From a virus: 40,813 nucleotides of DNA. The stretch lies in the IMG/VR virus record IMGVR_UViG_3300046004_001125, positions 1-40,813 of that record. The stretch is one strand, 5' to 3'. A program made the translations under genes and the position numbers. Every line of letters starts with the position of its first letter. Position 1 is the stretch's first letter. A model generated the notes under the pieces. That model searched no databases and had not been told where the DNA came from. It saw only the letters and a program-made list of their open reading frames with translations. Of the stretch, positions 1 through 40,813 are shown one piece after another.

Positions 1-94
1 AGAGGAGCACAGCAACAAACCATCCAACAGCAAACGCTGAGAACAGGATCAACCAGAGGTGGTCCTTAAAGGTAAGGTCTTCGGTATCGTTCAT
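1..94 (-). CDS. Small single-pass membrane protein, lysis cassette, cut by the window edge (copy 1)
   Basis: The ATG at 92-94 overlaps the stop of the lipoprotein gene by ATGA, and the gene runs off the left edge after about 31 codons. The visible part is a short polar N-terminus (MNDTEDLTFKDH) followed by a hydrophobic membrane segment. It is identical to the complete 74-residue protein at 39923-40147 until the last few bases before the edge, where the sequences differ. The full-length copy has a hydrophilic C-terminal tail, which fits an inner-membrane spanin or small holin. The role is inferred from the position next to a lipoprotein and endolysin. Confidence 0.75.
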   Translation of the reverse strand, partial: MNDTEDLTFKDHLWLILFSAFAVGWFVAVLL

Positions 95-336
95 GGCATT
101 GGAAGGACAGGGTTTTTGCCGGGACCATTGGCGACCATGTTGTACGCCTCTTCGGTAGTGATCAACGCAGGTTCTTCGGTCTTCGGCAGCGGCCAAGACC
201 AAGTGCCGCCAATTTTGCCGGATAAATTGCCGGGTGTTCCGCTGCCGGGTAGCCCGATCTCTGCGGTCAGACTGATGCAGGAAGGTAGTCCTCCGCAAAG
301 GGCGGTGGCGCATAAGGTAAGAATGGTTCGCTTCAT
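91..336 (-). CDS. Small lipoprotein of the lysis cassette, possible outer-membrane spanin (copy 1)
   Basis: The product is an 81-residue protein with a lipoprotein signal: MKRT, a hydrophobic stretch and a lipobox LPSC with Cys at about residue 20. The mature part is rich in Gly and Pro and has no second membrane segment. A short lipoprotein encoded beside a one-pass membrane protein and near an endolysin is the usual arrangement of an o-spanin/i-spanin pair, but I see no diagnostic spanin sequence. Its stop overlaps the next start by ATGA. The second copy (40144-40389) differs mostly in the signal peptide and a few mature positions and keeps the same C-terminus. The leader upstream of the ATG is A/C-rich (AATAACACCA) with no Shine-Dalgarno. 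Confidence 0.7.
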   Translation of the reverse strand: MKRTILTLCATALCGGLPSCISLTAEIGLPGSGTPGNLSGKIGGTWSWPLPKTEEPALITTEEAYNMVANGPGKNPVLPMP

Positions 337-341
337 TGGTG

Positions 342-497
342 TTATTGCTTTACGTCAACGGCACTGTAGCCCATGACGAGCACACCAATACCCACCAACG
401 CCTGAGAAATCCAGAGATATTCTGGGGGCAGGCTTAGTCCAAGACCTTGACCAAGCGCAGCAAGCAATCCGCCAAAAGTAGTTTTCCAGTTTTTCAT
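342..497 (-). CDS. 51-residue membrane protein, holin-like (copy 1)
   Basis: I chose the start at MKNWKTTFGG because this ATG overlaps the stop of the preceding gene (ATGA at 494-497) and the same start is kept in the second copy. The open frame extends further upstream without support. The protein has two hydrophobic segments (about residues 7-20 and 29-44) joined by a short SLPPEY turn, and ends in a short polar tail. Small proteins starting with a similar Lys-Asn-Trp-Lys motif are common in phage lysis cassettes and are often labelled holins. Function is inferred from size, topology and position only. Confidence 0.7.
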   Translation of the reverse strand: MKNWKTTFGGLLAALGQGLGLSLPPEYLWISQALVGIGVLVMGYSAVDVKQ

Positions 498-733
498 AGT
501 TGTGTGTTTGGGTTTATTGAGCAGGACAGGGTAGTGGTAATCGGCGCTTTCCATGTGGGCTTGTTTGGGCACTCCGTGATCGGGCACCCGTAGATGGCAC
601 GCTCCAGACTGTCGATCCGCAGTGCTTGCTTGTCCCGGTCAGACAGACAAATCTCGGACCTTCGGAACAGGATGACGATTGCCCCGGTCAGGGAACCAAT
701 CGCGGTGATGATCAGAGGATCGGCGATTTCCAT
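494..733 (-). CDS. 79-residue membrane protein with coiled-coil-like tail (copy 1)
   Basis: An N-terminal membrane segment (about residues 6-23, PLIITAIGSLTGAIVIL) is followed by a charged helical stretch that could form a coiled coil, then a Cys-containing segment (YGCPITECPNKPTW). It starts right after the tailspike stop (the tail of that gene lies at 743). The ATG follows a C-rich leader (CCCCAACC). This topology fits a holin, an antiholin or another lysis accessory protein, and I cannot choose between them. The copy at 40547-40786 diverges most in the middle charged region while the membrane segment and the Cys motif are kept, which argues for selection on both parts. Confidence 0.7.
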   Translation of the reverse strand: MEIADPLIITAIGSLTGAIVILFRRSEICLSDRDKQALRIDSLERAIYGCPITECPNKPTWKAPITTTLSCSINPNTQL

Positions 734-742
734 GGTTGGGGA

Positions 743-2887
743 TTAGTGAATAGGTCCGATGAAGTAGGTCCGCTCTGCCTTTTGTGGTGCGCTTGCCGGG
801 GAGTTCCAGACGGTGCTACCTGGCGCAGCACTGTCCACCCATGCATTGCCACGCATGTAGGACACAATGCCACCTACTCCGGCAGTGCGGGAGTAGGCAT
901 CGCCCATGCCGTATGACGTTCTCTCGACCTCATACATCGAATCTCGTACAATGTAAGCACAAAGCCCAAGTACACTAATGTTATGCAGCGAGACCCTGTC
1001 TTTCCAATTAAAGCGCCCGTTGGCCGCTGCCTCCCCTTGGCCGGAAATCATTACGGCACAACTGTATGCATAATTGGCGGTGTTGGTGGGTGGAACTCCG
1101 CTTTTGCCATCCAGTTCATAGACTGCGCTGCGTGCCCGGTCCATCATGCCGTAAGCCTTCACGTTCCGGACGTAGACGTTATTAATACCAGAGCTTTCCA
1201 GCACATGGACCCCGATGGTGGCACCCTCGATGTGGACGTCCTCGATGCTGACAAATCCTTGAGCCACAATCGCAGCGAGAGGGTAGGTCACAATCCACGC
1301 GGGAAGTGGGTAGATGATTGCCCCAGTGCCCGACAGGTCACCTGCCACCGCAACCCCGTAGTCGGCACTGATTGACTTAGCCACTCCGATGTCCACCGTG
1401 GTGACCGAGAGTTTGCAGTTATTAGTCCATTGGCTGAAGTTGATGGGGACCGAGTCACGGAACGTCGGACCCAGAATCCAACAATTGGAAATAGTCAATC
1501 CGTTTACGGTGGCGGCGGTGAACGCCTGCCCCACCTGCCGGTGACGGCAGAACCCAATTCCAAACCCGCTGGCGTAACTGACCACTACATCATCAATGAT
1601 GGAGCACTCCTCCACCCCGGCTTTACTGGAGATGCCCGAAACTCGCTTGGCTCCAGTGCCGATCCTAGTCACGGGATTTACCCCGGCGTAAGCCAATGAG
1701 GCAGCATAACAATTAATACCAATGCCTCTCACTTGGTTCCTGTAGGTGCTCGCAAAGCGGGGGCTTGGTAAAGGCTCCCCTCCGATCCAGACCATTGCCG
1801 CGTGGTTCAAAACATCATCGACCGGACCCCACTGTTCAGCCTTGAGCCACTGTGCGGTGTCCCAGTTGGCTGTGCTCATCAAGATGGTTGTGGCGCTTCC
1901 GTGCCCTTCCAGAAAACAGCTTTGCGAAGCCATGTCAATTGGTGCCGAAACATCATACTGTCGTGGACCGAGAGATACCTTGATGCCGAAATTGGATGTT
2001 GCCAGCCGCCCCGCCCTGATCGCCATATTGATGGCGATATCGTGGTATCCATCAACTAATCCCCACCATTCCGGGTACACCTCGCCCCCAAAGGTTCCAG
2101 TAATTTGGCCGGAGGTAAACCCAGAGAAGATTTGACGACGATCCGCCACAACCGTTCCCATCAAAATAAGGGTACTTGCCCCAACTTGGGTGAACCTGTA
2201 GTCACCCATCACCAAGGTCTTATTGGCCCCCATCGTCATTGACACGCTCAGGTCGATGTCCTTGCGGACGTAGATGGTCAAAGCGGCAGTATCGGTAAAG
2301 GCGGCAATCAACTGTGACTGCGTGTGGACGTTACGCTCGTTGGATCGGATCGCTGGCATGATCTCCTGCCAGTCTCCAGCAAAGGTTGAGAGTGCCCGCC
2401 AGACGCTGCCGTTGTCGGTCTGCACGCCTAGTTGTCCCACACGGGCGGCAACCGTTGTTGCTCTTGCCCCGGCATCAGCAAACACTACGCTGTCCCGCGA
2501 TCCGGCAGAAGGCAGTGTATACCCACCGTCGCCGCCCTGCATTGCCAGCATGGTCACACGATCCAGTGCCTGTTCAATGATGACACTCGAAAGCTTGCCG
2601 CCCTCTGGCAGGACAACCGGCTGAAGGTAATCCATGAACCGGAAAATCTGGACGGTAGTGGTCGAAGGATAGGCGGCAGTCGTCGTGACGTATGGTGCGC
2701 CGTCATCCTCTTCATCATGCACGGTGTAAGCAGACTCGGTCAGCACCGTTGGCGTTGCTGCGCCAGCCGCCTGCACTTGCACCTTGATGTCTGCGGAATC
2801 GAGATACGGGAAGAGGATCGGGTACGCTAAAGCAGTCGAGCCGTTGCCAGCGTAGGTTGTCGCTCGTAGTTCAGTATCCAGTGCCAT
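743..2887 (-). CDS. Tailspike or tail fibre with T7-gp17-like N-terminus and beta-helix body
   Basis: The product is a 714-residue receptor-binding protein. The first about 150 residues (LRATTYAGNGSTALAYPI, later FMDYLQPVVLPEGG and the EQALDRVTMLAMQ helix) match the T7 tail-fibre attachment domain found at the N-terminus of many podovirus spikes. From about residue 270 the motif YPEWWG, followed by a segment like NMAIRAGR, marks the entry of a pectate-lyase-type beta-helix, as in capsule depolymerases. No catalytic residues can be assigned by eye. It follows the giant ejection-protein gene after a 52-base spacer and precedes the lysis cassette. The start context (GTCTCCCCC before ATG) has no Shine-Dalgarno. 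Its last codons reappear at the right window edge. Confidence 0.85.
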   Translation of the reverse strand: MALDTELRATTYAGNGSTALAYPILFPYLDSADIKVQVQAAGAATPTVLTESAYTVHDEEDDGAPYVTTTAAYPSTTTVQIFRFMDYLQPVVLPEGGKLSSVIIEQALDRVTMLAMQGGDGGYTLPSAGSRDSVVFADAGARATTVAARVGQLGVQTDNGSVWRALSTFAGDWQEIMPAIRSNERNVHTQSQLIAAFTDTAALTIYVRKDIDLSVSMTMGANKTLVMGDYRFTQVGASTLILMGTVVADRRQIFSGFTSGQITGTFGGEVYPEWWGLVDGYHDIAINMAIRAGRLATSNFGIKVSLGPRQYDVSAPIDMASQSCFLEGHGSATTILMSTANWDTAQWLKAEQWGPVDDVLNHAAMVWIGGEPLPSPRFASTYRNQVRGIGINCYAASLAYAGVNPVTRIGTGAKRVSGISSKAGVEECSIIDDVVVSYASGFGIGFCRHRQVGQAFTAATVNGLTISNCWILGPTFRDSVPINFSQWTNNCKLSVTTVDIGVAKSISADYGVAVAGDLSGTGAIIYPLPAWIVTYPLAAIVAQGFVSIEDVHIEGATIGVHVLESSGINNVYVRNVKAYGMMDRARSAVYELDGKSGVPPTNTANYAYSCAVMISGQGEAAANGRFNWKDRVSLHNISVLGLCAYIVRDSMYEVERTSYGMGDAYSRTAGVGGIVSYMRGNAWVDSAAPGSTVWNSPASAPQKAERTYFIGPIH

Positions 2888-2939
2888 GGGGGAGACTACG
2901 GGTTACCTTGCCGGAGGAAATCAAGACGGAAATCCTCGG

Positions 2940-5900
2940 CTACTTGCCCTTCTGCTCCTCGCGTAGTCGCTCCAGTTCCCGCAGGTTCTTTGCCGCCTTG
3001 TCCACCTTGGCTTGGGCTTCCTCCTCGGCAGTCTTCTCGGCAGGCGGATTTAACTCCTTGTCCTTCAGTCGGCGCATCTTGAGTTCGTGCGAGATGGATT
3101 CCTCCTCGGTTTCAATGTAGTTGTCGAGCAAGTCAAAGGCAGTCGATCCCACCCGTGCCACTACAGCAAACCGGGCATCGCCGGTCATGATCGCAGTGCC
3201 AATTGCCGTGCCTCGGATGACGTCCGAGGTCATCTCGTAAGGCTCGACCTTGCCCTTCTCTGAGGTGACCATTCGCACCCCGCGCCCTGCCCACGATCCG
3301 GCAGAGGTCAGGATGCTCTCATTGATTGCTGGACCGCTCTTGAAGGCAGCGCCAACGGCATCGATGGCAGGTCCAAACATTGGCAGTGCAGACCATGGCC
3401 CGATTGCCGCAGCAATGAGGTAGTCAGACAACTGCCAGTGCAGCGGATCAAAGACGTCGTCGCCATCGTCGTCGTCGTTGGCATCGCGCCATGCGTTGGT
3501 GATCGTCTGCATGATCAAGCCGGTAACCACATGGTCAACGATCACAAGTTTAACAAGCCGCCCCCAATCCTTCTCAGCGTAGGCTTCCATCTGAAGTGCC
3601 ATCTTCTGCCGGGGATCGGACTGGAAGGAGAAGATCGCCCGCGCCATGGCGTTGCGCTCCATCTCCACGGTGCTCTTGTCGAGGAACTCGGTGGGCTGGG
3701 TGACGTCAGCAATCGACTGCTCGGTCGCTGCCAGTGCCATCCTCTGAGCTTCCTCTGGGGCAATGCCATCCTTGAGGAACTCCCGTAGATGGAAATCGTA
3801 GGCAATGGCAACGGAACCACTGGTGAAGATTGCGTCACTGTATGCGTGAAGGGCCATGCCTCCCTCCATAAATGCCTTCAACGCACCGGGACGCATCGTT
3901 GCTATCCGAGCCATGCCTGCCTGCATTTCGGGACTCATCCCGCTATTGATGCGGCGTTGGATGATCTCGCTGCTTTGGAAGACGGAGCCTTTACCAACCC
4001 ACCAGTTCAAGCGTCCGCCAAACAACCGGACGATCCCTTTTAGGTATTGATCCGGCGGCATCTTGCGAGCCATGCCAAGCAGGTTCAGGACGTTGGTGAA
4101 TGCGGACTTGAAATTCCACGCCAAGACTGCGACTGCCCGTGCCCCTCCCATGTTGGACAGTTGGCTTTCAAACCATCCGGGTTTCTGGGTCAAGCCGCCC
4201 TGCTCCATGGCATCCATCCACTTGTCCATCAGTTCTGTGCCGATCTTACCGTGCTTAACGGCAAGTGATCGCCGGATTTCCGGTTTGCTCATCACGCCCC
4301 GCATCTCCCGTGCAAGCTCAGCAAAGGCTTTGAAGTGGGCCACCTGCCGCATGTGATCAAAGAAGACGTCTATGGCATTCACGATCCGGGGTTCTGCTCC
4401 GTGCTTTTCAACACGTTCCTTGAGCATGCCGGTGCTCATCCCGCCCTGTGCCATGATCGGCCCACCACTCGGGTCAGGATTGGCAAGCTCTTTCCTCTGC
4501 TGACTCCAGAATTTCAGCGGTGAGTAGTTCTCAATTTGCGGCAGGTTCACGCCAAACATTCCGGCAAAGACTGCATTCAGGTCTCCCCATTCGTTGGTGT
4601 ACCGGGAAGCGATCCAGTCGCGGATGGCTTTAGCTTCGGGCGACATGAACGCTTCCACCTGGGTAATCGTCTCCTCGGTGTACCCGTGCGCCTCCATTGG
4701 TGCCCGTCCCTGCGCCTGCCGCCACATGAGGGATATGTGCATAGCCTGCCCTTGGGAGAGCATGATCTCGCTGCCCACCGTGCTGCCGCTGATCTTGGTC
4801 AAAGAGATCGTGTCCTTCGGTCGCTTCTCAAGGATGTTGGCATCCAGTGCTACTCGCATCTCTGCCTTCTCTGCGTCGGTGTATTGTTCTGCCAGTTCCG
4901 GTGCCTTCCCGGCAAGGATGTTCTCGGCAGTATTGACCGGAATCGTCTCGCGGGACTTCTTCATTTTGTCCGTGATCAGCACCCCGGACTTCTCCACAGG
5001 TTCGACAATGTCGTCGTACAACTTCCGATCACCTTTCCAGCCCTTGCCGTAAAGCCGGTCCTTCAGGTCGCGCCAGTCTTTCTGCAAGGCTTGGAACTCA
5101 ATGGTGCGTTTAATGATTGCCTTCCGTGAAGCTGCCGTCCACCGCTTGAACAACTCGGAGTCCTTCCCAAACAATGCCCGCATGGCCCCGCTAAATCCTG
5201 ACGATCCGGCGCGGAACTCTCCAAGCTCACTGGTCGAGTTAAGCCGGTCTGAGTCGGTGGTAGGTCCATCAAGCGCATCCACTCCGCCGTTAGCAAGCCG
5301 GGTATTCTCGTTTAAGCGGTTCTCTTCCTTGATGCGCCACTTAGTCCGCTCCCGTTTGTAGTTTTCTTTTAGCCAAGTCAATGCGTTGGCCAAGTCCCGT
5401 GCCGTCCGGGTCTTTCCGTTCAGGTCGCCAAACATCACCGCAGCTTGCAGCTTCTCAGCCAGCACCGGCACCGCGTCAGGATCGTCCATGCGTGCCTTCT
5501 CAATGGCATCACTGAGTTCCATGATTGCCTTGTTTGTCTCCTCCTCGGACATGCCAGCCGCAGCCTTCACCGCATCAAACAGAACGTGTCCTTCAGCACC
5601 CAGCTTGCCGCCGGGTTTCTTGCCACTCGCACGCTTGGCATCGCCCTTCTTGATCAGGTCTTTGATCTGCTCGACGTAGTCTTTGCGTAGGTAGTTCTCG
5701 ACTGCGTTGTTAAGCTTCTCCACCCGGTCCTTTAGGTATTTCTCCATGGATGCGTTCGTCCGCAATCCAGCAAGGGACACAAACCCGCCAACTTTGTTGC
5801 GAACCTCGGCAGGGAACGGCATCAGGATCGTGTCCAGTGCGGCAAGATAATCCAGCATCGTAGCGCGTTGCTCACGTTCGCCAGTCTTTTGAGCGTTGGC

Positions 5901-8900
5901 TTTGCGTTGCGCTGCTTGTTCCTGCTTCAGAAGCTTGACCTCTTGCTGCTCCTTGGCCCTTGCCGCGTCCGTTGCCTTCTGCTGCTTGGTCTCCAGTGCC
6001 AACTTCTCCGCACGCTGCTGTGCTTGGAGCGTGGTCTGCTCCAGCCTCTGCCTGACCTTCAGCGCATCCTTCTGGTCTGCCGTCCATCCGTCTGCCTGTG
6101 CGCCTCCAGCCTCAATGTCTGCCTTCACGCTCAGGTCTTGCAGTGCAGTCTCATGCTTTACCTTCAGTTCCTTGAGTGCCTCCTCGTCTGCACGCAGTCT
6201 CTGCTGCTCCTCCGCACTGTAACGATCCACCACCCCAGCCAAGGCAGTCGCCTGCTGCTGCTCCATTTGAGCCATCCCAGCATCGTTTGCTGCGGTCGCT
6301 ACGTCGTCACGGAAGCCAATGTCCCGCGCCATTCTGCCCAAGTTCTCTGATGCCCTCTGCATCATCTTGAACCGGACGTCAGGATCAATGGCGACCTTGT
6401 CCAGTTGCGCCTTGATGTTCTCAAGACCGGCTGCGGTGGTTATGCTGTAGCCTGTGCCAGCAGCGACAGCTTGCTTTAGTGCTTCAAATCTGTCTGTATC
6501 AAGCCCAAGCGTCCGCAATTGCGCGGGAGTCAGCTTTGTGGAGGTAAGAGTTTCGAGAGTGGTATTAGCTCCTCGGGGTACGACTGCTCGACGTCCACCA
6601 ATAGTCCCTCCAGCACTTCCTCCGGCGGGGACATCCCCCTGTACTCCGTCACCGATTGGCCCACGAATTTCCTCAGGAGTTGGTTCTGAAGTGGCCCAAG
6701 TGCCCGCATTCGATTCGTCGTACACACGTTGTCCAACCTCGTCCGCAATAGTTTCTGTTCTGATTCCTCCATGGGACATGATTACCCGATCCGGCATCTT
6801 TTGTCCATCCCAACCTTGCGACGTCCAATAATCCTTTAGGGCAGCTTCTTTGTGCGCTCGTTCTGTCTCAGTCTTTCCAAGCTTGTTGCGGTCGTACGGT
6901 ATTACAATGCGATTGCCTTCCCTGTCTTGCGGAGCAGTCCAACCGTGCTTTGCAAACGCCTCTGGTAGCACTCCGTTTGGATTAGCTGCGGTTGGTACGG
7001 CGTAGACTTCCAAGCGGTTTGCTCCTGCCTCAATGGCCCGCGCCACGATTAATGGAAGCATCCCCTTCACGCCGGTATTGTTAATCACGGATCGAAGTTC
7101 CCGAGTTCCGTCCGGCATCAAGTGAACTGAAAAACCAACGTCACGATCACCTACTTGCTTGCCAAGGGTGTACAGTTCAACGGTTCCGGCTTTGACCAGT
7201 TCCTGCATTTCCGCTTTAGAATACTGGCGCATTGTGTTTGCCGCCTCTGATCGGGCCTGCATGTATAAGAACTCCGCCAGTCCTTTGGTGCTTCTTTTTG
7301 TAATGGTGCTCCAAGTGCCTTCTACCGCTTCAGTAAATGCTCGGATAGCAGGTGGATTGACTCCCATTTCACCAAGTTTTTGAACTGACTCAATGTCCGC
7401 AAACAATTCTTCAGTGAGTAATTGACCATTAATTCCTTTTGGCATTCTTGTGAGCAGAAAAGCAGGACGCCCCATTGCCCCCGGTTTTTCCCCCTTCTTA
7501 ATCTTTTCTGCATTAACGGCATCAGACGCTGCCTTAAATTCCGTAATCATGCCCGGAATTGCAACATCCAAAGGAATGGGTGTTCTGAAGTGGGCAATCA
7601 TTCGGCCAGGAATAATTGTGTCGTAAGACATGTGTTCTGGAACGCCAAAGTTTGAAGCACCAAGGTCGTTGCGTAGCACCCAGTTGCCGTCAACTTGCGT
7701 TGCCATTCGGTCGATATCGATAAGCAGCATCGACAACATCGATCCCGGCTCTACTCCATGATATGAAGCGTCACGGGTGCTCAATAGCGTTCTGGCGGCA
7801 GAAGGAGACCCAAGAGCAATTGCTTCGGCAGATTGGGTAACGTCAACCACCTCTGCCCTGTTTTCAAAGCTCAAGCGTCCAAATACGATTGGAGCGTCTG
7901 GATTGGTAAAATCAGGGAAATTATTGAGTGCCTTGCTTCTGCCTCTAATAAGAGTCAGTAATTTTTGGTTGTCCTCTGGGTTGATTACTTCAGTGCTGAT
8001 GGCATGCGCCATGTCAGCTACAAAAACCATGCCGTTGTTGGCGTTGGATTTGTGAGTCTCCTGATCCATTGCGTTGGGAGCAAGCAGGGCATAGTGTCGC
8101 CCGGTCTTTTCGTCCTTCCAAATAACGCCGGTTTTGACCATGTCGCGGAGTAAAGCAATTACTCCATCACGCGAAGATGCCCACGCGGCAGTTGTTTCTT
8201 CAGAACCTTTTACATAATGCATCAAAGGGTAACCTGCGCCACCTTGCATAGGTACTCCACGAACGCTTCCAGATGCTCCCAGCAAGTCAGCCATAGCAAG
8301 GAAAAACCTTTTTCCAATGTATTTCTTAGGAATCATTGTCGGCACCTCTTTTGCGTCAGCCACTTCATTGGCGGCAACAGTCGGACCAGTGGGATGCCCC
8401 TGCCCATTTAACACGCTGGCAATCCTATTCCCGGCAGCAATTTCCTTTTGTCTCTTCTCTTCTTGTTTGGCTTGCTCCTTGGAAGTGGGAGCAATCGAGT
8501 ACCCAATGTTCTCGGACTCAGGATTGAACCGCTGGCTCAGCGGGATGACGTTGCCCTGATCGTCGTAGGTGATTGGGTCGGCGGATTTGATTTGGTTGGG
8601 GCTTGGAATAATTATTGAAACGCCACCCTCAACTGCATTATTGTAAAGGATCGCATCAAAGCCAGATGCGTCAAAATTCTTCCGCATTGATCTTCCAACG
8701 CTCTGTCTCCACGCACGATCCGCAGATTTGCTTTTTTCTGCTTCAGCGTTTCGACCAGTAGGTACGTCACTTAAAATATCCATCCCAAACTGGTTTTCTC
8801 CTACAAGTCCCCGTGGTCCTTCCAGTTCGATAACCTTTCCATTTGGCAACGTGACTTCGCTTTTAGGATTAAGGCTTTTCTTTAGTTGATCTAATCGCGC

Positions 8901-11900
8901 AGTAATTTCTTCAACTTTGGCAAACTCCTCTGGGAAGGCTTGTCTTTCCCGTTTTTTCTTTTCATCCACCCAAGCGGTGATCCCTTGTTGTTCTAGGATT
9001 TCAACCGGGACGTCAATTTTGGCATTTGCGGTTTTATTGTACAGATCGTCATTGGCAATTTTTAGCTCTTCTGCCAACGCCGTTACTTTAGGTCCATGGT
9101 CTGCGAGAATCCGTTTGGTTTCTTGGATGTTGCCGGGGGCTAAAGCATCACCACCAAGTGGATTTGTGATGCGAAGGTAAACTCCGTAAAGCTGCGGATT
9201 TGTAGGTGCATCTTTAGCCCCATAAAGTTCGTCCATAAATCGACGAGCAACGGATTCTTCTTCTGCAAAATGCGCCCCAAGGAATGTATTTGGATCAGCA
9301 GTGTTTCCAGACTTTGTGTTAATTGTGTTTCGTTGCGTATTGAAAGTGACAAACCCTCCGCTCGGAGTGCCATGCCATGCCGCAACATTATACCCCGCCG
9401 CCTTCGCCGCCTCATCGACCAACGCCTGCTGGGTAGCTACATCACCGGATTCAACCGCTGCCATGTAGTCTGCGTCCCGCTTGGTGCTGATTGAGTAGCC
9501 GGTTGCGTCTGCTTGCTCGGTTGGATCAAACAACGCTTGGTCGCCAATGTTGTCCAGCACCACCTTGTAGGTTCCGTCTGCCTGCTTTTCAAATACCCGA
9601 ACGGCAGAGTCTTTGGTGACGCTTCCAATCTCAGCGGTGACGTATCCGCTTACTTCACTCGTCTTAGTCCATTGACCTTCCACGGGATTAACCTCCAAGA
9701 CATAGCGGCCCTTGTATCTTGCCGCCTGTCCTCCGGTGGCTGCATACAACACAGGGTAACCGCCCATGTCGTTCACTTTTGAATTTGGGTTTGGACGGAA
9801 GTAGCCAATGTTCTGGAAGTCTGCCCAAGCGTTGTCGTCAATTACCCGGTAGTAACGGTCTGGACGGTAGAGGATGTTGTCCTTTCGCGTGGTGGTGTAC
9901 TCATTATTGATCGCTTCCTTCAGTGGCTTAGGACGACGCAGTTCCTTGTTGTGGTCGTAAATCAGTGGACTGATTGAATACGACATTTGGGTGTCGGTGT
10001 CCTGTGCTGCAAACGATTCAACGGAAGGCAAGGGACTGACTGAGTACCCAAACGTGCTGGTTCCCTGCCCGGTCTCTAGGTTGTAGGTAGTCGGCACCGC
10101 TTCCGCCACCTTCGCCTCCAGTGCGTCCTGCTCTTTCAATCCTACAGACTCGCGGATCATTGCTTCTAGATCGTCAAGCAGTCCTGCGTCTCTGGCTTTT
10201 TGTAGCCGGTACACCTGACCCATGATGCCTTTGAGGTAGTCGAGATACTCGCGCATCTTGGCAAAGGCGGAAGGCGTGACTCCTGCCGCTTCAGCGGATC
10301 GCAGTCTCTGCCGCTCGGAACGGATGCTGGAAGCCATCTCAGACCGTGCCCCTGCGGTGATCTTGTTGCCTTTACCTTTACGGGTGCCGGTGGTGTACAA
10401 GCGGACCAGAGAAGACCATGCTTCGGTGATCCCCGTCTCCGTGTTGTCGAGCAGGTACTTGTCCCCGGTAGACTTCTCAATGCGCTCAATAATGCCACGC
10501 ATTGTTTCCAGACTTGTGTTGCCAGCAATGACCGCTTCCCGCAAATCGTTTTCTGCCTGCTCCTCGACAAGGTCCAACGTCCGCCCCTCCCGAAATACGA
10601 GCGAGATGGACTTTGCCACGTTGCCCTTTGCCTCGGTCTTGGATCGTCCCAGCACAATCATTCCGTCCAATGCCGCAGCACTGTCTGGGTTGTTCTTGTC
10701 GCGCTCCAGCACCTCCATGCCCGCTTTCTTGCGCTCCTGATCGGCCCGGTCCCAGATCGATTCCACCCACTGCTCTTTGTTCTGGGTGGTCGCGTCCTCA
10801 AGTTCCTGCAACAAAGACCCAGATTTATTGGAAAGCTGGATTGTGCGTCCCGGCTGCATCATGCTGGTAAACTCTCCCAATGCGTCAAGGAACGTCTCCT
10901 CGCGGGCCATACCCCGTGCCTTAACAATGGACCGCACCGTCGTCATTGCCTCCTCGGCAGTAGTGTGCGGGATGGCAGTGCCGTCCGTGTCGTCTACTAC
11001 ATTAAACCCATTAGTGGTGCGTGTAATGCTCACCCCTGCCGTCTTCATCTCGTTCAGTTCAACCTGCCCCTGCGCCATCTGAGCATCGACCTGTGCAGCT
11101 ACCTGCTGCTGCGCGGCAATAGCACCCGGCGTTTGCACGTTCCGGTTTGGGTATTCGGCAAAGTATGCTGCCTTCCGCTCTGCTTCCGGCATGGCAACGA
11201 TCTCCGCAGCCTTGGCTGGAGTGATGCCAAAAGCCTCAAGCTTTGTCTGATCACCAAGCATTTCGGTCAACGCTTCCTGTGCCCGTCTTGAGCTTTTGAT
11301 GCCACTGTAACCGCCACCAAACACGGACAGTGCCATAACTGTCAAGAATACTTCAGGTCGCCAGAACCCGCCTTCTTCCTTGAATTGGGAAATCTCACCT
11401 TGGAACTTGCTCTGCTCTGCCATGTTCCACCCAAGCTTCTCACCAAGCAGTCCAGTAAGTATAGGTGCCGCAGCTTGCCCTATTTCTTCTCCGTATTCTG
11501 CTGCTTGAATGGTCCCCATCTTAGACAGCACCCGGAACGTGGTCGAGGTCTCAAGCGCCGGACCCACCCCCATCACCTTGCTGCCAGCCTTTGCCGCAGT
11601 CAGTCGTGCAATTGTTGACGTTGGCACAAAGTTAAACAAGTACACGGCACGCTCAATACCAGCTTGCACCGCTCCGGTGATTTGTGAAGCCATTTGAGCC
11701 GTTGCAGGATCGTTGCCTTCCTCGCGCAGCCTCTGATATTCCTCGTCAGCATATCCGCCTTGTGCGATAATAAATCCAACCTGCGGGAGTATGATCGGAG
11801 CCATTGCTCCAAAAGACGTTCCAACGTCAATGGCAGTGCGTTGAACGAATCGGCCAAGGGTTGTGTTCTCTGGCTTTACTGGATCAATTGTGCCTTCTAA

Positions 11901-12971
11901 AATGCCAATTGCCTGCTGGGCAGTTTCGTTCCTAGTGATTTTTGCATCTAAAATGTCCCGTGCTTTTTGCACCTCTGCTTCGGATGCATTCCGTCCACCA
12001 GCAAACGCTCCAGCAATTCCGGCATAAGGCCCAAGCATTAAACCAGTGCCGGTGTTTGCCGCAATCAAACGACGGGAAACAGCTTGCTCTACAGTTTCTC
12101 CATCCCTAATCACAAGCCCGCCTCCTTGGTTTAGTTCAGACTTTGCCAGCAACATTGCGCCACGGTCAGCATTAGATGCATATCCACGCAGTTGCCCAAT
12201 TAATCCGCGTTGTGCGCTTACCAACGCCTTGTCAATCACGGCTCCGGTCATGTCGGTGCCGCCCTCTGATTTAAGCATCGCAATCACCATGCCCCGGTCT
12301 TCAGTGCCCAGCATTGCCAATTGATCAATCGCCCCTTCAATCCCTGCCTGCGAATCACCACTGAGCCGATCCTCTTTGCCCTTTGAAAGCATGCCGTAAA
12401 TCTCCCGCGCCAGTGGACGCAATGGTGCCGCTCTTTCCTCAAGCCGCATCCGCACATCAACCCAGTGATGCAGCAAGTCCTTTGCATCCATTTCATCCAT
12501 GCCTGGCAAAGCTTGCGCGTCCGCATTGATGCGGTCCACTTCAGCAAAGCGATCCTTTTCCTTCATTACTAATGCAGACTTTGATGCATCACCGCTGAAG
12601 TATTCAGCATACCCACGGTAGTCCTTGCGCTTCGTAAGGGCTTTGGACATTTGCCCGTAAAATGCATCCTCGTCATCTTTTGCCGCCATCCATTCTCCGC
12701 CAGACTCGTCACCCAGACGACTGTAACTGTTCTCTGCCATCTTCTCTGCATAACCTGCACGCACGGTATCCCATCGCTCATTGACCAGTAAAGGATCAAG
12801 CCCGGTATCCAGTGCCACTGCCGCCATGGAAGCCAGCCGTTTCTTTTCCTGTTCGATCAATGGACCGGAAGCCTTCAAGTGCGCGTCAATTCCTGCGCGT
12901 CGGTCGGGAGGTAATCCGCCCAGCCAGTTGTCAAAATTCAGGACGATGTTTTCAGAGTCAATTTCGTTCAT
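2940..12971 (-). CDS. Giant internal virion / polyvalent protein (3343 residues)
   Basis: At 3343 residues this is more than twice the size of T7 gp16, whose map position it holds (last of three ejection-type genes, before the tailspike). Its ATG overlaps the previous stop (ATGA). Visible layout: a helical N-terminal part with Ala/Gly-rich hydrophobic stretches near residues 307, 385-410 and 540; an ART-PolyVal-like ADP-ribosyltransferase module at about 1158-1490 (WHGTP near 1199, LGAHFAEEES, then YNNAVEGG near 1447, and the closing pattern YDDQG...IPLSQRFNPES typical of polyvalent proteins); a conserved region about 1490-1900; a possible GNAT-like segment about 1937-2047; a long Gln/Lys/Glu coiled coil about 2220-2380; and a C-terminal half of the kind seen in large polyvalent proteins, with hydrophobic segments near 2940-2970, 3137-3160 and 3182-3210. 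YS(I/V) motifs recur near residues 976, 998, 1158, 1490 and 2174. It is probably ejected into the host with the genome. The enzymatic activities are family-based inference. Confidence 0.85.
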   Translation of the reverse strand: MNEIDSENIVLNFDNWLGGLPPDRRAGIDAHLKASGPLIEQEKKRLASMAAVALDTGLDPLLVNERWDTVRAGYAEKMAENSYSRLGDESGGEWMAAKDDEDAFYGQMSKALTKRKDYRGYAEYFSGDASKSALVMKEKDRFAEVDRINADAQALPGMDEMDAKDLLHHWVDVRMRLEERAAPLRPLAREIYGMLSKGKEDRLSGDSQAGIEGAIDQLAMLGTEDRGMVIAMLKSEGGTDMTGAVIDKALVSAQRGLIGQLRGYASNADRGAMLLAKSELNQGGGLVIRDGETVEQAVSRRLIAANTGTGLMLGPYAGIAGAFAGGRNASEAEVQKARDILDAKITRNETAQQAIGILEGTIDPVKPENTTLGRFVQRTAIDVGTSFGAMAPIILPQVGFIIAQGGYADEEYQRLREEGNDPATAQMASQITGAVQAGIERAVYLFNFVPTSTIARLTAAKAGSKVMGVGPALETSTTFRVLSKMGTIQAAEYGEEIGQAAAPILTGLLGEKLGWNMAEQSKFQGEISQFKEEGGFWRPEVFLTVMALSVFGGGYSGIKSSRRAQEALTEMLGDQTKLEAFGITPAKAAEIVAMPEAERKAAYFAEYPNRNVQTPGAIAAQQQVAAQVDAQMAQGQVELNEMKTAGVSITRTTNGFNVVDDTDGTAIPHTTAEEAMTTVRSIVKARGMAREETFLDALGEFTSMMQPGRTIQLSNKSGSLLQELEDATTQNKEQWVESIWDRADQERKKAGMEVLERDKNNPDSAAALDGMIVLGRSKTEAKGNVAKSISLVFREGRTLDLVEEQAENDLREAVIAGNTSLETMRGIIERIEKSTGDKYLLDNTETGITEAWSSLVRLYTTGTRKGKGNKITAGARSEMASSIRSERQRLRSAEAAGVTPSAFAKMREYLDYLKGIMGQVYRLQKARDAGLLDDLEAMIRESVGLKEQDALEAKVAEAVPTTYNLETGQGTSTFGYSVSPLPSVESFAAQDTDTQMSYSISPLIYDHNKELRRPKPLKEAINNEYTTTRKDNILYRPDRYYRVIDDNAWADFQNIGYFRPNPNSKVNDMGGYPVLYAATGGQAARYKGRYVLEVNPVEGQWTKTSEVSGYVTAEIGSVTKDSAVRVFEKQADGTYKVVLDNIGDQALFDPTEQADATGYSISTKRDADYMAAVESGDVATQQALVDEAAKAAGYNVAAWHGTPSGGFVTFNTQRNTINTKSGNTADPNTFLGAHFAEEESVARRFMDELYGAKDAPTNPQLYGVYLRITNPLGGDALAPGNIQETKRILADHGPKVTALAEELKIANDDLYNKTANAKIDVPVEILEQQGITAWVDEKKKRERQAFPEEFAKVEEITARLDQLKKSLNPKSEVTLPNGKVIELEGPRGLVGENQFGMDILSDVPTGRNAEAEKSKSADRAWRQSVGRSMRKNFDASGFDAILYNNAVEGGVSIIIPSPNQIKSADPITYDDQGNVIPLSQRFNPESENIGYSIAPTSKEQAKQEEKRQKEIAAGNRIASVLNGQGHPTGPTVAANEVADAKEVPTMIPKKYIGKRFFLAMADLLGASGSVRGVPMQGGAGYPLMHYVKGSEETTAAWASSRDGVIALLRDMVKTGVIWKDEKTGRHYALLAPNAMDQETHKSNANNGMVFVADMAHAISTEVINPEDNQKLLTLIRGRSKALNNFPDFTNPDAPIVFGRLSFENRAEVVDVTQSAEAIALGSPSAARTLLSTRDASYHGVEPGSMLSMLLIDIDRMATQVDGNWVLRNDLGASNFGVPEHMSYDTIIPGRMIAHFRTPIPLDVAIPGMITEFKAASDAVNAEKIKKGEKPGAMGRPAFLLTRMPKGINGQLLTEELFADIESVQKLGEMGVNPPAIRAFTEAVEGTWSTITKRSTKGLAEFLYMQARSEAANTMRQYSKAEMQELVKAGTVELYTLGKQVGDRDVGFSVHLMPDGTRELRSVINNTGVKGMLPLIVARAIEAGANRLEVYAVPTAANPNGVLPEAFAKHGWTAPQDREGNRIVIPYDRNKLGKTETERAHKEAALKDYWTSQGWDGQKMPDRVIMSHGGIRTETIADEVGQRVYDESNAGTWATSEPTPEEIRGPIGDGVQGDVPAGGSAGGTIGGRRAVVPRGANTTLETLTSTKLTPAQLRTLGLDTDRFEALKQAVAAGTGYSITTAAGLENIKAQLDKVAIDPDVRFKMMQRASENLGRMARDIGFRDDVATAANDAGMAQMEQQQATALAGVVDRYSAEEQQRLRADEEALKELKVKHETALQDLSVKADIEAGGAQADGWTADQKDALKVRQRLEQTTLQAQQRAEKLALETKQQKATDAARAKEQQEVKLLKQEQAAQRKANAQKTGEREQRATMLDYLAALDTILMPFPAEVRNKVGGFVSLAGLRTNASMEKYLKDRVEKLNNAVENYLRKDYVEQIKDLIKKGDAKRASGKKPGGKLGAEGHVLFDAVKAAAGMSEEETNKAIMELSDAIEKARMDDPDAVPVLAEKLQAAVMFGDLNGKTRTARDLANALTWLKENYKRERTKWRIKEENRLNENTRLANGGVDALDGPTTDSDRLNSTSELGEFRAGSSGFSGAMRALFGKDSELFKRWTAASRKAIIKRTIEFQALQKDWRDLKDRLYGKGWKGDRKLYDDIVEPVEKSGVLITDKMKKSRETIPVNTAENILAGKAPELAEQYTDAEKAEMRVALDANILEKRPKDTISLTKISGSTVGSEIMLSQGQAMHISLMWRQAQGRAPMEAHGYTEETITQVEAFMSPEAKAIRDWIASRYTNEWGDLNAVFAGMFGVNLPQIENYSPLKFWSQQRKELANPDPSGGPIMAQGGMSTGMLKERVEKHGAEPRIVNAIDVFFDHMRQVAHFKAFAELAREMRGVMSKPEIRRSLAVKHGKIGTELMDKWMDAMEQGGLTQKPGWFESQLSNMGGARAVAVLAWNFKSAFTNVLNLLGMARKMPPDQYLKGIVRLFGGRLNWWVGKGSVFQSSEIIQRRINSGMSPEMQAGMARIATMRPGALKAFMEGGMALHAYSDAIFTSGSVAIAYDFHLREFLKDGIAPEEAQRMALAATEQSIADVTQPTEFLDKSTVEMERNAMARAIFSFQSDPRQKMALQMEAYAEKDWGRLVKLVIVDHVVTGLIMQTITNAWRDANDDDDGDDVFDPLHWQLSDYLIAAAIGPWSALPMFGPAIDAVGAAFKSGPAINESILTSAGSWAGRGVRMVTSEKGKVEPYEMTSDVIRGTAIGTAIMTGDARFAVVARVGSTAFDLLDNYIETEEESISHELKMRRLKDKELNPPAEKTAEEEAQAKVDKAAKNLRELERLREEQKGK

Positions 12972-14974
12972 TGGTCAAAAAGTGCTGCCTCACGTTTACG
13001 CCGGTTCACCAAGCCTTTCAACTCCTCACCTCCTGCTTTGGTGTAAAGCAGCAGTCGGCGTTTTACTTCCTTCATGTCTCCGTTGCTTGTCTCAAGCAAG
13101 TAGCCGCCACGCCCGGTGTTGAAGTCAAAAGAAATCAAAGCGTTGCGTTGGTTGTCTGACAAAGTCACCCCAGCCTTTTGTGCCGCGCCATCAATTCTTC
13201 CTGCGTGCATGGACAATTCCTCACGCAATCTAGCGTCTGCCTCTTCTTTACTCAGCACTTCGCCTTCAGACTTTGCCCGTGTTCCGTAACCTACGGAAGT
13301 CTGCTTGTAGTCTCCGTAAGCTTCTGGGATAAACGACTCCATTTCTTTAACGGCATCAACTAAGGTCTCGTCCAATGCGCCTGACGGACCACTTGGCCCA
13401 ACATCTCCCTGTGCTCCCAAGTTTGGAGGGGTTGCGCTCACTGGCTTGTAGTCTCGCATCATGTTCTCAAACGCTCCCATCCTAGTGCCTTCTGGAATAA
13501 GCGTCCTCAGTTGCAACTTCACAGCAGGAAGACTGTTTGCCTCGTTCGGGTTGTCTCGGAACCAGTCATTCATTTTCATCTCAATGACCGTCTGTGCATT
13601 CAGCGCATTCTGTTTCGCCACAGGATCGTCCTTGAAGACCATCTCACTGGTAGGCTTTCCATCAGAACCAAGCTTGGGAACTTTAGTCCTCCACGGCACG
13701 GCTCCGGTTTCGGAGTCAAACAGAACGTCCAGTGACTTGCTGACGTTTTGCTGAATCTCAGGACGAACCGATCCCTTTGGCGGCAGTGCGCCATACTTCC
13801 TGTAGAGTTCACCAGTAATCTCGCCTGCACTGCTTTGCGTGACCCGTGTCCCAATGTCCTTGACCAGTTCAAAATATTTGGTGCGGTCTGGGTCTTGACT
13901 TGGGTTGTAGTCTTTGACCTTCTGCCGCATTTCTACTGCGTTTCTTACTCCATTTGTCTCACGGTCCAACGCCTCTGCCTGTGCGTTGCGGTTTTTGAGC
14001 ATGTCTTTGGCTTTTTGCCGCAGGGCAGGCGTAAAGTGAACGCTCTCGTATGCATCAATGTGCTCGTCGGTGCTGTAAACGTTGCCAACAATGCCATTGG
14101 CTACGTCGTCAATCACCTCAGAAGCCCGTCCATTAGACGTTTGCTTGATTGCGGATCGCAGACGCTCAAGATTGGATGGGCTATGTGTTCCGAAAGCGCC
14201 GCTGTCCAAGGCTTTAATGGTTGCCTCTTCCCCGCCTTCCGTTGCTGCCTTGATTGCAGTGTCCTCGGCGGCATCAAAAGCATCTGCCTTGGCTTTCTTG
14301 ATGTTGTATTCTGCCCGATCCTTCATCTTGCCCTCAATGGTCGCCAGCTTGGACTCACTCCATCGTCCAGTGTCACGCATGTTTTGCCCAATGCCTAGAG
14401 CCGTTGCCATGTCGCCCTTATCAAATGCTCGGATCAGCGCACCTTCCATTTTCTCGCTCTCAAGCTCAAACACTTTGCTTGCTGAGGATATTTGAGTGGC
14501 AGTCGCTTGCCGCTTAGACCACCGCTCCAGCCGAGTACTAATTGCCATCCTTGCGTCAGGAGATAAGTCTTGCTTCAGCAATGACTCGTTCAATGACTTC
14601 ATGCGTCCTTCCGCAATTCCGATCCACTTTGTGGTGTCTGGCTCAACTGCAATGTCTGCGGCAATGGCTTGCTCTTCCAGTTCCATTGCCTCGGCTGCAT
14701 CCAGTTCCTTTAAGTGATTGATGGATTTGTTCCGTTCAATCAAGAGGTTGGTAATTGCCGCGCCTTCACCGGCAATAGCCTGCCCAATGGCACCCACTTG
14801 CTGCTCGGCAACGATAAACCCTCGCGGATCGACTTGGGCAACGGCACCTGCTGCACGAATGGATGCGGAGTTGTCGGTGCTTAGACCTTCAATCCCGGCA
14901 GATTTCTGGAATCCCCCGAGGTTGGTCGTGGTCTTGGGGAGTTGCTCGTAGGGGATGGGGATGCCTCTTGCCAT
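12968..14974 (-). CDS. Internal virion protein with C-terminal lysozyme domain
   Basis: A 668-residue protein between a gp14-like protein and the giant ejection protein, so the positional equivalent of T7 gp15. Most of it is charged and helical. The last about 137 residues (from 532) form a T4-type (GH24) lysozyme: MESF with the probable catalytic Glu at about 546, Asp at about 555 in AYGDYKQ, then SVGYGT, and later NQRNALISFDFNTG, which is the conserved helix of this family. It would cut peptidoglycan during genome entry. In T7 the virion muralytic domain is a transglycosylase at the N-terminus of gp16, so here both the enzyme class and the host gene differ. The stop overlaps the giant gene by ATGA. 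Confidence 0.85.
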   Translation of the reverse strand: MARGIPIPYEQLPKTTTNLGGFQKSAGIEGLSTDNSASIRAAGAVAQVDPRGFIVAEQQVGAIGQAIAGEGAAITNLLIERNKSINHLKELDAAEAMELEEQAIAADIAVEPDTTKWIGIAEGRMKSLNESLLKQDLSPDARMAISTRLERWSKRQATATQISSASKVFELESEKMEGALIRAFDKGDMATALGIGQNMRDTGRWSESKLATIEGKMKDRAEYNIKKAKADAFDAAEDTAIKAATEGGEEATIKALDSGAFGTHSPSNLERLRSAIKQTSNGRASEVIDDVANGIVGNVYSTDEHIDAYESVHFTPALRQKAKDMLKNRNAQAEALDRETNGVRNAVEMRQKVKDYNPSQDPDRTKYFELVKDIGTRVTQSSAGEITGELYRKYGALPPKGSVRPEIQQNVSKSLDVLFDSETGAVPWRTKVPKLGSDGKPTSEMVFKDDPVAKQNALNAQTVIEMKMNDWFRDNPNEANSLPAVKLQLRTLIPEGTRMGAFENMMRDYKPVSATPPNLGAQGDVGPSGPSGALDETLVDAVKEMESFIPEAYGDYKQTSVGYGTRAKSEGEVLSKEEADARLREELSMHAGRIDGAAQKAGVTLSDNQRNALISFDFNTGRGGYLLETSNGDMKEVKRRLLLYTKAGGEELKGLVNRRKREAALFDQ

Positions 14975-14975
14975 A

Positions 14976-15776
14976 TCAAATGATGGTGTCGCTTATGTTG
15001 CGAATTGGAGTCGAATCTTTGTAGCCCTTGTAGGGAGTGCTGGTGGTCCGGCGGTAGGAATAAGCATCCCGCGCCATGCCGCCAATGCCAGAGATCAGGT
15101 TGCCAGTTGCGGCTGAGCGCATGCCAGCAGACTGCGCTCGTTCGCCAAAGAGGTTCAAGCGTGCCTGACTTGCTCCCATGGCAGCGTTGTTCCGTGCCGC
15201 AGCAGCAGCAAGCAAGCTCATGCCAACGTCGATGCCTGCGGTCTCGCCCCGGATCGTTTCCAGATCAGCGGAACGGAAGCCCTGACGGCGGGAAATCTCG
15301 TCGGCGTAGCGCATCTCCTCTTCGGCCAAGGCTTGTGTCTCGGCACCTTTGACCAGCAGTTCCAGTGGCGATCCAGTTGTGTCCACGATGCCTCGGGATG
15401 CGGTAGCTGCACGCTGTTGGGCCAGCATTCTGGCAAAGTCTTCCCTGCTCCTGCGGATGTTATTCTGCGCGTTGCCGCTCTCCCGCTCTGTCTGTGCCCT
15501 GATCCCTGCTGCGTTGGCGTAGGCGGCTTGCTGTGCCTTACCCTGCTTGATTGCCTCAAGCTGCGCCTGTGCTGCCTGCATGCTGCCCTGTTGCTGCGCT
15601 CCCTGTGTGGCGGCTTGGGCGTTCATCAACGCAAACTGAGCGTTTGTTGCAGCAGCGTTTTGGCTGGCTTGATAAGATACCCCCGCACCAACGCCGGTAG
15701 CGACCACCGATCCCACTTTAAAAATAGTGCCCCCAATTTTTGTAATTGCAGCAACTGTTGCTGGATTAAGTGCCAT
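14976..15776 (-). CDS. Internal virion protein, T7 gp14-like
   Basis: A 266-residue protein with a short hydrophobic N-terminal segment (about residues 14-35, GGTIFKVGSVVATGVGAGVS) followed by a long Ala/Gln-rich helical region (QAATQGAQQQGSMQAAQAQ) and a polar C-terminus. This composition and the position between tail tube protein B and the other ejection proteins fit T7 gp14-type proteins, which are ejected first and form a channel in the outer membrane. The ATG shares one base with the stop of the gene before it (TAATG), so translation is coupled. The role is inferred from composition and order. Confidence 0.75.
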   Translation of the reverse strand: MALNPATVAAITKIGGTIFKVGSVVATGVGAGVSYQASQNAAATNAQFALMNAQAATQGAQQQGSMQAAQAQLEAIKQGKAQQAAYANAAGIRAQTERESGNAQNNIRRSREDFARMLAQQRAATASRGIVDTTGSPLELLVKGAETQALAEEEMRYADEISRRQGFRSADLETIRGETAGIDVGMSLLAAAAARNNAAMGASQARLNLFGERAQSAGMRSAATGNLISGIGGMARDAYSYRRTTSTPYKGYKDSTPIRNISDTII

Positions 15777-16207
15777 TAATTTGGATTGTAAAAGATTGAG
15801 GAGACGTACTGGGTCTCGCCGGACTCAAAGCCCATCTGCCGCAGGATGCGTGCAATGGACGGCAATGTGGTTGCGCGGAAGACTCTAAACTCTGCCGGTG
15901 GCTCAACTGACGTCCCGGCCAACCTAATGCAGGCTTGGACTGCCACCTTAAATGCCGCAGTTGATTGCGCCAAGGACAGGCTCGGACGAGAGATTGCGCC
16001 CTCCAACATGGCAACGCCAACGCCATAACACTCGTAGCACCACAGCACCACCATTGGGCCGGACTCGTCGCAGACAATCACCCCAAGTGGGGGAAGGATC
16101 GCCACTGGAAACGTGGAGGACTCGCGCCAGTTCCACCACTCGGCAACCATGACCGCGTCATCTGGCGTATAAGGCCGGACGGTCAGGTGAGGAAGATCAT
16201 CGTGCAT
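15776..16207 (-). CDS. GNAT-like protein in the internal-virion gene position
   Basis: A 143-residue protein. The N-terminus (LTVRPYTPDDAVMVAEWW) and the following alternation of strands and helices (VIVCDESGPMVVLWCYE, later FRVFRATTLPSIARILRQMGF) resemble an acetyltransferase (GNAT) fold. I do not see a complete acetyl-CoA loop (Q/RxxGxG/A), so activity is doubtful. Podoviruses often carry such a gene between tail tube protein B and gp14, where T7 has gp13. The start overlaps the tubular protein B gene by 11 bases, and the stop shares a base with the next ATG. Confidence 0.6.
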   Translation of the reverse strand: MHDDLPHLTVRPYTPDDAVMVAEWWNWRESSTFPVAILPPLGVIVCDESGPMVVLWCYECYGVGVAMLEGAISRPSLSLAQSTAAFKVAVQACIRLAGTSVEPPAEFRVFRATTLPSIARILRQMGFESGETQYVSSIFYNPN

Positions 16208-18500
16208 AGATACCAGTATGGGCTACCACCATCAAAATATTCAAGGGCTGAGCACTGTCGGTGCGAATTTCAAAGTTTGTGCCGTCAAGGAACCCGGCTT
16301 GGTGGTAAATGGGTTCTGTCAGTCCAGTGAACAACGGCACTGCCGCGTCCATCGTTGGATTTGGGTTGCGGAACAGGAAGGGCCGGAAAGGGCCAACGTC
16401 GCTGTCACCTGTGGACATGGCACCAGATAGGTGCAGCCTGACTCGAAGTTCTGGGGTGCGGTGCTGCAATCCCTGCGCGGTGCCGTCCTGTAGTTGGAGA
16501 TCGGACAAGAAAGGCTGGATGCGGGACAAGAACGGAAGTCCCACAATCACATGGTCGCCACCACCTGGGAAGTCGTCGTAGTCCAACGTGATTTGCCCGC
16601 CAATCACTTTGCGTGGTGCCTGCTCTGCACCGTCCAAGATGACAGAGACCACCGCTCCTTCTAAGTGCCCAAGCCCACTGACCACAAGTGTTGGAAGGAC
16701 CATCTCTTGCCGGATCGCAGAGTCCAAATACGTCAAAGTCACCCGGTAATCTGCACCGTCGTCCACGGTCGTCCAGTGGTCCGGGGGGAACCGCTCAATA
16801 AACCGCTTGGTCACGCCGTCAATCTCGCGCAGGACAGAGAACCAGACCTCGTCAGCATCCTTGTCACCATAGATTGTACAGACTGACTCCACGAATCCAC
16901 TTGTGGGATGTTGTGCCCATGCGACCACCTCAGACTCCCGCCGGTAGGTGCAGGACAGGAGCATGCCGTCGTTGGTCACTGCCCAGATGATGCTGTCTGG
17001 GTTCTGTGCATAACCGAATTGTTTGAACCCGGACTTGGTCATGTGCTCGGAAAGCTGCGTCAGGTCCGGTGCCTTGTACCCTTGCTCGTCGAAGGCGAAG
17101 ACGTACTCACGCAGTGCCCTGCGCCCCCGCTGCACGAACAGGACGACGCTGCCCACCAGTTGTGCCTGTAGGTCAGCACTACCAAACTTGGTTTTCCGCT
17201 TGGAGTACGGTGGGTTCGTTGGCGAGATCACGCCGTCACCGCTGTCCAGCAGCCACTCGTCCCCCTCGGTGCCTACGATCAACCCTTCCTGAGAAGCCAG
17301 CCAGACAATCGGGTTGGCTTCCTGTGCTGCTACCTGCACAGCATAGGACGAGTCCTCAAAGTCCAGAAGCTGGAAATTGTTAAAGTCGTTGATGGCACTG
17401 CCCCAAATCTTCTGCGGTTCTGCGGCGTTGCCTGCAAACGTCAGTCGTTGCTGGTGGATTGCACAAGCCCGAGGATAACCGCGCCGGGTAGACCATGCGC
17501 CCTCTGCCCAGTCGAGCGTAGCGGTGGTGGCTTCCAGTGCCTTGATGACGGTCACGTTGGCAACAGTCGATGACGTCACGCCGGTCACCTTGACCAGACC
17601 ATGGATTGATGGATCGATGGCAGCAAGTTCGGCCCGAGGATCAGGAGTGCCTGTGTGGGAACCGGCAACATACCGCATCCGCATTGCCGTCTCAACGTCT
17701 ACCGTGCCATTGGCTTGGATGTTGTTATCCTTATCTGCGCCCCATGACCGCAGTGTCTGCCAAGTGCCGTCCACCTTTTGAACCTCAAGGAACAGTTCTC
17801 CGGCCCATTTCCCAAAAGTATAAAGCTCCCACGCACCCAGCACCCGCAGTGCCGTTGTAGTAGCCGTTGCCGTCAGCGGAAGCTGTTCTGTAGCCACTGC
17901 CCTGCGGTGGGTGATCTGGTAGTAGCTCCCCACGTTCTCGGTGGTGAAGTGGGCAACGGAGCTTGTCAAAGTGCCGCTGCCGGTCATGACGGAGCACCGC
18001 ATCGTGCCGGTCGTGTCGTTCAGGTCACGCATTGCTGGCCAATTCCAAGCGAAGTCAGCAAGCGTCCAACTGGTGTCGGATACCCGGCGCAGTTCCTGTG
18101 GGTGGAAGCTTGGATGAGTGAAAAAGATCAGGTTGTTTACCTGCACCATCTGGATGCCAAATAGCTGCGCCTCGGTCCATGGGGCGGCAAGCTCAAGCGG
18201 CACGCCACCAGACAGCACCAAGGCACCGTCCTTCCAGAAGCGCAGGTATCCATCACCAAGCTCCAACACGAACCGGGATGTGGTGCTGAAGTTGAACGGC
18301 AGCAACCGGCACTGCTTCGTGTTGTATTTGGCTTCCCCTAGATACAGCATTCCCGGACGACGACGCACCCCGCCCAGCGTCCGAGGAAGGAAGTTCCGGC
18401 ATACCCGGCAGGCTTTCTTCAGCGACTCAAGGTCCACGCGACCCATCAGGTCCGGCGTAAGTTCCCCGGCGTTGAATGCATTGGTTAGTATCCGTGCCAT
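16197..18500 (-). CDS. Tail tubular protein B (T7 gp12-like nozzle)
   Basis: A 767-residue beta-rich protein. The N-terminus is diagnostic of the podovirus nozzle family: NAFNAGELTPDLMGRVDLE, then NFLPRTLGGVRRRPGMLY, then LLPFNFSTTSRFVLELGDGY and LRFWKDG. Later RLTFAGNAAEPQKIWGSAIN and FSVLREIDG also fit. It would form the distal tail tube through which DNA leaves. It follows tubular protein A with a TAATG overlap, which suggests coupled synthesis of these partner proteins. Confidence 0.9.
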   Translation of the reverse strand: MARILTNAFNAGELTPDLMGRVDLESLKKACRVCRNFLPRTLGGVRRRPGMLYLGEAKYNTKQCRLLPFNFSTTSRFVLELGDGYLRFWKDGALVLSGGVPLELAAPWTEAQLFGIQMVQVNNLIFFTHPSFHPQELRRVSDTSWTLADFAWNWPAMRDLNDTTGTMRCSVMTGSGTLTSSVAHFTTENVGSYYQITHRRAVATEQLPLTATATTTALRVLGAWELYTFGKWAGELFLEVQKVDGTWQTLRSWGADKDNNIQANGTVDVETAMRMRYVAGSHTGTPDPRAELAAIDPSIHGLVKVTGVTSSTVANVTVIKALEATTATLDWAEGAWSTRRGYPRACAIHQQRLTFAGNAAEPQKIWGSAINDFNNFQLLDFEDSSYAVQVAAQEANPIVWLASQEGLIVGTEGDEWLLDSGDGVISPTNPPYSKRKTKFGSADLQAQLVGSVVLFVQRGRRALREYVFAFDEQGYKAPDLTQLSEHMTKSGFKQFGYAQNPDSIIWAVTNDGMLLSCTYRRESEVVAWAQHPTSGFVESVCTIYGDKDADEVWFSVLREIDGVTKRFIERFPPDHWTTVDDGADYRVTLTYLDSAIRQEMVLPTLVVSGLGHLEGAVVSVILDGAEQAPRKVIGGQITLDYDDFPGGGDHVIVGLPFLSRIQPFLSDLQLQDGTAQGLQHRTPELRVRLHLSGAMSTGDSDVGPFRPFLFRNPNPTMDAAVPLFTGLTEPIYHQAGFLDGTNFEIRTDSAQPLNILMVVAHTGIYAR

Positions 18501-19132
18501 TATGGGTAGATTTCAGTGTTGACGGGATCAGGGTAGTTGGGGAACCCAGCACCGTATCTGGCAGAGGTGTAGGAGTCCATGCGCTCGTGGTACGGGATGA
18601 CTCTTGTCATGGTCTCAGCGGCGTTGGTCTCCTCGGCCCTTGCCCTTGCCGGTGCAGCCAGTGCGTCAAGCATCTGGATGGCAGAGGTCTGGAGAGTAAA
18701 GGAAGGAGCAATCGCCTTGGCAAGCTCGTAGCCAAAGAACTCACAAAAGTTGGCATCCCACAGGCTGACCTGCTCCACTCGCCGCAGGTATCGCAGCTTG
18801 CATGTGGTCAGGTTGGTCAGCACCTCGGCGCCTTCGACCTCAAACGGCACGCTACCCACGCCGGGAGGACATCCGTTGATCTCCAGCACCCTGAGACAGT
18901 CGCTGGGCAACGGATAAGCGTAGGTGTATTCAAACGCCGGAGCGGTCGCAGATGCCGTCAGTTGCATCCGGCGCACCGCGAAATTCCATGGGTACGCACG
19001 CATGAGGTTGTCCCGCACTGCGTCAAACATCCGGCGCACATGCTCCGCCGTCACGGTGTTCTCTGACAGGTCTGCGATCCGTGCCATTCCAATATGCCCG
19101 AGGGCAAGGTTTGCGAGTGTCGTTTCAGTCAT
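18500..19132 (-). CDS. Tail tubular protein A (T7 gp11-like adaptor)
   Basis: A 210-residue protein, the usual size for this family. It starts MTETTLANLALGHIG, then AVRDNLMRAYPWNFAVRR and YTYAYPLPSDCLRV, all typical of the gp11-like ring that joins portal and nozzle. I chose the ATG at 19130-19132; an upstream in-frame ATG would lie inside the terminator stem. It lies immediately downstream of that terminator, so its transcription needs read-through or an unseen promoter. Its stop overlaps the nozzle gene. Confidence 0.88.
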   Translation of the reverse strand: MTETTLANLALGHIGMARIADLSENTVTAEHVRRMFDAVRDNLMRAYPWNFAVRRMQLTASATAPAFEYTYAYPLPSDCLRVLEINGCPPGVGSVPFEVEGAEVLTNLTTCKLRYLRRVEQVSLWDANFCEFFGYELAKAIAPSFTLQTSAIQMLDALAAPARARAEETNAAETMTRVIPYHERMDSYTSARYGAGFPNYPDPVNTEIYP

Positions 19133-19143
19133 GAGCGTAAATA

Positions 19144-19180
19144 GCAAAACCCCCGACCCGGCACAAGTCCAGGCCGGGGG
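19144..19180 (-). terminator. Intrinsic terminator after the capsid operon
   Basis: The arms at 19150-19161 and 19169-19180 form a 12-bp stem with two G-U pairs and a 7-base loop. On the minus strand it reads CCCCCGGCCTGG, loop, CCGGGTCGGGGG, followed by TTTTGC. It lies between the stop of the capsid-associated gene (19199) and the start of tubular protein A (19132). It likely limits tail gene transcription relative to capsid. Confidence 0.8.
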
Positions 19181-19198
19181 CCAACCAATGAACCAATT

Positions 19199-19657
19199 TT
19201 AGCGCTTCTTGCGGTAAGCGATCTCGACGTCGAACGAGGCTCCGGCGTTGGTCGTTGTGACCACCGTAAGGAAGACACGCAGGGCATCAGTCTTGCCAAG
19301 GACGGGACGAATAAGGGCGTCATTTGCCACATACGCGACCTTTTCTGCTCCGGTGTAAGACACGGCAGTGGTCAAGTCGGCAGCAGTCCCGGCAGCGTTT
19401 ACTTTTTGCAGTTTTTTGGTGATGCTAAAAGTGCCAGTCACTTTGCGGTTAAAGCAAAGTTCTGGGATGATTTCAATGTTGTCAGCGGGAAGTTGGCTGG
19501 TAAGGACGATATTGCTGTCAGCGTCCTCAGTGCCAGTAAGGGTTACGCGGAACTTGGCGTAGCGCACTTCTTGCTCCACTGCCGCTTGATCGACGACGGT
19601 GTAGAGGGATGGTGTGCGGCGCTTTGTTTCAATATCAGAGTAGAAGGTAGAAGGCAT
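19199..19657 (-). CDS. Capsid-associated protein, possible decoration or stabilising protein
   Basis: A 152-residue, beta-strand-rich protein encoded 42 bases after the major capsid gene and closed by a strong terminator, so it is probably made in large amounts with the capsid. The sequence (RYAKFRVTLTGTEDADSN, later RVFLTVVTTTNAGASFDVEIAYRKK) looks like a beta sandwich. I do not recognise the family. The leader AAAAACATC before ATG resembles that of the capsid gene (ATAACATC), with no Shine-Dalgarno. A head decoration role is inferred from position and expected abundance. Confidence 0.7.
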   Translation of the reverse strand: MPSTFYSDIETKRRTPSLYTVVDQAAVEQEVRYAKFRVTLTGTEDADSNIVLTSQLPADNIEIIPELCFNRKVTGTFSITKKLQKVNAAGTAADLTTAVSYTGAEKVAYVANDALIRPVLGKTDALRVFLTVVTTTNAGASFDVEIAYRKKR

Positions 19658-19699
19658 GATGTTTTTCTAGTTAAGGGGTAGGGGTTTCATGGCTTGCGA

Positions 19700-20647
19700 T
19701 TAAGGGGACTCATCGCAGTAGATGACCTGCACTTTTTCGTCCTTTACGCGAACGGCACCAAAAGCAGCGTAGCTCATGATCTGGAGAGCATGGCGCTTGG
19801 TGGGAAGCTTGTCGATCTCAAGTCGCTGGGAGATCGGAGAGACCTTAAAGGCGGACTTGGTGAATGCAACGCAGGTGCGGACGTCGGTGCTGGCGCTACC
19901 AGTGGTGAACAGACGGTTGCTGATGATGGTGTTAAAGCCCATCAGCTTGGTCGGCTTGCCGGTCTGGCTATCGGAGAGCCACTGACCAACGATCTTGGCC
20001 CAGATGTCGTTCGGAGCGGCAGCAACGAAAGTGACGAGGTCCAGCTTCTGGCGAGGGCTGATGGCGAGGTAAAGCTCTTCCTGCTCGACGTCCACTTCAG
20101 CGGTCTCAAAGCGTTTTACGGCTTCCAGAATCTTGTACGGGGTCAGACCAATGTTGGTGGCAGCACCAGTCAGAGCGTAGTTCACTGCAATCTCAGAGGT
20201 AGCAGGAAGGGCAATGCTGGTGTTGAACGGATCGGCACCACCAAGGCTGGCGGCAGTGGCGGCTTCGATGAACACGGAGTCCATCTTGCGGTTCAAGCCA
20301 GCCTTCATGTTCATGATGATATCAGAATCAGGAAGGGCTTGGGTGTTGAGCCACTGGTTGTCCCATTGGTCGCGCTTGATGCCGACTTCAAACTGGCGCT
20401 GGTAGCCTTTGCGCTTACCACCACCAACGTCGGACGGGTTGCTGTCGCCAAAGCGTTGACCAGTGGTCTCAGCAGCTTCGATGATATCAAGGTCGGTCCA
20501 AACGTATTCTTTGGAGGACCAAGCGGATTCAAGGGTGCCAGCAGAAGCGAACTTCTGATTGGCTTGTTGCAGTTCCATTTCCCATTGGGTGGAGAACTGT
20601 CGGCGGAAGTGATCGGGGATCGTGAGTGAAGCAGAATAATCGGACAT
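19700..20647 (-). CDS. Major capsid protein
   Basis: A 315-residue protein. The N-terminal pattern (PDHFRRQFSTQWEMELQQANQ), the charged loop with KRKGYQRQFEVGIKRDQW, the repeated Ala/Thr-rich segments and the C-terminal VRVKDEKVQVIYCDESP fit the HK97-fold capsid proteins of T7-order podoviruses other than T7 itself. The position after a scaffold gene supports this. It has its own long 5' region (202 bases after the scaffold stop) with a terminator and a possible RNA structure, and starts after ACTCACATAACATC without a Shine-Dalgarno. That is surprising for what should be the most abundant protein. Confidence 0.88.
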   Translation of the reverse strand: MSDYSASLTIPDHFRRQFSTQWEMELQQANQKFASAGTLESAWSSKEYVWTDLDIIEAAETTGQRFGDSNPSDVGGGKRKGYQRQFEVGIKRDQWDNQWLNTQALPDSDIIMNMKAGLNRKMDSVFIEAATAASLGGADPFNTSIALPATSEIAVNYALTGAATNIGLTPYKILEAVKRFETAEVDVEQEELYLAISPRQKLDLVTFVAAAPNDIWAKIVGQWLSDSQTGKPTKLMGFNTIISNRLFTTGSASTDVRTCVAFTKSAFKVSPISQRLEIDKLPTKRHALQIMSYAAFGAVRVKDEKVQVIYCDESP

Positions 20648-20683
20648 GATGTTATGTGAGTGAGAATTTCAATCTCGCTGCAT

Positions 20684-20744
20684 CATCCGGTAGGCCGGTC
20701 TCGGGCCGTATCTGCTGCGCCGACTTGGAGAGTTAAGCCGGATG
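20684..20744 (-). promoter_or_regulatory. Possible structured 5' leader of the capsid mRNA
   Basis: CATCCGG (minus, 20738-20744) can pair with CCGGATG (20684-20690), enclosing 47 bases that contain further GC-rich complementary pieces (GGCC...GGCC, CGG...CCG). This lies between the upstream terminator and the capsid start. It could be a stabilising or regulatory leader. A promoter must lie nearby if the terminator works, but I find no good sigma-70 consensus. Confidence 0.4.
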
Positions 20745-20800
20745 TCCGGGACTCAGTCGTGCATCACTACGGGATACCCTTATTTCCAATTGCAAGACAG

Positions 20801-20833
20801 AAAAAGAGCCGCCCCGGAACTTTCCAGAGCGGC
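20801..20833 (-). terminator. Intrinsic terminator between scaffold and capsid genes
   Basis: The arms GCCGCTCTGGAA and TTCCGGGGCGGC (minus strand) pair over 12 positions with two G-U pairs and a very short loop, followed by TCTTTTTC. It sits 17 bases after the scaffold stop. It would separate upstream head gene expression from the capsid operon. Confidence 0.75.
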
Positions 20834-20849
20834 CCTGATTCGATTGACG

Positions 20850-21746
20850 TCAAGTTGGTGATGCCTGTTTCCACAGTGCAGCGACCTTTGCTCGGACTGC
20901 TGCCGAGTTGGGGTGACTAGCGTTGCGGAAGGCTTCGTACTCTGGGTTGCTCTTGTCTCCCATGATTGATTTGGCGAGTTGTTCCGGCCCGAGGTTGGCA
21001 ACGGCTGCACCACTGACCAGTTTCGACTCACCGAGTTGACCGGCAAGCTGGGCGAAGGCAGCAGTCATGTCTACTCCAGCAAAGAGTGGGGACTTGGGAT
21101 CAAATAGTTCCCGTGCGTTGGGTAGATTCATCGTGGTCGCCAACCGGGCAGCAAGGGACAGGTGAGTGTCCACCTTGTCGCCCCAGCGTTTTGCCATCTC
21201 GCCCCGCTCGTACTCGGCCAATTGAGCCGCCTCCGCTTGCTGTGACGCCGTCGCACCAGTCAGCCTGTCCATGTCATACTGCACCAAGGCTTGAGCCTGC
21301 TTAGGGGTCAATCCAAGCTCGTGCGCCTTGTTGGCGAAGGCTTTGGCCGCGTCGTCGCTCCATTCAACGCCGTCAGGCAACGCGGATGGCTTGTCGAACT
21401 TGTAGCCATCAACGGTTTCTGGCACTCCGTAGAGCTTCTTGAGTTCACTCTGGTATGCCGCCTGTACTTCCGGCGCAGCATCAGCGGCAGGAATGGTCAG
21501 ACCGGGCGGCTTCGCCCTGGCTGCGGTCATGTTCTCCTTGAGGCTCTTGGTGATTCCCTTGAGGTCTTTGAAGTTGGCAAGCAGGGCGCGATCCTCTTCG
21601 TAGTCGGCAGGAAGCTTGGTCTGCCACTCCGGCACGAACTGACCGTCCGGCGTGAAAATGGATTGCTGCCATGGCGCATCCACTGGTGCGGCGGCAACTG
21701 GTGCGGCTGGGGTTGTCTGTTCGACGGGTACTAGTTCTTCGGGCAT
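20850..21746 (-). CDS. Scaffolding (capsid assembly) protein
   Basis: A 298-residue protein, acidic and helical, with an Ala/Pro-rich N-terminus and several segments typical of podovirus scaffolds: PEWQTKLPADYEEDRALLANFKD (cited in part), YGVPETVDGYKF, and WSDDAAKAFANKAHELGLTPKQAQ (cited in part). It lies directly upstream of the capsid gene, as expected. I chose the start MPEELVPVE at 21744-21746, which follows a C/A-rich leader (ACCAAAACCAACACAACC), rather than the upstream in-frame ATG inside the overlapping small gene. A terminator follows its stop. Confidence 0.85.
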   Translation of the reverse strand: MPEELVPVEQTTPAAPVAAAPVDAPWQQSIFTPDGQFVPEWQTKLPADYEEDRALLANFKDLKGITKSLKENMTAARAKPPGLTIPAADAAPEVQAAYQSELKKLYGVPETVDGYKFDKPSALPDGVEWSDDAAKAFANKAHELGLTPKQAQALVQYDMDRLTGATASQQAEAAQLAEYERGEMAKRWGDKVDTHLSLAARLATTMNLPNARELFDPKSPLFAGVDMTAAFAQLAGQLGESKLVSGAAVANLGPEQLAKSIMGDKSNPEYEAFRNASHPNSAAVRAKVAALWKQASPT

Positions 21747-21763
21747 GGTTGTGTTGGTTTTGG

Positions 21764-21961
21764 TTAGATTAGGTGGCCGTACTTGGCCTTCCACTCGACG
21801 ACGGCAGGGGTCTTAGTCCCCTCCGATAAAGTCATCGGTGGGCACGGAGGGATCGGTGCCCTCGTGCGTTGCCCCACTTCCGCTGGTTCGTAGTCTTGCT
21901 TTGCGGGAGGGCTTACCGGCTTCCTGTTGTATGGCCGTTTCTGGCGTGATGGTTGGTTCAT
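21764..21961 (-). CDS. 65-residue protein in an overlapping frame
   Basis: This frame opens at an ATG (21959-21961) preceded by a C/A-rich leader (CATCAACCATCCTTAACC), like other uncoupled genes here, and runs 149 bases inside the 3' end of the 135-residue gene before ending 17 bases before the scaffold start. The product is basic and Pro-rich at first, then ends with KTPAVVEWKAKYGHLI, which looks like the Thr-Pro-x-Val-x-x-Trp motif of small proteins seen in other podovirus head regions. That ending, and the fact that it fills the gap before the scaffold gene, favour a real gene. It is not proven. Confidence 0.5.
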   Translation of the reverse strand: MNQPSRQKRPYNRKPVSPPAKQDYEPAEVGQRTRAPIPPCPPMTLSEGTKTPAVVEWKAKYGHLI

Positions 21962-22220
21962 GGTTAAGGATGGTTGATGCGGTGGCTTCTGCTTCGCTGT
22001 AGCGCAGGAGCAGGTTGACCACATCGGCGCGGCCAATCTTGCGGTAGGTCTCCAAAGCATCCTTGCCCACCGGAGCAAAGTAAGGATGCGCGACGGAGCA
22101 CAGCGCCTTCTTCAGGATCACGCCGGACTGACCGGAGAACGCACTGCGGCAGGCAGCGGCGAACTCGTCCAACGGGATCGTCTGGAACAGTGCCTGCTCA
22201 AGTGGAGTTAAGGTGCCCAC
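21813..22220 (-). CDS. Head-region protein of unknown function
   Basis: A 135-residue protein starting at a GTG that overlaps the portal stop (TAGTG). The N-terminal about 85 residues look structured and helical (LEQALFQTIPLDEFAAACR, later DALETYRKIGRADVVNLLLRY, cited in part). The last about 45 residues are low-complexity and polar, and that is exactly where a second frame overlaps. The position between portal and scaffold suggests a role in head assembly. I do not recognise the family. Confidence 0.7.
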   Translation of the reverse strand: MGTLTPLEQALFQTIPLDEFAAACRSAFSGQSGVILKKALCSVAHPYFAPVGKDALETYRKIGRADVVNLLLRYSEAEATASTILNHEPTITPETAIQQEAGKPSRKARLRTSGSGATHEGTDPSVPTDDFIGGD

Positions 22221-23854
22221 TACGCTGCGCCTCCCATTGCTCCTGCGGCTTGCATTGCCAGTTCAGGGTTCTTGACTGCTGCCTCGGTAATAGCTTCCTG
22301 CTGCTGTGCCATTTGCTGAGCTTCTGCCCGTGCCTGCTGCATCATAGCCTTGTCCTCAAGGGATCGGAAGTACTTGGAAGGCACTCCTTTGCCGCGACCA
22401 ATGTCACGCTGTGCAGCAGACAAGTCCCAGTCGTCCAGTAGTTCTGGCTGGGCTTGAATCAGCGGGAAGAACGTCTCAATGGTGCTGGCAAACGCCTGCT
22501 CCTTTTGCGCTTCGATGGCTTGAGACATCCGGCTGATCTGGATCGTCTGAGGGTACAGCAAACGCCACTGACCGGCGGCATCCTGAATGAAGGCTTCCTG
22601 CGGCGGTTGTGGGAACCGTCCCGCTTGGAAGAGGATCATGAAGACACGCTCCAGCAGTGGATTGATCAAGTCCGTGGTCAGCAGAGTGAATGCCGGTGAA
22701 ATGCGTGCCAATTGCTCTGCCTGCCGTGCCCTGACCTCGGTGGCGGTGACTTGCCGTTCAAGGTTGGCGAACTGCTCAAACAGCGGCATGTGGAAGGCCC
22801 GCTTGATGCGAGTGTCCACCCGGTTCACGAGGTCCAGTCCCACCCGGTAGTCGGAAGGATCGGCCCAGACTTGTGGGGCATCGCTCATGTCGCTGACCTG
22901 AGTAACTCCACCCGGCCCAAGGTCCACCATGCCAACGGCTCCGGTCTTGGTGATGACCCGAGGATTGACCTTCAGGTTGGCCATTGCTGCCATCAGGCTT
23001 TCAAGGTAGTTGCTCCCGCGAATGTCAGCAATTGACAGCATCGCAGGGGAGACTCCGTAGGGCGATTCCTCGCTCCACTTGAGCCAGCGGGAGACCATCA
23101 CCGGCATCGACTCAAAGCCGTCTTCCTTGACGATGGTCTTGCTGTGCTGGTGCAGATAACAAGACGCAATCGGCATGCCCATTGGCCCACCGGCAGGGTT
23201 GCGGTCCTTGCGGTCCCGAGGGTACACGGCATGGATAAACTGGTGCTTTGTGTGCCGCTTGTTGCCTTCGACGTCCTTGATGCAGACGGCAGGTGCCTGA
23301 TCTCCAAACTGCTCAACCGCTTGGTTGGCAGTAAGAGTGAAGAAGCGGAAGACGCGATCCACGGTTCCTTCGTCGTTCTCGGCACAGGCAAATGTGCCAG
23401 CGTGCCAGCATCGGAAGTTGAGCGGACGATCCTTCCCGGCTTCGGCGGACAAACCAACGGTGCCAAACGCACCAAGGTCCAGATACCCGAGGTGGACAGC
23501 GTGGTAAAAGTTGCTGTTGGCTAGTGCTTTGTGTGCTCTCGCGGTGCAATCTGAAAGCCACATGTTGACTGCCTCGCTGCCGTTGACTGACTCGTTGGCT
23601 TCCCACTGGAACCAGTTTTGCTGGCTTGGGGTGACCCATGAGGTCATGCCGCTTGCCAGCGTATTGAGCGCATCGACAGCAACGTCAGACTGTAGCCTAG
23701 TGTCCTCGGTGAAACTGCTGCCCTGCTGAGTGAAGCCCAGCCTGCGGAGCGGCAATGCATGGTCAGCGCACTGCTGCCAGATGCTCTGGAAGCATGACAT
23801 TTCTGCCTGCAACTGTGCAGCCTCTAGGGAGAGTTTCTCGGCTTTTGCGTCCAT
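22220..23854 (-). CDS. Portal protein (T7 gp8-like head-tail connector)
   Basis: A 544-residue protein, the usual size of the Head-tail_con family. Family features: an N-terminal helical segment with CADHALPLRR, then LNTLASGMTSWVTPSQQNWF, DLGAFGTVGL, then YGVSPAMLSIADIRGSNYLE, and the long helix ERQVTATEVRARQAEQLA, followed by INPLLERVFMIL. A Gln/Ala-rich helix closes it. It forms the DNA entry ring. The ATG overlaps the previous stop (TAATG), and its own stop overlaps a GTG start. Confidence 0.93.
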   Translation of the reverse strand: MDAKAEKLSLEAAQLQAEMSCFQSIWQQCADHALPLRRLGFTQQGSSFTEDTRLQSDVAVDALNTLASGMTSWVTPSQQNWFQWEANESVNGSEAVNMWLSDCTARAHKALANSNFYHAVHLGYLDLGAFGTVGLSAEAGKDRPLNFRCWHAGTFACAENDEGTVDRVFRFFTLTANQAVEQFGDQAPAVCIKDVEGNKRHTKHQFIHAVYPRDRKDRNPAGGPMGMPIASCYLHQHSKTIVKEDGFESMPVMVSRWLKWSEESPYGVSPAMLSIADIRGSNYLESLMAAMANLKVNPRVITKTGAVGMVDLGPGGVTQVSDMSDAPQVWADPSDYRVGLDLVNRVDTRIKRAFHMPLFEQFANLERQVTATEVRARQAEQLARISPAFTLLTTDLINPLLERVFMILFQAGRFPQPPQEAFIQDAAGQWRLLYPQTIQISRMSQAIEAQKEQAFASTIETFFPLIQAQPELLDDWDLSAAQRDIGRGKGVPSKYFRSLEDKAMMQQARAEAQQMAQQQEAITEAAVKNPELAMQAAGAMGGAA

Positions 23855-24180
23855 TAGTAGCTAGTTGCGCCACCCAGCATGGCGGTAGGGTTGTTTGCCA
23901 CCATGCCTGATGCCATGCCCTGCACTCCGCTCGGAGTCACGCTCTGATTGAACCCATACTTCCGGCGGCGACTCATCCGCATCTCACGCCCAGCGGCAGC
24001 AACGTCGGCACTGGACCGGGTCGGACTAGGAGCAGGCGCTTCGTATGTAGGCAACTGGACGGCTTCAGCCTGCTTCATCTGCTGCTGCATCATTTTCATC
24101 TGGGTGTTGAAGTTCTTCTGCGACTGCTGGTTCGCCTGCTTCTGCTGCTTGACGGCTTTGTCGTTGTTGGGTTTTTTCAT
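23854..24180 (-). CDS. Small Gln-rich protein before the portal
   Basis: A 108-residue protein with a Lys/Gln-rich N-terminus (KQQKQANQQSQKNF), a Met/Gln stretch, a Pro-rich hinge and a C-terminal part with GREMRMSRRRKYGFNQSV and a Gly/Met tail ending LGGATSY. Short proteins of this type sit beside the portal gene in several podoviruses, where they may be minor virion components. The start lies 116 bases inside the preceding gene in another frame, in the context AATCGATGAAAAAACCC. The stop shares a base with the portal ATG. Confidence 0.7.
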   Translation of the reverse strand: MKKPNNDKAVKQQKQANQQSQKNFNTQMKMMQQQMKQAEAVQLPTYEAPAPSPTRSSADVAAAGREMRMSRRRKYGFNQSVTPSGVQGMASGMVANNPTAMLGGATSY

Positions 24181-24526
24181 CGATTTTGCTGATCAGGTTG
24201 GCCAATTGATACCACTTTGGGTTACCCCTTCTCGTAAAAGCAAGCCAATCCTTGCTCGGCCAAGTGCCGGATCGAACCAATCCAACCACTCTGCGTAAGT
24301 CACCAACCATGAGCCAGATGTACCATGCGTCGCCTGCTGTATCGATTTCCCACGGATCGTCTAATTTATCCTCGGGCCAATCGCTACGGACGGGACGGAA
24401 AAGCAGCACAAAATCATCTGATGCAATCAAAGTGCCACCACTGGCTAAATGAGCGGTGACGTCCTCAATCCAGCTTGATCCGCCAACTGCGGCGGTCATC
24501 TCTTCCGCTTTGTCCCATGCATTCAT
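24065..24526 (-). CDS. Phage protein of unknown function between endonuclease and portal region
   Basis: A 153-residue protein. The first about 115 residues look like a compact alpha/beta domain (GGTLIASDDFVLLFRPV, DAWYIWLMVGDLRRVVGLV, WLAFTRRGNPKWYQL). Proteins with this DDFV...WYI...WY pattern occur near the terminase and portal genes of other podoviruses. Some are thought to be GNAT-related, but I see no acetyl-CoA motif. The last about 38 residues are polar and overlap the next gene out of frame. The ATG overlaps the stop of the HNH gene (ATGA), so the endonuclease insertion left translation coupling intact. Confidence 0.65.
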   Translation of the reverse strand: MNAWDKAEEMTAAVGGSSWIEDVTAHLASGGTLIASDDFVLLFRPVRSDWPEDKLDDPWEIDTAGDAWYIWLMVGDLRRVVGLVRSGTWPSKDWLAFTRRGNPKWYQLANLISKIDEKTQQRQSRQAAEAGEPAVAEELQHPDENDAAADEAG

Positions 24527-25038
24527 GAAGCGCAGGCAAATTGCCCGTGATGAATGCTTGCTGCCTCTCTGTAGGCGTGTGCAGCGTCTTCAATGGCGTC
24601 AAAATCCCCAAGGAATTTGCGTTTTCCGGCAATTGTTATTTGAACTCTCCATCGGTTCCCGACTTTATATGCCCCTTTAACCCCAGAGGAGTTGTTCTTG
24701 TATGGTCCCTTATTGTAGCTATTTTGATTGCTTGTAGCCAAGCGCAGGTTGCAAATTCGGTCGTCAGCAGAATTCCTATTGATGTGATCAATTTCATTTG
24801 GTGGCCAGTAGCCATTGGCTGCAAACCAGATAATCGCCGACCTTTGGGAAAACCGGCCATTAATGCAGATTCTCCAATAGTTTCCTACAAGCCCTCCAGC
24901 TACGTCACCTGCAAATGCCCCACCTTTTCTATTTACCTTCCATATCACCTCACCCGTTTCCGGGTTGCAGTGAAATAGATCAATAATGGTCTGATGGCAC
25001 GGATGTGCTCGGGCTTTTGCATGGGTGGATTTCTTCAC
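24523..25038 (-). CDS. HNH homing-type endonuclease with AP2 domain
   Basis: A 171-residue protein with a GTG start at 25036-25038. The HNH core is visible: NEIDHINRN at about 82-89, then ICNLRLAT and NQNSYNK. A C-terminal AP2-like DNA-binding domain follows at about 118-162 (SGVKGAYKVGNRWRVQI, GDFDAIEDAAHAYREAA). This domain pair is typical of free-standing phage homing endonucleases. The gene is richer in A and T than its neighbours and interrupts the usual terminase-portal order, which suggests insertion. It has a promoter-like sequence of its own. Confidence 0.85.
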   Translation of the reverse strand: MKKSTHAKARAHPCHQTIIDLFHCNPETGEVIWKVNRKGGAFAGDVAGGLVGNYWRICINGRFSQRSAIIWFAANGYWPPNEIDHINRNSADDRICNLRLATSNQNSYNKGPYKNNSSGVKGAYKVGNRWRVQITIAGKRKFLGDFDAIEDAAHAYREAASIHHGQFACAS

Positions 25039-25044
25039 CCTACA

Positions 25045-25074
25045 TTTATAAGCTACCTCTATTTAGCAATGCAA
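25045..25074 (-). promoter_or_regulatory. Possible promoter of the HNH endonuclease gene
   Basis: TTGCAT (25069-25074), an 18-base spacer and TATAAA (25045-25050) resemble a sigma-70 promoter. Transcription would start about seven bases downstream, at or next to the GTG start codon, so the message could be leaderless. This is a match by eye with a weak -35. Confidence 0.4.
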
Positions 25075-25097
25075 CAGGTATAATTCCCCATGCATGA

Positions 25098-26408
25098 CTA
25101 GGCACTGTATTTCTTCACGGTTGGAGGAGCAAAGAATTGATGCCCCAGACTATTCCGGCCCACCATCCCTTGCAGCATGGCTTCCCCAATGTAGCGGAAG
25201 GCGTCTGCCGTATGGCTTGACCAGTCATGCACCGGCTCATTGGCAATGTAGCCCTTGGCCTTGTCCTCGCGCCTGTGGTACCACTCCAGTGCGTTGATAC
25301 CGGCAGCGCACTGCGGCAGTGCAAAGCGGCAGCGGGGCAGCACCTCGCGCATCCTGCTGATGCCGTGCCAGATGTTCTGAGTGCGGGGCACCACCCGGAT
25401 GTTGGCCAACCCAGCGTTTTGCAATTCCTGCTTAAACGACAGGGAGTTCTTCTGGGTCGCCTCGGCATCGTGCGGCAGTAGGTGACCGGCGTAGCTGTAG
25501 CCCTTCTTGATCATGTGGGCCACTCGTTGTGCGGTGCCAAGTTGCAGTCCGCTGTCATGATCGATGACCCTGATCTCCCCTCCGATCTCTTGAAAATACC
25601 AGACCGCAGTGTTCTCCGGTGCCCCTAAGTCCCATGCCGTCCAGACAAGCGATCCACGCTCCCAGACGACGTCCTTGGATATCCGGTTGTCGGCCCTCGC
25701 TTCGTCCAGCAGATCAGCGTAGATGGCACCAATAAGGCCGATGGAAAAGTCGCAGTAGTACTCCTGCCGGATCATCTCCTCGCGCATGCCGGAGCGGCGT
25801 TCCTCCTGCACATCGTCGGCACTGAGTGCTCCAGTGTCCTCCACGCTGAGCCTCTCTACATGCCAGTCCGGGTTCTCCCGGTTCGTCTCCAATAAGTCAT
25901 AGAACCAGTTCTTCCCACGCGGCGTTCCGTTGAAGATGCACCATCCGCCGTTCTCCCGCAGGATCGGACGGATGTAGTCCCATGCCAGTGGGTTGTGCTG
26001 GGCTGACTCGGAGAAGATCACGCCAATGGGGTTGCCGCCAACGACGTCGAGCGTGTCGGTCCCGAGGATTTGGATCGTGCTGCCATTGACCAGCGTGATC
26101 TTCATCTGCTGCTCGTTTGTCTTCGCCACAAGCTCCGGCGGCAGGTGGTCGATCACCTTCATGCCTGAGTTGGCATCGATGTTGTCCCACATGGCTTTGC
26201 GCCCGAGGACGGCAGTGGGGAAGAAGTAGGCGTAGTTGCCCATCTTCTGCGCTGCCATGATGGCCATGATGTTGAGGAAGGTCTTGTCTTTACCCGCCCT
26301 TCGGTGCCACACGCAGATGCCCCGCTTCACGCCGTCTTGGCAGATGGCTTGCATGATGCCCCGCTGATACGGTCGAGGCTCGAACCTGTGGGGCAGGGTG
26401 ACGGTCAT
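25098..26408 (-). CDS. terL: Large terminase subunit
   Basis: A 436-residue DNA-packaging motor. ATPase part: Walker A HRRAGKDKT (35-43), Walker B IGVIFSE (128-134), coupling motif NGTPRGKN (160-167). Nuclease part: Asp in AWDLG (260), Asp in LPHDAEA (314) and an acidic residue in HDWSSHTADAFRY near 400. The length is typical for short-tailed phages that use this compact type. The ATG overlaps the small subunit gene by ATGA. Its packaging strategy (headful or cohesive) cannot be read with certainty by eye. Confidence 0.93.
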   Translation of the reverse strand: MTVTLPHRFEPRPYQRGIMQAICQDGVKRGICVWHRRAGKDKTFLNIMAIMAAQKMGNYAYFFPTAVLGRKAMWDNIDANSGMKVIDHLPPELVAKTNEQQMKITLVNGSTIQILGTDTLDVVGGNPIGVIFSESAQHNPLAWDYIRPILRENGGWCIFNGTPRGKNWFYDLLETNRENPDWHVERLSVEDTGALSADDVQEERRSGMREEMIRQEYYCDFSIGLIGAIYADLLDEARADNRISKDVVWERGSLVWTAWDLGAPENTAVWYFQEIGGEIRVIDHDSGLQLGTAQRVAHMIKKGYSYAGHLLPHDAEATQKNSLSFKQELQNAGLANIRVVPRTQNIWHGISRMREVLPRCRFALPQCAAGINALEWYHRREDKAKGYIANEPVHDWSSHTADAFRYIGEAMLQGMVGRNSLGHQFFAPPTVKKYSA

Positions 26409-26761
26409 ACCCGGTTGATGGTGATAATCAACTTGTTGTCGGAGCCGTCCGGCCCGAGTTCGTTGTCTGCTCTGATGGCGGCGATCCGGTCGTTGTCCTT
26501 CTCTGCGCCTCTGGCGATCTGGGCGAGGATCGTGCGCTTTTCGATCAGGTCCATGACTACACCACCGGCTCGGTCCTCGGCTTTCATCCTGAGTCTCTGT
26601 ATCTCAGCGGTGATTCCGGCTTTTTCCGGGTTGCGTTCTGACATGAGTCTTGCGCTGTCTTTTTCTGGGTTCTTGGATTTCGGGAATGCCTTGGCATAGG
26701 ATTCGGTGACCCCGAGTCCTGCCGCGATCCCGGCTGCAAATCTGAGTTGTCCTGCTGTCAT
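26405..26761 (-). CDS. terS: Small terminase subunit
   Basis: A 118-residue protein with the N-terminal helix-turn-helix pattern of the Terminase_2 family: TAGQLRFAAGIAAGLGVTES then YAKAFPKSKN, followed by a helical oligomerisation region (RLRMKAEDRAGGVV, EKRTILAQIARG). It would recognise the packaging site and load the large subunit encoded immediately after it (ATGA overlap). A perfect TTGACA lies 29 bases upstream of the start. Confidence 0.85.
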   Translation of the reverse strand: MTAGQLRFAAGIAAGLGVTESYAKAFPKSKNPEKDSARLMSERNPEKAGITAEIQRLRMKAEDRAGGVVMDLIEKRTILAQIARGAEKDNDRIAAIRADNELGPDGSDNKLIITINRV

Positions 26762-26769
26762 GCTTAGTA

Positions 26770-26795
26770 GTCCACGGAAACCGGGTTGCTGTCAA
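26770..26795 (-). promoter_or_regulatory. Weak candidate promoter upstream of the terminase genes
   Basis: A perfect -35 hexamer TTGACA (26790-26795) lies just after the stop of the preceding frame, but no convincing -10 follows: the best choices are ACTACT at 18 bases or TACTAA at 20. It could mark a switch to packaging and head genes, or be chance. Confidence 0.3.
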
Positions 26796-26796
26796 T

Positions 26797-27018
26797 TTAC
26801 AGTTCCCCTAGTCCGTACATCCACGGCATCTTCTCCTTCCCGCCAGAGATAAGGTTCAAGCGTGACTTCAGTTTACCGTATGTCTCCTCGTTGTACTTTC
26901 CTTTGCGGATGCTGACCCCGTTGCGTTCAGCGCCAGCGGTTCGGTTGGATCGGTCATGGTTGTTCGACGGTAATTGATTTGGCTGCACCTTGGCAGCGTG
27001 AGCATTGCACGGAGCCAT
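26797..27018 (-). CDS. Small basic protein, out-of-frame overlap with the upstream gene
   Basis: The frame ends TAA at 26797 and its last about 50 residues look coding: SIRKGKYNEETYGKLKSR, then ISGGKEKMPWMYGLGEL. The start is uncertain. The ATG at 27016-27018 gives 73 residues but overlaps the 122-residue gene by 65 bases. The ATG that overlaps that gene's stop (ATGA at 26954) leads only to a 29-codon frame. Possible readings are an overlapping gene, a frameshifted extension of the upstream gene, or a decayed gene. Without it the 192 bases before the terminase would be empty. Confidence 0.45.
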   Translation of the reverse strand: MAPCNAHAAKVQPNQLPSNNHDRSNRTAGAERNGVSIRKGKYNEETYGKLKSRLNLISGGKEKMPWMYGLGEL

Positions 27019-27322
27019 TGGCTTGGGACATCCACTCGCCGGTCTTGCCGCAGTAGGCTCGGGTGCCATTAAGGGGCAGCAGGTGGGAGACGGCGCGGGA
27101 GTCGGTGCCAAGGCATGATTGCCATCGGTAGATGGGTACAGGAACCTCGCCTGCCTCTAGACGGGAGAGACAGGCGAGGACGTCGGCGGATCGGTAGAGC
27201 GGTCGCACTGTTGGGGTGCAGGGGGCGATCCACCGGGCGGCAAGGAGTTTGCGGAAAGTGCCCTGCCCTTGGCCTGGCAGCATCTTCAGCACTTCGGCGG
27301 TAATGATCAGCAGTTTCATCAT
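26954..27322 (-). CDS. Unknown protein with Cys-pair C-terminus
   Basis: A 122-residue protein. The N-terminal half (EVLKMLPGQGQGTFRKLLA, then PLYRSADVLACLSRLE) looks like a MerR/excisionase-type helix-turn-helix. The C-terminal half has RAYCGKTGEWM and CSRCQGA, a possible zinc site. It starts at one of two consecutive ATGs (MMK) after a 27-base gap. Regulator or DNA-binding accessory is an inference from the fold impression only. Confidence 0.6.
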   Translation of the reverse strand: MMKLLIITAEVLKMLPGQGQGTFRKLLAARWIAPCTPTVRPLYRSADVLACLSRLEAGEVPVPIYRWQSCLGTDSRAVSHLLPLNGTRAYCGKTGEWMSQANGSVQCSRCQGAAKSITVEQP

Positions 27323-27349
27323 GCCGCGTATTCCGCAAACTCCGGGATT

Positions 27350-27550
27350 TCAATAGGGGATGTTGCCCATCTTGCTGAGTACCCACTCTCCTCGGCTTAG
27401 ACTGCCCCTCTCGGCATCTAGACGGTCCCAGTCTACGATGGATAGGCAGATGGATCGAGTGGTGACCTTGCGGCCATTGCCGGAGCCTGCTGGCCTACCG
27501 GGTTTGCGTTTAATGATGGTCTCGTATTGTTTCAGGTCGTTTGCGTCCAT
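27350..27550 (-). CDS. Small DNA-binding protein, AT-hook plus ribbon-helix-helix-like
   Basis: A 66-residue protein with a basic KRKPGRPAGSGNGRK stretch resembling an AT-hook (core GRP), followed by TTRSICLSIVDWDRLDAERG and SRGEWVLSKM, a strand-helix-helix pattern like the Arc/CopG family. It is probably a regulator of this gene block or of the terminase genes that follow. The leader is C/A-rich (CAACCAAAACAAACACC before ATG). Confidence 0.6.
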   Translation of the reverse strand: MDANDLKQYETIIKRKPGRPAGSGNGRKVTTRSICLSIVDWDRLDAERGSLSRGEWVLSKMGNIPY

Positions 27551-27568
27551 GGTGTTTGTTTTGGTTGA

Positions 27569-27802
27569 TTAGATTTTTTCGTTCCAGAGCCGGATGCCCA
27601 GCTTAACGGCAAGCAAGGTAATTGCGTCGTCCTCGGTTGGTCCATAAGCACTGGCATTAATGAAGTCTCTGTCATGCCTATACGCCATCCAGCGGTTAAA
27701 AGACTTGGCTCCGGTTCTTAATGCAATTACTTTAATCCCGTGCCGATCCATCCAGATCAGGCGAGGACTTTTGGTTTCTTCAACGTCGAATAGTTCGCTC
27801 AT
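27569..27802 (-). CDS. Unknown 77-residue protein
   Basis: A small alpha/beta-looking protein (PRLIWMDRHGIKVIALR, later FINASAYGPTEDDAITLLAV) ending LGIRLWNEKI. I do not recognise it. The ATG overlaps the stop of the gene before it (ATGA), so it is translated from the same message as the small unknown genes upstream. Confidence 0.65.
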   Translation of the reverse strand: MSELFDVEETKSPRLIWMDRHGIKVIALRTGAKSFNRWMAYRHDRDFINASAYGPTEDDAITLLAVKLGIRLWNEKI

Positions 27803-28188
27803 GGTTTTGGATTAATTGTAGCTGGCTTGTGGCAAGGCATCCAGTCCTCGCCGGGGCGTTTGATCTCACAATTTTTCTGAAGAGCCTCGTAGGTTGACCA
27901 AGTTCTTTCCCCACAGTTAATCTGGATTTTTGCGACGCCTGTTACCATCCACCATTCGGGAAATCCGATACCCCTGATCACGCTCCCCGGCGGCACATCC
28001 TCCGGCCCCAGCGGGATCATTACTGGTTCGGGCTTGATGCGGTATTTTTCCGGGCACTCAATGAATTTTACGTCTTTCACATCATCCCAGACTATTGATT
28101 GTCCACACTCGATTCCATGCTGGATCGTTTTGCCCTCAGTAAGGGCTTGGACAAGCGGGAGGTAGAGATACGCGGTTTCTTTTGTCAT
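27799..28188 (-). CDS. Unknown 129-residue protein
   Basis: Features: an N-terminal helix (AYLYLPLVQALTEGKTI), a strand-rich middle with FIECPEKYRIKPEP, and PEDVPPGSVIRG. The KPEP/PPGS pattern is common in small early phage proteins of unknown role. The C-terminus NPKP is produced by reading through the leader of the next gene. ATGA overlaps on both sides. Confidence 0.65.
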   Translation of the reverse strand: MTKETAYLYLPLVQALTEGKTIQHGIECGQSIVWDDVKDVKFIECPEKYRIKPEPVMIPLGPEDVPPGSVIRGIGFPEWWMVTGVAKIQINCGERTWSTYEALQKNCEIKRPGEDWMPCHKPATINPKP

Positions 28189-28427
28189 GGTTTTGGTTTT
28201 GGGTTGCTTGTAATAAATCCCTTTAGTGCTTTCTTGGTCAGCTTCTCGACGTGATGCGGATCAAGGCATCGACCGCCGTCAAATGTTGCCCATGTGTGGA
28301 TGATTTGCAGAGCCGTAATTGCTGCTTCAAACTCCTTCGCGTGAGCAATCCATCCGTGTCCCTTTAGGAGGTTTACTTGCTCGCGTAAAAAGCCGGAATG
28401 GGCTGTCTTTTGGGGTTTTGCTTTCAT
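28185..28427 (-). CDS. Unknown 80-residue protein
   Basis: A mostly helical small protein (REQVNLLKGHGWIAHAKEF, then AAITALQIIHTWATFDGG) ending SNPKPKP, a tail generated by the C/A-rich leader of the following gene. ATGA overlap at both ends. No family recognised. Confidence 0.6.
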   Translation of the reverse strand: MKAKPQKTAHSGFLREQVNLLKGHGWIAHAKEFEAAITALQIIHTWATFDGGRCLDPHHVEKLTKKALKGFITSNPKPKP

Positions 28428-28663
28428 GGTTGCTCCAAAAGTAGTGCGTTTCTGGCAATGCAGCGCATATCATAAGCTTTAGCAGCAAGCGCATGCATGG
28501 TTGACCGCTCTGGGATTTCATAGATTTTTGCAATCTGCTCCAGCGCGTCGCGGAGTTTCTCGGCATCCTCAAACGGCACCCAGTCTCCATCGTCGCGCCG
28601 TTCCATTTGCCCCAGCGTGGAGCCTCCCATGTCGAAGAATTGTATCGGGTCGTATCTGTTCAT
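28424..28663 (-). CDS. Unknown 79-residue early-type protein
   Basis: It starts MNRYDPIQFFDMGG, then LGQMERRDDGDWVPFEDAEKL and a helix. Proteins of this form (a short acidic strand, then a WV-x-x-x-DAE helix) recur in small early genes of many phages, without known function. ATGA overlaps on both sides. The upstream leader ACCAACCAAAACC is the clearest copy of the recurring start motif. Confidence 0.65.
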   Translation of the reverse strand: MNRYDPIQFFDMGGSTLGQMERRDDGDWVPFEDAEKLRDALEQIAKIYEIPERSTMHALAAKAYDMRCIARNALLLEQP

Positions 28664-29007
28664 GGTTTTGGTTGGTGATGGGTGTAGTGCTTGTAGTTCG
28701 GATCGTTAACCCGGTGCCTGAGTTCGGCCTTGAGGTAGATGGCAAGGTCGAGGGCTTCCTCGTAAGCATGCTGGCACATGTTGTCGAGGCTATCGGCGAC
28801 GGTGCATCCGTACTTCTTGATGCCCAGACGCTGCCTGTCGGCAATGTCCCGGATGACCTCGGCTTCAATGCCAGAGGGTTCCGGCTGAGTCCAGCCCTCT
28901 GGCTCCTCGTGGACGACGTTGCCATCTTGGCAATCGGGGTGATCGGGGTGATACCAGTAGGGACCGGCGGGGGAAGAATAGCGAATGAGTTTAGGGATGG
29001 TGGTCAT
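28660..29007 (-). CDS. MazG-like / all-alpha NTP pyrophosphohydrolase family protein
   Basis: A 115-residue protein. The C-terminal half has the pattern DRQRLGIKKYG, a spacer, then HAYEEALDLAIYLKAEL, with the Glu-Glu-x-x-Asp metal-site signature (about 83, 84 and 87). This arrangement is seen in phage nucleotide pyrophosphohydrolases related to MazG and the dATP/dGTP diphosphohydrolase group. The N-terminus (SSPAGPYWYHPDHPDCQDGN) is an added segment. I chose MTTIPKL as start because it follows a C/A-rich leader. It ends QPKP by reading the next leader. Confidence 0.65.
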   Translation of the reverse strand: MTTIPKLIRYSSPAGPYWYHPDHPDCQDGNVVHEEPEGWTQPEPSGIEAEVIRDIADRQRLGIKKYGCTVADSLDNMCQHAYEEALDLAIYLKAELRHRVNDPNYKHYTHHQPKP

Positions 29008-29030
29008 GGTGGTGGTTTGGTTGGTTGTTT

Positions 29031-29049
29031 CCGGCTGATTGAACCCCGG
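29031..29049 (-). repeat. Intergenic T-arm-like hairpin 3 (weak)
   Basis: On the minus strand CCGGGGTTCAATCAGCCGG follows the stop of the 91-residue gene. Only the outer four pairs form, but the loop sequence GTTCAATC and the preceding CTAAACAT match the stronger hairpin at 29358-29376. Confidence 0.45.
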
Positions 29050-29057
29050 CGGGATGT

Positions 29058-29333
29058 TTAGCAATATTCAGCAACGCGATTGGAGCGAACGTCCTGCGCC
29101 CAGTGGTAGTCGTTGAGTTCTTCCTGCAAAGCCTCCAGCTTGGCTTCCAGTTCCTCAATGCGGAGCCATGGGTCGCTGTTTTTGGCTTCGTGTTCGTCCT
29201 CGGTCTCTTGGTCCCATGTATCGGTGAAGTCGCGGGAGAAAGAGTAAACCGCTTTGCCGTCGTCGTCCTTCTTGCTGTAGTACTCGGTGACGGAGTGGTT
29301 GTGGCGGGAGTGGGTGGTGATTGGATTGCTCAT
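29058..29333 (-). CDS. Unknown 91-residue acidic protein with coiled coil
   Basis: A His/Tyr-containing N-terminus (HSRHNHSVTEYYSKKDDDG), a strand pair, then an acidic helix predicted by eye to be a coiled coil (RIEELEAKLEALQEELNDY). No family recognised. It is not coupled to its neighbours: a T-arm-like hairpin lies on each side, and the leader is C/A-rich (CCAACCAACCAACTACC). Confidence 0.6.
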   Translation of the reverse strand: MSNPITTHSRHNHSVTEYYSKKDDDGKAVYSFSRDFTDTWDQETEDEHEAKNSDPWLRIEELEAKLEALQEELNDYHWAQDVRSNRVAEYC

Positions 29334-29357
29334 GGTAGTTGGTTGGTTGGGATTGGT

Positions 29358-29376
29358 GCCGGGGATTGAACCCGGC
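29358..29376 (-). repeat. Intergenic T-arm-like hairpin 2
   Basis: GCCGGG, 7-base loop TTCAATC, CCCGGC: a perfect 6-bp stem with the exact loop size and most of the sequence of a tRNA T-arm (GG-TTCAATC-CC). No other part of a tRNA is present. It sits nine bases after the stop of the 96-residue gene and is followed by the C/A-rich leader of the next gene. The U-tract of a terminator is missing. Confidence 0.7.
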
Positions 29377-29384
29377 TAAAATGT

Positions 29385-29675
29385 TTAGTCGCCAATTGAG
29401 TAGTAGTTTTCTTCAATGACTTTGCCGTCTTCCAACTTAAAAGAGGGATAGCTGCGTTGGCGTGCGGCGTTAAGTGCTTTGAGGTACTGCTCGGCAGTCA
29501 GTCCCTCGGGAGTGTCGAGGGCGCAGTAGCTGTAGTCGCCCCAGCTACCCTGCACATGGCGATCGGAAAGGTTGGTGCCTTTGCGGGTGCGCCAAAGGGC
29601 GGCACCTTGGGCACGGAGGGCAAGAATTGCGCGTTCTTCGGTGGTCAGAGTGGGGGATTTACGGCGTGTTTGCAT
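29385..29675 (-). CDS. Unknown 96-residue protein
   Basis: I chose the start MQTRRKSPTL after a C/A-rich leader, although the open frame extends upstream through another gene. It has a basic N-terminus, then a helix (LTTEERAILALRAQGAALWR) and a polar C-terminal half ending YYSIGD. Nothing identifies a family. Confidence 0.6.
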   Translation of the reverse strand: MQTRRKSPTLTTEERAILALRAQGAALWRTRKGTNLSDRHVQGSWGDYSYCALDTPEGLTAEQYLKALNAARQRSYPSFKLEDGKVIEENYYSIGD

Positions 29676-29697
29676 TGGATTGGATTGGTTGGAAGTT

Positions 29698-29716
29698 GCT
29701 GGGGATGGAACCCAGC
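29698..29716 (-). repeat. Intergenic T-arm-like hairpin 1
   Basis: GCTGGG, 7-base loop TTCCATC, CCCAGC: a 6-bp perfect stem with the same geometry as the hairpin at 29358-29376, with compensating changes (C-G to T-A) in the stem. It is located nine bases after the stop of the 112-residue gene, again without a U-tract. Confidence 0.65.
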
Positions 29717-29724
29717 GGGGTGAA

Positions 29725-30063
29725 TTAGGCGGCGAACTTATTAAGGATGTCGTTGATCTCGGCTTCGGAGTGCGCCTTGGCTTGGCGTTGCTCTTCCTGC
29801 CGGATGTAGTTGGGCAGGTTGTTCTCGTAGCGGTCGTAACCGTGGAGGATGCCGCCGTAAGACTTGCCGGTGGTGGTGCAGCCTGCATACAGGCTAAGCA
29901 GCACTTCGACTCGGGTCTCCTTGTTGCGGCGGTTGGCGTATTCGTGCCGGGTCTTGATTTCCCACTGCCATGCTTTTTCACAGGCGTGGAACCGGCGGGT
30001 GAGTTGGTCACCGTTGACAAAGCGGATGAGGACAAAGACTTCTGGAACTGCTTGGTTGGTCAT
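29725..30063 (-). CDS. Unknown 112-residue protein
   Basis: A polar protein with a strand-rich start (EVFVLIRFVNGDQLTRRFHA), a basic middle and an acidic/Gln-rich C-terminal helix (EEQRQAKAHSEAEINDIL). No family recognised. It is preceded by a 108-base spacer (30064-30171) that is A/T-rich and ends in a C/A leader (AACAAGCCAAACCAA). I find no firm promoter or terminator in that spacer. Confidence 0.6.
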   Translation of the reverse strand: MTNQAVPEVFVLIRFVNGDQLTRRFHACEKAWQWEIKTRHEYANRRNKETRVEVLLSLYAGCTTTGKSYGGILHGYDRYENNLPNYIRQEEQRQAKAHSEAEINDILNKFAA

Positions 30064-30171
30064 TTGGTTTGGCTTGTTTGGCTGGGTTAATTCCCGTCAC
30101 CAGAGTACACGCCAAATAGTTCTTGTCCACTACTTATTCCACTTTTCTTCAATTATTTTTATCGTGCCCAC

Positions 30172-30345
30172 TTAGTGATCCAGCAGACGCTTCAGCAATT
30201 CGACCATCTCCCACCGGGTGCAGGTAGTTCGCCGTTCCAGCCGGACGATAATCTGGGCAATCAGTCGCAGGATTCCCGCATCCGTCATCCCGGCTGCATT
30301 GGCGGCACGGATCGTTTTGTCGGCGTTGGCTTGAAGCGTGTTCAC
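30172..30345 (-). CDS. Small protein coupled to the helicase loader
   Basis: The best start is a GTG (30343-30345) overlapping the loader stop (GTGA), giving 57 residues. A longer ATG start would run inside the loader gene. The product is helical and basic (DAGILRLIAQIIVRLERR, then WEMVELLKRLL). Its coupling to the loader suggests a replication accessory, but the family is unknown. Confidence 0.5.
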   Translation of the reverse strand: MNTLQANADKTIRAANAAGMTDAGILRLIAQIIVRLERRTTCTRWEMVELLKRLLDH

Positions 30346-31004
30346 TTCCGGTAACTTTCCCAGTCGCAGTTCACGATCCCGCCGCATTCGTTGGCCCGGT
30401 CCATAATGCGCGGCCCGAGGGACTTCTGGGCTTCTGCCAGCGTAAGGTTGGCAATCAGGATCGTCGGCAGTTCGTTTGAGTACCTGGCGTTGATCAGGTC
30501 ATCAAAACGGTGGTTGTCCCATTTCTCCTCGGAGCGGTTCTGCGCCTCGTCCACCACCAAGAAGGGAGTCTTCTTCCAGCCATTCAAGACCGGCTCCATG
30601 TCTTCCTTCCTGACCCAGCACTGCTTGATGCGGTCGAGCATCTCCGTTGCCGTCAGGAATTTACCGGCGGACTTCCCGGCCATTACCCGCGCTGCTGCCA
30701 AGTAAGCGGCAATCACGGTCTTCCCTCTGCCGGTCGGCCCGATCAGGATCAGCAAGCCGTCAGACAGTGCGGCAGGAAGTAGGGATTTGGCGCATTCCAA
30801 TCCCGGCCCATGGAGCGCTCTGAGCGCTTTGATTGCTCTGGACCCATGACCAGCAGCGGACAGGGCTTCCGACGCAGCAGGCGCAACGGCAGGGGCACTG
30901 CTGGCTTGATGAGGCTTGTGGGCATCCATGGCGGAACGGATGCGCTTTTCGATTTCGGATGCGACCGCTGCTGGGTCGATGGTTTCTGGGAGATCGGTGA
31001 TCAT
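30342..31004 (-). CDS. DnaC/IstB-like helicase loader ATPase
   Basis: A 220-residue AAA+ protein with Walker A GPTGRGKT (89-96) and Walker B FLVVDEA (148-154), then NARYSNELPTILIANLT, the sensor region of DnaC-type loaders, and a final arginine-containing segment (GPRIMDRANEC). The first about 50 residues are Ala-rich and flexible. With the organizer protein encoded just before it (ATGA overlap) it would load the host DnaB helicase, like lambda P or DnaC. No phage helicase or polymerase is encoded, so replication must use host enzymes. Confidence 0.85.
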   Translation of the reverse strand: MITDLPETIDPAAVASEIEKRIRSAMDAHKPHQASSAPAVAPAASEALSAAGHGSRAIKALRALHGPGLECAKSLLPAALSDGLLILIGPTGRGKTVIAAYLAAARVMAGKSAGKFLTATEMLDRIKQCWVRKEDMEPVLNGWKKTPFLVVDEAQNRSEEKWDNHRFDDLINARYSNELPTILIANLTLAEAQKSLGPRIMDRANECGGIVNCDWESYRK

Positions 31005-31813
31005 GATTGTGGTTTGTGCTGGTAATAGATTTTGGGGACGATGACTTCAGGTCCGTGCCGCTCGGCTTCCTTCCGCTCCTTGTCCTGTAGGGCGAATGAG
31101 ATTTGAACCGGCTTCCCGGCAGGGGCAGTCTCGCTGATGAACGGAGCATAGCCCTGCGCCTTCCATGACCGGACGGTTGCTTTCCAGTCCTTGATCGGTG
31201 CCTTGCCGTTCGTCCATCCGTTGCCTTCCCATTTCCAGAAGGCGGCAGCACCTTGACCGGCAGGGCATCCAAGAGAGACAGCGAACTCCTCGACCTCTTC
31301 TGGGCATTTTGCCTTTGCCGTGTTTTTTTGCTTGGCGGAATCGCCAAACTCCTTCCCTTCCATTTCCCTTCCATTCCCCTTCCCTTCCACTTCCTTTCCC
31401 TTCCCTTCCCCACGTGCAGGATTTACGAAGAGTTCTGCCTCGTTTGTAATTTCCGTGCGTGCACATGCATGCACGTGCGTTTCCGTGTATTCAGGCAGGT
31501 TTGACTTGGCCTCCCGTAGATTGATGCACTGATGGGAAAGGAAGCTGGGGATGCACCCATACTCACCGGATGCTCCGTAGCGCAGGATCATGCCGGTCCC
31601 CTCAAGGGCACCCAGCACTTCGGCAAAGTTCACCGACTCATAAGGGAAGACCTGCACTCCCAGTTTGCGTGGTTCCCATTTGAACCGGCCTTCACGGTCT
31701 GCAATACACCAGAGGCCAATAAAAGCCAAGCGAACAGGCAGCTTGCTGGATTGCTCCAGTTCGACAAGCCCTTCATGCAGAAAGAACTCGGGTTTGATTG
31801 TACGGATTCTCAT
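31001..31813 (-). CDS. Replisome organizer, lambda-O-like
   Basis: A 270-residue protein. The N-terminal domain (MRIRTIKPEFFLHEGLVELE, then RLAFIGLWCIADREGRFKWEPRKL in part) is a winged-helix type seen in phage replication initiators. A low-complexity Gly/Glu/Lys linker occupies about residues 134-158 (ARGEGKGKEVEGKGN), and a C-terminal part (FWKWEGNGWTNGKAPIKDWK) probably contacts the loader. The linker is encoded by a 63-base purine tract next to a 27-base alternating purine-pyrimidine run. In lambda the origin also lies inside the O gene. A GGAGG lies too far upstream (about 20 bases) to be a normal ribosome site. Confidence 0.8.
   Translation of the reverse strand: MRIRTIKPEFFLHEGLVELEQSSKLPVRLAFIGLWCIADREGRFKWEPRKLGVQVFPYESVNFAEVLGALEGTGMILRYGASGEYGCIPSFLSHQCINLREAKSNLPEYTETHVHACARTEITNEAELFVNPARGEGKGKEVEGKGNGREMEGKEFGDSAKQKNTAKAKCPEEVEEFAVSLGCPAGQGAAAFWKWEGNGWTNGKAPIKDWKATVRSWKAQGYAPFISETAPAGKPVQISFALQDKERKEAERHGPEVIVPKIYYQHKPQS
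31349..31487. other. Candidate replication origin inside the organizer gene
   Basis: 31349-31411 is a pyrimidine tract on the plus strand (purine on the minus) with only three interruptions and a repeating TTCCCTTCC pattern. At 31454-31480 is a 27-base run of strictly alternating pyrimidine and purine containing GTGCAC, TGCATGCA and CACGTG, flanked by direct repeats TTTCCGTG (31450-31457 and 31480-31487). Such tracts favour unwinding or unusual DNA structure. The origin role is inferred by analogy with lambdoid phages. Confidence 0.45.
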
Positions 31814-31899
31814 AACAATAAAAAGGCCACCGCCTCCAGAAAAGTTGAACCCTGCGGAACAAACGCAGACAATTCTTGGAGGGGTGGCAAAGTTTTCAT
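31810..31899 (-). CDS. Possible 29-residue peptide upstream of the organizer gene
   Basis: The frame MKTLPPLQELSAFVPQGSTF and on to a Leu-rich end closes with TGA overlapping the organizer ATG (ATGA), the same coupling used by most genes here. It fills part of a 162-base gap (31814-31975). No Shine-Dalgarno is seen. It could be a translated leader peptide that couples the organizer to upstream translation. It is too short to assign a function. Confidence 0.35.
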   Translation of the reverse strand: MKTLPPLQELSAFVPQGSTFLEAVAFLLL

Positions 31900-31975
31900 G
31901 TTCTCAGAGCGGGGGTTCAATTCCGCATCCCATCGGGATACCGCAATCAAGCAGGTTCCCGAAATCTGGCAAGGA

Positions 31976-32254
31976 TTATTCTTGCAGCTTGTTGGTCCAT
32001 TCTTGCGCGGCTCGGCAGGCATCCTCGACCGTTGGGTATTCCCCGGCAGTGAAGACCTTACCGTCTTTGCAAAGCTGAACGGAGTACATCCTGATCGATT
32101 TGGCCCGCTTGACGTAGACTTTCATGGGCATGTCCCTGATTTTCTTGGTGCGCTTTTTCTGTGCCGGTGCCGGATCGGTTGGCGCATCGGGTAATGGTGC
32201 AGGAAGGAACCGCTTGGCTTGCTCTCTGGCGCGGGATTTTTCTTCTGGGGTCAT
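31976..32254 (-). CDS. AP2-like DNA-binding protein without a nuclease domain
   Basis: A 92-residue protein. A basic, Pro/Ala-rich N-terminus is followed by KVYVKRAKSIRMYSVQLCKD, then GEYPTVEDACRAAQEWTNKL, a strand-strand-helix unit like the AP2 domains attached to the two HNH proteins in this window. There is no HNH core. It may be a remnant of a homing endonuclease or a domain put to use in replication or regulation. The start overlaps the previous stop (TAATG). Confidence 0.55.
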   Translation of the reverse strand: MTPEEKSRAREQAKRFLPAPLPDAPTDPAPAQKKRTKKIRDMPMKVYVKRAKSIRMYSVQLCKDGKVFTAGEYPTVEDACRAAQEWTNKLQE

Positions 32255-32571
32255 TAAGTTGGATTTAGTGCAATTCTGATAACATCGATGGTTGCTGGCT
32301 TGGTGCAGTCGGCTGGCTGGCAATAGAGTAGTCGGTATCCCATGCCAGCCGCAGTGTTCAGTTTCTCCCATTCCTTGATCATTGCTGCCCCTCGGGAGTG
32401 CCTGCCGTTGTTAAAAATACCGCCCTGAATTTCCAACGCGAGTCGCTGGTCCGGCCAACAGAAATCGAACCGCCATTTACGAACCGGGTGGAACCGGAAC
32501 TCAGCAACCGGGGCAGGGATTCCAGCTTGAGCTAGTGCAGCGAGGAAAAGGCGGTCTTGGATCGGGGTCAT
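32254..32571 (-). CDS. PD-(D/E)XK-type endonuclease-like protein
   Basis: A 105-residue protein with EFRFHPVRKWRFDFCWPDQR and LALEIQGG: the Asp of RFDF and the Glu-x-Gln of LEIQGG match the catalytic layout of small Vsr-like, DUF559-like or VRR-NUC nucleases. Then GYRLLYCQP is a typical core strand. Such proteins in phage replication modules can be junction resolvases or repair-type nucleases. The substrate is unknown. I chose MTPIQDR because its ATG overlaps the previous stop (ATGA). Confidence 0.6.
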   Translation of the reverse strand: MTPIQDRLFLAALAQAGIPAPVAEFRFHPVRKWRFDFCWPDQRLALEIQGGIFNNGRHSRGAAMIKEWEKLNTAAGMGYRLLYCQPADCTKPATIDVIRIALNPT

Positions 32572-32816
32572 AATTTTGGCTGGTCGGTTTTGCATTTGGC
32601 CAAAAAACGATGCAGGAAGTTAAAGGAGTTTTCAGCGCGAGTCCCCCATTCGTCTTCTTTTCCGTTAGCCCAATTTACGCAGTCGTTTATTGCGGCGACG
32701 GCTTCGTTGCGCTCGCGCTCAAACTTGCGGCAGAGATTGAGCAATTTGACTATGTTTACGCTGCACTGCGTGCCCTCTCCTTCAAGCAGGATGTCTGTTT
32801 CTAAGGTGTCGCTCAT
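32568..32816 (-). CDS. Unknown 82-residue helical protein
   Basis: An acidic N-terminus (SDTLETDILLEGEG) followed by helices with charged heptad-like spacing (LNLCRKFERERNEAVAAIND) and ending CKTDQPKL. No family recognised. C/A-rich leader (AAACCAACCACAAAACC) after a 19-base gap. Confidence 0.6.
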   Translation of the reverse strand: MSDTLETDILLEGEGTQCSVNIVKLLNLCRKFERERNEAVAAINDCVNWANGKEDEWGTRAENSFNFLHRFLAKCKTDQPKL

Positions 32817-32835
32817 GGTTTTGTGGTTGGTTTAA

Positions 32836-33039
32836 TTATGCGCGGCTGGGGCAGTGTCTTTGTTGGTCCTCGGTGGCAACGTAACAGTCGCAACGGTAGA
32901 TCATCCATGCTCCATGCCGTTGACCGTCAGGGGCAAACCACACGAAGGAAGGATCGGGCGATCCAAACAGCGTTATGGTCCCGGTCATGCCGTACCGCAG
33001 GAGTCCAGTATCGTCTCCGACATAGATGGCTCGTCTCAT
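32836..33039 (-). CDS. Unknown 67-residue protein
   Basis: Beta-rich: RRAIYVGDDTGLLRYGMTGT, then PSFVWFAPDGQRHGAW and a Cys/His-containing tail. The pattern resembles small SH3-like or KOW-like folds found in early phage proteins, but this is an impression only. ATGA overlap with the gene before. Confidence 0.6.
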   Translation of the reverse strand: MRRAIYVGDDTGLLRYGMTGTITLFGSPDPSFVWFAPDGQRHGAWMIYRCDCYVATEDQQRHCPSRA

Positions 33040-33242
33040 TTCGGCTCCTCCAATTGATCGACAAGATCATCAAAATGACCCTGCCCTGTTAAGGTTTTGC
33101 GGTTCAGTTCCGCATACTGTGATGCGTTAAGCAGTCGCAATTTCTCGTATCTGAGGTATCCAAGCGCCAGCACCTTGACGGGCAATACTGAAACCACTCT
33201 GTCAATGTCGGTCCTTATTTTCTGTCTTTGTTCTGGGGTCAT
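33036..33242 (-). CDS. Unknown 68-residue helical protein
   Basis: MTPEQRQKIRTDIDRVV, then LRYEKLRLLNASQYAELNRK. It is mostly helical and charged, with no recognised domain. It begins with ATGACCCC like three other genes nearby and overlaps its neighbours by ATGA on both sides. Confidence 0.6.
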   Translation of the reverse strand: MTPEQRQKIRTDIDRVVSVLPVKVLALGYLRYEKLRLLNASQYAELNRKTLTGQGHFDDLVDQLEEPK

Positions 33243-33586
33243 ATTGTGGTTTCTGGTTTGGGTTGATGGCATTCCTTGTCATGCCAGCAAACGCCGCAAA
33301 ACTCATCGTCCCCAAAATATTCAGGACAGATTGGAGGAATCTCCCGGTGACGGAAATCCCCGGCATCACAGTTGCATTTCTGGTCCGCTTTCCATGCTTT
33401 GAGGACTTTCTTTGCTTGCTGCAAGATCGCTTCAGCTGCGGTTGCCTCTGCTTCTGCCTTTTCTGATCCCCAGCAATTCCAGCAGTTGAGTTTTCCGCAT
33501 GCTTCCTCGCCGCAGTTGATTACACGGGTGACAACGTAGGGCAGGATGTTTTGCAGGGATGCGGCAAGTTCGGTTGAGGTGATCAT
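33239..33586 (-). CDS. Cys-rich, probably metal-binding protein
   Basis: A 115-residue protein with two Cys clusters: INCGEEACGKLNCWNCWG in the first half and CNCDAG, PPICPEYFGDDEFCGVC with a following Cys-His pair in the second. A helix rich in Ala/Glu separates them. Two zinc sites are plausible. Phage proteins of this shape can act on host transcription or replication, but I have no specific match. ATGA coupled on both sides. Confidence 0.6.
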   Translation of the reverse strand: MITSTELAASLQNILPYVVTRVINCGEEACGKLNCWNCWGSEKAEAEATAAEAILQQAKKVLKAWKADQKCNCDAGDFRHREIPPICPEYFGDDEFCGVCWHDKECHQPKPETTI

Positions 33587-33861
33587 GGCTTGGTTGGTTT
33601 CTTAGCGTAACGTCGTTTCACAATCGTTGGCCGGTCCTGTAAATTGTTGACGGAAATCCATTGCTTCATTTCTGCCTCGGCTTTGTCGGACTCATCCCAT
33701 ACTGGGCGAAGGGATTGAACCATGCCTGCGCCAACAGGCTTAGTGGAAATGTGCTCCATTTTGGGACGACGGATCGTAAAGATCGTGCGGTAGTCCCTGC
33801 GGTTCTGAACTTCAGACGGGCACAGCTTCTGTTTTGGTTTGGAGAATTTCGGCGGGGTCAT
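33583..33861 (-). CDS. Unknown 92-residue basic protein
   Basis: I chose the second ATG (MTPPKFSKPK); a start five codons earlier is possible. It is Lys/Arg/Pro-rich at both ends, with a middle helix (ESDKAEAEMKQWISVNN). The C-terminus KKPTKP is formed by the next gene's leader. The 46 bases upstream of the longer frame (33877-33922) hold GCCCGC and GCGGGC as a weak inverted repeat. Confidence 0.55.
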   Translation of the reverse strand: MTPPKFSKPKQKLCPSEVQNRRDYRTIFTIRRPKMEHISTKPVGAGMVQSLRPVWDESDKAEAEMKQWISVNNLQDRPTIVKRRYAKKPTKP

Positions 33862-33922
33862 TGATGCGGTGAGCATTGCCCGCCCCCTGATTTACTCAAG
33901 AAGCGGGCGGAATTGGATTATG

Positions 33923-34252
33923 TTAGAAGGGAATCTCGTCTTCGCTTTGGAGGTTGCTTGCTCCACGAACAGGAGTGGCTTGCTGCATCGGTGGACGCAA
34001 TTGGTTGGCAATGCCGGGACCGTTCCCTTGCTTGTTGTTCACGCGAGTAACGTTGCCAATGATCTTGTCTCTCTCGCCTGCGTCGTTGCGCTCCTTGCCA
34101 ATATCTTGCTTGACCGTTCCAAATTGGCCATACTGGTCTTCCTCGTCATTTACAAAAACGGTAATCTTGGCGTAGGTTCCTTTCTGTCCTACGTAAAAAG
34201 CGGTTTTGTCAAACTTGGTGACGTCGATCTTGAGTTTAAGCATTTGAGCCAT
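33923..34252 (-). CDS. Single-stranded DNA-binding protein-like
   Basis: A 109-residue protein. A strand-rich N-terminal part (KLKIDVTKFDKTAFYVGQKG, then YAKITVFVNDEED) could be an OB fold. The C-terminus is SEDEIPF, the acidic tip used by bacterial SSB proteins to recruit partners. It lies directly after the exonuclease and completes a RecT, exonuclease and SSB recombination set. Leader ACCAAACACACAACACT without Shine-Dalgarno. Confidence 0.7.
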   Translation of the reverse strand: MAQMLKLKIDVTKFDKTAFYVGQKGTYAKITVFVNDEEDQYGQFGTVKQDIGKERNDAGERDKIIGNVTRVNNKQGNGPGIANQLRPPMQQATPVRGASNLQSEDEIPF

Positions 34253-34269
34253 AGTGTTGTGTGTTTGGT

Positions 34270-34959
34270 TTATGTGAGCGAGAGTTTAGGGATCGCCGCT
34301 GAACGGGAGGCGGCATAATCGATGAGGAACTGGTCGAGGGAAGCGGACAATTTATTAGTGTAGGCATCCCGGTGGACGATCAGGTGGAAGGGCTGCAAGC
34401 CGGGAAAGAAAGAGAAGAAGTGCCAGCTATTCAGCCCTGTCACTGCCATCGATCCGTGGACCTGTTGCTTGTGCTCGTCCGGCAATCCTCCCGCCATGAT
34501 CCAGCCAACGTGGACCTTGGGGGAGGGGCACTTGATCTCCACGCCCCAACAAAAAAGCTCACTTCCGTTGATGATTCGGTTTTTCTCATCGTAGACAGCA
34601 TCCCGCTCTAGGCTTTTACCAAGGTGCAAAACCAATCCATCTGGGCTGCACCCAACGACCTTGTCTGCACGGGTGACAAATCCCACCTCGGTTGTCTTGT
34701 CGCCAGTATGCTCTTCGAACGCCCTACGTGCTACTGGTTCCAACTCAGTGCCCCGGTCCGTGAATTTGTTCCCAGCAAAGTCGATCCAGTCTGGAACGTA
34801 ACTTTCGCCGATCAGTTCAGCAATGTATGTCGGTGAGGACTTCGACAGGTCGCCTTTCTGCGCCGTGATGATGTCCTTGAATCGTGATGCTGTCGGTCGT
34901 CCCCGGCGCAGGGCAAACCATGTGTCTGAACCCTGTATAACTTTTTCGTGAATGATCAT
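34270..34959 (-). CDS. YqaJ / lambda-exonuclease-like recombination nuclease
   Basis: A 229-residue protein with the family motifs: SDTWFALRRGRPTASRF at the N-terminus, RGTELEPVAR (Glu at about 72), CSPDG (Asp at about 107), GVEIKCPSP (Glu 141, Lys 143) and HKQQVHGSM (Gln near 165). It would resect double-stranded ends for the RecT-like protein encoded upstream. An HNH gene separates the two, but start-stop overlaps keep the whole set coupled. Confidence 0.88.
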   Translation of the reverse strand: MIIHEKVIQGSDTWFALRRGRPTASRFKDIITAQKGDLSKSSPTYIAELIGESYVPDWIDFAGNKFTDRGTELEPVARRAFEEHTGDKTTEVGFVTRADKVVGCSPDGLVLHLGKSLERDAVYDEKNRIINGSELFCWGVEIKCPSPKVHVGWIMAGGLPDEHKQQVHGSMAVTGLNSWHFFSFFPGLQPFHLIVHRDAYTNKLSASLDQFLIDYAASRSAAIPKLSLT

Positions 34960-35393
34960 AATGTTTCTGGTTGTGATGCCTTTGCCTTTGCAGCGAGTGT
35001 TGCTGCCCTTGCTTCCTCTGGGGTATCAAAAAGCCCAATGTAGACGGTCTTTCCGTTGTGCCAGTACTGTGCTTGGAACTTTCCTGTATGAGTTTTGATG
35101 TAGTACTTGCAGTTGCTGTAATCCTTGTTGCGTGCGTTTTCGACAATTGAGACAATGCGAAGGTTTTCTCGGCGGTTGTCCAGCTTGTTGCGATTGATGT
35201 GGTCGCAGACCTCTCGGATTGACCAGTCAGGACGACGTCCGCAGGATCGCTCAAGCACCAAGTGGTGGGCAAAGGCACGGACGGGAGGCAAGGGTTTGTT
35301 GTTGATCGTGCGTCGAGCGTACCCGTGCCGGTCGAGTCCCCACTTCAAAAGCCGGAAGTCCGCATCCTCATCGGAGAAGAGCAGATCAAGCAT
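34956..35393 (-). CDS. HNH endonuclease with AP2 domain
   Basis: A 145-residue protein with AFAHHLVLE at about 41, VCDHINRNKLDNRRENLRIV (HNH core, about 62-81), NARNK, then an AP2-like domain (YYIKTHTGKFQAQY, YIGLFDTPEEARAA). It is probably a homing endonuclease inserted between the pyrophosphatase and exonuclease genes. The chosen ATG overlaps the preceding stop by eight bases. The longer frame starting MTRSIPRRSK would overlap more. Confidence 0.85.
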   Translation of the reverse strand: MLDLLFSDEDADFRLLKWGLDRHGYARRTINNKPLPPVRAFAHHLVLERSCGRRPDWSIREVCDHINRNKLDNRRENLRIVSIVENARNKDYSNCKYYIKTHTGKFQAQYWHNGKTVYIGLFDTPEEARAATLAAKAKASQPETL

Positions 35394-35769
35394 TGTCTTG
35401 GACCTCCTCGGTATACTCCGTGTCACTGATCACCTGCCCCTCATCTTTGACAAACTGCCCATCAATCATCTTCCCGGTGCGGTTTTTGATCACGTTATAG
35501 GCAGCTTCCAAGCACTTCTCAAATTTCAGTCCAGCCATTTCCGCAGCAAGAATCAACGTGACGGTGCAGTCGCCGATCCCATCCGCCAATTCTTCACGGT
35601 GCTGTCCCCATCCCGAATACCTAAACAACAGAGCAGCATCCCGTGTTTCGGTAAGCTCTTCCTGAGATTTGCTCAGTTGACCAAGCAGGGTGCCACAACC
35701 TCCGGCTCCCGTGATGCCTTTGTCCAGTCCCCACTGGCGCACGTTCGATATTGTTTCGCTGATGTTCAT
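35386..35769 (-). CDS. MazG-like nucleotide pyrophosphohydrolase
   Basis: A 127-residue all-alpha protein. The metal-binding signature is clear: QEELTE (Glu 37, 38, 41) and REELADGIGD (Glu 60, Asp 63), the EExxE...ExxD pattern of MazG-type enzymes that hydrolyse nucleoside triphosphates or ppGpp-like signals. The Gly-rich segment near residue 23 and the tail (ISDTEYTEEV) are also seen in phage versions. It starts inside the RecT-like stop (ATGA). Confidence 0.8.
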   Translation of the reverse strand: MNISETISNVRQWGLDKGITGAGGCGTLLGQLSKSQEELTETRDAALLFRYSGWGQHREELADGIGDCTVTLILAAEMAGLKFEKCLEAAYNVIKNRTGKMIDGQFVKDEGQVISDTEYTEEVQDNA

Positions 35770-36464
35770 GCTGCACCTCCGTTGTCATTGATGAAGTCTT
35801 CCTCGTCCGATGGCTCAGTGTCCCAGCTTTCGGTGGATTGCAGGATCGCCACCGGGGCGACGGCGAACGGATCAAGGGGCACGGTGCGTGCAGTGTTGAT
35901 TTCCCGGCCTTTGGCGGGCCTCTCGCCGATCACAGCACCTTCGTCCTCATCATGTATGCCACTGAAGCCAAAGGCGATTCTGGCGCACTGTATGATGGCT
36001 TTGTGCCGGAGCATGCGGTGGGCCATTTTCCACGGCTCGGTGTTCCTTCGGCACTCGCTGTAATACTCGGTCGCCACCGTAGGGTAGCTGCGATCTTTCC
36101 GGTAGATTTCGCAGGTGCAGGAGATCGGCAGTCCGTCCGGTCCATCCTCAACGGTAGTGCGGATGCCGTCCATCTGGGGATGGTCGTTGATGATGCGGAG
36201 CCAGCCGTCGATTGAGACAATTGGGACGATGCCCCCGCCCTTTGCGGGAAAGGCGTATAGCTCTTTCAGTAATGGGTTCAGTCCGTAGACATTGGCAACG
36301 ACAACCAAGGACAGTAGCTCCTCGGTGGTCGCGCCTTTAAAGACGGTGCTGGTCAGCGTTGCCAGTAGCTTGCTGGGATCGCAGTGCAGCTTGCTTGCCA
36401 GTACAGCAAGGGCTGAGACCGGCGGGGTGGATGGTGCGGTGATTGTTTTGAGTTCAGTAGACAT
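35766..36464 (-). CDS. RecT-family single-strand annealing protein
   Basis: A 232-residue protein. The core motif GLNPLLKELYAFPAKGGG, then VPIVSIDGWLRIIN (about 61-93), and later KMAHRMLRHKAIIQCARIA match phage RecT/Bet annealing proteins. With the exonuclease and SSB it forms a complete recombination route. The acidic tail (SDEEDFINDNGGAA) is typical. It starts after a C/A-rich leader (AAATCAACCAACCA), with no Shine-Dalgarno. Confidence 0.85.
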   Translation of the reverse strand: MSTELKTITAPSTPPVSALAVLASKLHCDPSKLLATLTSTVFKGATTEELLSLVVVANVYGLNPLLKELYAFPAKGGGIVPIVSIDGWLRIINDHPQMDGIRTTVEDGPDGLPISCTCEIYRKDRSYPTVATEYYSECRRNTEPWKMAHRMLRHKAIIQCARIAFGFSGIHDEDEGAVIGERPAKGREINTARTVPLDPFAVAPVAILQSTESWDTEPSDEEDFINDNGGAA

Positions 36465-36487
36465 TGGTTGGTTGATTTGGTTGGTGA

Positions 36488-36688
36488 TTATTCTCCGGCG
36501 ATCCCAAGGTTGGCTTCGACCGCAACGACGTCGCTGAGCCGGTAACGCACGGCACGTTTGCCGATCCGGTAGGCAATGATCTTCTTGTCCTTCCGCAGCC
36601 GCCAAAGGAACATGGTGCTGACGTCCCACCGGGAAGCCAGTTGTTGCTGCGTGATCCAGATGGGGTCTTGGTCTTGGTTTGTCGTCAT
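36488..36688 (-). CDS. Small helix-turn-helix (excisionase / MerR-type) protein
   Basis: A 66-residue protein: WITQQQLASRWDVSTMFLWR, then IIAYRIGKRAVRYRLSDV, the layout of HTH_17/excisionase-like DNA-binding proteins. It could be a regulator of the early operon. No integrase is seen, so an excision role is unlikely. The start MTTNQDQ follows ACAACACAACACTACT. A strong hairpin lies just upstream. Confidence 0.75.
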   Translation of the reverse strand: MTTNQDQDPIWITQQQLASRWDVSTMFLWRLRKDKKIIAYRIGKRAVRYRLSDVVAVEANLGIAGE

Positions 36689-36711
36689 AGTAGTGTTGTG
36701 TTGTAATCCTT

Positions 36712-36764
36712 CCAGCCGCCTGACCCCGCTCCCCTCCAAGGGTTTGTTTAGATCAGGCGACTGG
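36712..36764 (-). promoter_or_regulatory. Strong mRNA hairpin upstream of the HTH gene
   Basis: On the minus strand CCAGTCGCCTGA (36753-36764) pairs with TCAGGCGGCTGG (36712-36723) over 12 positions with one G-U, enclosing a 29-base loop that contains a smaller CCCTTGGAGGG stem. No U-tract follows on the minus strand, so it is not a standard terminator there. It may be an attenuator, a processing site or a protein-binding site. On the plus strand it is followed by AAATTTTT. Confidence 0.65.
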
Positions 36765-36774
36765 TCGGAAATTT

Positions 36775-36972
36775 TTAGTTCAGTCCGCGAACATTAAGTG
36801 CTTGCCACTCCCGGCGGATTTGCTGACGGCGCTGCCGATCCAGCAGACGACGCTCGTGCGAGAAATGCCACAGGATAAGCAGACCCAAGCTACCGAGGAT
36901 TATGTAGATAATGCCAAGGAGCATGTCGCCTTCACCGGCTTTCTGCATGGCTTCAAGCTGCAACGTGCTCAT
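36775..36972 (-). CDS. Small one-pass membrane protein
   Basis: A 65-residue protein: a short polar N-terminus, a membrane segment (about residues 18-36, LLGIIYIILGSLGLLILWHF) and a strongly basic tail (ERRLLDRQRRQQIRREW). The start overlaps the stop of the regulator upstream (ATGA). As the second gene of the early operon it may act on the host envelope, for example in superinfection exclusion, but this is speculation from position and topology. Confidence 0.65.
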   Translation of the reverse strand: MSTLQLEAMQKAGEGDMLLGIIYIILGSLGLLILWHFSHERRLLDRQRRQQIRREWQALNVRGLN

Positions 36973-37154
36973 TTGGATGTCCCTCCCTTGCTGTTGCCGC
37001 CACCGAGTCCGGCGAGAAACTGGAGCGTTGCTTCCTTGGCAATGTGGGACCGGCTTGTTCCAGTTTTGGACGCAATAAAGCCCAGTTTGAGGTAATCCCT
37101 TGGGTCCAGTTTGAACCCAACGTGGATGCTTGGTTTGGTTTTGTTTAGTTCCAT
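36969..37154 (-). CDS. Ribbon-helix-helix regulator, first early gene
   Basis: A 61-residue protein: KPSIHVGFKLDPRDYLKLGF, then KTGTSRSHIAKEATLQFL, a strand-helix-helix unit like CopG/Arc repressors, with a flexible Gly/Ser/Lys tail. It is the first gene after the map terminator, next to the likely promoter, as expected for an autoregulator. I chose MELNKTKP, which has GAGG six to seven bases upstream, one of the few Shine-Dalgarno-like sequences here. Confidence 0.7.
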   Translation of the reverse strand: MELNKTKPSIHVGFKLDPRDYLKLGFIASKTGTSRSHIAKEATLQFLAGLGGGNSKGGTSK

Positions 37155-37162
37155 ATGCCTCA

Positions 37163-37191
37163 GATGATGACACAAAGATTGCAGTCGTCAA
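37163..37191 (-). promoter_or_regulatory. Possible early promoter
   Basis: TTGACG (37186-37191), a 17-base spacer and ATCATC (37163-37168). The -35 is good, the -10 poor. The position between the terminator and the first early gene makes a promoter in this A/T-rich spacer (37155-37221) very likely even if the exact site is wrong. Confidence 0.4.
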
Positions 37192-37221
37192 TGACTGTTT
37201 AAAGTCTTTTTAGGACATGGG

Positions 37222-37261
37222 CAAAAGAAAGCCCTTGAGCAGTCGGAACCACTCAAGGGCT
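37222..37261 (-). terminator. Intrinsic terminator closing the lysis / tail fibre operon
   Basis: A perfect 10-bp stem (arms 37230-37239 and 37252-37261, AGCCCTTGAG / CTCAAGGGCT) with a 12-base loop, followed on the minus strand by TTCTTTTG. It lies 13 bases after the stop of the 113-residue gene. It separates late from early genes and is the natural end of the transcription map. Confidence 0.88.
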
Positions 37262-37273
37262 GGGACGATGAAC

Positions 37274-37615
37274 TTACTCAGCAGGAACAACCGGCTCAGG
37301 CTCCACCGGCTTGTTCTTCTCGGCCTGATAAGCAATCAGATCCGGCAAGCAAAGCGCCACCGCAGCAAAAGCATCCGCAGCGGAAGGGATCGCATTCACG
37401 GCCTCCCAAAACGGAAGCCTCACTTCCCGCCGATCCGACAAAAGCCGGTCGCCAGTAGCCTGATCGAATGGGACATACTCGACGTAAATGCTGTCTTGTT
37501 CGCCCATGGACCGCGCCGAAATGGCAAGGTCCATGATGTAAATCTCATTGTAAACTTTCGCGGGAACCTCTGGACGTTCCGCCGGAGTATCGAGGGGGAT
37601 GGTAATGGTGGCCAT
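37274..37615 (-). CDS. Unknown 113-residue protein, last gene before the terminator
   Basis: A strand-rich middle (KVYNEIYIMDLAISARSMGE, then SIYVEYVPFDQATGD) and a Pro/Glu/Val tail (NKPVEPEPVVPAE). Found after the tail fibre and coiled-coil genes, it could be a virion or fibre accessory protein. No family recognised. Leader CCACCTAATAACAC, no Shine-Dalgarno. Confidence 0.65.
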   Translation of the reverse strand: MATITIPLDTPAERPEVPAKVYNEIYIMDLAISARSMGEQDSIYVEYVPFDQATGDRLLSDRREVRLPFWEAVNAIPSAADAFAAVALCLPDLIAYQAEKNKPVEPEPVVPAE

Positions 37616-37621
37616 GTGTTA

Positions 37622-37813
37622 TTAGGTGGTGGGTTGTGCGTCAGCCTTGGCCTTCTCAGCCTCGGCAGATTCGATCTGAGTCAGGATGGCGATTGCGCCT
37701 TTAAGCTGCGTCTCCTCGGACTCAAGCTGCTTGAGCCTCTCCCGCAGATCATGCTGCTCGGCGAGGTTGGCGTTGCGACTGGTGACTAGGTTTTGTTTGT
37801 AGGTTGGGGTCAT
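37622..37813 (-). CDS. Small coiled-coil protein
   Basis: A 63-residue protein, mostly one charged amphipathic helix (LAEQHDLRERLKQLESEETQ, then AIAILTQIESAEAEKAKA). Small coiled-coil proteins beside fibre genes may act as assembly helpers. That is inference from position. Confidence 0.65.
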   Translation of the reverse strand: MTPTYKQNLVTSRNANLAEQHDLRERLKQLESEETQLKGAIAILTQIESAEAEKAKADAQPTT

Positions 37814-37826
37814 GTGGGAATTGTTA

Positions 37827-38939
37827 TTAGCCGACGTTCCACGCGGAGCCGGTGCTGTAGACTGGGACTGTGACAGCGCCGCCGCCAGTCACTGCGCTAC
37901 CAAACACTGGAGTAAGCGCATCGTTAACGAACGAGCGAGCACCAGCACCAGCGGTTGATGCGGAAGGGAGTGCAGATACGGCAACGGCAGGCACCTTGAT
38001 CCAAGACGTTGAGCCTGCTGCGGCTCCGGTGAACTTAATGCCTGCGCCATCACGGGCGATTGCTGGGGAGGCGTCGGTGGTGCTGCCTAATTGTAGTCGG
38101 CTGAAGTCGCTTGTTGTGTTGTCCGACATTTTAAGTATGCCATTCCCTTGGGATGACAGACTTCCGCGCCCTTGAAACGTAAGACCTAAAGCATTGATGA
38201 TCCCAGAACCGTTTACGTTGCTACCCGAATTAATAGTCCCAGCCGCGTAAATATCCCTCGGCCTATTCGCCCCACTCGCACCGATGTCGTAGGTGTTGTC
38301 TAGGTTGCAAACCAGAGATCCGGTTGATGCGATAATGCTCCACCACGCAAGCGAAGCATCTGCACTCCCTGATAGGGCGAAATAAGGGCTACCCTCAACG
38401 CTCAAAATAAGCGAACGCCTGAACCCGGCGCCGCCGCGTGCGGTCTCAATCCGAAACGCTCCACTAGCAAGCTTCAGTTCCAGGCGCTCGTAATTGACGT
38501 TACCGGCGTCCGTCGTATTATACAGCCTGAATTGCTGAGTGCTGCCGACGTTCCGCTGGGCTAGGATTCCGGGGGCGTCTTTGAAGAGCCGGGGCGATCC
38601 AGCTTGGTATGCCGCTGTACTGTCAGAAAATCCAATTGATGCGGTTGAGGCTACATTTAGCCCGGCCCCAAACTGATCAGCCCCAAGCATCGCAACGGAA
38701 TCAGAAGTTAAAATTCTGGGAACAAGCATTCCACCTCCTCCCAAATTAAAGGTAAGGTTATTCCCGCTTGAGTTGTTCCAGCTTGTTGCCGTCCCGCTAA
38801 AATTTAAGGCTCCGGTGGCTGTTAAACCAGCGAACGTCGGCGCGTCCGTTTGGCCTAGGCCGATGGCGGATCTGATCGCAGCGTTGTTGGCTGCACCAAG
38901 CATGGTGTCTACGTTTCCAGATACAATTAAGTCAGGCAT
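37827..38939 (-). CDS. Second tail fibre-type protein
   Basis: A 370-residue protein rich in Gly, Ser, Ala, Asn and Thr with repeated short strands. The N-terminus (SGNVDTMLGAANNAAIRSAI, then LGQTDAPTFAGLTATGAL) and the C-terminus (DALTPVFGSAVTGGGAVTVP, then STGSAWNVG) are typical of trimeric phage fibre proteins with a conserved tip. It lacks the T7-gp17 anchor of the spike at 743-2887, so it may bind another virion component, such as the small proteins encoded just upstream. No chaperone domain is visible. Confidence 0.8.
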   Translation of the reverse strand: MPDLIVSGNVDTMLGAANNAAIRSAIGLGQTDAPTFAGLTATGALNFSGTATSWNNSSGNNLTFNLGGGGMLVPRILTSDSVAMLGADQFGAGLNVASTASIGFSDSTAAYQAGSPRLFKDAPGILAQRNVGSTQQFRLYNTTDAGNVNYERLELKLASGAFRIETARGGAGFRRSLILSVEGSPYFALSGSADASLAWWSIIASTGSLVCNLDNTYDIGASGANRPRDIYAAGTINSGSNVNGSGIINALGLTFQGRGSLSSQGNGILKMSDNTTSDFSRLQLGSTTDASPAIARDGAGIKFTGAAAGSTSWIKVPAVAVSALPSASTAGAGARSFVNDALTPVFGSAVTGGGAVTVPVYSTGSAWNVG

Positions 38940-38942
38940 ATT

Positions 38943-39104
38943 TTAGGGGCGAGTGTAGATTGAGGTTCCGTCTGGTCGCAAGTAGCGGGAAGTGCCGTCT
39001 GGTTGCCGGTAAATTCCACCAGCGGAGGCAATCGGCGCACGAATGCCAATGCCAAGTTTGCCCTTGCCCTTGATTGACGGAACGGATGGAACGGATGCTG
39101 GCAT
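38943..39104 (-). CDS. 53-residue protein with an internal repeat
   Basis: The frame reads MPASVPSVPSIKGKGKLGIG, a short hydrophobic stretch, then RQPDGTSRYLRPDGTSIYTRP (two copies of x-PDGTS-x-Y-x-RP; cited in pieces RQPDGTSRY and RPDGTSIY). The ATG lies one base after the stop of the upstream gene and the stop lies four bases before the fibre ATG, so it fits a tightly packed operon. It is probably a small fibre-associated or structural protein. Confidence 0.6.
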   Translation of the reverse strand: MPASVPSVPSIKGKGKLGIGIRAPIASAGGIYRQPDGTSRYLRPDGTSIYTRP

Positions 39105-39105
39105 A

Positions 39106-39429
39106 CTAGGTCAGTGGAGTGGCGTTGACTGTGATTGCGACGTTGGCCGCACCGGAGTGGACACGCACTGCGTTGGTAAAGTCCAGAACAATGGACTCGC
39201 CAGCAGCAAGCCGGGAGGAGTTGGCCGTATGGGCAGCAGACTCCGTGTTGACGGTGACCGTGCCGGGTTCCGCTCCGCTGGCTACCAGCGCCGAGTTAAG
39301 TGAATGCCCTTGGTGGAAGTAGCAGGCAACGGTGGCGCTGACGTTTTCAAGCAGGAGCTTGCCTTGGCCAAGCTGCGGGGTAAAAACGATGGCTTGGTTG
39401 TTTGCTGAAGCGTTTACGGTAAATTGCAT
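39106..39429 (-). CDS. Small beta-sandwich-like virion protein
   Basis: A 107-residue protein, start MQFTVNASANNQAIV after a short A/T-rich spacer. Repeated strands (GKLLLENVSATVACYFHQG, then SIVLDFTNAVRVHSGAAN, AITVNATPLT) suggest a beta sandwich. The gene order (endolysin, this protein, small repeat protein, fibre) suggests a minor structural or adhesion role. The longer open frame upstream runs inside the endolysin gene and is rejected. Confidence 0.65.
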   Translation of the reverse strand: MQFTVNASANNQAIVFTPQLGQGKLLLENVSATVACYFHQGHSLNSALVASGAEPGTVTVNTESAAHTANSSRLAAGESIVLDFTNAVRVHSGAANVAITVNATPLT

Positions 39430-39437
39430 AATGGTAT

Positions 39438-39926
39438 TTAAGTGAGGACTTTGCGAAGTGATTCGTTGCGGTTCAGCCAGCCCTTCAAGAACTTGCGGAA
39501 CTGCGGACGCTTGCCGAGTGCAAGGTAGTGGTCGCCACGCTGGCGCAGTACTGACATCGCCACAGGACCGTCTGGGGATGCCGCTGCTGCGGCCAAGGTC
39601 ACCGGGCCTAGTCTCCCGTCGTCCTCGACATTCAAGGCGCGTTGCAGCCACCGCACGGCTTGTTTAGTCCCACAATTGACGGAGCTGTCCATCACTGCCC
39701 ATGCGGTTCTGGTTTGCAATTGGTCGCCTGCGATTGCCCGCCAGTAATCGTTCCGGTAAATCGCTTTGGCCTTCGCTTCGGTCAGTGCGCGGATGTTGAC
39801 CGTTGGGTGACTACGCTGATCGATCCCGTACTTCGTTGGTCCCCCTGGGTCACCGGGCACGTTCTCGTAGACCGTCCCTTCCCAAGGCAGCAACCAACGA
39901 AAGTACTGGTCGAAGGAGTAGTTCAT
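39438..39926 (-). CDS. Endolysin, GH108-type lysozyme with peptidoglycan-binding C-terminus
   Basis: A 162-residue protein. The N-terminal motif WEGTVYENVPGDPGGPTKYG (catalytic Glu at about 16, then D-PGGPTKYGI) is the signature of the GH108 (secretion activator / N-acetylmuramidase) family. The middle (DSSVNCGTKQAVRWLQRALN) and end (GRLGPVTLAAAA) match the accompanying peptidoglycan-binding fold. No signal peptide, so it needs a holin. Four-base overlap with the membrane protein gene before it. Confidence 0.9.
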   Translation of the reverse strand: MNYSFDQYFRWLLPWEGTVYENVPGDPGGPTKYGIDQRSHPTVNIRALTEAKAKAIYRNDYWRAIAGDQLQTRTAWAVMDSSVNCGTKQAVRWLQRALNVEDDGRLGPVTLAAAAASPDGPVAMSVLRQRGDHYLALGKRPQFRKFLKGWLNRNESLRKVLT

Positions 39927-40147
39927 TTGTCAGTCGCCTTTTCCCGCTCGTAGTATGCCTGCGTGGTCGTGACCGGCTGGGTCTCAAGGTCAAGGCTGGC
40001 GTCGTGGTAACGACTGTGGCTTGGTGAAGGCTTAGGCTCATCAGCACTTGCCCGAATCAGCACAGCAACAAACCATCCAACAGCAAACGCTGAGAACAGG
40101 ATCAACCAGAGGTGGTCCTTAAAGGTAAGGTCTTCGGTATCGTTCAT
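39923..40147 (-). CDS. Small single-pass membrane protein, possible inner-membrane spanin or holin (copy 2, complete)
   Basis: A 74-residue protein. The chosen start MNDTEDLTF overlaps the lipoprotein stop (ATGA at 40144-40147). The topology is a short N-terminus, one membrane segment (about residues 13-31, LWLILFSAFAVGWFVAVLI) and a polar tail with Pro, His and charged residues. That topology plus a partner lipoprotein fits an i-spanin, although a coiled coil is not evident. Adjacent to the endolysin gene (ATGA overlap). Confidence 0.7.
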   Translation of the reverse strand: MNDTEDLTFKDHLWLILFSAFAVGWFVAVLIRASADEPKPSPSHSRYHDASLDLETQPVTTTQAYYEREKATDK

Positions 40148-40389
40148 GGCATTGGAAGGACAGGGTTTTTGCCGGGACCATTGGCGACCATGTTGTACGC
40201 CTCTTCGGTAGTGATCAACGCAGGTTCCTCGCTCTTCAGCAGCGGCCAAGACCAAGTGCCGCCAATTTTGCCGGATAAACCGCCGGGTGTTCCGTTGCCG
40301 GGTAGCCCGATCTCTGCGGTCAGACTGATGCAGGAAGGCAGCGTGCCGCAAAGCATTACGGCGCATAATGTGAAGAGGGTTCGTTTCAT
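40144..40389 (-). CDS. Small lipoprotein of the lysis cassette (copy 2)
   Basis: An 81-residue protein with signal and lipobox LPSC, mature part Gly/Pro-rich, and the same C-terminus (NGPGKNPVLPMP) as copy 1. Differences from copy 1 concentrate in the signal peptide (residues 5-16) and at positions 32, 37, 51 and 53. Possible o-spanin paired with the next gene, with which it overlaps by ATGA. Confidence 0.7.
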   Translation of the reverse strand: MKRTLFTLCAVMLCGTLPSCISLTAEIGLPGNGTPGGLSGKIGGTWSWPLLKSEEPALITTEEAYNMVANGPGKNPVLPMP

Positions 40390-40394
40390 TGGTG

Positions 40395-40550
40395 TTATTG
40401 TTTAGCGTCAACGGCACTGTAGCCCATGACGAGCACACCAATACCCACCAAAGCCTGAGAAATCCAGATATATTCTGGGGGCAGGCTCAGTCCAAGACCT
40501 TGACCAAGCGCAGCAAGCAATCCTCCAAAGGTAGTTCTCCAGTTTTTCAT
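40395..40550 (-). CDS. 51-residue membrane protein, holin-like (copy 2)
   Basis: Starts MKNWRTTFGG; the ATG overlaps the stop of the preceding gene. Two hydrophobic segments as in copy 1, with three conservative changes in the protein. The five bases between its stop and the lipoprotein leader are nearly the same in both copies. Confidence 0.7.
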   Translation of the reverse strand: MKNWRTTFGGLLAALGQGLGLSLPPEYIWISQALVGIGVLVMGYSAVDAKQ

Positions 40551-40786
40551 AATGTTTTTTGTGCGTTGATTGAGCAGGACAGGGTAGTGGTATTCGGCGC
40601 TTTCCATGTGGGCTTGTTCGGGCAGTCCGTGATTGGACATCCGTAGATGGCACGCTCCAAAATATCGATTCGCACCTCCTGCTTGTCCCTCGCTTGCAGG
40701 CACTTCTCGGAGCGTTGGAACAGGATGACGATTGCTCCGGTCAGGGAACCAATCGCGGTGATAATCAGAGGATCGGCAATTTCCAT
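40547..40786 (-). CDS. 79-residue membrane protein with coiled-coil-like tail (copy 2)
   Basis: Same layout as copy 1: membrane segment at residues 6-23, charged helix, Cys motif YGCPITDCPNKPTWKAP. The helix region (QRSEKCLQARDKQEVRID against RRSEICLSDRDKQALRID) is the most changed part. Its start lies 9 bases after the stop of the tailspike-type gene. Confidence 0.7.
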   Translation of the reverse strand: MEIADPLIITAIGSLTGAIVILFQRSEKCLQARDKQEVRIDILERAIYGCPITDCPNKPTWKAPNTTTLSCSINAQKTL

Positions 40787-40795
40787 GGTTGGGGA

Positions 40796-40813
40796 TTAGT
40801 GAATAGGTCCGAT
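40796..40813 (-). CDS. 3' end of a tailspike-type gene, cut by the window edge
   Basis: The last five codons (IGPIH) and TAA stop match the end of the spike gene at 743-2887. If the map is circular this is the same gene. If not, a second spike begins beyond the window. Confidence 0.6.
   Translation of the reverse strand: MGPIH

Follow-up and report, generated by a model that had tools for sequence, protein, structure and literature searches.

The window analysed here is a 40,813-base virus record whose coding strand is the minus strand. It encodes a helicase-loader-like protein, a replication-initiation-like protein, a terminase and a major head protein. From 30063 to 28660 on the minus strand there is a run of four small genes separated by three spacers, and each spacer carries one hairpin. 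The run opens with a gene of 112 aa (29725..30063), followed by one of 96 aa (29385..29675, scanned from 29672); both are of unknown function and have no PHROG match. The third gene (91 aa, 29058..29333), covered by the PHROG scan, is also of unknown function, and the fourth (115 aa, 28660..29007) matches PHROG 11184, a family of unknown function. The gene starting at 29675 has an A/C-rich leader (29676..29697, minus strand) that lacks a Shine-Dalgarno sequence. Similar leaders precede window genes that have no hairpin (28663, 28188 and 32816), so leader and hairpin are separate features. Minus-strand starts in the window, for example these three, show ACCAAACC-like A/C-rich leaders and not Shine-Dalgarno sequences. 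A distant BLASTN comparison of the region 28600-32400 with phages gave no match. The two ends of the window (6-760 and about 40059-40813) match each other directly, with 90.9% identity over 755 nt and the same small ORFs, which would mean either that a cassette was duplicated and has diverged or that two variants were joined in assembling a circular genome.

The presence of hairpins in three consecutive spacers, first proposed in an earlier note made from the sequence, is confirmed. Hairpin 1 (GCTGGG-TTCCATC-CCCAGC, 29716-29698, minus strand) lies between the gene ending at 29725 and the gene starting at 29675, and hairpin 2 (GCCGGG-TTCAATC-CCCGGC, 29376-29358, minus strand) between the gene ending at 29385 and the gene starting at 29333. 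Both are perfect hairpins with a 6-bp stem and a TTCMATC loop. Hairpin 3 (GCCGGGG-TTCAATC-AGCCGGA, 29050-29030, minus strand) is decayed. The note had placed the stems shortly after a stop codon, and the measured gaps are 8, 8 and 7 nt for hairpins 1, 2 and 3; the corresponding distances from stem to ATG are 22, 24 and 22 nt. Its C/A leader proved to be A/C-rich and without a Shine-Dalgarno sequence, and the upstream sequence that it had found in two copies is CTAAACAT, common to hairpins 2 and 3. The resemblance to a tRNA T-arm is exact at positions 53-56, 58 and 60-61, and the rest of a tRNA is indeed missing, as ARAGORN finds no tRNA in the window. Two further copies suggested at 30084-30095 and 31909-31926 were not borne out by a covariance model of the family, to which neither belongs. 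With this model, trained on copies including hairpins 1 and 2, these two score 42.7-43.1 bits (E 9e-13 to 1e-12) and hairpin 3 scores 25.0 bits (E 2e-6); beyond the three hairpins nothing in the window exceeds 11.2 bits. Alone in its spacer, hairpin 1 folds at -10.7 kcal/mol (z -3.9) and hairpin 2 at -12.2 kcal/mol (z -3.1), and hairpin 3 folds no better in the window than shuffled sequences (z +0.7). A U-run directly after the stem is absent from all three window copies, none of which therefore qualifies as an intrinsic terminator. The 3' flank of hairpin 2 starts with ACCA.

All three hairpins also occur, among near-identical genes, in related contigs (L005, L006, L007 and L013/L027, the last two names denoting one contig). 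The homologue of hairpin 3 has a perfect stem of 7 bp in L005, L006 and L007 and a 6-bp stem in L027, which identifies the window version as a decayed copy; its spacer in L006 folds at -15.1 kcal/mol. At homologous places loop position 57 varies freely, giving TTCCATC, TTCGATC and TTCAATC. L005 and L006 carry different genes after the third hairpin, and that of L005 is also different from its counterpart in the window. In a more distant relative whose terminase is 81% identical (L147), no element was found within 10 kb upstream of the terminase. This finding, together with the decay of hairpin 3 in the window, indicates that the element is dispensable. In another (L149, terminase 61% identical) a hairpin with a different loop, GGCGCAGGGG CAACT CCCCTGCGCC, stands soon after a stop codon.

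Similar elements are numerous outside these relatives. The earlier note had named their absence from relatives, along with a lack of RNA ends at the hairpins, as grounds for refutation, and a large family was found instead. One scan of IMG/VR, with GGGTTCNATCCC and AACCAA downstream, fixed only two stem pairs and returned at least 120 stretches. Among its distinct sites, 15 lie in tRNA genes, and 66 of the 100 others extend to stems of at least 6 bp. The chance of extension by four more stem pairs is about 2% by our own estimate. A second IMG/VR scan, with an 8-bp stem (GGNGNGGGTTCNATCCCCNCNCC) and unconditioned flanks, also returned at least 120 stretches, against none when the loop of the 8-bp pattern was reversed. 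After removal of tRNA genes, redundant flanks and coding matches, 124 stand-alone, flank-distinct elements form the family set, which includes a GGCGCGGG form; ARAGORN finds no tRNA over the elements kept. Well over a hundred uncultured phage contigs carry the element. Each of 22 long phage contigs has one to three matches to the core pattern, always on one strand per contig, and the reversed pattern has none. We regard the existence of a family of phage intercistronic T-loop hairpins as firmly established. Rfam has no match in the window or in nine element-bearing loci, and a relaxed Rfam search of 28900-29850 gave only a chance hit located elsewhere.

The placement of the element is tied to the gene before it. 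Across the 124 elements the stem starts a median of 8 nt after the stop codon, for 6-bp stems as for stems of 9-14 bp, whereas the distance from stop to loop shifts with stem length. If only stops that end open frames of 60 codons or more are counted, 110 of 124 elements have one 5-12 nt ahead of the stem on the sense strand, compared with 7 of 124 on the antisense strand and 3% at random places. The stem-to-ATG distance is far more variable than the stop-to-stem distance. Copies of the main form most often have their ATG some 13-25 nt past the stem, behind an A/C-rich leader without a Shine-Dalgarno sequence. A U-run follows about a quarter of the elements (33/124), and a TTGACA-like sequence often comes next; the ATG of this form is in many cases 30-140 nt away. 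Clustering of the flanking proteins gives 50 groups upstream and 65 downstream, so the element cannot be attributed to a single gene family, nor is it the leader of one gene. After the U-run form in L184, L191, L195 and similar loci, TTGACATCGCCATCAAATGAATGGCGAT contains an inverted repeat beside a -35-like box, a possible operator or promoter behind the terminator.

Stems range from 6 to 14 bp and are mostly 8 bp, with only a few of 13-14 bp, and the loop is TTCNAYC. Stem covariation is pronounced, with 85 cells changed on both sides compared with 31.6 in shuffles and a score of 0.556 compared with 0.137, falling to 0.05-0.09 when the partner is slid by one column; the percentage paired is inflated by the choice of copies for pairing, and the diversity of stem sequences is not. 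The covarying stems, the invariant loop and the sense-strand placement after stops strongly support the selection on RNA structure that the note had suspected from two stems. In 51 aligned copies, chosen by the TTCNAYC rule, G21, G22, T23, T24, C25, A27, C29, C30 and C31 are invariant. The loop conforms to the T-loop motif (a 7-nt UUCNANY closed by G-C, with U54 and A58 conserved). When the commonest stem was scanned with the loop left free, the same T-loop dominated, accounting for 63 of the 80 loci listed, all already known; the remainder consisted of chance matches rich in GC, together with a small number of loops that differ by one base and stand in the right context, TCCGATC and CTCGATC among them. 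U54, U55, C56, A58 and the G53-C61 pair are kept, and position 57 is open to every base (A and G in 103/127, C and U in 24/127). The loop counts, which also take in loci found with the T-loop fixed, include the rare variants TCCGATC and TCCGACC, with U55 changed to C. Hairpins with other loops also stand at the equivalent place, among them CAACT (L149), AATCA (G028:C79), GCAA and others, so the T-loop is not strictly needed there.

The family thus shows structure-level selection, mRNA-sense orientation, a fixed distance to the stop, a nearly invariant T-loop and, in a quarter of copies, a terminator form. Our preferred explanation, at a probability of about 45%, is an intercistronic RNA hairpin, widespread in uncultured tailed phages, that marks, protects or terminates the upstream message and is capped by a T-loop. 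We infer the mechanism as follows. Judging from its placement, the stem would lie just outside the footprint of a terminating ribosome and just outside that of an initiating 30S subunit, and would thereby stay folded in a translated polycistronic mRNA. It would most likely mark the 3' end of the upstream message, act on it as a shield or as a partial or full terminator, and keep that message apart from the cistron that follows. The copies with a U-run, about a quarter, would be intrinsic terminators; the other three quarters or so are not standard terminators, as they lack the U-run. The T-loop cap, the least certain step, may be kept for compact folding and/or for binding and pseudouridylation by host TruB. 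All copies kept for alignment carry GUUC in the loop, the main motif at which E. coli TruB acts on mRNA (PMC13062092), which makes modification by TruB plausible. It cannot be needed everywhere, because hairpins with other loops occur at the same place and rare copies lack U55. Among the roles offered in the earlier note, marking or protection of the 3' end best fits the stop-tied placement and the U-run after a quarter of copies.

Recognition of the loop could instead be the main purpose of the element, with host TruB (perhaps TrmA) binding or modifying it and so regulating phage mRNA or tying up the enzyme. The GUUC motif speaks for this, as does the retention of U54, U55, C56, A58 and the G53-C61 pair while position 57 varies, and on sequence grounds the hairpins are possible T-arm mimics for TruB/TrmA. 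We nevertheless consider it doubtful, given loop variants in which the change of U55 to C would abolish pseudouridylation of that base, unrelated-loop hairpins at equivalent places, and a literature search that found no function for TruB-made mRNA pseudouridine in bacteria. Mimicry of a whole tRNA, another role offered in the note, is not supported. It is unlikely, too, that a stand-alone mRNA T-arm recruits host TruB/TrmA at cistron boundaries and controls the fate of the phage message, which would make the element a widespread uncatalogued regulatory RNA. The element is in any case a ready test case for whether phages exploit TruB-type T-arm recognition on mRNA. Translational control of the downstream gene, which lacks a Shine-Dalgarno sequence, would make the hairpin an operator for an RNA-binding protein or a device that positions the 30S subunit on the A/C-rich leader. 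The usual ATG distance of the main form (about 13-25 nt past the stem) and the unstructured leader are consistent with it, and some Verrucomicrobia are poor in Shine-Dalgarno sequences (PMC10783764). However, window genes without hairpins have the same type of leader, spacing to the ATG is far looser than spacing to the upstream stop, the U-run form often has its ATG 30-140 nt away, and the downstream proteins fall into 65 clusters; on this evidence such control is rather unlikely.

RNase P cuts some intercistronic regions in E. coli, and the T-arm-like fold could be a site at which RNase P or RNase Z cuts the polycistronic message between genes, as the earlier note had also suggested. The T-loop and the ACCA that begins the 3' flank of hairpin 2 are in keeping with such a site. 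Substrate recognition by both enzymes relies on the length of a coaxial acceptor/T-stem, about 12 bp, and the model substrate of RNase P combines such a stem (~12 bp) with a T-loop and a 3' RCCA, a design from which the window stems of 6-7 bp depart. Stem lengths of 6 to 14 bp, mostly 8, fit processing poorly and the 3' flank is not consistently CCA-like, making this role improbable. Exchange of gene cassettes between phages at a boundary sequence or a single-strand DNA hairpin is equally hard to credit: the same 23-31 nt hairpin segment does occur between many different genes, and L005 and L006 do differ in the gene after hairpin 3, but covarying, variable stems would hinder homologous exchange, the orientation follows mRNA sense and stop-codon distance, and a quarter of the copies have a U-run. 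Within tRNA 3' ends, GGTTCRATCC is the most common part, and the loop region matches it, as remnants of tRNA genes or attachment sites would. Such an origin is already contradicted by the anatomy of the hairpins, with no surrounding tRNA sequence found by ARAGORN, three copies in consecutive spacers, a fixed stop distance and stems longer than a T-stem, and we give it almost no credence. Elsewhere in the window (2940-12971) lies an ORF of 3343 aa for a virion-type polyvalent protein, in which an ADP-ribosyltransferase domain (ART-PolyVal) is matched only weakly, below the curated cut-off. This ORF raised the candidate of N4-like virion-RNA-polymerase hairpin promoters, which was rejected, Pfam giving only that sub-cut-off domain.

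The element shares with the tRNA T-arm the loop UUCRANY, the closing G-C pair and the invariant U54, U55, C56 and A58. However, phage stems are 6-14 bp long where the T-arm has 5, any of the four bases can stand at position 57, and the hairpins stand between protein genes without acceptor, D or anticodon parts. Like intrinsic (Rho-independent) terminators, they have a GC-rich stem soon past the stop and, in 33 of 124 copies, a U-run; unlike them, most copies have no U-run and a start codon close behind, and the loop is nearly invariant, which ordinary terminator loops are not. Intercistronic stabilising or processing hairpins (REP-type elements and operon processing sites) are also RNA stem-loops between operon genes, whereas the phage element has a conserved 7-nt T-loop, tight stop spacing and one to few copies per phage. 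The mRNA target hairpins of TruB, Pus4 and TRUB1 likewise carry GUUC in a hairpin loop, at scattered coding-region sites; the phage elements, whose modification is putative, are recurrent and selected in spacers. The T-loop motif, the intercistronic hairpin and the intrinsic terminator are each already known. A search of open-licence papers found no description of the hairpin family, and the fixed combination of the three as a recurrent phage element appears to be new. It points to a way in which such phages separate genes inside operons.

In cultured phages (INPHARED, BLASTN) there is no convincing copy, only weak matches (E no better than 0.07), of which many lie in tRNA genes. A scan of 84,980 bacteria and archaea, one genome per species, with the 8-bp pattern gave 31 stretches, mostly tRNA genes, short stems or chance matches; nearly all the stand-alone cases with stems of at least 8 bp are in Verrucomicrobiota records. 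One of them, L174, is a phage contig of 56.8 kb that was binned with a Verrucomicrobia MAG and has a 49-bit copy. The window terminase is 53% identical to a relative from a Verrucomicrobiota genome. Among the genomes sampled in three phyla, it has matches in 29 of 388 Verrucomicrobiota, 1 of 392 Planctomycetota and 13 of 398 Pseudomonadota. The best-scoring Pseudomonadota match is 39% identical, as is the best match in a cultured phage. The terminase distribution and the Verrucomicrobiota records of the element together suggest, if indirectly, that Verrucomicrobiota or their neighbours are the likely hosts of the window phage and its relatives. The leaders without Shine-Dalgarno sequences fit the Shine-Dalgarno-poor Verrucomicrobia on record (PMC10783764), and the element may serve as a marker for phages of such hosts. 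The covariance model gave 18 matches at E <= 0.001 in 195 Verrucomicrobiota genomes; those inspected were mostly T-arms of real tRNAs, with a few stand-alone copies (L300, L303, L306). A general host feature was rejected, as Verrucomicrobiota chromosomes rarely carry the element. Bacterial chromosomes of Chthoniobacterales/Spartobacteria MAGs (L170/L303 and L159/L297) have stand-alone 12-bp T-loop hairpins at a T-run. In several Verrucomicrobiia MAGs (L158, L169, L176, L178 and L180) a repeated GGGAGCGGGTTCAATCCCCGCTCCTACCCGATT with the same loop occurs; it has no Rfam match, and its sequence is similar to a group II intron 3' end.
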